IMG/VR virus record: IMGVR_UViG_3300010885_018102
Coordinates: 1-24,717 of that record
Origin: a virus
Strand: one strand, 5' to 3'
DNA length: 24,717 nt
Of this stretch, positions 1 to 24,717 are shown one piece after another; positions within the stretch are counted from its first letter, which is position 1; each line of letters begins with the position of its first letter. The notes beneath the pieces are model-generated. The model was not told the origin of the DNA. It worked only from the letters and a program-made list of their open reading frames with translations, and made no database searches. Both the position numbers and the translations under genes were made by a program.

Positions 1-118
1 ACAGCTGCAGGAGGCGGAATACGACGACCTCGACCGGGTGGCCGGTCTCGTCGATCAGCTCCTGCACCTCCGGTTTGGCCGGCAGGGCGAGGTCGTAGGC
101 GATCCATTCACCGGCCAT
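1..118 (-). CDS. Start of an unidentified phage protein, runs off the left edge
   Basis: Only the first 39 codons are in the window. The frame starts with ATG at 118, preceded by AAGGAG at a normal distance. The visible protein begins MAGEWIAYDLALPAKPEVQ and continues with a TGHPVEVVVFRLLQL segment, a helix rich in valine and leucine. From memory this resembles the N-terminus of conserved proteins in planctomycete-type prophages that sit near replication genes and may be replication-organising proteins; that match is not tested. It is the most downstream visible gene of the leftward early operon that also carries the recombinase and SSB-like genes. The function is unknown; the existence of the gene is well supported. 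Confidence 0.7.
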   Translation of the reverse strand, partial: MAGEWIAYDLALPAKPEVQELIDETGHPVEVVVFRLLQL

Positions 119-127
119 CCGTGCTCC

Positions 128-337
128 TTATTTTGGCAACAGCCGCTTGTTAAGCCGTTCGCAATAGTCTGCAGCTAGAAGCAAGTGAGCCGCCAAGAGC
201 CGACATTGATCCGGCGGCAAAACGCCGTGCTCAGTCGGGTGCAGCCGAACGCCGTAGTCTCGCTCGTTCCACACGTTAGTTACTTCGGCCCAGCAGTGCC
301 CTACGTCTAACACTTCGCCTCGGTAAGTCAGATACAT
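128..337 (-). CDS. Small hypothetical protein (69 aa)
   Basis: The ATG at 337 was chosen because GGAGGGG lies just upstream; the longer frame up to 481 reads through arginine-rich sequence that looks non-coding. The protein begins MYLTYRGEVLDVGHCWAEV, contains a tyrosine- and histidine-rich stretch (ERDYGVRLHPTEHG) and ends with an alpha-helical segment (CRLLAAHLLLAADYCERL). No known domain is recognised. It lies 10 bases upstream of the partial gene at the left edge and is probably cotranscribed with it. The coding call is fairly secure; no function can be assigned. Confidence 0.65.
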   Translation of the reverse strand: MYLTYRGEVLDVGHCWAEVTNVWNERDYGVRLHPTEHGVLPPDQCRLLAAHLLLAADYCERLNKRLLPK

Positions 338-401
338 TTGCCCCTCCACTCCGCCCCGCCGCGTCGAAGCGGCGCCGTGCCTATCACGAGGGCGGCGCGA
401 T

Positions 402-1253
402 TTACTTGTCTCGGTACGACCACGGGTCGCGCTCGTTGACCCGTGTAAGCATTGCGGTAGGTGCAGATAGCCACCGGTCAATGCACCAGAGCCCTTTCGC
501 CACTGACTTCTCTTGCGTCGCCCAGTCGCAAAAACCTCCAGAACGAACGTCCGCCATCACGTCGCTAAACAACTGCACGCAATCCTTCCTGCGGCCGTCT
601 TTTGCCCCACCGTCAAGGATGTAACGCTGAAAGAAGTCCATTACGGCTGGCCCGTGCTTATGTGCTGCCATCAGAAAACAGCAGACAACTGGGCCTATCA
701 TTCGCTTGCTAGCGCCAGCAATTCTGTCGAGCAGGACTATTTCTTCACGAAAAAACGCCACCTTTTCGTACACCGACAACGGTTTGTGTCGCGAATGCTC
801 TACGTAGAACGCGTGAGCCATGCTTACGGCATTACTGAACTTGGCCTTGCGAACGAAATCGCTAACTGGAGTGATTTCGTTTTCCCTCAACGCTCCGAAA
901 AGACGGTCATTCGATCGCTCGCCCTCTTCTTTGCTGTTAAAGTGCCCATATAACCGCTTTGCCTCTTCTATGGAGTCAACCACGTACACTCGAACATCAA
1001 TGGACTCCGGGGCGGTTTCAGGAGACTGCATCCACTTGAGGGCACGTGTGTGGCCCTCAAGCTTGCATCTGCCAGCCCCCCATTCCGCCATATGGACAAG
1101 CGTGTGGGCCGCTTCAAGAGTATTTAGGTGCCTTGCTTTCGCCGCCCTGCTCTCTGTGTCTCGTTGCCTCGGATTGTCTGGCACTGAAGCCCACTCTTCA
1201 GGCGTCATGGTTGTCATAAAGGTTTCGTGCTGTTGTGTTGCTGCTGTTGACAT
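402..1253 (-). CDS. ParB-like hypothetical protein (283 aa)
   Basis: The ATG at 1253 has AAAGGAG seven bases upstream. The N-terminal third has a VPDNPRQRDTESRAAKARHL segment followed by KLEGHTRALKWM (around residues 64-75), a GHTR-type motif like that in ParB N-terminal-domain proteins and in related phage proteins where a parameter list is followed by a DGHTR loop. Next comes VYVVDSIEEAKRLYGHFNSK, typical of these relatives. The C-terminal part is helical, without an obvious HTH. The role is unclear: DNA partition, a nuclease or a regulatory role are all possible. The codon use is distinctly less GC-rich than in the flanking genes (many A/T third positions), which suggests recent acquisition. 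The gene is certain; the family call is tentative. Confidence 0.75.
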   Translation of the reverse strand: MSTAATQQHETFMTTMTPEEWASVPDNPRQRDTESRAAKARHLNTLEAAHTLVHMAEWGAGRCKLEGHTRALKWMQSPETAPESIDVRVYVVDSIEEAKRLYGHFNSKEEGERSNDRLFGALRENEITPVSDFVRKAKFSNAVSMAHAFYVEHSRHKPLSVYEKVAFFREEIVLLDRIAGASKRMIGPVVCCFLMAAHKHGPAVMDFFQRYILDGGAKDGRRKDCVQLFSDVMADVRSGGFCDWATQEKSVAKGLWCIDRWLSAPTAMLTRVNERDPWSYRDK

Positions 1254-1303
1254 TCATCGGCTCCTTTACTTCGTCAGTTACATTTACCCGACCTCGCCGC
1301 ACG

Positions 1304-1609
1304 TCAACGCGACGCCGGCCCACACCGATACTCACATTCCCCACCGGCCACCTCGCGCCCCGTCTTTTCGATTAGCCCGGCACGCCGCAGCTCGGGCAGC
1401 CGGTTCGACACCGCGGCAACCGTGATGCCGGCCCGCCGTGCGATCTCCGTCTGCCCCGCAGGCCCGGCCGCCAAGGCCTCGACCACCAGGCGACGGTGAC
1501 CGGCCAGCGGCGCACGCTGGGCGGCCTTGTGCGACGTTGGCGGATCCGTCCGCCTGGCCGCAGCGAACAGCGGCAGCACGGCCTCGGGCTCGCGGTAGTA
1601 GTCGCTCAC
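1304..1609 (-). CDS. Winged-helix DNA-binding protein (101 aa)
   Basis: GTG at 1609 is the start: GGAGGTGG lies just before it and the codon overlaps the stop of the upstream gene by 4 bases (GTGA). The N-terminal half has RTDPPTSHKAAQRA, a motif common before helix-turn-helix domains in phage proteins. Residues about 40-85 form a winged-helix signature: GQTEIARRAGITVAAVSNRL followed by PELRRAGLIEKTGRE, that is recognition helix then wing, as in MarR/ArsR-like domains. The C-terminal CEYRCGPASR is short and contains two cysteines. It is probably a transcriptional regulator or a replication-linked DNA-binding protein of the early operon. The target is unknown. Confidence 0.75.
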   Translation of the reverse strand: MSDYYREPEAVLPLFAAARRTDPPTSHKAAQRAPLAGHRRLVVEALAAGPAGQTEIARRAGITVAAVSNRLPELRRAGLIEKTGREVAGGECEYRCGPASR

Positions 1610-1857
1610 GCCACCACCTCCGCAGCCTCTCGCAACTTGGTTGCCTGCTCGAGCAGCCTCCGGCCGATCTCCTCGATCTCGCCGGCCATGGCGGCCTCGG
1701 CATCGACGGCACGTGCGTGCCACTGCGGAGAGATTCGGTGCCTGGTTTCTCCGACGTCGACCCACTGGCCGCAGTCCGACACCGTGCCGGCGTACGTGCT
1801 GACGAACACGCCGTCTTTCTCCACACGATCCGCCCGCCATGCCTTGTAGACCGTCAT
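1606..1857 (-). CDS. Small hypothetical protein (83 aa)
   Basis: The ATG at 1857 is preceded by a near-perfect AGGAGGTGA site. The first half is beta-like (MTVYKAWRADRVEKDGVFVS, then a DCGQWVDVGETRHRISP segment); the second half is a long amphipathic helix (AMAGEIEEIGRRLLEQATKL) that could form a coiled coil or oligomerise. Its stop overlaps the GTG start of the winged-helix gene, so the two are probably translated together. No family is recognised. The strong ribosome site suggests it is well expressed. Confidence 0.7.
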   Translation of the reverse strand: MTVYKAWRADRVEKDGVFVSTYAGTVSDCGQWVDVGETRHRISPQWHARAVDAEAAMAGEIEEIGRRLLEQATKLREAAEVVA

Positions 1858-1907
1858 AACTCACCTCCTGTGTATTAGCCGGCGTGACGTGCCGGCGGAC
1901 GGTCGGA

Positions 1908-2018
1908 TCACCAGCCTGTGGATACCGGCTCCGACTGCACTGATACAAAGCCTCTGGAGTGCGATGGCTGACCATGCAGCTGATGACCGCAGCTGCTTCG
2001 ACCAGGTCTGGCCGTCAT
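1908..2018 (-). CDS. Doubtful 36-aa reading frame in a gap between genes
   Basis: The stretch 1858-2014 carries no convincing gene. The only candidate starts with ATG at 2018, overlapping the stop of the 73-aa gene by 4 bases (ATGA), with GGAG about ten bases upstream, and ends at 1908. Its codons do not show the GC-rich third positions of its neighbours, and the predicted peptide is low in hydrophobic residues. The gap also contains two GCCGGC hexamers seven bases apart just before the ribosome site of the 83-aa gene, which could form a short hairpin. The start/stop overlap favours a gene; the base composition argues against it. Confidence 0.2.
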   Translation of the reverse strand: MTARPGRSSCGHQLHGQPSHSRGFVSVQSEPVSTGW

Positions 2019-2236
2019 GCAATCGGTGCTCCGTCTGGTAGTGCCTTGCCCATGTACGAGAGCTGCACGACGCCGCCGTGCTGCACGAGTCGGTAGTGGT
2101 GCAGCTGCCCGCTCCACGGCATGTCGAGCCTGGCCGGGTACTGCTCGCCACGCCGCGGCGTGTACGGCATCCCGTCCCACGGGCCGCCGTAAAACTGGAT
2201 GGTGCGGTCGTCGTCAAAAGGGGATGTCGTCGGCAT
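2015..2236 (-). CDS. Small hypothetical protein (73 aa)
   Basis: The frame from ATG 2236 overlaps the end of the SSB-like gene by 23 bases. It begins MPTTSPFDDDRTIQFYGGPW; the IQFYGGPWDGMPY stretch followed by a GGVVQLSYMGKAL strand resembles small beta-rich phage proteins of unknown function. GGAG lies only two bases before the ATG, so the exact start is uncertain, but no other in-frame ATG or GTG lies nearby. It belongs to the leftward early operon. Confidence 0.55.
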   Translation of the reverse strand: MPTTSPFDDDRTIQFYGGPWDGMPYTPRRGEQYPARLDMPWSGQLHHYRLVQHGGVVQLSYMGKALPDGAPIA

Positions 2237-2732
2237 CGCTCCGCTCCGTGAACTCGGCGTGCGCCTTGGCGGCCGGCGTCCGGGCCGGCGCCCGCTTCGG
2301 CTTCGCCTCGGCCGGCGGCAGCGCCTTCTGCGGGGACGCGTGCCACCTGGTGATCCGCTGGTACTCGGTACCCGTGGCCTGCGCCACCTTGTTCTCGATG
2401 TCCACGGTGGCAACTCGCCCGACCAGCGACTGCTCGTCCCAGTCCTCGCCACGCTTTGGTGGCGACACGCCAGCCGACCGGCAGACCGCCTCGAGCAGGC
2501 CACGCCACCGCAGGTTCACGATGGCCTCGACCGGGTAGTACCCAGCCTTGCTCCACGTGACGACGAGCGACGTACCAGTCGGGTTGTCGTCAGCGACCCT
2601 AAACTTCAGGTCCTTGATCTCGGCCTTGACGATGTCGCCCGTGTGCCGACCCGTCGGCACCTTCTGCGTGTGCCCGTGGTCCACGGCGGCTCGCGGCTCC
2701 TCGTCCCAGTTCCACCACTGATCGAAATTCAT
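2214..2732 (-). CDS. SSB-like protein with acidic DDIPF tail (172 aa)
   Basis: The ATG at 2732 overlaps the preceding stop (ATGA) and has CCGGAG upstream. The first two thirds are beta-rich: VKAEIKDLKFRVADD, SLVVTWSKAGYYPVEAIVNL, and a later VATVDIENKVAQATGTEYQR segment. A proline/alanine/lysine-rich linker (about residues 130-160) follows, and the protein ends DADDIPF. This layout, an OB-like core, a disordered linker and a DDIPF tip, is the plan of bacterial single-stranded DNA-binding proteins, whose tail docks partner enzymes. Phage Sak4-type ATPases are often encoded next to such an SSB, as here. The core does not look like classical E. coli SSB, so it could be an SSB analogue of the DUF669 kind. 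The role in recombination or replication is inferred. Confidence 0.65.
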   Translation of the reverse strand: MNFDQWWNWDEEPRAAVDHGHTQKVPTGRHTGDIVKAEIKDLKFRVADDNPTGTSLVVTWSKAGYYPVEAIVNLRWRGLLEAVCRSAGVSPPKRGEDWDEQSLVGRVATVDIENKVAQATGTEYQRITRWHASPQKALPPAEAKPKRAPARTPAAKAHAEFTERSDADDIPF

Positions 2733-2926
2733 GACTTGATCTCCGGTTCGTGTGCCTGGCCCACCCTCACGCGCAGCGGCTCCAGCAGCTCGCGCACCTG
2801 ATCCACAGCCTTCGTGCCCGAGATGCGGCGGACGTGCCACCGACGCACCACCTCGGCTACCTGCTGCATCAGCTCCTCCGACTCGGCCCGCTTGGCGGTC
2901 CACGGCGGCACGTCATGCCACGCCAT
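2729..2926 (-). CDS. Small hypothetical protein (65 aa) between recombinase and SSB-like genes
   Basis: The ATG at 2926 has an excellent AGGAGGTGACC site and overlaps the end of the ATPase gene by 14 bases; its own stop overlaps the start of the SSB-like gene. The sequence begins MAWHDVPPWTAKRAESEELM and is predicted to be mostly helical, with basic residues (VVRRWHVRRISGTK) followed by a leucine-rich helix. It has no recognised domain. The position between a Sak4-like ATPase and an SSB-like protein suggests an accessory role in DNA recombination; that is inference from context only. Confidence 0.7.
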   Translation of the reverse strand: MAWHDVPPWTAKRAESEELMQQVAEVVRRWHVRRISGTKAVDQVRELLEPLRVRVGQAHEPEIKS

Positions 2927-3839
2927 CGGTCACCTCCTGCGGCTCGATCGCGTCGTGCCGCTCCTTGACCAGTACTGCCAACGCCTCGCCCTGCTCGGCC
3001 GTCAGCTGGCCGTCTGACAGCAGTGCGTCGATGCGGAGGTCGATCTTGCCGAGCGTCCGCACGCTCTTGGCCTCGGCGATGTACCGCACCACCTGGTCGT
3101 ACAGCTCGGTGTCGATCCGCTTGGCTCCCGTGCCGGTGAACAGCGGGGCCAGAGCCTCGATGGTCATGGGCAGCTCTTCGCCCAGCCCGTACCGGTTCTT
3201 GGCGTCGTAGGCCGCCGCACGCTCGGCGTAGACGACGCGGTCTTTGCCACCAATCGCCTTCCGCTTCCCGTCGCTGCCCTCGATCAGCCGCATGCGGTAG
3301 TTGGCGAAGAGCAGCGCGTCCGCCCATTCCTTGACGATGGGCGACACCTGCTTGGACAGCCGCAGCTCGTAGCGGTCGTAGCCGTCGGTCTGGTCGGGCG
3401 GCGACGTCCTCTGCACCTTGGCGTGGGCCACGAGCAGCACGTGCAGACCGGCACGGTGCAGGTTGTCCAGGCCCTCGACGAACCGCCCCATATGCTCGGC
3501 CACCACCGTGTAGCCCTTGCCGAAGCCGTAGTCCTCGATCGACTTCTTGCCGTCCTGCTTGCAGACGAACTCGACGAGCGCCCGCTCGGCCCAGTCGATC
3601 GAGTCGATGACGATCGTCTGGTAGCCGTGCTTCTCGACGGCCAGCTCGGCCACCGCGCCCCGCAGGCTCGGCCAGTCCTGGCACGCGACACGGTCGACCT
3701 CGAGCTGCTTGGTGCCGTCCTCGGTGTCGAGAAACAGCGGCGTCGGAAACTGCGCCGCCAGCGTCGTCTTACCGATGCCCTCGACGCCGTACAGCACGCA
3801 CCGCACGGGTGCAGCCTGCTTGCCTTTCACGATCTTCAC
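2913..3839 (-). CDS. Sak4-like RecA-fold ATPase / single-strand annealing recombinase (308 aa)
   Basis: GTG 3839 is the start: AGGAGG lies seven bases upstream, and it overlaps the csrA stop. A Walker A motif GVEGIGKT is at residues 18-25, a Walker B strand TIVIDSID at about 75-82, and a HVLLVAHAKVQR segment matches the sensor histidine region. This is the AAA_24/Sak4 arrangement, a RecA-core NTPase that in phages promotes single-strand annealing with SSB. The length of about 300 aa suits the family, and the C-terminus (ELYDQVVRYIAEAKSV onwards) is helical. The SSB-like gene lies two genes downstream, supporting the call. An alternative is a general phage NTP-binding protein; annealing activity is not visible from the sequence itself. 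Confidence 0.8.
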   Translation of the reverse strand: MKIVKGKQAAPVRCVLYGVEGIGKTTLAAQFPTPLFLDTEDGTKQLEVDRVACQDWPSLRGAVAELAVEKHGYQTIVIDSIDWAERALVEFVCKQDGKKSIEDYGFGKGYTVVAEHMGRFVEGLDNLHRAGLHVLLVAHAKVQRTSPPDQTDGYDRYELRLSKQVSPIVKEWADALLFANYRMRLIEGSDGKRKAIGGKDRVVYAERAAAYDAKNRYGLGEELPMTIEALAPLFTGTGAKRIDTELYDQVVRYIAEAKSVRTLGKIDLRIDALLSDGQLTAEQGEALAVLVKERHDAIEPQEVTDGVA

Positions 3840-4045
3840 TTCACGTCCTCCTGTTGAGTTGGTTCGTCCTCGTCCCACTGATCCATCGCGATCCTGTCGA
3901 ACACCTCGCCGCGGAAGATGTCGACACGCTGTGGCGCGCGAAACGCCAGGCGGACGACGTTGCCGCGGATCTCCTGCACCACGATTTCCATCCGTGCATG
4001 CGGCACGACGACACGCTCGCCCTCCGCTCGCGTGAGCACTAGCAC
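3836..4045 (-). CDS. csrA: CsrA-family RNA-binding regulator (69 aa)
   Basis: GTG 4045 starts the frame, with AAGGAGGGCTAC directly upstream. The protein begins MLVLTRAEGERVVV, the signature first strand of CsrA, followed by IVVQEIRGNVVRLAFRAP and VDIFRGEVFDRI. Residues needed to bind GGA motifs in RNA hairpins, L4, R6 and the conserved arginine at position 45 (R44 in E. coli), are present. The usual lysine at position 7 and glycine-aspartate loop are changed (RAEGE, VPHAR). After position 53 there is an acidic tail DQWDEDEPTQQ. The dimeric protein blocks ribosome sites or changes mRNA stability. Here it is coupled to the recombinase gene, whose own AGGAGG site could be a target. Confidence 0.9.
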   Translation of the reverse strand: MLVLTRAEGERVVVPHARMEIVVQEIRGNVVRLAFRAPQRVDIFRGEVFDRIAMDQWDEDEPTQQEDVK

Positions 4046-4110
4046 GTAGCCCTCCTTAGCGCGGCCGGCCGCACTCCGTCACGACCGACCGCAAACAAAA
4101 CCATCCGTGA

Positions 4111-4464
4111 TCAGGCCAGCGATCCGTCGCCGACCTCGCGTCCTTGCGTATCGCCATCGACGAAGAGGCTCTCGCCACGCTCGGCGCGGCGACACATCTC
4201 CTCGACCTTGTCTTGCGTGCCCGGCGCCGCCGTCGTCGGCTCGGCCGCGTCCATGGTCGCGCCGATCTCGTCGCGCACCTCGATCAGCTCGTCGATCGTC
4301 ACGGTGAGCGCGTCGTAGAGCAGCGTGCGGTCGCCGCGAGCCGCGCGGGCCTGGTACGTCTCGCCAGCGTTCGACTGGCCACCGGCCTTCGATGGATCGC
4401 CGTACAGCCGCACAATGGCGCACAGATGCGCGTGGCAGCGAGCGACGCGGTGCAGCCACCTCAC
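4111..4464 (-). CDS. Hypothetical protein (about 117 aa), start uncertain
   Basis: The convincing part is the C-terminal two thirds: RLYGDPSKAGGQSNAGETYQ, then a helical LLYDALTVTIDELIEVRDEI segment, then an acidic helix with EEMCRRAERGE. The GTG at 4464 overlaps the stop of the HTH gene in GTGA fashion and is the best start by context, but no clear Shine-Dalgarno site precedes it. Translation may rely on coupling to the upstream gene. No domain is recognised. It lies between the HTH gene and csrA in the leftward early operon, with a 65-base gap before csrA. Confidence 0.5.
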   Translation of the reverse strand: MRWLHRVARCHAHLCAIVRLYGDPSKAGGQSNAGETYQARAARGDRTLLYDALTVTIDELIEVRDEIGATMDAAEPTTAAPGTQDKVEEMCRRAERGESLFVDGDTQGREVGDGSLA

Positions 4465-4766
4465 CAGAAGCTGGCAAGCCCGAGATCGGATGCGCGTACG
4501 ACGGTTACGTTCGCTCGCCGCAGCCCGGCTCTCCTGCGTCGCTCCTGCTCGGACCAGCGCGACTGCACTTCCAACGACCGCTGGCGTATGGTCGCCTCGT
4601 CCGGGTCCTTGGGGCCGGGACGTGGGTCCGTCCAGCCGAGCTCCCGTAGCCGGCGCGAGATCGACGAGGTAGTCGACGCCGTAATTTCGGCGATGCGCTC
4701 CAAGGGCATATCCGCCGCCCACTCGAGGAGCTGCGTATCCGTGACGAGCGCGAATGCTCGGGGCAT
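4461..4766 (-). CDS. Helix-turn-helix protein, probable early regulator (101 aa)
   Basis: The ATG at 4766 has CCGGAG seven bases upstream. Residues about 8-40 read TDTQLLEWAADMPLERIAEI then TASTTSSISRRLRELGW, an HTH with a serine-rich recognition helix similar to sigma-region-4 or resolvase-type helices. A basic C-terminal half (VQSRWSEQERRRRAGLRRAN) suggests nucleic-acid contact. Third codon positions are strongly G/C, unlike the competing frame starting at 4785. It is the first gene after the probable promoter and may play the part of a Cro-like or activator protein; this is inferred from position. Alternatively it could be a small terminase-like HTH protein. Confidence 0.65.
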   Translation of the reverse strand: MPRAFALVTDTQLLEWAADMPLERIAEITASTTSSISRRLRELGWTDPRPGPKDPDEATIRQRSLEVQSRWSEQERRRRAGLRRANVTVVRASDLGLASFW

Positions 4767-4829
4767 CGGCGACTCCGGGCGGCATGGCGTATCCCTCCGC
4801 CGCACGCCGTCGTGACGTGACGGGGGCGG

Positions 4830-4859
4830 ATGCTACGGGGACGCAATAACTGCCGTCAA
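4830..4859 (-). promoter_or_regulatory. Possible sigma-70-type promoter for the leftward early operon
   Basis: On the minus strand TTGACG (4859-4854) is followed after 18 bases by TAGCAT (4835-4830), a fair match to -35 and -10 hexamers. It lies after the repressor's putative terminator and about 60 bases before the first early gene. This would put transcription start near 4823. The spacer is one base longer than ideal and only the -35 matches well. Confidence 0.35.
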
Positions 4860-4889
4860 GAGGAGTTTGTACGTCGCCGTAAAAGCCGG

Positions 4890-4914
4890 AAAACCACGTA
4901 AAACGACTACGTGG
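4890..4914 (-). terminator. Putative intrinsic terminator after the repressor gene
   Basis: On the minus strand CCACGTA (4914-4908) and TACGTGG (4900-4894) form a perfect 7-bp stem with a 7-base loop, followed by four T (4893-4890). The stop codon of the repressor lies inside the hairpin. It could stop repressor transcripts before the early operon. The short stem and short T run make it weak; the same inverted repeat could instead be an operator. Confidence 0.45.
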
Positions 4915-5158
4915 TCAGCTGCTCGACCTTGATGTCGAGGGTGCTAGCCAGTGCTAGCACGGTCCCGATCTTGGGACTCTTGATTCGACCAGTAAGGATG
5001 CGGTTCAGCGTCGGCACCGTGATGCCGGCCCGGTCAGCTACCTGGTCGATGTGCAGCCCTCGCTTGGCTGCCCACTGCTCGATCCGCTGACCGATCAGGC
5101 ACCGCTTAAGGACACGTGGCCGGCCGCCTGCGTGACGTTTGTGGCTTGCGGTCGCCAT
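4907..5158 (-). CDS. XRE-type helix-turn-helix repressor (83 aa)
   Basis: The ATG at 5158 has GGGAGGAG seven bases upstream; the longer open frame to 5392 has no comparable site. A basic N-terminal tail with an AT-hook-like AGGRPR motif (residues 10-15) precedes a classic lambda-repressor-like domain: GQRIEQWAAKRGLHIDQVAD, RAGITVPTLNRILTGRI and a final LALASTLDIKVEQL helix. This is the DNA-binding half of a C1/Cro-type protein without a peptidase or dimerisation domain. It is transcribed away from the integrase and in the same direction as the early genes. It is probably the lysogeny regulator, but its operators are not known. Confidence 0.75.
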   Translation of the reverse strand: MATASHKRHAGGRPRVLKRCLIGQRIEQWAAKRGLHIDQVADRAGITVPTLNRILTGRIKSPKIGTVLALASTLDIKVEQLTT

Positions 5159-5397
5159 TCCGCGGCTCCTCCCTGAGCGCTTTGCCTTTTCGGGCGTAGA
5201 TCCCGATGGTTCCAGTGGGCCTACCGGGGACAGGGTTGCGATCCCGTCGGGATTGCAACGTTTGAAAGTGGCGGGGACAGGATGAAACCCCGCAAAACCG
5301 GCCGACCCGCACAGCCCGCACGACCGGACTCCCTTCGACGGACGGAGCGCACCCGCACGGACGCGTGACCTATCCCTGAGTAGGAGGATCACGCACC
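5159..5397. promoter_or_regulatory. Divergent control region between repressor and integrase
   Basis: This 239-base non-coding stretch must hold the leftward repressor promoter and the rightward integrase promoter, but no strong -35/-10 pair is evident. It contains a 25-bp imperfect inverted repeat (5235-5259), a second inverted repeat GCGGGG/CCCCGC (5271-5276 and 5288-5293) and two copies of CGGGGACAGG 47 bases apart (5226-5235 and 5273-5282). Clustered repeats next to an integrase fit an attachment or arm-site region or operators. AGGAGG at about 5381 serves the integrase. Confidence 0.4.
5235..5259. repeat. 25-bp inverted repeat upstream of integrase
   Basis: GTTGCGATCCC and GGGATTGCAAC are mirror arms of 11 bases with one mismatch and a 3-base centre. 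The left arm GTTGCGATCCC recurs exactly at 6329-6339, just past the integrase, so the integrase gene is bracketed by this 11-mer. Possible roles are an integrase or repressor binding site or part of attP. Confidence 0.45.
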
Positions 5398-6300
5398 ATG
5401 ACTCTCGACGCGTTTCTCGACACCGTGTACGTGCCGCTGCGACTGCGCGGTAGGTCGCGCGAAAGTGTCCGCCTGCTGCGGCACGCCATCACGCAGTTTT
5501 CCAAGTGGCTCGGACGAGCCGCGCTCCTCGAAGACCTCGAGGACCTGACCGTCAGCCAGTTCCTCGCAGTGCGCGGCCAGCGGCTTTCGCCCAACAGCGT
5601 GGCCCGCGAGCGGTCAGGGCTCTTGGCCCTGTGGAACCTCGCCCAAGGCCGCGGCCTCGTGAAGCTCCGCCCGTCGGTCTCCCCCGAGCTGGTGCCGCAG
5701 TCGACTCCGCGAGCGTTTACGACGGACGAGCTGGCCCGGCTCGCCGACGCCGGCCGGCAGGCGAGCGGCTGGGTCGGGCCGGTGCCTGCGTCAGTGTTTT
5801 TCCCAGCGCTGATCGCCGTGGCACTGGAGACCGGCGAGCGGATCAACGCGATCCTGTCGACGCCCCGCATGTGCTGGCGTCGGCCGACGCTCACCGTGCC
5901 GGCCTACGTCCGTAAGGGCGGACGCCAGGAGCGTGTTTACGAGCTGTCGCCCGAGGCCTCGGACCTGGTCGACCGCGTAGCGGCCCATACGGGGCCGACC
6001 GTGTTCTGGTGGGTTTCGTCTGGAACAGCGCTTCGCAAACGCTGGAAGACCATCACGAGGCGCGCCGGCCTCGGGGACGGCCGCGAGGTCCAATTTCATG
6101 CCCTGAGACGCTCAACCGCCTCACATCTGGCGGCCGCTGGACTCGATGCGACGGCATTCCTCGGACATTCGTCCGATCGTATCACTCGGCGTAGCTACCT
6201 AGATCCTCGCGTGGTCGACGCTCATCGCCCCAAGGCGTGGCAGGCCATGCCGCGAATCTTTAAGCCCGATGACCACGAGCCGCCGGCTCGCACCGCGTGA
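5398..6300 (+). CDS. int: Tyrosine recombinase, phage integrase (300 aa)
   Basis: The protein catalyses site-specific recombination between phage and host attachment sites. An N-terminal SAM-like DNA-binding domain (about residues 1-95, with SVRLLRHAITQFSKWLG and RLSPNSVARERSGLLALW) precedes the catalytic domain. Catalytic residues are in place: R148 in ETGERINA, K173 in VRKGGRQ, H234 and R237 in HALRRST, H257 in FLGHSS and the nucleophile Y267 in RRSYLDPR. The length is normal for a small integrase. ATG 5398 is preceded by AGGAGG about ten bases away. It is the first gene of the only rightward block and is followed by an excisionase-like gene. The attachment site itself is not identified. 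Confidence 0.92.
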   Translation: MTLDAFLDTVYVPLRLRGRSRESVRLLRHAITQFSKWLGRAALLEDLEDLTVSQFLAVRGQRLSPNSVARERSGLLALWNLAQGRGLVKLRPSVSPELVPQSTPRAFTTDELARLADAGRQASGWVGPVPASVFFPALIAVALETGERINAILSTPRMCWRRPTLTVPAYVRKGGRQERVYELSPEASDLVDRVAAHTGPTVFWWVSSGTALRKRWKTITRRAGLGDGREVQFHALRRSTASHLAAAGLDATAFLGHSSDRITRRSYLDPRVVDAHRPKAWQAMPRIFKPDDHEPPARTA

Positions 6301-6313
6301 GCCAGTAGCGTCC

Positions 6314-6339
6314 CCGGACGGGTCCGGAGTTGCGATCCC
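6314..6339. repeat. Inverted repeat and 11-mer repeat after integrase
   Basis: CCGGAC (6314-6319) and GTCCGG (6322-6327) form a perfect 6-bp inverted repeat with a 2-base centre. Two bases further, 6329-6339 is an exact copy of the 11-mer GTTGCGATCCC found upstream of the integrase at 5235-5245. There is no T run, so a terminator is unlikely. It may be a protein-binding or attachment-related site. Confidence 0.35.
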
Positions 6340-6386
6340 CCGCGTCCATCCTTGCGGGTTGTGCCGGCCAAGGCCAGACTGCCGCC

Positions 6387-6566
6387 ATGCGGATCGACAC
6401 CGACGACTACGTCACGTGCACCCACGCCGCCGAGCTGGCCGGCGTGTCGAGGCAGTGGATGCGGCGGCTGGCGGAGGACGGGAAAGTGCGGGCGGTCGTG
6501 ATCGACGGCTTGCTGTTCGTGCACCGAGCCGACGCCCTCAAGTTGTCACGTGACAACGGCCGATGA
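6387..6566 (+). CDS. Excisionase-like helix-turn-helix protein (59 aa)
   Basis: The frame from ATG 6387 encodes a compact winged-HTH: YVTCTHAAELAGVSRQWMRR, then LAEDGKVRAVVIDGLLFVHR, then ADALKLSRDN. This is the HTH_17/MerR-like excisionase pattern, in which a recognition helix is followed by a two-stranded wing. Excisionases bind DNA near attP and direct the integrase towards excision. The position right behind the integrase on the same strand fits. The ribosome site is weak (CAAGG about 10 bases upstream). A 16-bp palindrome overlaps its last codons, possibly an autoregulatory site. It could also be a general small regulator. Confidence 0.7.
   Translation: MRIDTDDYVTCTHAAELAGVSRQWMRRLAEDGKVRAVVIDGLLFVHRADALKLSRDNGR
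6542..6557. promoter_or_regulatory. Operator-like palindrome 1
   Basis: GTTGTCACGTGACAAC is a perfect 16-bp palindrome that overlaps the 3' end of the excisionase-like gene. A near-identical site lies 29 bases downstream (6571-6586). Tandem identical dyads spaced by about three helical turns are typical of dimeric repressor operators. Confidence 0.55.
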
Positions 6567-6568
6567 GT

Positions 6569-6588
6569 GTGTTGTCACCTGACAACAC
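6569..6588. promoter_or_regulatory. Operator-like palindrome 2
   Basis: GTGTTGTCACCTGACAACAC has perfect 9-bp arms around a CC centre. Its core GTTGTCACCTGACAAC (6571-6586) differs from palindrome 1 in one central base. It lies 20 bases before the start codon of the 23-aa gene, where a bound protein, or an 8-bp RNA hairpin with an ACCU loop, could control that gene. There is no T run after it, so it is not a standard terminator. Confidence 0.55.
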
Positions 6589-6608
6589 CACAGCCAAGGA
6601 GGGCTACC

Positions 6609-6680
6609 ATGTCGATCACAGTCTGGCTCGAGCTGTTGCTGCTCGTCGCTCGCATCCTGTCGGCCGGCGGCGCGTTCTAG
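6609..6680 (+). CDS. 23-residue hydrophobic miniprotein
   Basis: ATG 6609 follows a strong AAGGAGGGCTACC site. The peptide begins MSITVWLELLLLVARILSA and ends GGAF before TAG. Nearly the whole chain is one hydrophobic helix, long enough to cross or lie in a membrane. Its TAG stop shares three of its four bases with the stop of the convergent gene (CTAG at 6677-6680). The consensus ribosome site, the closeness to palindrome 2 and the exact abutment to the facing gene support a real gene. Possible roles include a small toxin, a holin-like peptide or a membrane modulator; none can be shown. Confidence 0.5.
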   Translation: MSITVWLELLLLVARILSAGGAF

Positions 6681-7081
6681 GCGGCCCGCGTCCTCACCTG
6701 GAACGCCAGCCGGCGGATGCCGATCCGGTGCTCGGTGCTTGCAAACCACAGGTTCGCCACCTCGACGACGCAGGCCAGCACGATCAGGTTGACGGCCTCA
6801 CCCTGCTCCTCGGTCTCGCACCGCAGCTCGAGCACCTCGCGGACCTTGGCGGAGATGACGCCGATGGCATCTAGCGCCTCGCGGCCGGCGCCGGCCGCCT
6901 CCGCCCGCCTGGCCAGGTCCGCCATGTGGCGCTCGGGCCAGTGCACGAGCGTGGCGTCGACGATCGCGGCCACCTCGTCGGGCAGCTGCAGGGCAGGGCC
7001 GCCGACGCGGTGCCGTACCTCCGCCCGCAGCCACGTCAGGTCCATGCCGGCGACGTCGCCCACGGGAGCCTCCAGCATCAT
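6677..7081 (-). CDS. Hypothetical helical protein (134 aa)
   Basis: ATG 7081 overlaps the stop of the upstream gene (ATGA); a second ATG follows directly. The protein is almost entirely predicted helical: MDLTWLRAEVRHRVGGPALQ, then HMADLARRAEAAGAGREALD, then a CVVEVANLWFASTEHRIGIR region. It is the last gene of the leftward late transcript and its stop overlaps the stop of the rightward 23-aa gene. No domain is recognised. No transcription terminator is visible between the convergent genes. Confidence 0.7.
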   Translation of the reverse strand: MMLEAPVGDVAGMDLTWLRAEVRHRVGGPALQLPDEVAAIVDATLVHWPERHMADLARRAEAAGAGREALDAIGVISAKVREVLELRCETEEQGEAVNLIVLACVVEVANLWFASTEHRIGIRRLAFQVRTRAA

Positions 7082-7386
7082 GGCGTGGCCGGCTTGCCAT
7101 GCGTGGGCGACGCCGCAGGCATCGGCGCTCGTGGCCGCTTGCACGGACACGAGGCCGGGCACGGGCATGGCGTCCTGTGCCCGTCGCCGTGCACGATCAC
7201 GCCGGTGCCGCCGCAGTCGCTGCAGCACGTGCCGTCCGGGGGAGCCGGGTCGGGCGGCACATCGGGCGACGTGACCATGGTGGCGCGTGCCGCAGCGATC
7301 GACGCGGCTGCCCGTGCCGACTCGCGGCCGATGTCGGCCGGGTCGGCGGAGAGCCACGTGAGAAACCAGACGATCCAGCGCCACAT
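7078..7386 (-). CDS. Small membrane protein with CxxC motif (102 aa)
   Basis: The N-terminus MWRWIVWFLTWLSADPADI is a strong hydrophobic segment, possibly a membrane anchor or uncleaved signal. The middle contains CCSDCGGTGV, like one DnaJ-type zinc repeat, followed by a CPCPASCPCKRPRAP stretch with alternating cysteines and prolines. The cysteine count suggests metal binding or disulphide bonds. ATG 7386 has GAGGGTGG about seven bases upstream. The gene lies in a row of small membrane proteins downstream of the papain-like peptidase. A role in lysis or envelope interaction is possible but inferred only from position. Confidence 0.65.
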   Translation of the reverse strand: MWRWIVWFLTWLSADPADIGRESARAAASIAAARATMVTSPDVPPDPAPPDGTCCSDCGGTGVIVHGDGHRTPCPCPASCPCKRPRAPMPAASPTHGKPATP

Positions 7387-7389
7387 GTG

Positions 7390-7641
7390 TCACCACCCTC
7401 GTCCGTGATCGACCGCAACGTATCCGTCGGAACCAATGTGCGAGCGGATCTCGGCGTGCTGTGCCGGCGGCTCCTCGACGAACACGGCCACCCACAGGAG
7501 GCTCTTGGCGGCCTTGGCGATCCACCGCAGCACCGGGCGGTCCTCGAGCGGCCTGGGCTCGCGGGACGCACCGGAGCCGGCGTACCAGCCGACGGCCACG
7601 GCGATCACGACCATGGCCACGAGTCTGTTGCGGTCTGTCAT
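7390..7641 (-). CDS. Small single-pass membrane protein (83 aa)
   Basis: The ATG at 7641 overlaps the stop of the peptidase gene (ATGA). The N-terminus has a clear transmembrane stretch (LVAMVVIAVAVGWYAGSGAS, about residues 6-25), followed by a basic and then a second moderately hydrophobic segment (AKSLLWVAVFVEEPP). The tail is hydrophilic. The size and layout would suit a spanin-like or holin-accessory protein, but no family signature is seen. Translational coupling with the cysteine peptidase suggests a shared task. Confidence 0.7.
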   Translation of the reverse strand: MTDRNRLVAMVVIAVAVGWYAGSGASREPRPLEDRPVLRWIAKAAKSLLWVAVFVEEPPAQHAEIRSHIGSDGYVAVDHGRGW

Positions 7642-8702
7642 TTGTCTTCCTGCGGTGGAGGCTGGAACCAGTCGCCGTTGTCGATCTGTCGGTACGCGAA
7701 GCCGTCGACGCTGCCGATCGCGTAGGAGTCACCTTGTGCCAGGATTCGTTCGATGGCCGACTTCTCTGCCCAGAACGTGCCGTCTGGCTGGTCCGGTGGG
7801 AATTTCCCACCGCCCACGTAGTTGCCCCATGAGTTGCACACAAGGCCGCCCGTGCGGTTGCCGAACCGCACGCCGATCACGCACATCTGGTGCATCCACG
7901 TGCCAGACGCGGCACAGAAGCCGTCGGCATCGCGGTTGCCGCTGTTGAAACCAACGGACGACGCGATCGTGACCGGGTAGCCCGAGGTCACCGCTGCTAC
8001 CAGCTCGTCCCATGTCTTGACCGCCACGACGTGCCGGCACGGATGCCGCTTGGCACGCGCGTCGAGCTTGCCGTCGTCGCCCTGGCCGCCGCAGCCGTAT
8101 GCGCCCCACGCCTTGGCGCGGGCCTTGTCGTACGTCCGCAGGTCGTGCCCCAGCACGTCCTCGCGGTACACGACGCCCCAGTCACGCAGCCAGCGTGCCG
8201 CTCCCCAGCCGGTGGCACCGTCGCTCCACCCGCCGACCGGCGACCGCCCGGAGCCGTCGCGGCCGCGCGCCTCGACCCGGGCACCGCCGTATATCGCTTC
8301 GCTGGCCGGCATCTTGGGCGGCTCGGCCAGCTTACCGGTCGCCCAGTCCACGGCCTCGGCGCAGTAGACGGCGTGCATCGCGCCCCACGACACGCAATCG
8401 CCGATGCCCTGGCGGCCTACGACGAACGGCGTGCCGTACCGGGCGCGGTGCGCTCGGTCCATCTGCCGGTACAAAAACGTGTCGACCGGCACGGCCTGAC
8501 GCATGGCGTCGGCGCCGGCCTGGGCGAAGTAGGGCTCGGGCAGCTCCTCGAGGAACCGGGCGACGCCCTCGGGGTCTGGCACATAGCCGGTCAGGATCGC
8601 CGGCTGGCGCACCTCGCTGGCCGCCCACCAGAAGGAGAGCACGAGCCATGCGGTCAGTGCCGCGGCCGCCGCGAGACGCCACGGGTGCTTGCGAGATGTC
8701 AC
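7638..8702 (-). CDS. Membrane-anchored papain-like (C1-type) cysteine peptidase (354 aa)
   Basis: GTG 8702 is the start, with GGAGG seven bases upstream and GTGA overlap with the preceding gene. Residues 9-28 form a hydrophobic signal anchor, so the bulk is likely outside the cytoplasm or in the virion. Papain-fold residues are visible: oxyanion Gln98 and catalytic Cys103 in GRQGIGDCVSWG, catalytic His271 in TWMHQMCVIGV and Asn290 in VCNSWGNY. This order and spacing fit the C1 family, which cuts peptide bonds in proteins. It sits among holin-like and membrane proteins and no other lytic enzyme is recognised, so a role in breaking a protein-rich envelope at lysis or entry is plausible. Maturation of virion proteins is another option. 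Confidence 0.85.
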   Translation of the reverse strand: MTSRKHPWRLAAAAALTAWLVLSFWWAASEVRQPAILTGYVPDPEGVARFLEELPEPYFAQAGADAMRQAVPVDTFLYRQMDRAHRARYGTPFVVGRQGIGDCVSWGAMHAVYCAEAVDWATGKLAEPPKMPASEAIYGGARVEARGRDGSGRSPVGGWSDGATGWGAARWLRDWGVVYREDVLGHDLRTYDKARAKAWGAYGCGGQGDDGKLDARAKRHPCRHVVAVKTWDELVAAVTSGYPVTIASSVGFNSGNRDADGFCAASGTWMHQMCVIGVRFGNRTGGLVCNSWGNYVGGGKFPPDQPDGTFWAEKSAIERILAQGDSYAIGSVDGFAYRQIDNGDWFQPPPQEDK

Positions 8703-9238
8703 CTGGCGGCCTCCGCGGCCCGGGCGACCTCACGGTAGGCCGACACCCACTTGGCCTTGGCCTCGGGCGTCAGCGGCCCTCCTGCGGTGCCTGCGAAGGT
8801 GTTGAGGTGATCCTCGATCGCCTGACGGGCGACTGGATGCTTGGACCCAAGCGACTCGCCACGGCACAGGAGGACTCGGCTGCGGACCCGCAGCTCGTCG
8901 AACGCCACGCCGGTGCGGATCAACGGCTCGGGCTGGGTGGCGTCCCACTCGATCTCGTTGGCCAGCTCGGTGCACAGGGCGGCGACGAGCGCCGCGTCCC
9001 GGGCGGCGTCCGGGCCGACGAACTTGCCGCGGAGGCTGAAGGCAGCGTCCGGGGCAGGGGCCGGCGCCGGCGTCGCCGGCGAGCTGGCGACGTACGACCA
9101 GGCTGCAGCCGCGATCAGCGCGGCTGCGGCCAGGTGGCGGCTGTCGAGCTGCGGCCACCGCCACTCGTGGTAGTGCGCCTGAATCCACGGCCAGGCGAGC
9201 GCCACCGCGGCCACGGCGACGAGCAGGAGCGGCATCAT
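8699..9238 (-). CDS. Membrane protein with two N-terminal helices (179 aa)
   Basis: ATG 9238 overlaps the stop of the holin-like gene (ATGA). The first segment MMPLLLVAVAAVALAWPWI and a second at about residues 38-50 (LAAAALIAAAAWSYVASS) are membrane helices, separated by a short charged loop. A proline/alanine linker (ATPAPAPAPD) leads to a soluble domain with a conserved-looking FVGPDAARDAALVAALCTEL and, near the end, HPVARQAIEDHLNTF. The soluble part may lie in the periplasm-like space. This two-helix-plus-domain layout next to a holin-like and a peptidase gene suggests a lysis accessory, but nothing proves it. Confidence 0.7.
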   Translation of the reverse strand: MMPLLLVAVAAVALAWPWIQAHYHEWRWPQLDSRHLAAAALIAAAAWSYVASSPATPAPAPAPDAAFSLRGKFVGPDAARDAALVAALCTELANEIEWDATQPEPLIRTGVAFDELRVRSRVLLCRGESLGSKHPVARQAIEDHLNTFAGTAGGPLTPEAKAKWVSAYREVARAAEAAR

Positions 9239-9609
9239 TCAGCGGCCCTCGTGAGCGGCAGGACGATCTCGATGGCACCGCTGGCGATCGCCAGCACGAG
9301 CGCCCGGATGGCGGGTCGGGCGAGGATCCAGACCGGCCAGACGACGACCGGGACTGCCTTGTCCGCGAGCTGGTCGAAGAGCGCGGCCACGGCCTCGAGC
9401 ACGAGCGCCTTTTTCTCGGAGCCGCTCATGCCGAGCACGGCGTCGAGGGTCTCGACCGACAGCCGCAGAAGTGCGATCAGCAGCTCGCCAAACTCCGCCC
9501 ACGTAATGCCGCCTGCGGCTTTGGCCTTGGCGACCTCGAGGAACGCGGCGACCTGTGCCAGCAGCGTGGCCTCGCCTCCTGCCGCCATCACCGGTGCGTC
9601 GGAGATCAT
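9235..9609 (-). CDS. Holin-like hydrophobic protein (124 aa)
   Basis: ATG 9609 has GGAGTAAAGG upstream and overlaps the preceding stop. The sequence is rich in long hydrophobic or amphipathic helices: ATLLAQVAAFLEVAKAKAAG, LLIALLRLSVETLDAVLGM, and a C-terminal AVPVVVWPVWILARPAIRAL region followed by VLAIASGAIEIVLPL. Size and helix pattern are compatible with a holin that opens the inner membrane at lysis, and its neighbours are a membrane protein and a peptidase. No specific holin family is recognised, and a membrane-associated structural role cannot be excluded. Confidence 0.5.
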   Translation of the reverse strand: MISDAPVMAAGGEATLLAQVAAFLEVAKAKAAGGITWAEFGELLIALLRLSVETLDAVLGMSGSEKKALVLEAVAALFDQLADKAVPVVVWPVWILARPAIRALVLAIASGAIEIVLPLTRAAE

Positions 9610-10070
9610 GCCTTTACTCCAGCGAGGACGATCTCGTACGTGGCGGACGCCGATCCGCCTTCGATGACGATGTTGCCGGCGTTAAACCACTTGTTGGTGG
9701 GCGCTGTGCCGGCGGTCCACAAAAACACCGCACCGGGCGGCAGCCCGTAGTTAGCGCCGGCGATGTCGTAGGTCAGCGTGACCGTCGCCGACTGGTTGCG
9801 GACGTAGATCAGCTTGACGCTCGCCAGATTGAGCGTGCCGGCCGTCCCGAAGACCGACAGCGGCAGCGCCGTCGTGTTAATCGTGTCGGTGGCCGAGATG
9901 CCGACGGTGCGCACGTCCCGCCAGTAGCCGTTGACCTGGCCGGCGCCGGTGCCGTCGGCGAGCGACAGCGCCTGTAGCACCGACGCGGAGTCGGTGACGG
10001 TCGTCAGCGTCAGGTCGTCGACCCATGACGCCGCGAGCCGCAACTGCCCGGTGATCGTGAGCGTAGGCAT
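9606..10070 (-). CDS. Beta-rich phage structural protein, paralog of next gene (154 aa)
   Basis: ATG 10070 shares TGATG with the upstream stop. The protein begins MPTLTITGQLRLAASW and is mostly short strands: VKLIYVRNQSATVTLTYDIA, then WFNAGNIVIEGGSASATYEI. The order of motifs (an ADGTG turn, a repeated R-x-V/I-x-I strand, a strand with VRN, then a final hydrophobic strand) runs parallel to that of the 167-aa neighbour, so the two look like diverged duplicates. Such small jelly-roll proteins often decorate phage heads, tails or fibres. The position among late genes supports a virion role. Family unknown. Confidence 0.6.
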   Translation of the reverse strand: MPTLTITGQLRLAASWVDDLTLTTVTDSASVLQALSLADGTGAGQVNGYWRDVRTVGISATDTINTTALPLSVFGTAGTLNLASVKLIYVRNQSATVTLTYDIAGANYGLPPGAVFLWTAGTAPTNKWFNAGNIVIEGGSASATYEIVLAGVKA

Positions 10071-10573
10071 CAGGTGGGCGCCACCGAGGTGCCGACGAGC
10101 CAGAGCGAGTAGCTCACGGCGGCGGCGTTGGGGTTGGCGATGTAGAGCAGCTGGTTGGACGAAGTGACCGGCCAGGCGTTGATGTGGTTGATCGTGAACC
10201 ACTCGGAGCCGGGACCGATCTCGACGGCATATGCCACGGTTGGCCGGCCCGGGTCGCAGCCGACGCGAATCTTGCGACCGCTGGTCGTCTCGTTGTTGAC
10301 CACGCGGACCAGCCGTAGCTGACGGAAGTCGTAGGCGACCGTCACGCCGAGCGTGGTCTGCGTGATCGCTCGGACGTCGATCTGCTCGAGCGTGTTGGCG
10401 GCAATCGTGCGGTTCGCTGCGTAGACCAGGTCCGCCTGCCGGCTGCCGCTGCCGTCAGTGATCGCGTACGTGTTCTGGTCGGTCTGCGCCGACACGGTCG
10501 TGCCGATGTCCTGGTCGACCGTGCGGTCCCAGATCATCACGGTCCGCATCGTCGCGGTCAGTGTGTCAGCCAT
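10070..10573 (-). CDS. Beta-rich phage structural protein (167 aa)
   Basis: The protein begins MADTLTATMRTVMIWDRTVD. It contains a DGSGSRQADLVYAANRTIAA segment, a YDFRQLRLVRVVNNET strand pair and a C-terminal SNQLLYIANPNAAAVSYSLW strand pair, a pattern common in small phage tail or decoration proteins. It overlaps the upstream gene by 8 bases and shares TGATG with the downstream gene. The ribosome site is weak (GGGGC), so coupling may matter. It looks like a distant duplicate of the 154-aa protein. Its exact place in the virion is not known. Confidence 0.65.
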   Translation of the reverse strand: MADTLTATMRTVMIWDRTVDQDIGTTVSAQTDQNTYAITDGSGSRQADLVYAANRTIAANTLEQIDVRAITQTTLGVTVAYDFRQLRLVRVVNNETTSGRKIRVGCDPGRPTVAYAVEIGPGSEWFTINHINAWPVTSSNQLLYIANPNAAAVSYSLWLVGTSVAPT

Positions 10574-10811
10574 CGAAAAGCCCCATCTCGATGGCCTGAC
10601 GGGCGACCGACGGCTTGACGCCCAGCCGAAACGCGGCCAAGGCGATGTCCTCAGGTGACAATCGGGGCGGCTTCTTGCTGGTCAGCTTTCCCCACGTCTG
10701 CTGCGTCGGCGTGTAGACCGCGGCCAGCGACACAGCGTCGGACGGAGACGGGATCGCCTCGCGCTGGCCGCTGCGGTGCCGGTAGTGGGCGATCACGCTG
10801 CCGTCCTCCAT
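10566..10811 (-). CDS. Small protein with C-terminal HTH-like end (81 aa)
   Basis: ATG 10811 is the first usable start after the upstream gene's stop; no clear ribosome site precedes it, so the start is uncertain. The sequence begins MEDGSVIAHYRHRSGQREA and ends with a helical PEDIALAAFRLGVKPSVARQ then AIEMGLFDG, which resembles a small helix-turn-helix. The same VARQAIE string also occurs in the 179-aa membrane protein, with a 14-base identical DNA core. No function is recognised. The conserved C-terminal helices and frame overlap with the next gene support that it is coding. Confidence 0.5.
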   Translation of the reverse strand: MEDGSVIAHYRHRSGQREAIPSPSDAVSLAAVYTPTQQTWGKLTSKKPPRLSPEDIALAAFRLGVKPSVARQAIEMGLFDG

Positions 10812-10851
10812 GCCGTCACGGTACGGCAGGACGGCGGTCGGTCGGCAGGGG

Positions 10852-11418
10852 TTATGGACGCTCGGACTCGCGGTACAGCACCAGGGCGATGATGCTGTAG
10901 GCCGCCATGTCGAGCAGCGTGTCAGGGATGCCGTCGAACTCGACCTTCCCACGGCGAAAGTAGGCCCGCAGGCGGTGCATCTTGTCGGCCAGCCGGATGA
11001 CGCAGCCGGCCCACGCCGGCACGTTCACGTAGTCGGCGCTCGTGCGAATGTTCGACAGCGCGTCCTCGTCGACGCCGTAGTCGAGTGTCTTGCGCAGGTG
11101 CAGCTCACGCAGCTCGTCGAGCACGGCGAGGAACTCGGCCGAGCCAGGCCGCAGCGACGACTCCCGTGCCAGCCGTGCCGGCTTGGCGTCCTCGACTGTC
11201 TGCTTCCAGCCGGCGGCCGCCGCACGCAGCTCGGCCTCGCCACGCAGGATGTAGTCGACCGGGATCGTACGGCCGCCGTCGCAGCACGGCGTCGGGTCCG
11301 ATAGCACACTAGCCGCAGCGGCCTGCGCCGGCGGACAGCCCGCCAGGGATGCTGCCATGCCCTCGTGTCGTGCCGTCACGGCCGCCCGCAGGGCAGCGTT
11401 GTCATCGTCCAGTGTCAC
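10852..11418 (-). CDS. MazG-like / DUF1599-type helical protein (188 aa)
   Basis: GTG 11418 starts the frame: AGGAGG lies just upstream and it overlaps the phosphoesterase stop by 4 bases. The C-terminal half (residues about 95-182) has the pattern of nucleotide-modification-associated proteins of the DUF1599/Nmad1 type: H107..K110..DYG (113-115), NIR (123-125), R142..DK (145-146)..RL, then D166TLLD170..Y174. These acidic, histidine and lysine positions resemble the all-alpha NTP pyrophosphatase (MazG) fold. The likely job is hydrolysing or handling (modified) nucleoside triphosphates. The N-terminal half has a CCDGGRTIPV segment and is not recognised. The adjacent metallophosphoesterase could act in the same pathway. 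Confidence 0.65.
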   Translation of the reverse strand: MTLDDDNAALRAAVTARHEGMAASLAGCPPAQAAAASVLSDPTPCCDGGRTIPVDYILRGEAELRAAAAGWKQTVEDAKPARLARESSLRPGSAEFLAVLDELRELHLRKTLDYGVDEDALSNIRTSADYVNVPAWAGCVIRLADKMHRLRAYFRRGKVEFDGIPDTLLDMAAYSIIALVLYRESERP

Positions 11419-12614
11419 CGTGGTCCTCCTGGTGGTGGTCCCGATACGTGCATGCTCGACAGCCCGCCGCCGCGCTCGTACACAAACAACTCCATCGCCT
11501 GCCTGTTGCCCACGAAGCCCTGCTGTGCGTGCCACTCGTCAGGCGGACACAGGGCAGGGGCCACCCGCACGAGCACGCCGTCGATCGTCTCGATCGGCCG
11601 ACTCCACTCGGCGGATTGCTGGTGGTAGTGCCCGGTGTGGATCTCCCGGTAGGGGCACTGGCTCCACAATTCCGCCGCCTCAAGCGCCATGAGCTGCGGC
11701 AGCCGCTTTTTGGCCCGGTGGCCGTGGCAGAAGCCGAGCAGGTTGCCGGCGTGGTGCAGGTACTTGCGGGGCGTGAACGTGTCCTCGATCCGCACCCGGC
11801 GGTCCTTGCGGAAGCGCTCCTGCAGGATCCGCAGCCACGCCCATGTCAGCGTCTCGTCGTGGTTGCCGTGCACCGTGAGCGTGTCGGTCGGGGCGATGTC
11901 GCCGGCCAGGTCCACGACACGCAGCAGCTCGTCGGTGCCGACCTCGATCATCTTCTGGAGCCGGCCGTCCCGCTCAAGCGGCGTGCCGCTCGTCGTGGTG
12001 CCGCTCGGCGTGTCGTAGTGGTACACGTCGCCGAGCGTGGCCACTGTCAGCCGGCTCGGCCGCATGGATGCGGCGATTGACAGCAGCTCCTGAGACGCCT
12101 CACGGATGAGCGTGGCCGCGATGCCGACGTCGTAGTCCTGCTGGCCGGTCGTGCGAGCCCACGCGTACTTGCCGAAATGCGGGTCGGCTATCACGAGCAC
12201 CGCCCAGCGGTCGCCCTTGACGACCTTGGCCTTCGGCCGGGTCGGCCGCACGATGTCGCGGCTGGCCGCTGCGATCATCGCCTCGACGACCTCACGCACG
12301 CCCGGGCCGGCGCGCGGCTTCAGCCGCACAAAAACGCGAAACAGCTCGGTCACCACCGGCTGGCCGGTCGACCGGTCGACAGACATGCCTTCCCACTTCG
12401 TGGCCTCGGACGCCGCGACCTCGTACCTGGTCATGTCGGCCTCGATGTGCCGCAGGAGGTCCTCGACCGTGCGGATCGTGCGCGAGACGCTGCGGGCCTC
12501 GACGGTGTCGCCGTCGGTGCGTTGCGTGATCTGCTCGGTGTCCTTGCCCGGCGGCACGTCGGCTGCCGCCTCGGCCAGGACGGCGTCGGCTAGTGGCTTC
12601 GTCGTCCGATCCAC
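11415..12614 (-). CDS. Calcineurin-like metallophosphoesterase (399 aa)
   Basis: GTG 12614 is the start, with AAGGAG a few bases upstream; the longer frame up to 12779 reads through another gene. All motifs of the family appear in order: D144-x-H146 (IADPHFG), GD at 195-196 (TLGDVYHY), GNHD at 250-253, H297-G-H299 (FCHGHR) and GHYH at 328-331. These bind two metal ions and hydrolyse phosphodiesters. The first 130 residues lack the motifs and include a helical VEDLLRHIEADMTRYEVAAS part. Phage members of the family may process DNA ends, nucleic acids or signalling nucleotides. The substrate cannot be told from the sequence. It is coupled to the MazG-like gene. Confidence 0.85.
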   Translation of the reverse strand: MDRTTKPLADAVLAEAAADVPPGKDTEQITQRTDGDTVEARSVSRTIRTVEDLLRHIEADMTRYEVAASEATKWEGMSVDRSTGQPVVTELFRVFVRLKPRAGPGVREVVEAMIAAASRDIVRPTRPKAKVVKGDRWAVLVIADPHFGKYAWARTTGQQDYDVGIAATLIREASQELLSIAASMRPSRLTVATLGDVYHYDTPSGTTTSGTPLERDGRLQKMIEVGTDELLRVVDLAGDIAPTDTLTVHGNHDETLTWAWLRILQERFRKDRRVRIEDTFTPRKYLHHAGNLLGFCHGHRAKKRLPQLMALEAAELWSQCPYREIHTGHYHQQSAEWSRPIETIDGVLVRVAPALCPPDEWHAQQGFVGNRQAMELFVYERGGGLSSMHVSGPPPGGPR

Positions 12615-12856
12615 GCCTCGACTCCTTGGATGCCGCAGATGTCGTGGCCGAGCTTTTGGCACACCGTCACGATCGCCCGGGCGAGCGCTCGCTTGTGCAT
12701 CGGCACTTGGCCGGAGCGCCACCGATCCCGCAGCTCCTCGAGCTGCCGCAGGTCGGCCTCGGGCAGGCGCATGTACCACGGCGCGTAACCGGGGCCTTTG
12801 TTCGCAGCAAGCGCGAGCACTTGGTCGATGATCGACGGCGTGTCCTCACTCGTCAC
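12590..12856 (-). CDS. Small hypothetical protein (88 aa)
   Basis: GTG 12856 has CAGGAGGGCTACC upstream (the same core as before csrA and the 23-aa gene) and overlaps the peptidase gene by 11 bases. The protein begins MTSEDTPSIIDQVLALAANK and has a WYMRLPEADLRQLEELRDRW helix followed by a KRALARAIVTVCQKLGHDIC helix. These resemble helical phage proteins located beside phosphoesterase genes. The composition and the neighbouring overlaps support a real gene; no function is known. Confidence 0.65.
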   Translation of the reverse strand: MTSEDTPSIIDQVLALAANKGPGYAPWYMRLPEADLRQLEELRDRWRSGQVPMHKRALARAIVTVCQKLGHDICGIQGVEAWIGRRSH

Positions 12857-13112
12857 GGCGGTAGCCCTCCTGCTCGAGGACGGTGGTCAGCATGCCGGCG
12901 AACTCGGACACAGCTTCCTCTGAGATGTCCGGCCACCTCGCGTGGATCAGCTCGTGCAAGAGCGTGTCGAGGTAGTCGGTGCCGGTCAGACGCGAGTCGA
13001 CCTTGATCGTGCGCGTGGCGTAGTCGCACAGGCCGTACAGATTGCGCAGCCGTGCCCGGACGATGTGCCACTTGGCACCGGCGATCTCGATCGTCCGTTG
13101 TCGCCTCGCCAT
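12846..13112 (-). CDS. Minimal zinc metallopeptidase with HELIH motif (88 aa)
   Basis: The ATG at 13112 has an AGGTAGGG site upstream. The protein is short: a basic N-terminus, a strand VDSRLTG, then TLLHELIHARWPDISEEAVS. The HELIH at residues 53-57 is the HExxH zinc motif, and E66 or E70 may give the third ligand, as in SprT- or ImmA-type peptidases. The size is close to the minimum for such a fold. It may cut a phage or host protein. Similar small proteins occur in many phages with unknown substrates. The activity is inferred from the motif. Confidence 0.7.
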   Translation of the reverse strand: MARRQRTIEIAGAKWHIVRARLRNLYGLCDYATRTIKVDSRLTGTDYLDTLLHELIHARWPDISEEAVSEFAGMLTTVLEQEGYRRDE

Positions 13113-13176
13113 GCCATCACCCTACCTGAGATGGGCGACGGCCGGCCCCGGGTGTGGAATGTCAGCAAACTGTGTT

Positions 13177-13191
13177 GCCAGCAATGCTGGC
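13177..13191. repeat. 15-bp palindrome in a gap between modules
   Basis: GCCAGCAATGCTGGC has 7-bp perfect arms around one base and touches the stop codon of the 128-aa gene. It lies in the 78-base gap 13113-13190, one of the few non-coding gaps in the late region. As RNA it would give a 6-bp hairpin with a 3-base loop but has no T run behind it on the minus strand. It is possibly an operator or a weak terminator. Confidence 0.3.
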
Positions 13192-13577
13192 TAGTTGATG
13201 CCGTACCATTTGGCGGCTTTGTTCAGCAGTCTCTCAATGCGGTCCTGCTGATCATATCCCCAGCGTGTGAGCCAACGCTGCCGAGACGCACAGCCACAGT
13301 TTTTGACGCGGAGCCAAGCTTGCACACGCTCCTTGGTGATGCCGACGCTAGTCAGCATGCGTTCAACGAATCCTCCCAAGTCCACACGCGGAAGACGACG
13401 CGAAGCAGCCACAGACGTGCTGTACCGCATGACGATGTCAGCGTATGCGTCGCGCGGCACGTCGTAGTGCGTCTCGCTAGCATTGATAGCGGCAGACTCA
13501 ACCGCCTCTAGGTATCCAGGCGAGCGAAGATCTTTCGCAATCACGGCATCGCGGCTTACTTGCATGATTACACGCAT
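13191..13577 (-). CDS. Hypothetical phage protein (128 aa)
   Basis: The start is taken at ATG 13577 (a second ATG is at 13565); both overlap or abut the end of the cysteine-rich gene, and neither has a clear ribosome site. The N-terminal half is helical (AVIAKDLRSPGYLEAVESAA); the C-terminus has NCGCASRQRWLTRWGYDQQD followed by RIERLLNKAAKWYG, a compact cysteine pair plus helices also seen in small phage proteins next to tail genes. It uses more A/T codons than the surrounding modules. Function unknown. Confidence 0.6.
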   Translation of the reverse strand: MRVIMQVSRDAVIAKDLRSPGYLEAVESAAINASETHYDVPRDAYADIVMRYSTSVAASRRLPRVDLGGFVERMLTSVGITKERVQAWLRVKNCGCASRQRWLTRWGYDQQDRIERLLNKAAKWYGIN

Positions 13578-14305
13578 GGGTCGGGATCGCAGTCGACGCC
13601 AACGCCTTGCCAAGTATTGCATCCGCCTTCGGCCACGTTCTCTTGGCACCCGTCGTCGCAGCACGCGCCGCAGTCGCACTCGGGCAGCGTTACAGACACG
13701 CTGATACGTAAAAGGTTGAACCACGCTATTACGGATGCGGCATCTGGCATGTTATAGCCTGTGTCTGGGATAAAACCGCTGCTTGCTGTGAGTTGCAGCG
13801 TTGTTTTGCTGCATTCTCCGGTTTTTTTTGCAAACAATTTGCGCATCACCAAATTTCCGTCATTTTCCGAAGTTACCTGAGCGTAAATTACTACTTGAAC
13901 TCTACATGTGTTGCATCCGCATTCGTCTACATCGGTTATCGCAGTAAGACTGCCTGCAAGAAGACACGGAGTACCGGCCGTCGTGGTGTATTGATTTGGA
14001 CCAACTGGCAGGTCATTGATGGAAAAGTCAATGCTGTGATCTCCGCATCCGTCGGATGGTAATGATTGCGGATTATTTATTGTCACAGACCCATAGCCTT
14101 GAACAGAAATAGTGAGTGCTGTGTAGGTGTTGTAAAGCCCAGCGCAATCGTACCCGGCATTGGCGTAGTGCGTGCATTTGCTGCATTCGTCTGGGCACTG
14201 CTGACAACACGCACTACACGTGCCAAACAGAAACCCCATCGGGTACATCCCGGCCGCCATGATCCACGACGACCACAGCACCAGCGACAGCGGGTCGTCG
14301 ATCAC
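13568..14305 (-). CDS. Cysteine-rich phage protein, probable tail or adhesion part (245 aa)
   Basis: GTG 14305 overlaps the upstream stop (GTGA), with GGAG about eight bases away. About two dozen cysteines are clustered at the ends: GTCSACCQQCPDECSKC near the N-terminus, CGCNTC in the middle, and CDCGACCDDGCQENV then CNTW and DCDPDPCV at the C-terminus. Between them is a beta-rich body (YTALTISVQGYGSVTINNPQ). Such ends probably bind metal or form disulphides outside the cell. From memory, related cysteine-rich proteins occur in planctomycete prophages near tail genes. The gene is markedly AT-richer than the tail genes. A receptor-contact role is inferred. Confidence 0.65.
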   Translation of the reverse strand: MIDDPLSLVLWSSWIMAAGMYPMGFLFGTCSACCQQCPDECSKCTHYANAGYDCAGLYNTYTALTISVQGYGSVTINNPQSLPSDGCGDHSIDFSINDLPVGPNQYTTTAGTPCLLAGSLTAITDVDECGCNTCRVQVVIYAQVTSENDGNLVMRKLFAKKTGECSKTTLQLTASSGFIPDTGYNMPDAASVIAWFNLLRISVSVTLPECDCGACCDDGCQENVAEGGCNTWQGVGVDCDPDPCV

Positions 14306-14661
14306 GTTGAGCACTCCGCAGCGATCACGTACCAACTGTTGGCGCTGACCCGTGCCAGCATGACCCACTTGTTTGCCTCAATGTCGGCAAACTTGTTCCA
14401 CGCCCGCACCTGGTCGGATGTCTGCTGCTCACTTCCCAGCTCGCCGGCCCACACCGTCACAGTCTGTGCGCTGCCCTTGGTCCAGGCCGATGTGGTCTTT
14501 CCGAGAACGTGCGATCGAGAAGCCACGCCGTCGGCCGCGAACCCTGGGCGGTTGCCGAGCACAATGTCGGCGGCGTCCTGGGCTCGGTTCCACGCCCGTG
14601 CCGAGATTGCGGACGCGATCGGCTGCCCAGGCTCGATCCGACCGTCTTTTCTGTTGGGCAT
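14302..14661 (-). CDS. Hypothetical virion-associated protein (119 aa)
   Basis: ATG 14661 shares TGATG with the upstream stop and has GGAG seven bases before it. The protein begins MPNRKDGRIEPGQPIASAIS, continues ARAWNRAQDAADIVLGNRPG and has a central strand TVTVWAGEL followed by WNKFADIEANKWVMLARVSA and SWYVIAAEC. The first part (IEPGQPI.....WN..QDAADIV) resembles small proteins found between tail-tip genes in phages. The final strand looks like a beta-sandwich edge. It is likely a minor structural protein; no family name can be given. Confidence 0.6.
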   Translation of the reverse strand: MPNRKDGRIEPGQPIASAISARAWNRAQDAADIVLGNRPGFAADGVASRSHVLGKTTSAWTKGSAQTVTVWAGELGSEQQTSDQVRAWNKFADIEANKWVMLARVSANSWYVIAAECST

Positions 14662-15572
14662 CACCCAACTCCAATGCCGAGCAACGAAAAGTCACTTTTC
14701 GCGTATACCTGGTTGACATACACGTGTTTCGGCCGCTTGAGCAACGTCTGATCCGATACGCTGTCCTCGTACCTGACCCACATGTAGTCGTGACCGCCTT
14801 TTTCAATGTTGGATATTGTGCCGACCCTCAACTTCGGGATCGTTTGTCCGTCGGCATTGGCCTGAGCGATGAACTTGTACGACAGAGACCACGGGGAGTT
14901 GCCCTTCTCTTGGTCCCAGTCCTGGGATCCGTTGCACCCGATAAACAGTACCTCACCTGCCGCAAACCCGCGGAACGATGACGCATTCACTGTGCCAGTA
15001 AGCGCCGACACGTTTTTGATGTACTGAGTCGTGACGTACTGCGTCGGCACGTCATACGTTTCGGTCCATTGGAGCGCTGGTATCACAATGTCGACGCCCT
15101 GAACGCTGTCTCCGTCCACACCTATAGCGCCCTGCTGATCAGGCGCAGTGGATGGATAGCGCCTCTCTCTGCCGTATGTTCTGAGGGACGCTCCGTCTTC
15201 GACCGACGGTTGCTGCGTGATGTGCGTCGTTCCGCCTGAGGTGTCGAACGACCTCGAGCGGCGCAGTGGATCTGGCTTCTGATCGTCGTCGGCGCCGCGG
15301 CTGACGTAGTCCACTGTCAGCTGCCACGCCTCATCACCGAGGTATTCGAGCGTGTAGCTGTCTGCCTGCAGCAAGTTCAGTGGCTGGCCTGGATACTGCC
15401 AGTACATGTAATTCGTCCACAACGTCAAGTTGACGTCGTTGTGGACGGCAACGTCGTCGGTCGTGCCGAAGATTTTCCACGACTTCTTGTAATTGTTCTG
15501 CGATCGCTGACCAAGACGATGGATGGTGGCGGAGCGACTCGCAGCATCCTCGACCCATGTGTATGTCGGCAT
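14661..15572 (-). CDS. Probable minor tail / distal tail protein (303 aa)
   Basis: The gene follows the tape measure gene directly (ATG 15572, three bases after its stop), which is where distal tail and tail-hub proteins lie in siphophages. The protein begins MPTYTWVEDAASRSATIHRL, has strand-rich blocks (YTLEYLGDEAWQLTVDYVSR) and SFDTSGGTTHITQQP, then a GVDIVIPALQWTETYDVP motif and an FRGFAAGEVLFIGCNGSQ motif typical of a recurrent phage protein family with a structural role. It is coupled with the 119-aa gene. The role as a distal tail protein is inferred mainly from position. Confidence 0.7.
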   Translation of the reverse strand: MPTYTWVEDAASRSATIHRLGQRSQNNYKKSWKIFGTTDDVAVHNDVNLTLWTNYMYWQYPGQPLNLLQADSYTLEYLGDEAWQLTVDYVSRGADDDQKPDPLRRSRSFDTSGGTTHITQQPSVEDGASLRTYGRERRYPSTAPDQQGAIGVDGDSVQGVDIVIPALQWTETYDVPTQYVTTQYIKNVSALTGTVNASSFRGFAAGEVLFIGCNGSQDWDQEKGNSPWSLSYKFIAQANADGQTIPKLRVGTISNIEKGGHDYMWVRYEDSVSDQTLLKRPKHVYVNQVYAKSDFSLLGIGVG

Positions 15573-15575
15573 GCG

Positions 15576-17630
15576 TCAGGTCCCCACCAGTGCCGGGTCT
15601 TCGTCCGTGTTGTCCGCGATCCGCTCGAGCAGGTCGACCTGCTGCTGTGCCAGCGACTTTGCAAAACCAAGGCCGCTGGCCGCCGCCGCGGAGAACGTGC
15701 CGACCACCTCGCCTCGCTCCATGCCGGCGGCAGCGGCGCCTGCACCTTCGCGGATGCGTTGCTCGTTGCCGCCGGCGGCTCGCTCGGCTGCACGCTCCGC
15801 TGACGCTGCCAACGACTCCGCCAGTGCGGCCTCGGCGTCCTGTGTGGCACGGCGACGGTCGGCAGCTCGCTGAGCGTTGGCGTCGAGGCGGCCTTGAGCG
15901 GTCGCGTCGGCGTTGGCGTTCATGGCGTCGATATTGCGTTGCGACTCGGCGGCAGTCTGTGCGTTCTCCTGTGCTGCCGTCTGCGTGCGTCCGGCGATAC
16001 CAGGGCGAGCCTGTGCGCGTGCCCTCGACCGCGCTGACATCTCGTCGTTGACCTTGGCGTTTTCTTTGGCAAGGTCGTAGCCGCGGGTGATGAAAGACTG
16101 CACATAGTTCCAAGACTTGCGGACGGCGGCCTCCATAGTGTCCCAGGCGGCGAGGATTCCGTTAATGATGTTGTCGAACGCACCCTGCAGGAGCGCGCCG
16201 AACGTGTTGGCACCCTGCGTGACGTACGACCACATGCCCTCCCACGTCGTGGCCACGGACGTGCCCAGATACGTGAACGTGTTCTGGAACCCCGCCACCC
16301 ACGAGTCGACCTGCCCCATGAGGGACTCGACGCCACGCGCCCAGCCAGCCTGCAGCCCGAGCCACAGGATGTCCATGGCACCAGATAAGTTGCCGGCGGC
16401 CAGTTCCTGGTACACGCCGTCGAACGTAGCCGTGGCGGTAGCGCCCAAGTCACGCAGCACGCCCATGGCATTGGACCCGGCGTCGACGAACGCTCCACCG
16501 ATAGCCGACGCGATCTGGCCGAAGCCGCCGGCTGCGTAGATAGCCGCCCCCGCCACGGCGCCCAATAGGCCTACGGCGATCGCCAGCGGGGCGTTGGCGG
16601 CCACCCAGGCGGCTAGGCTGGTCGCCGCCGCCACGGTCGTTTTGACGCCGTACAGCACCGCACCGGCCGCTGCCGAGACGAACGACGCCGCGAGCTGATA
16701 GGCGAGCTTGACGGTCGAGACGAGCGGAGACACAAGCGATGCGACGCCTGTAGAAAGTGTTTTGACTGCGAAGCCGGCTGCAGTAAGTGCAGCACCGGCC
16801 GCGACCATAGCCGCGCCGACCGCCAACGCCTGCTGAACAAAGACTTTGTTTTCGGAGATGTACTTCGACACCTGGCCGACAATCAGGGCCACCGACGACG
16901 CGAGGCCGGACATGGCTGGTGCCACAGCCGCACCGACCGTAAGCGTCACGGCCTTTAGCGCCGTCATTAGCTCGCCGATCGAGTCGTTGAGTCGTGCCGC
17001 GGAGTCGGCCGTCTCCTGATCCATCACGATGCCGAGCTGCTCGGCCTGCTTCATGAGCGCCCGGATGCCGCCGGCGCCGTCCTCGAGCATGCGCAGGAGC
17101 GCGGCGCCAGCACTTCCGAAGACGGCCATGGCCAGCGCCGCCCGCTCGCCAGGATCCTGCACCCCAGCCAGTGCATCCGACAGCGCGAGAAACTGGTCCT
17201 CCGGAGACATCTGCCGTAGCTCGTTGACGTCCACGCCCAGCCGCTCAAATGCCTTCGCGGCAGCCTTGCCGCCTTGCGCAGCCGTGTCCAGCGTCCGCTG
17301 CATTGTGCGGATGCCTTTTTCCAAGGTGCCGACGTCGGTGCCCGACTGCCCGGCCGCGAAACCGAGCGCGGACACGGCCTCCGTGGACATGCCGGTGCGC
17401 GCGGCCATCTTCTGCACCGCGTCACCAACCTCGGAGAATGCAGCCGCCGCGCCAGCGATCGGTGCCGTGATCGCGCTGCCGGCGGCCATCAGCCGGCTGC
17501 CGATGGACATCATCGACGAGCCGAGCTGCCCCATTCGCTTGTTGATCGTGCCGAGGGCCGCAAACAGCTTCTTCGGGTCCGCGCCGATCTCGACGTAGAC
17601 CTTGCCCTGGCGGACTGCGTTGGCACTCAT
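15576..17630 (-). CDS. Tail tape measure protein (684 aa)
   Basis: This is the longest gene in the window, placed behind the chaperone pair as in siphophages. ATG 17630 has GAGGTG upstream and overlaps the end of the chaperone extension by 4 bases. Residues about 1-220 contain a helical N-terminal region with IGADPKKLFAALGTINKRMG and a TGMSTEAVSALGFAAGQSGT segment typical of tape measure proteins; about 222-370 is strongly hydrophobic with many alanines; about 530-640 is a coiled, Ala/Gln/Arg-rich part. It sets tail length and is ejected with the DNA. At about 0.15 nm per residue the tail would be near 100 nm, a rough inference. Confidence 0.92.
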   Translation of the reverse strand: MSANAVRQGKVYVEIGADPKKLFAALGTINKRMGQLGSSMMSIGSRLMAAGSAITAPIAGAAAAFSEVGDAVQKMAARTGMSTEAVSALGFAAGQSGTDVGTLEKGIRTMQRTLDTAAQGGKAAAKAFERLGVDVNELRQMSPEDQFLALSDALAGVQDPGERAALAMAVFGSAGAALLRMLEDGAGGIRALMKQAEQLGIVMDQETADSAARLNDSIGELMTALKAVTLTVGAAVAPAMSGLASSVALIVGQVSKYISENKVFVQQALAVGAAMVAAGAALTAAGFAVKTLSTGVASLVSPLVSTVKLAYQLAASFVSAAAGAVLYGVKTTVAAATSLAAWVAANAPLAIAVGLLGAVAGAAIYAAGGFGQIASAIGGAFVDAGSNAMGVLRDLGATATATFDGVYQELAAGNLSGAMDILWLGLQAGWARGVESLMGQVDSWVAGFQNTFTYLGTSVATTWEGMWSYVTQGANTFGALLQGAFDNIINGILAAWDTMEAAVRKSWNYVQSFITRGYDLAKENAKVNDEMSARSRARAQARPGIAGRTQTAAQENAQTAAESQRNIDAMNANADATAQGRLDANAQRAADRRRATQDAEAALAESLAASAERAAERAAGGNEQRIREGAGAAAAGMERGEVVGTFSAAAASGLGFAKSLAQQQVDLLERIADNTDEDPALVGT

Positions 17631-18031
17631 GTTTTCACCTCATGCCAATTTGGCCCGAGCAGCTTGCGGATCTCGTCGGGCGTCGCTTGCCGCGGCGCTG
17701 CCTTTTTCGCGAACGGGTTGAACTCGATCGGCTTGGCTTGCGGCTGGCCTTTGCTGCGGTGCAGGTTGGCCTGCTGACTCATGAGCCACGCGACCCGCCA
17801 CCACTCCTGCTCTAGACGAGCGTCGCGAGCGGCGAAGAGTCCACGGATGGTCCATTCATCTGGGTTGACTCCGAGGATTCCTGCGGCCTCGTAGATGGCG
17901 TCCCAGATTGTGCGAGCAGGGACTCGACCGTCGTCTGTTGCAGTTGCGCCTCCGCCCGATTGGCCAGCTCGGCCTGCAGCTCGTCCATGCGCTCGACGAG
18001 CTGCTTGATCATGCGGCGAAGGCGGAGGGGG
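17627..18031 (-). CDS. Tail chaperone T extension, made by -1 frameshift from G (134 codons)
   Basis: A reading frame open from 18031 to a TGA at 17627 overlaps the end of the 192-aa chaperone gene in the -1 frame and has no proper start of its own. After the slip it reads a proline/alanine/glycine-rich linker (PPPPSPHDQAA...), then RTIWDAIYEAAGILGVNPDE, WTIRGLFAARDARLEQEWWR and VAWLMSQQANLHRSKG, ending FNPFAKKAAPRQATPDEIRK. The W...AW..M..QAN and FNPF strings match T domains of tail assembly chaperones. The fusion product would be 254 aa (120 + 134). Its stop overlaps the tape measure start. It binds the tape measure protein during tail assembly. Confidence 0.8.
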   Translation of the reverse strand, partial: PPPPSPHDQAARRAHGRAAGRAGQSGGGATATDDGRVPARTIWDAIYEAAGILGVNPDEWTIRGLFAARDARLEQEWWRVAWLMSQQANLHRSKGQPQAKPIEFNPFAKKAAPRQATPDEIRKLLGPNWHEVKT

Positions 18032-18390
18032 AAAAAATCGACCAGCTCCTCCTCGAGCGCACGCTGCGCCGCCTCGAGCGAGTCACCGCGAAGCGATTCC
18101 AGGAACTGCTCCTTCGTCAGCTGACGCTCGTCGACCTGTCGGCACAGGATCGCGTAGAGCACCTCGCCGATCGTCGTGTAGCGTGAGCGGATCACCTCGA
18201 GGGCGCGTCCGATCGTCGAGACGTCGATCAGGTCAAATGGGACCGACCGGTCGACCTTGCGGATGGACCCGTCCGGCTGCTCTTCGTCCTCTTGGATGTC
18301 GATGCGCACGAGGTCCTTGACCCTCGCGGCCGCGCCAACGGTCATGACGAGACGCCACGGGCGGCCCTCGTCGTCTTTGAACTCGCGCAT
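17812..18390 (-). CDS. Tail assembly chaperone G (192 aa)
   Basis: ATG 18390 has AGGAGC just upstream. The protein begins MREFKDDEGRPWRLVMTVGA and goes on with an AARVKDLVRIDIQEDEEQPD segment and helices (SLEAAQRALEEELVDFFPLR), the usual layout of gpG-like chaperones located between tail tube and tape measure genes. Residues 118-120 (D-F-F) are encoded by the slip site T TTT TTC. After this point the 0-frame carries a serine- and threonine-rich tail (STRPQESSESTQ) to its stop at 17812. Together with the fusion form it guides tape measure folding and tube assembly. Confidence 0.8.
   Translation of the reverse strand: MREFKDDEGRPWRLVMTVGAAARVKDLVRIDIQEDEEQPDGSIRKVDRSVPFDLIDVSTIGRALEVIRSRYTTIGEVLYAILCRQVDERQLTKEQFLESLRGDSLEAAQRALEEELVDFFPLRLRRMIKQLVERMDELQAELANRAEAQLQQTTVESLLAQSGTPSTRPQESSESTQMNGPSVDSSPLATLV
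18031..18037 (-). promoter_or_regulatory. Predicted -1 ribosomal frameshift site T TTT TTC
   Basis: The heptamer fits the X XXY YYZ rule in the frame of the chaperone gene (codons 118-120, GAT TTT TTC). Both tRNAs can re-pair on TTT TTT after slipping back one base. It is followed by a C-rich stretch, and the -1 frame then stays open for 134 codons to a T-domain. No Shine-Dalgarno-like stimulator or pseudoknot was worked out. Confidence 0.65.
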
Positions 18391-18391
18391 G

Positions 18392-18745
18392 TCAGCTCCT
18401 GAGTCCCGACCTGGTCAACGCACACTCGACGGAGTAACTGGTGGCACCGTCGAGCGGGTTTGTCTCGCTGATGCTGGTCACCACGGCATTGAATGACCAT
18501 CCGCCGGTGCCACCGCTGACGGCCACGAGCGTGCCGTTTGTCAGCTTGGTCAGGTCGAGGTCGGCGGAGTCGTTAATCTCGAACGACACGGTGGCGGCCC
18601 AGCCTGTCGAATAGACGGCCTGCTCGCGCGACCCATACTCCTCGATCTCAATCGTGCGGGCACTGCCGCTCCACGTGACGTTTCGCACGCTCGCGATGCT
18701 GCCGCCGACAGTCAGCGTCGCATTCTTGCCGAGCGTGATCGCCAC
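18392..18745 (-). CDS. Tail tube-like protein, copy 3 (117 aa)
   Basis: GTG 18745 has GGAGG eleven bases upstream. The protein begins MAITLGKNATLTVGGSIASV, has RTIEIEEYGSREQAVYSTG and ends LDGATSYSVECALTRSGLRS. The MA-I/V-TLG start, a region about an altered x-YGS/FGD turn and a DGAxxYxVxxxxR end are shared with the two genes upstream, so all three are paralogs. The beta-strand-rich, about 110-residue size is that of single-domain tail tube proteins, which stack as hexamer rings. It directly precedes the chaperone gene (TGA and ATG one base apart). Confidence 0.65.
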   Translation of the reverse strand: MAITLGKNATLTVGGSIASVRNVTWSGSARTIEIEEYGSREQAVYSTGWAATVSFEINDSADLDLTKLTNGTLVAVSGGTGGWSFNAVVTSISETNPLDGATSYSVECALTRSGLRS

Positions 18746-18748
18746 GAG

Positions 18749-19072
18749 TCAGATGCCTCCCCGACGCGCGGTGATCGTGTACGTCACGGCGCCGTCGATG
18801 GACACGTTCTCGGTGACACCCATAACCACGAAGTTGCTCGTGGCGGTATTGCTCACGAGCTGCGCCATGACGCCCGTGGCGTCGTGGCACTCGATCTCCC
18901 AGGTCTGCGACTTGAATCCCGTGTCGAACGCCCGATAGCCGATTGTGCCGGTGCCGACGTTGCTGCGGTTGCTGACGTCGACGACCTCGGCCTCCTCGGT
19001 GTACGTGGCCGAGATGACGTCGGTACCGAACGGCGGGGCGCTCGCCGCCTTGAAGCCAAGGGTGATCGCCAT
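18749..19072 (-). CDS. Tail tube-like protein, copy 2 (107 aa)
   Basis: ATG 19072 has CCGGAG about seven bases before it. Protein begins MAITLGFKAASAPPFGTDVI and has YTEEAEVVDVSNRSNVGTGT in the middle and VSIDGAVTYTITARRGGI at the end. The start and end motifs match the other two copies, with differences in the centre, where a shared WEIECHDATGVMAQL segment corresponds to VEQTIEVECVDAPGKD of copy 1. Copies 1 and 2 are equal in length. One of the three is probably the major tail tube subunit; the others may be minor subunits or decoration. Confidence 0.65.
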   Translation of the reverse strand: MAITLGFKAASAPPFGTDVISATYTEEAEVVDVSNRSNVGTGTIGYRAFDTGFKSQTWEIECHDATGVMAQLVSNTATSNFVVMGVTENVSIDGAVTYTITARRGGI

Positions 19073-19084
19073 AGTGGTCTCCGG

Positions 19085-19408
19085 TCAGGTCTGGGTCTTG
19101 AATCGCTGGGCGCTGACGGTGTACGTGATGATGCCGTCGATTGGCTGCGACTGGGCCACGTTGGTCACGACAAACTCGATGGTGTTGCCGGTCGTCGTGC
19201 CTGTGAGCGTGAACGTCTGACCGACGTCCTTGCCTGGAGCGTCGACGCACTCCACCTCGATGGTCTGTTCGACCATGGCCTTGACGAAGGTCCGAAACGT
19301 GTCACCGAACTTGGTGACGTCGACCTCGTTTGCGGTGTTGTTGACCGTGATCGACCGGGCGTTTGACAGGCCCGAGATCGTGACGTCCTTGCCGAGGGTG
19401 ACGGCCAT
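19085..19408 (-). CDS. Tail tube-like protein, copy 1 (107 aa)
   Basis: The first of three paralogous genes; ATG 19408 has AGGAGC upstream. The protein begins MAVTLGKDVTISGLSNARSI, has NTANEVDVTKFGDTFRTFVK and TIEVECVDAPGKDVGQTFTL, and ends DGIITYTVSAQRFKTQT. Two further copies follow at once. The DVTKFGD motif is typical of phage tail tube folds near a strand-loop that contacts neighbours. A 70-base gap separates it from the upstream gp10-like gene and holds no recognisable signal apart from its own ribosome site. Confidence 0.65.
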   Translation of the reverse strand: MAVTLGKDVTISGLSNARSITVNNTANEVDVTKFGDTFRTFVKAMVEQTIEVECVDAPGKDVGQTFTLTGTTTGNTIEFVVTNVAQSQPIDGIITYTVSAQRFKTQT

Positions 19409-19478
19409 GTGCGGCTCCTGCTGGTGTCATTGGCAGGGTACGGGCAGGCGACGCGGCTGCCGCAGGGGGTGTGGACCG

Positions 19479-20216
19479 TTAGGCCGCGCGGATGGTGTCG
19501 CGGAACCGCGTAAAAATGCGGGCCACGACCTTCTGGACACCGGCGGCGCCCTGCATGAACGGCCGCTTGGGATAGCTCACTGACCGCGTGATCGTGGTCT
19601 TATCCCAGTTGCTCGCACCCCGGAATCCCTTGTGAGTCCACAGGATCGCGCCATAGTCGTAGTCGCCGCTGGAACGTCTCGGGATCGGCTTGCCGGCATC
19701 CCGCGCATCCTTCGCACGCCTGGCGGCGCCAACGCCGATCCGCCACGCCGTCAGCGTCAGGGACCCGCCAAACTCGTGCAGCCGGCCAAGCCAGTCGGAC
19801 TTAAGTGTGCCGATGACGACGCTGCGTGTAGTCCCGTCCCAGTAGTACATGATGTCGTTGTAGAGCCAGCGCTTTGGCGCCCACGACTTTGGCGGCTTGC
19901 CGGCTGGCCGCGGCTTGCCGCTGCCAAGCATCGTGAGGTCTCGGTACAGGCCGTTCATGAACTCGACGACTGCCCCGGCCTTGACCTCACGCTGCCCGGC
20001 CTTGGTCCGCTTGGGTGCGTTTTGACCGATGCCTTTTTTCGACGCCTGGCGGATGTCCATGCCGGCCTTTTTGAGAGCCTCGTAGTTAGCTCGCTCAAGC
20101 AGCCGGTGCACCTTGGACCGGTCGAAAAACTGCCCCTTGACCCGCGCGGTGATCGCCCGCTGGCTCGCGGTCGCGGCCGACACTGGCCGGCGGTTTCCGC
20201 CACGTCTGCCGGCCAT
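19479..20216 (-). CDS. Tail completion-like protein, HK97 gp10 type (245 aa)
   Basis: ATG 20216 shares TGATG with the upstream stop; the ribosome site is weak (AGGAC). The N-terminus is basic (AGRRGGNRRPVSAATASQRA). Signature parts are the DWLGRLHEFGGSLTLTAWRI block and the YPKRPFMQGAAGVQKVVARI block near the C-terminus; LHEFGG and PxRPFM are hallmarks of gp10-like and minor tail Z-like proteins that join or complete the head-tail connector. Between them lies a Lys/Arg-rich insertion. The position just before the tail tube genes and after the terminator-like gene fits. Confidence 0.75.
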   Translation of the reverse strand: MAGRRGGNRRPVSAATASQRAITARVKGQFFDRSKVHRLLERANYEALKKAGMDIRQASKKGIGQNAPKRTKAGQREVKAGAVVEFMNGLYRDLTMLGSGKPRPAGKPPKSWAPKRWLYNDIMYYWDGTTRSVVIGTLKSDWLGRLHEFGGSLTLTAWRIGVGAARRAKDARDAGKPIPRRSSGDYDYGAILWTHKGFRGASNWDKTTITRSVSYPKRPFMQGAAGVQKVVARIFTRFRDTIRAA

Positions 20217-20662
20217 CAGCGGAAAGTCCTGTAGGTGGCCGTGATCACAGCCCGCCAGACGTTGCGGTCGTGCAGTGCGTCGTCCGGGTTTACCTCGATC
20301 GCGACCTCGACAGGCGTGGTCACGCCGCTTGGCCAGACGACCGCCTGGTCCCAGCTGTGTGCCCGGATCGCGTCCGCGATCTCCTCGGCCAGGTCCAGCA
20401 TGTCGTCGGCCATCTCGTCCGACGGCGTGTGCCGGCCGACGAAGACGGTCGCCTGGTAGTCGTACTGGTGATGCGTGCGGTTGACTCGCTCGATCGTCAA
20501 CGTGCCCGGCATCACCGCGATCACCGGGTCGACCATCTCCTCGATGGTGTAGTCCGGCCAGTTGACCCGCTCGACGGCCGGCTGCGTCGCCACCGACGTG
20601 AACGTCTTGGCGTCGAGTCCGTCGGCAAGAGCGTCGGCAATCTCACGCAGCGTGCTGCTCAT
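20216..20662 (-). CDS. Tail terminator-like protein (148 aa)
   Basis: ATG 20662 lies inside the end of the glycosyltransferase gene (20-base overlap). The protein begins MSSTLREIADALADGLDAKT, has strands VDPVIAVMPGTLTIERVN and YDYQATVFVGRHTPSDEMAD, a helix DDMLDLAEEIADAIRAHSWD, and ends with NVWRAVITATYRTFR. This alternation of a helix pair and four strands is that of tail terminator or gpU-like proteins that cap the tail tube. Its place right before the gp10-like gene supports the call; no specific signature is present. Confidence 0.65.
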   Translation of the reverse strand: MSSTLREIADALADGLDAKTFTSVATQPAVERVNWPDYTIEEMVDPVIAVMPGTLTIERVNRTHHQYDYQATVFVGRHTPSDEMADDMLDLAEEIADAIRAHSWDQAVVWPSGVTTPVEVAIEVNPDDALHDRNVWRAVITATYRTFR

Positions 20663-21689
20663 GGGCCTCGATCTGCTCCACGTTCTTGACCAGCCGCGGG
20701 TCGTCCGGGCATCGTCGCACAGCCTCGCGGGCGTACCGCAGGGCTTGTGGGTGCTTGCCTAGATTCCAGGCAGCCACGGCAGCCAGGTCGTAGGCCTTGG
20801 TCACAGCGTCCGGGTCGGTGGCGTGCGTCGACTCACCAGTGGCCTGCATGGCCGCCTCGGCGAACGTCAGGCACTCCTGCCACTCCTGCCGCTGGTAGTG
20901 CACCCACGCGAGTTGCTGCCACGCGTCGGGCTCCGCCTTCGCCTCGTAGGCTGCCCGGTGCAGATGCCGCTCGTCTTGCGTCAGCCGGTACAGGGCGCGG
21001 TATGCGTACGACCGCTCCGTAGGCGTGCCCGGCAGGCCGAGGTAGTGTGCGAACGTCGCCGCGGCGGCCGGGTGCCCGACCCACTCCTGCTCGCGGGCGA
21101 GGTACCAGTGAGCGCGGGCGTCGTGCGGCGCCTCGCGGACCGCCACCTCAAGCAGCTCGAGGTCCGTCTTGTGCCGCTTGCCAGGCGTCCGGTGGTGATG
21201 GATCTCCAGACCGTCGGCAACGGCCTGCACCTTCTCGCCTGACCAGCACACGAGCCCCTCGTGCGTCGGTGCCGACCACCGGAACCCGCGGCGGGCGTGG
21301 ACGCGGTCCGAGAGGAACACCAGCCCAGGCACGCCTGGCGACTTCCACGACCACACGTAACGGTACCGCAGGTTGTTGACGTTGCCGGTCCACGCCTGCT
21401 CGATCGCCGCACGCCACCCGGGCTGCAGCCGCTCGTCGAGATCCAGCCGCACGCACACGTCCACGTCGTCCGGCAGGTGGTACAGCGACAGGTTGTGCGC
21501 GTCGTCCCACCGCCACGGGATCACGTTGCCCGTCATCACCGTGATGCCGCAGGACCGCAGCCGCTCGGGCGTCGAGTCGGTCGACCCGGTGTCCGTGACG
21601 ATCACGACGTCGGCGCCGTCGGTCGACTCCGCCCAGTCGATCGCGTGGGACTCCTCGTTCTTGGCGAGCGCGTACACGCCGATGCGCAT
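20643..21689 (-). CDS. GT2-family glycosyltransferase with helical-repeat C-terminus (348 aa)
   Basis: ATG 21689 has GCGGAG upstream and starts two bases after the methyltransferase stop. An N-terminal GT-A fold shows MRIGVYALAKNEESHAIDWA (donor-binding start), VVIVTDTGSTDST, a DxD-type VRLDLDERLQPGW (D83/D85) that would bind metal and nucleotide sugar, and SAPTHEGLV near the acceptor side. From about residue 185 on there are helix pairs like TPR repeats (ARAHWYLAREQEWVGHPAAA, DAWQQLAWVHYQRQEWQECL), which may hold a partner or acceptor. It probably adds a sugar to a phage or host glycan. It is the last of a coupled five-gene cassette. Confidence 0.82.
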   Translation of the reverse strand: MRIGVYALAKNEESHAIDWAESTDGADVVIVTDTGSTDSTPERLRSCGITVMTGNVIPWRWDDAHNLSLYHLPDDVDVCVRLDLDERLQPGWRAAIEQAWTGNVNNLRYRYVWSWKSPGVPGLVFLSDRVHARRGFRWSAPTHEGLVCWSGEKVQAVADGLEIHHHRTPGKRHKTDLELLEVAVREAPHDARAHWYLAREQEWVGHPAAAATFAHYLGLPGTPTERSYAYRALYRLTQDERHLHRAAYEAKAEPDAWQQLAWVHYQRQEWQECLTFAEAAMQATGESTHATDPDAVTKAYDLAAVAAWNLGKHPQALRYAREAVRRCPDDPRLVKNVEQIEAHEQHAA

Positions 21690-21691
21690 CT

Positions 21692-22303
21692 TCAGCTCCG
21701 CTCGTAGATGATCAGAACCTCGGCGGTAGAGCCGCCGCAGTGCGGGCACGCCGGCGGGCACCCAAGCCCGCCCAGGCCGCGGCCGGTCGCTACGATCCGT
21801 AGCGACACGTCGTCGGGCACCGTGACCTGCGACGTGATCAGCTCGTGTTGACACGGCGGACGGATGTCCTCGATGACGTACACGCCGCCAGGCGCCAGAT
21901 ACGGCAGCAGCGTAGTGGCGGTGACCGCTTGGTGCTCCGCCTCATGCGACCCGTCGTCGACGATCAGGTCGAACATCCCGCCGCCGGCTTGACCAACCGC
22001 GGCCCGCAGCGCGTTGGGCTGCCCTTGGTCCGCCCAGTGGCAGTGGATGCGGCCCTCGTCAAACAGGTGCGGGACGTGGATGTCGAAGCCGATGATCGTG
22101 GCGTTGGGGAAGTAGTCAGCCCACATTCGCAGGGAGCGGCCGTAGTGCACACCCACCTCGAGCACCCGCCACACGTCCTGCCGGCGGTATCCGAAAAGCT
22201 GGTGGTACACCGGTGTGTACTCGTGGCAGAACTGGCCGGCGATCGTGTGCCAGCCGCCCTTGTCGGTGCCGTGGTGCCGGGCGAGCCCGCAGAGCGGTGT
22301 CAT
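21692..22303 (-). CDS. Class I SAM-dependent methyltransferase (203 aa)
   Basis: ATG 22303 overlaps the stop of the preceding gene (ATGA), with GGAG upstream. A Rossmann fold is seen: HGTDKGGWHTIAGQF at the start, motif I VLEVGVHYGRSLRMWADYFP (around residue 48), an acidic FDIH after strand 2, and DLIVDDGSHEAEHQ at 112-125, as in sugar O-methyltransferases of the macrocin or rhamnosyl type. The C-terminus has CPPACPHCGG, a possible zinc pair. The position between glycosyltransferase-like genes suggests methylation of a sugar, though other small molecules are possible. Confidence 0.8.
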   Translation of the reverse strand: MTPLCGLARHHGTDKGGWHTIAGQFCHEYTPVYHQLFGYRRQDVWRVLEVGVHYGRSLRMWADYFPNATIIGFDIHVPHLFDEGRIHCHWADQGQPNALRAAVGQAGGGMFDLIVDDGSHEAEHQAVTATTLLPYLAPGGVYVIEDIRPPCQHELITSQVTVPDDVSLRIVATGRGLGGLGCPPACPHCGGSTAEVLIIYERS

Positions 22304-22989
22304 GACGGGCGGTACTCCAGGAACTGCGACGCGTCGTGATCGGCGCGGTACCACCGCACAGGCAGGCAGTCGAGGATCTCGACGTAGGCCATCGTGTTCA
22401 TGTCCCACGACAGCCTTCCTGTGAGCCTGGCACGCAGGCTGGCGACCGTTTTGACGGCGTCGGCTACCTGCGGCACAAGTTGCCTTGGACACACCCAGCA
22501 CGACCCACAGAACCGCCAGTGCGCCTCGCTGTCGTTGATGAGCCCCTTTTGCCAGCAGCCCGGCAGTGTGACCGCGTGGCATGGGCCGGTGTGCAACAGG
22601 TCGACGAATTGCCGCAGCACGTCCTCGGTCACGTTTCGCTGTTTCAGGCACGTGTATTCGACCCACGCGAACACGTCCACGTCCGGGTGGGCGATCGCTG
22701 CCAGTCGCATCCACTCGTACCGCTGCAGCAGGACGATGTTGGACAGCGTCATGTGGCCGGGCTCGTGAAACCGGTCGGACGGCGGATTGGCACACGACGG
22801 CATTAGGAGCGGGTTGTCCGTGAGGAGGTCGTACGCCCAGCAGTCCTCGATCGGCCACCCGTCGAACACGTGCAGGTGATCACCGATGGCGGCTTTCATG
22901 CGGTCGCCGTACGTTTGGCACTGGTCAGCCGTCAGATGGCGAGCCGGGAACGCGTTGGGCACAAACCCGCTGACGCACATGGCTTTCAT
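22300..22989 (-). CDS. Glycosyltransferase-like protein, paralog A (229 aa)
   Basis: ATG 22989 overlaps the stop of the upstream paralog. The protein begins MKAMCVSGFVPNAFPARHLT, has a DVDVFAWVEYTCLKQRNVTE core (a strand with an acidic end, like a nucleotide-sugar site), a cysteine-bearing RFCGSCWVCPRQLVPQVADA part, and SWDMNTMAYVEILDCLPVRW ending YRADHD. The next protein has parallel segments in the same order, so the two are diverged duplicates. The layout resembles HtrL/YibB-type or GT-A transferases, where a late ....NT..Y.E... and YRADHD helix face the sugar donor. The family call is not firm. Confidence 0.55.
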   Translation of the reverse strand: MKAMCVSGFVPNAFPARHLTADQCQTYGDRMKAAIGDHLHVFDGWPIEDCWAYDLLTDNPLLMPSCANPPSDRFHEPGHMTLSNIVLLQRYEWMRLAAIAHPDVDVFAWVEYTCLKQRNVTEDVLRQFVDLLHTGPCHAVTLPGCWQKGLINDSEAHWRFCGSCWVCPRQLVPQVADAVKTVASLRARLTGRLSWDMNTMAYVEILDCLPVRWYRADHDASQFLEYRPS

Positions 22990-23627
22990 GCTGCAATTCC
23001 CGTGAGGATCGTCTGGTCGTGGTCGGCGCGGTACAGCCGCACCTGCTCCGGATACCTGCGGGCCACCTTGGCCCACGTGTTGACCTCCCAGGTCGGTCGG
23101 TCGTGCGTCGCCGTGCGGACGCACTCACGGTGCCACCAGACGGCGGCCCACGAGGGCATCACGAACACGCCGCCGGCACAGATCCAGCAGGGCTGGCTGT
23201 CGTCGATCGGTGTGTCCGCCGGCCAGATGCTTGGCACCGTCACGCGGTTGGGCGGGTACCGATCGACGTGCTCGAAGAACTCACGCACAAGCTGCTCGGT
23301 CACGCCCGGCACGTGAAGGATGCCGTAGTCGAGCCAGATGAGCGTGGTAGGTTTTCCAGACTGAACCGCCCGCGTCAGCCACGCCGTCTTCTCGTGCTGC
23401 ACGCAGTGGTACGCCAGGCTGTCCTTGCCGTCGGGTTCGACAGTCACGCCGTGCGACTCGTGGTGCCGGGCCAGCCAGCACGAGTCCAGCGGCTGGTGGT
23501 ACGCGACCGTGGGCAGACCGATGCCAAAGAGCCGTTGCCCGAGCTCGAGGTAGTGGTCGTGAGAGCGGTGCGGGCTATCCAGCCGCACGTAGCCCGTCAC
23601 GATCCACGTCCTGCAGGATTGCTTCAC
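22986..23627 (-). CDS. Glycosyltransferase-like protein, paralog B (213 aa)
   Basis: GTG 23627 is the start: GGAGG lies six bases upstream within the end of the propeller gene, a 53-base overlap. Protein begins MKQSCRTWIVTGYVRLDSPH and shows TLIWLDYGILHVPGVTEQLV, a CWICAGGVFVMPSWAAVWWH block and a TWEVNTWAKVARRYPEQVRL tail ending YRADHD. These parallel the corresponding parts of paralog A. The IWLDYG strand is like the acidic metal site of GT-A enzymes. It probably acts on a glycan together with its neighbour; specificity is unknown. Confidence 0.58.
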   Translation of the reverse strand: MKQSCRTWIVTGYVRLDSPHRSHDHYLELGQRLFGIGLPTVAYHQPLDSCWLARHHESHGVTVEPDGKDSLAYHCVQHEKTAWLTRAVQSGKPTTLIWLDYGILHVPGVTEQLVREFFEHVDRYPPNRVTVPSIWPADTPIDDSQPCWICAGGVFVMPSWAAVWWHRECVRTATHDRPTWEVNTWAKVARRYPEQVRLYRADHDQTILTGIAA

Positions 23628-24675
23628 AGTCGACCTCCGTCAGCTCGCACACCCACGCCTCCGCGTCGTGCACGCCGTAGGACACGACGACGCGGTCGCC
23701 CTGAACCGCGAGGCCCGCCGCAAATTCGATCGTTCTCAATTCGCGAAACGCGAACCAAGGCGACACCCGCGCGAGCCGCAGGCCGGCGTCGAGCCAGATG
23801 AATCGATGCTCGTACACACGCTCCGAGCCGACGTAGCACACCTCGTGCACGCATCCGAGCCACCCATCTCGGAATGGCACGAGCTGTGACCCGCCGCGGA
23901 ACCGTTTGGCCAGCGGCGTCGTCGCACCGCGCCTCGACAGCACGTAGCCGCCTGGCAGCTCGGGATTGGCGTCGACCGTGACCAGGTGGCCGTCGTGGTG
24001 GCAGCCGTAGAGCCAGCCGCCAGGCGCTGCGAGGATCGGCATCCAGTTTTTTTCGTGCTCCTGCGTCGACACGCTGTCGAGCACCCGCAGCTGCGACAGG
24101 GTCGCCGAGCGGACGTCGAGGTCCGCCGTGGCGATCCGGCATCGGCCGTCGGTCCACGGTGCGACGTTGCGCACAGTCGCCGACACGCCTATACCCGTTT
24201 GGGTATGCCGCAGCCGGCAGTCCTCGAGGCCGTGCACCGGGTAGCCGCTCGTCGGGTACTCCGGGGCGACGATGTGCCGCTGACTGACGACGCCGAGGTC
24301 CTGGTTAAACCGAAACAGGATGTTTTCGGTGCGGATGACGCCGCCGTCCGCCTCGGGCATCCGGTATTGGTGGTCGACGATCTGGTAGTTGCTGGACCGC
24401 ACGATGCCGATCAGGTCGCCGGCCACGACAGCGATCGTCGGGTTGAAGGTCGACCACCCGTCGTGCACCGGCTCCACGGCGATCCTGACGTGCCGCACCT
24501 GCGGCACCAGCTCTGCCAGGAGCGGCGTGTACCACGCGCGGTTGCTGCGGGCGAGCTGCTCGGTCTCGACCGCCAGGCCGGGCACGGCCAGCAGCTGCTC
24601 GGCCGCGCGGCGGCCGGCGGCGATCTCGTCGCAGTAGTAGGCGTGCTGCAACAGCCCGGCGAGGTGCTCCACCAT
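23575..24675 (-). CDS. GH130-like five-bladed propeller protein (366 aa or longer)
   Basis: The protein is built of short strand repeats. Its signature parts are NPTIAVVAGDLIGIVRSSNY, GGVIRTENILFRFN, HGLEDCRLRHTQTG (an ED-x-R motif as in GH130 EDPR, with the key acid), HEKNWMPILAAPGGWLYGCH, FRGGSQLVPFRDGWLGCVHE and VVVSYGVHDAEAWVCEL. In GH130 phosphorylases and hydrolases these hold the sugar ring and phosphate. The N-terminal 50 residues are helical (YYCDEIAAGRRAAEQLL), possibly the end of a repeat domain. The chosen ATG has no ribosome site, and the frame stays open to the window edge, so the gene may begin outside. It heads the glycan cassette. Confidence 0.65.
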   Translation of the reverse strand: MVEHLAGLLQHAYYCDEIAAGRRAAEQLLAVPGLAVETEQLARSNRAWYTPLLAELVPQVRHVRIAVEPVHDGWSTFNPTIAVVAGDLIGIVRSSNYQIVDHQYRMPEADGGVIRTENILFRFNQDLGVVSQRHIVAPEYPTSGYPVHGLEDCRLRHTQTGIGVSATVRNVAPWTDGRCRIATADLDVRSATLSQLRVLDSVSTQEHEKNWMPILAAPGGWLYGCHHDGHLVTVDANPELPGGYVLSRRGATTPLAKRFRGGSQLVPFRDGWLGCVHEVCYVGSERVYEHRFIWLDAGLRLARVSPWFAFRELRTIEFAAGLAVQGDRVVVSYGVHDAEAWVCELTEVDCEAILQDVDRDGLRAAG

Positions 24676-24717
24676 GCTGCAATCGTGACCAGCGGCTGGC
24701 CGGCGGCAGAGGGGGTC

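Follow-up and report, generated by a model that had tools for sequence, protein, structure and literature searches.

Paired operator-like palindromes at the end of a phage excisionase-like gene are conserved and occur with that gene independently of integrase and repressor

The window, the whole stretch of DNA analysed here, is a 24.7-kb fragment (24,717 bases) from an IMG/VR viral contig. Its genes include those for an AAA ATPase/Sak4-like protein, a CsrA-like protein, an XRE repressor, a tyrosine integrase and an HTH_17 protein. The CsrA-like RNA-binding regulator is encoded at 3836-4045 (Pfam E=2.8e-14). Two palindromes, P1 and P2, lie where the gene for a 59-aa excisionase-like protein (Xis-A) gives way to a 23-aa open reading frame (Table 1). 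Both contain the element GTTGTCA-N2-TGACAAC, giving four half-sites in all, and, as a first-pass annotation of the sequence had pointed out, the two copies are identical except for one central base and lie 29 bp apart from centre to centre. That annotation described two exact dyads spanning 6542-6588. P1 is indeed a perfect 8/0 palindrome, whereas in P2 the 7-bp arms enclose a CC centre that is not palindromic (9-bp arms when its flanks are included, GTGTTGTCA-CC-TGACAACAC); both palindromes are present in that span, and P2 ends 2 bp before its stated end, at 6586. Their placement was described correctly: P1 lies over the 3'-terminal codons of the excisionase-like gene (6387-6566), and P2 precedes the 23-aa gene, ending 9 nt before its Shine-Dalgarno sequence AAGGAGGG (ATG at 6609).

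Table 1. Position of the palindromes and of neighbouring features in the window.
Feature	Position	Strand	Remarks
XRE/Cro-CI-type repressor gene	4907..5158	-	HTH_3 E=7.6e-10; swapped while P1/P2 unchanged
Probable attP of the type-1 integrase	5249..5282	.	~1.3 kb from P1/P2, upstream of int
Type-1 tyrosine integrase	5398..6300	+	Phage_integrase E=3.7e-10; cassette exchanged independently of the palindromes
Xis-A, 59-aa winged-HTH excisionase-like regulator	6387..6566	+	Proposed P1/P2 binder
P1, operator-like palindrome GTTGTCACGTGACAAC	6542..6557	.	Overlaps last codons of the 59-aa excisionase-like gene
P1-P2 spacer	6558..6570	.	13 bp; holds the xis stop codon
P2, operator-like palindrome GTTGTCACCTGACAAC	6571..6586	.	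Non-coding
Shine-Dalgarno sequence AAGGAGGG of the mini-gene	6596..6603	+	Kept in most relatives
23-aa hydrophobic peptide gene, MSITVWLELLLLVARILSAGGAF	6609..6680	+	Proposed target

The pair is very unlikely to be a product of chance, as had been supposed: when the window was shuffled 300 times with its dinucleotide composition preserved, no shuffle contained two 7-2-7 palindromes with identical arms within 60 bp. Because the P1 sequence forces them, the end of xis-A contains two codons that this genome seldom uses, TTG (6.7% of Leu) and TCA (8.6% of Ser). The further sites of the same type for which a scan had been proposed did not turn up, since no third copy of P1/P2 with up to 2 mismatches was found in the whole 24,717-base window. 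An intrinsic terminator at P1/P2 was rejected because no GC-rich hairpin with a T-run was found.

Related loci were collected without reference to the palindrome pattern, by mutually independent searches with the integrase and with the 59-aa protein. The P1/P2 pair, with a distance of exactly 29 bp, is present at the 3' end of xis-A in all 41 contigs found with the 59-aa protein, a few half-sites being altered, and in most of these AAGGAGGGC and then a short ORF come after it. When the paired pattern itself was searched for, with gaps of 5-30 allowed, it turned up in 33 viral contigs, 30 of which are orthologous loci with identical spacing throughout. L012, L013 and L015 (L numbers denote collected loci) were rejected as orthologous pairs, their contexts and spacings being different. 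The unrelated contig L013 carries at least five tandem TTGTCA-NN-TGACAA-type palindromes at 11800-12200. Lack of conservation in relatives would, according to the first-pass annotation, have counted against its reading; in dozens of uncultured relatives the pair is kept.

In 16 sequences differing mutually by more than 6%, conservation of the arms is 0.964 for P1 and 0.969 for P2, compared with 0.728 for the upstream coding DNA, 0.692 for the 13-bp spacer and 0.5 for the P1 centre. The arms are conserved beyond their surroundings, as expected of operators, and the central dinucleotide of P1 is free to vary among these 16 diverged phages. At the orthologous loci the length of the spacer is invariant and its sequence varies except for CGAT. 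Since P2 is non-coding, the constraint acts on the DNA, and by these sequence comparisons P1/P2 is a conserved, operator-like DNA element. Variation hits single half-sites: L144-L146 have GTTGACA in both outer half-sites and L140-L143 have CGACAAC in both right half-sites. Half-site substitutions in L144-L147 go together with changes in the recognition helix; the CGACAAC half-sites of L140-L143 are not accounted for by such changes.

The repeats might also act as RNA, folding into two mRNA hairpins or one 16-bp stem that controls translation of the mini-gene. They do show a folding z-score of -3.3 with two hairpins, and L144-L146 show compensation at one pair, between position 5 of P1 and position 12 of P2. 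However, the long stem is unpaired at its centre in 8-10 of 15 sequences, the local hairpins lose pair 5-12 without compensation in 2-3 of 15, and no poly-T follows the repeats. The RNA stem or hairpins were rejected because pairing is not consistently kept, and we consider a function of this kind very improbable. The earlier proposal that the palindromes are operators fits the lack of consistent RNA pairing, the conservation above the flanks and the fixed 29-bp spacing.

Two binders had been put forward, the XRE repressor and the excisionase-like protein, and gene exchanges among the relatives bear on both (swap coordinates take the first base of xis as 0). Paired palindromes are typical of lambdoid operators and the XRE gene is ~1.4 kb away, which would suit operators of this CI/Cro-like phage repressor. 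Yet homology between the window and L114 breaks at -1561 to -1218, a stretch that contains XRE, and is 94-95% to either side of it; the L114 XRE is 25.6% identical to that of the window, and the palindromes are identical. Among the relatives the XRE versions are unrelated or 25-36% identical while P1/P2 is unchanged, and the XRE/int intergenic region, the expected place of XRE operators, contains no copy. Since xre has been exchanged for unrelated versions with the sites unchanged, XRE is unlikely as the binder; XRE operators were rejected on these gene swaps and have very little probability in our judgement. The XRE gene forms a compact swapped cassette (window 4826-5169; L114, L119, L121, L122 and L126) in phages otherwise 90-97% identical, an exchange pattern as expected for immunity switching.

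Excisionase/integrase attachment sites, either directionality elements or the attP core itself, would also be a natural reading of palindromes that adjoin int and an excisionase-like gene, whose inner half-sites face each other with core-like spacing, and whose neighbour Xis-A has a fold closest to phage Xis. The exchanges of the integrase make this improbable. To either side of the region from -1555 to -4 the window and L129 share 93% identity; within it they differ in the integrase cassette (the L129 integrase is 28% identical to that of the window), and the pair is kept. The same integrase exchange distinguishes L130 from L135 and L138 from L139; L131 and L137 break further upstream, homology returning at xis -344 in L137, again with the pair retained. 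The integrases of L129, L135 and L139 are at 25-34% identity, and homology is back at xis -4 to -2. Unrelated cassette types have thus replaced one another, with breakpoints where xis begins, and have left the palindromes in place. Integrases ~80% identical occur without palindromes: of the loci selected by integrase, all 19 whose contig includes the complete xis-A have the pair, against 0/53 integrase-related loci without a related xis. An attP core would be expected to travel with its integrase; P1/P2 is kept with unrelated integrases and absent with related ones. Moreover, the likely attP lies elsewhere, and sites of recombination directionality factors (RDFs) are direct repeats 10-11 bp apart (PMC7498355). 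The attP core and Int arm sites were rejected on the cassette swaps and the location of the likely attP.

The type-1 att element, GGGATTGNAAC...TGGCGGGG[AG]CAGGA, stays with type-1 integrases whether xis is present or absent; in the xre-int gap it ends in TGGCGGGGACAGGA or a close variant. In phages with the alternative integrase type this gap contains a partial tRNA gene (Rfam tRNA, E=9.8e-6 in L144), which in L144 is apparently tRNA-Arg(ACG) judging from the anticodon loop. The tRNA fragment (e.g. in L129 and L144) and the type-1 element are each the probable attP, and int and its att element are exchanged as one unit. These sequence comparisons show that P1/P2 is found only with xis-A, independently of XRE and integrase and outside the likely attP.

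A second regulator family provides a further comparison. L101 encodes an integrase 77.5% identical to that of the window and a regulator homologue 51% identical to Xis-A (E=4e-18), and behind its regulator gene GTATCCGATCGGATAC replaces the GTTGTCA element. The 16-bp palindrome of this 51%-identical family is GTATCCGANNGGATAC. In relatives, various cargo genes have consensus sigma-70 promoters (TTGACA-N17-TACAAT) that this palindrome overlaps, and a related site coincides with the TACAAT box in the promoter of the regulator gene itself. A collection-wide pattern scan identified 10 contigs with two promoter sites, and the sites flank a second-family regulator gene in 10/10. An autoregulated repressor has this layout of sites, which supports the same role for Xis-A. 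The swaps, together with the different palindrome beside the 51% homologue, indicate that the operator sequence tracks the excisionase-like protein, as an operator is expected to follow its regulator. Of the two binders first suggested, it is the excisionase-like protein that co-occurrence and the matching operator switch in its homologues favour. P1/P2 could also belong to another regulator, encoded far away in the phage or, as a transcription factor, by the hosts of all these phages: 16-bp palindromes are bound by numerous host regulators, and the window is only a 24.7-kb fragment. This is unlikely, if a shade less so than attachment sites, given that the operator sequence changes along with the type of the adjacent regulator and that the pair occurs only beside xis-A. 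Dimeric binding, also proposed earlier, we infer only from the dyads.

Xis-A matches the excisionase families below the curated cutoffs: Pfam HTH_17 with E=3.7e-4 and 21.1 bits (gathering cutoff 27) and the NCBIfam excisionase domain TIGR01764 with 18.8 bits (cutoff 28.8). Its AlphaFold model, a confident one (pLDDT 85.9), has the small winged-HTH fold of the excisionase class. The closest solved fold is Pukovnik Xis (TM 0.70), followed by BldC, TraN, the phage P2 DNA-binding protein, RacA, Tn916 Xis and RdfS. The sites do not have the excisionase-class form of direct repeats near attP, being palindromes 29 bp apart and ~1.3 kb off; further, unrecognised Xis-A sites could still lie at attP. 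We take Xis-A to be an autonomous winged-HTH regulator. Among named phages and plasmids no match to xis was found, the integrase search of named phages gave one phage with a 28% match, and a scan of genome contigs with the Xis alignment returned only three short unrelated HTH matches. In L130, L131, L138 and L144 a -10-like box (TAGAAT, TACAAT or TAGCAT) ends ~8-10 nt before the xis ATG, a position from which the xis transcript may be leaderless. One 41,957-bp relative, IMGVR_UViG_3300042879_001711 (L113 and L148), has xis at both contig ends and is therefore probably a circularly assembled complete genome.

The 23-aa peptide beside P1/P2 is a new conserved peptide. Exactly 23 aa are found in 35 of 36 distinct homologous sequences, with the consensus MNxxVWIELLIxVLRIVAAGxAG, and a pN/pS of 0.26, compared with 1.09 and 2.06 for the two alternative frames, identifies the ORF as a gene under purifying selection. 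The family is absent from the family libraries searched. At the mini-gene position the most divergent of the phages with xis-A (L144-L147 and L026) have other small ORFs of 43-47 aa. The peptide also occurs in phages without xis-A, several of which have a different HTH gene upstream with a TTGAC-type promoter in between. The peptide promoter of L080 and L088, TTGACGTATAGC-N8-GCTATACG, stands behind a different HTH gene and has an inverted repeat, possibly a third regulator-operator pair for the 23-aa peptide. With the NCBIfam DinQ_rel profile 7 of 26 peptide variants gave weak matches, the best (18.1 bits, E 0.0018) lying under the cutoff of 35, so the profile match expected of a DinQ/TisB-type toxin is not reached; for the function of the peptide, this faint similarity to a DinQ-type membrane toxin offers no more than a lead. 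Extra genes stand right behind the 23-aa ORF in L119, L122 and L127 (1.6-2.5 kb after xis), ahead of the convergent late genes, which suggests a cargo site behind the operator pair.

We propose that P1 and P2 are probably operators of Xis-A that control the xis/mini-gene junction, most likely repressing the 23-aa peptide and limiting read-through. Two Xis-A dimers, or a tetramer over the four GTTGTCA half-sites, would bind at the fixed 29-bp spacing, presumably in a cooperative manner. Bound Xis-A would repress rather than activate, by analogy with the second family, and the position of the 23-aa peptide gene makes it the presumed target. Xis-A at P1/P2 could also act as a roadblock to the xis transcript and so limit read-through from the xis operon. 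Some features count against this proposal. The distance of 29 bp does not correspond to an integral number of helical turns, and the sites are palindromic, unlike the direct repeats of mapped Xis/BldC-type sites, which weighs against Xis-A as the binder. In contrast to the second family, where the operator lies over the promoter, no sigma-70 promoter is recognisable near P1/P2 of the window, which makes it uncertain which transcript is regulated and in which direction. A wider reading, which we offer tentatively and regard as rather doubtful, is that the window shows an excisionase-fold protein turned palindrome-binding repressor, no longer dependent on integrase, within an undescribed module, in which an almost invariant 23-aa membrane-type peptide is silenced by interchangeable HTH regulators. 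Each small HTH regulator would then have its own palindromic operator, the phages would be temperate, and the peptide might be a membrane-active toxin like DinQ or TisB, or an exclusion or lysogeny peptide.

The analysis gives a sequence-level answer to the question of which protein uses P1/P2. It provides candidate regulator-operator pairs for very small phage regulators (GTTGTCANNTGACAAC and GTATCCGANNGGATAC) and uncovers a conserved family of 23-aa peptides whose role between phage and host is directly testable. That the xis-like gene remains when the integrase and the likely attP are swapped calls for caution in annotating excisionases by position.

Small winged-HTH proteins that are excisionase and transcriptional regulator at once are known from phages, namely Apl of phage 186 and Cox of P2 (PMC7498355). 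Like these, Xis-A is a small phage wHTH protein beside an integrase with several, presumably cooperating, sites and a proposed role as a transcription regulator. Apl binds direct repeats of 6 bp, spaced by 10-11 bp, both at attP and at pR-pL (PMC7498355), whereas here two 16-bp palindromes stand 29 bp apart and far from the likely attP. RdfS of ICEMlSymR7A (PMC11963761) and XisF4 of Pf4 (PMC7379572) are excisionase-fold regulators of neighbouring promoters, the combination proposed for Xis-A. RdfS shows negative autoregulation and has been shown to act at attP (PMC11963761); P1/P2, by contrast, stays when integrase and attP are exchanged. BldC, a MerR-like wHTH protein that binds direct repeats head to tail (PMC5859096), is close to the predicted fold of Xis-A, a wHTH without the MerR coiled coil, but the half-sites here are inverted. 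Where sites of small Xis/BldC-type proteins have been mapped, they are direct repeats spaced by about one turn of the helix (PMC7498355, PMC5859096). The short, single-helix hydrophobic peptide resembles those of the dinQ/agrB and tisB/istR type I toxin loci (PMC3567139). DinQ is a toxic inner-membrane peptide of 27 aa whose promoter is overlapped by two closely placed LexA operators (PMC3567139); the window likewise has two close operator-like sites, but LexA is the repressor of DinQ and the DinQ_rel match of the window peptide is below the curated cutoff. Phage operators are an ordinary class of feature, and what is unusual is their proposed assignment to an excisionase-fold protein that is apparently detached from its integrase.

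Follow-up and report, generated by a model that had tools for sequence, protein, structure and literature searches.

Three conserved tail-tube-like paralogs in a viral lineage, two of which evolve as a coupled pair

The tail tube is a textbook homopolymer. Why, then, would a viral tail module carry three adjacent tube-like genes? We addressed this question in a virus record from IMG/VR, 24,717 bases long (hereafter the window, meaning this whole stretch of DNA), in which a sequence-only reading had pointed to a tandem triplet of related genes, here called T1, T2 and T3. A phage group with a fixed multi-paralog tube would show a symmetric ring becoming heteromeric, and such a tube could explain how sixfold tube symmetry is reconciled with a tape measure that is threefold.

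The triplet had been described as adjacent genes of 117, 107 and 107 amino acids, and open reading frames (ORFs) with exactly those boundaries are present, all on the minus strand (Table 1). Read 5′ to 3′ on that strand, the order is U, Z, T1, T2, T3, G, the short ORF g and the tape measure gene (TMP), with gaps of 12 nt between T1 and T2 and 3 nt between T2 and T3. The triplet occupies the position of a tube gene, with terminator and completion genes on one side and chaperone and tape measure genes on the other. U also matches phrog_1072, a family of unknown function (E 0.00075); Z matched no family among the PHROG and Pfam profiles; and the PF10145 match of the tape measure protein falls just under the profile cut-off. 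G is named for its position and frame overlap, because no profile match to it carries weight. The frame of g stays open between 18082 and 17627 and encodes a well-formed protein sequence, making this −1-frame stretch a possible frameshift extension of G like lambda GT; the lambda G/GT chaperone pair is the precedent for such an overlap. No slippery heptamer was found at the junction of G and the −1 frame, and the sequences TTTTTTC (18037) and TTTCCCC (18034) are well upstream.

Table 1. Tail-module features of the window, and the major-tail genes of Microbacterium phage DizzyRudy (coordinates of its own record)
Feature	Position	Strand	Basis or remark
U, tail terminator-like, 148 aa	20216..20662	-	phrog_179 tail terminator, E 0.0041 (weak)
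Z, 245 aa, between U and T1	19479..20216	-	tail-completion-like, by position only
T1, tail-tube paralog 1, 107 aa	19085..19408	-	homolog of T2 and T3
T2, tail-tube paralog 2, 107 aa	18749..19072	-	AlphaFold2 model; GTA, monocin and R4C fold matches
T3, tail-tube paralog 3, 117 aa, GTG start	18392..18745	-	phrog_1407; Foldseek tail tube matches
G, tail assembly chaperone-like, 192 aa	17812..18390	-	position and frame overlap; conserved family
−1-frame open stretch over the 3′ end of G, into g	17627..18082	-	open stop to stop; reads IWDAIYEAAGILGVNPDEW...
g, short ORF	17627-17782	-	
Tape measure protein (TMP), 684 aa	15576..17630	-	phrog_8462, E 2e-33; PF10145, E 7.4e-7
DizzyRudy major-tail genes	2783-3643, 4259-6019, 6036-6803		one with a long C-terminal extension

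The minus strand of the window also encodes, immediately upstream of the tail genes, a glycosyltransferase with TPR repeats (20643-21854; phrog_13126, E 9.5e-76) and a methyltransferase (21692-22558; PF13578). A glycosyltransferase of the same family also adjoins the tail module of one relative (G001). Elsewhere in the window, two neighbouring minus-strand ORFs (9606-10202 and 10070-10573) both match phrog_22694 (E 6.4e-6 and 4.6e-13) and may form another tandem pair, whose function is unknown.

The similarity among T1, T2 and T3 is homology, beyond chance. The common start motif had been correctly described (MAVTLG, MAITLG and (V)AITLG); the motif DG-x-x-(T/S)-Y, which had been placed at the end of the proteins, is present in all three (DGIITY, DGAVTY and DGATSY) but stops 9-13 residues short of the C-terminus. 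By BLASTP, T1 aligns with T2 at 38% identity over 65 residues (E 7e-11) and with T3 at 25% over 106 (E 6e-12), and the direct match of T2 with T3 is weak (E 0.002). Profile–profile comparison with HHalign, using 33 of 43 distinct triples per family, joined all three pairs (T1–T2, E 1.6e-18; T1–T3, 6.7e-24; T2–T3, 1.9e-14). All three are under purifying selection, with dN/dS over 89 pairs of 0.13 for T1, 0.14 for T2 and 0.20 for T3. Given these ratios, and because every relative whose DNA extends far enough has one of each, we conclude that these are three functional genes.

The description of the products as tube-like stands directly for T3, less firmly for T2, and for T1 through homology. T3 matches the PHROG family phrog_1407 ('major tail protein', E 2.3e-5), T1 marginally matches phrog_10528 (major tail, E 0.022), T2 has no PHROG major-tail match, and none of the three has a Pfam match above the cut-off. 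Sequence searches against solved structures returned nothing meaningful. An AlphaFold2 model of T3 (55 sequences, pLDDT 75.9, pTM 0.62) clearly matches the tail-tube fold: Foldseek found 23 PDB chains at E≤1e-3, headed by the monocin tail tube (E 3.4e-6) and continuing with the phage 812 neck, Sf11 tail and R4C tube, then GTA and lambda gpV. The leading matches are tail tubes or tube-fold rings (monocin 8qhs, R4C 8gtb, GTA 6tba and gpV 7t2e), and tube-fold baseplate chains occur among the matches too; VIA-align gave Z 9.2 for both Sf11 (rmsd 2.9 over 112 residues) and GTA (2.7 over 110). The model of T2 (52 sequences, pLDDT 75.9, pTM 0.63, with low confidence at residues 1-9 and ~30-50) taken alone weakly suggests the same fold. 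Foldseek again placed the GTA, monocin and R4C tubes first, though with E values no better than 1.1e-3, and its highest VIA-align score, with lambda gpV (Z 7.6, rmsd 5.9), stands beside one of 6.9 with an unrelated type IV pilus machine chain. T1 probably shares the fold, as a homolog of T2 and T3. We considered and rejected T1 as a counterpart of the lambda head–tail attachment protein gpFII: PF05354 scored 16.9 bits against a cut-off of 26, and head–tail joining already has a separate gene in a 43-kb relative (G007; PF25138, E 9.8e-29).

Other genes of that relative encode a terminase of the gpA type, a portal of the lambda family, a cement protein (PF09956) and a capsid protein whose N-terminus resembles a protease (PF04586, just under the cut-off). 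The large terminase subunit (TerL) was found with PF03354 in none of 18 records but was recovered with PHROG profiles and PF20454. We set aside a contractile tail: the sheath family PF04984 was found in 0 of the 18 records at E≤1, although these may be incomplete and the profile matched 7 of 14 controls, 3 of them over its cut-off.

How constant is the triplet? A first search gave 71 loci, 72 with the window, and T1, T2 and T3 occur in that order in 69 of the 72, the other 3 running off the end of the DNA. Follow-up searches with the T3 and T2 profiles, retaining the best 80 of 371 and the best 80 of 298 matches, brought the loci with all three genes to at least 192, representing 92 distinct protein triples. 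A search blind to the tube genes, using the chaperone G alone and retaining the best 80 of 458 confirmed relatives, found the complete ordered triplet in 65 of 65 loci with over 1,250 nt between the start of G and the end of the locus; among the other 15, six have all three genes and nine run off the end. Because these searches retain the nearest relatives, more distant ones are under-sampled.

In the final count we scanned 316 sources (315 loci and the window, leaving out the small window copies L001-L003), and 302 contained a match. One of each gene was present in 261, always as separate ORFs; these comprise 123 distinct DNA triplets, many of the loci being overlapping pieces of the same contigs. 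A further 29 loci lack one or two genes at a DNA edge, as judged from coordinates, and 12 belong to a two-gene lineage described below. Of the 14 sources with no match, 11 are pieces of long records; the others are L075, L217, which is another phage, and L229, which is cut. L075, a Prevotella MAG and the single genome-contig hit, was rejected as a chance match, its ORF lying antisense to a 530-aa ORF. Scanned over whole records, the T1 profile found exactly three copies in 13 of 14 long relatives (35-45 kb). It had no match in the fourteenth (G014, of the two-gene lineage) despite two diverged copies there, so more diverged copies could escape detection elsewhere too. Among isolated phages, no relative was found in 50,697 records (tblastn; E 0.01 for T1 and T3, 0.1 for T2).

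Two kinds of variation were seen within the group. Seven loci (L024, L030, L034, L047, L048, L050 and L051) carry a divergent type of T3, 40-44% identical to that of the window where compared, while their T1 and T2 share 65-76% identity with those of the window; T3 seems to have been exchanged independently. In eight loci (L030, L031, L034, L037, L040, L043, L047 and L050), the ORF matching U has 300-403 residues rather than ~148, reflecting either an extended start or a fused domain.

We then asked which of the genes work together. Across 60 non-redundant loci, of the 75 with U and G, protein distances correlate most closely for T1–T2 (r 0.87), followed by T3–G (0.71), T1–T3 (0.53) and T2–T3 (0.51). 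Given U and G, the partial correlation is 0.77 for T1–T2 and 0.14 for T2–T3. The bootstrap 95% range of the difference between the T1–T2 and T2–T3 coefficients is 0.24-0.55, and five other selections of loci gave 0.83-0.88 and 0.22-0.61, respectively. Because T1–T2 and T2–T3 are equally close neighbours in the genome, the comparison has a built-in control for linkage. We separated amino-acid from silent change by the Nei–Gojobori method in 762 pairs from 68 loci with dS <1.2 in all five genes; the pairs are non-independent, dS is near saturation, and the correlations report coupling, not contact. For dS they are much alike: 0.78 for T1–T2, 0.80 for both T2–T3 and T1–T3, 0.83 for T3–G, 0.73 and 0.78 for T1 and T2 with G, and 0.70, 0.74 and 0.71 for T1, T2 and T3 with U. 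For dN, by contrast, T1–T2 reaches 0.94, compared with 0.61 for T2–T3 and 0.70 for T1–T3; T3–G stands at 0.84, with T1 and T2 at 0.72 and 0.64 with G; and the values with U are 0.77, 0.77 and 0.58 for T1, T2 and T3. Given that the silent correlations are alike and the amino-acid correlations are not, linkage alone does not explain the coupling of T1 with T2. The coupling of these two genes is thus one of their proteins, whereas T3 goes more with the chaperone G.

A sister lineage offers a second view of this division. Twelve loci on 11 contigs (L216 and L218-L228) have exactly two such genes, Ta with 121-134 residues and Tb with 135-151, in the order U–Z–Ta–Tb–G–TMP, the same place as the three-gene set; a further locus, L229, is cut. 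Profile scores put T3 closest to Tb in all 11 contigs, and in 10 of the 11 the best score for Ta is with T1 or T2. In a tree of the 43 distinct triples, the labels T1, T2 and T3 require two changes, the minimum, and in a tree of 85 rows, to which the divergent rows and the two-gene lineage were added, the five labels require four, again the minimum. The split of T1, T2 and T3 is therefore older than the divergence of the three-gene group. In the larger tree T1 joins T3, not T2 (support 95/92), so the partners are not each other's closest kin. That tree places Ta and Tb outside, Tb on a very long branch, and the pairing of Tb with T3 and of Ta with T1/T2 is seen in the profile scores without confirmation by the tree. 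The original description of a triplication is right in that there are three paralogs and too simple in that the sister lineage has exactly two genes, which implies more than one duplication step. Tree and profile scores disagree on the order of the duplications, and any order proposed would be provisional.

As a guide to expression we compared codon use in 60 loci (fewer for some neighbours; 41 for TMP), leaving out the last 12 codons of each gene because the Shine–Dalgarno sequence of G lies inside the 3′ end of T3 and had inflated the T3 count. In the control genes of the long relatives, rare Arg/Leu codons make up 0.08 in capsid, 0.03 in cement (six genomes), 0.12 in portal (six) and 0.18 in TerL (seven), and the corresponding values for ACA are 0.01, 0.00, 0.05 and 0.09. 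In the tail module the rare Arg and Leu fractions are 0.124 for T1, 0.136 for T2, 0.199 for T3, 0.152 for G, 0.198 for TMP, 0.218 for Z and 0.257 for U, with overlapping ranges for T1/T2 and T3. The share of ACA among Thr codons is 0.044, 0.045, 0.101, 0.069, 0.092, 0.105 and 0.065 in the same order, and here the 95% ranges of T1 and T2 lie below that of T3 without overlap. Paired by locus, rare codons are lower in T1/T2 than in T3 in 31 loci and higher in 20 (Wilcoxon p 0.005, from loci that are not independent). In the seven long relatives alone the rare fractions are 0.17, 0.19 and 0.21 for T1, T2 and T3, counts too small to separate the genes. The split is sharper in the two-gene lineage, with 2 of 32 rare codons in Ta and 30 of 92 in Tb (5 loci each). 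T1 and T2 are less codon-optimised than the capsid genes, and an NNY-C index was dropped because its control failed (TerL 0.83, capsid 0.84). Codon use thus hints, with a moderate signal, that T1 and T2 may be abundant proteins and T3 not. Shine–Dalgarno strength does not favour abundant T1 and T2: the medians are −6.6 for T1, −6.5 for T2 and −7.4 for T3, and the strongest of the three sites in the window is that of T3 (−11.0, against −6.6 each for T1 and T2).

The reading that we favour, with a little less than even weight, is that T1 and T2 jointly make up a shaft of two components and that T3 supplies a special ring present in few copies. T1, T2 and T3 would be three ancient paralogs with the tail-tube (gpV/Hcp) fold, of which T1 and T2 would be obligate partners that jointly form the abundant shaft around the tape measure protein. 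In its simplest form this shaft would consist of mixed hexameric rings with alternating subunits, (T1–T2)x3, threefold like the T5 tube; as a close alternative, T1 rings and T2 rings may be interleaved. T3 would be a low-copy tube-fold protein forming a specialised ring on the chaperone and tape-measure (tip) side, where it would start the tube. In the sister lineage, Ta alone may make the shaft, with Tb in the role of T3, and in the three-gene lineage the shaft would have become common to two co-evolving genes. Of the three fates first suggested for the extra genes, the co-evolution and codon data favour a mixed tube for T1 and T2 and a specialised ring for T3; decoration fares worst, because all three are bare tube domains of 107-117 residues and the 43-kb relative has the separate cement gene noted above.

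The main rival exchanges these roles. T3 could be the shaft, given that its matches to tube profiles and folds are the clearest of the three and that its gene immediately precedes that of the chaperone, the place of the tube gene V in lambda. T3 would then be the ordinary counterpart of gpV, and T1 and T2 a specialised pair stacked as one ring or a few at the end nearest the head, by U. The strong T3 ribosome-binding site fits this arrangement, as does the dN correlation of T3 with G, which is expected of the client of a chaperone; U follows T1 and T2 more than T3 in dN, and gene order would mirror tail order. Against it, the codon use of T3 resembles that of TMP and TerL, and that of Tb does so even more, whereas T1, T2 and Ta lean towards the capsid genes; dN/dS is also higher for T3 (0.20 versus 0.13-0.14). 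On balance we regard a T3 shaft as unlikely, though deserving serious weight.

A different reading, compatible with the others, ascribes the T1–T2 correlation to shared recombination history, with T1–T2 and T3–G moving as separate blocks. The divergent T3 of one clade (L024, L030, L034, L047 and others), in which T1 and T2 are not similarly divergent, is what such exchange would produce. Yet the dS correlation is flat across the block boundary (0.78 versus 0.80) and the dN correlation is not (0.94 versus 0.61), and the result holds when ten loci of the divergent T3 type are left out, so we consider this explanation improbable. Ranking below it are three homomeric segments, that is, one main tube protein and two single-ring caps as in T4: such rings (gp48 and gp54 at the base of the tube, gp3 at its end) are known (PMC8718954), and tube-fold baseplate chains are among the T3 matches, but this arrangement predicts neither the tight coupling of T1 and T2 nor the similar codon use of the two genes. 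Least probable is an obligate three-component tube with all paralogs in every ring, for example (T1–T2–T3)x2, which would suit the invariant 1:1:1 gene content, tight operon spacing and similar Shine–Dalgarno strengths but not the different codon use of T3 or the decoupling of its amino-acid change from that of T1 and T2 at equal synonymous linkage.

How does the triplet compare with known tubes? The tubes of lambda (gpV), SPP1 (gp17.1), GTA, R4C (TTP) and monocin (MttP) are each described as the product of one gene, and the initial statement that most siphophages have one tail tube gene applies to the best-studied phages but not to actinophage isolates with two or three major-tail genes. T3, and weakly T2, resemble siphophage and GTA tubes in fold, in position before the chaperone and tape measure genes, and in being small bare domains. 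Their 107-117 residues compare with 130-161 for the GTA, R4C, Sf11 and monocin chains and 153-245 for gpV, although short chains are not new, since phage Mu chains of 115-117 residues also match T3. Extra tube-fold proteins that form single special rings, as proposed for T3, have counterparts in the tube-base rings gp48 and gp54 of T4 and in Afp1 and Afp5 of contractile injection systems; those are contractile systems, whereas no sheath family was found in the 18 records here.

Tubes built from more than one kind of subunit or domain are also documented. In the available parts of PMC9394477 and PMC4759559, SPP1 is the sole case cited of multiple tube proteins. There, one gene yields gp17.1 and a frameshift-extended form, gp17.1*, in a 3:1 ratio, and the extension is dispensable (PMC8718954); our proposal likewise has two tube proteins per tail, but from independent genes. 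T5 pb6 contains two tube domains fused in one chain by duplication and fusion (PMC5717097), so that non-identical domains alternate in a threefold ring; the phiCbK tube is likewise described as threefold. By contrast, the tube domains here lie on separate genes in all 261 complete loci. A reported parallel to the proposed rings is the Hcp2–Hcp3 heterohexamer of the Bacteroides type VI secretion system (PDB 9vne; Zheng et al. 2026, cited in PMC13323088), in which paralogous tube-fold subunits mix in one ring. This structure is among the VIA-align rows of both models (Z 7.4 for T3, 6.2 for T2); it belongs to a secretion system in which mixing is solved, whereas mixing in the phage tube is our proposal, and no sequence relation has been shown. 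In the open-licence PMC literature searched, largely as excerpts, we found no demonstration that separate paralogs mix in the tail tube of a phage.

Several phages have more than one annotated major-tail gene. Damascus, a relative of DizzyRudy in cluster EL reported to have siphoviral morphology, has two, and multiple genes also occur in clusters AM, AU, AW, BI and CC (PMC11080557); Gordonia cluster DJ phages have two (PMC10652937); and sepunaviruses have two annotated major tail proteins, mentioned without detail (PMC13152194). A phage with two annotated 'tail tube' genes (MW202897, L217) was rejected as a precedent: the second of them, P0010, gave 1.7 against the T1 profile and 0.14 against T3, no match, and its first 'tail tube' gene matched the T profiles marginally (0.022-0.2). 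In the same record, 6154-6534 is annotated 'phage tail tube protein', has no tube-profile match, sits at the chaperone position and is possibly misnamed. Microbacterium phage DizzyRudy (MK814756, L319) has three annotated major-tail genes (gp17, gp19 and gp20; Table 1), and these are paralogs, with 42-51% identity (E 4e-55 to 2e-67) and all in phrog_2645. Like T1–T3, they lie between the tail terminator and tape measure genes. Unlike T1–T3, they belong to another tube family, have 255-586 residues, and are interrupted by gp18, which splits gp17 from gp19. The T1, T2 and T3 profiles show no relation to gp17–gp20 (best E 0.19), and phrog_2645 is absent from the PHROG matches of the window's proteins at E≤1.

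The fold, its role and the presence of several major-tail genes in one phage are thus known already. New here are an unrelated set of bare tube domains whose order and number are fixed across 123 distinct triplets, its two-gene sister state, and the evidence that members of the set differ in partnership. That separate, about equally abundant and obligately co-evolving paralogs, T1 and T2, form a hetero-oligomeric shaft, with the third as a dedicated initiation ring, is a possibility that we hold tentatively, as plausible yet short of probable. If this were true, the two-gene relatives would keep an earlier stage, laying out the path from a one- to a two-component shaft in living genomes, and the same trend would have arisen independently in the actinophages with their unrelated sets. 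The question is made testable by the two-gene lineage and by cultured actinophages that have multiple major-tail genes of their own, and DizzyRudy provides a cultured system in which to ask what multiple tube paralogs do.
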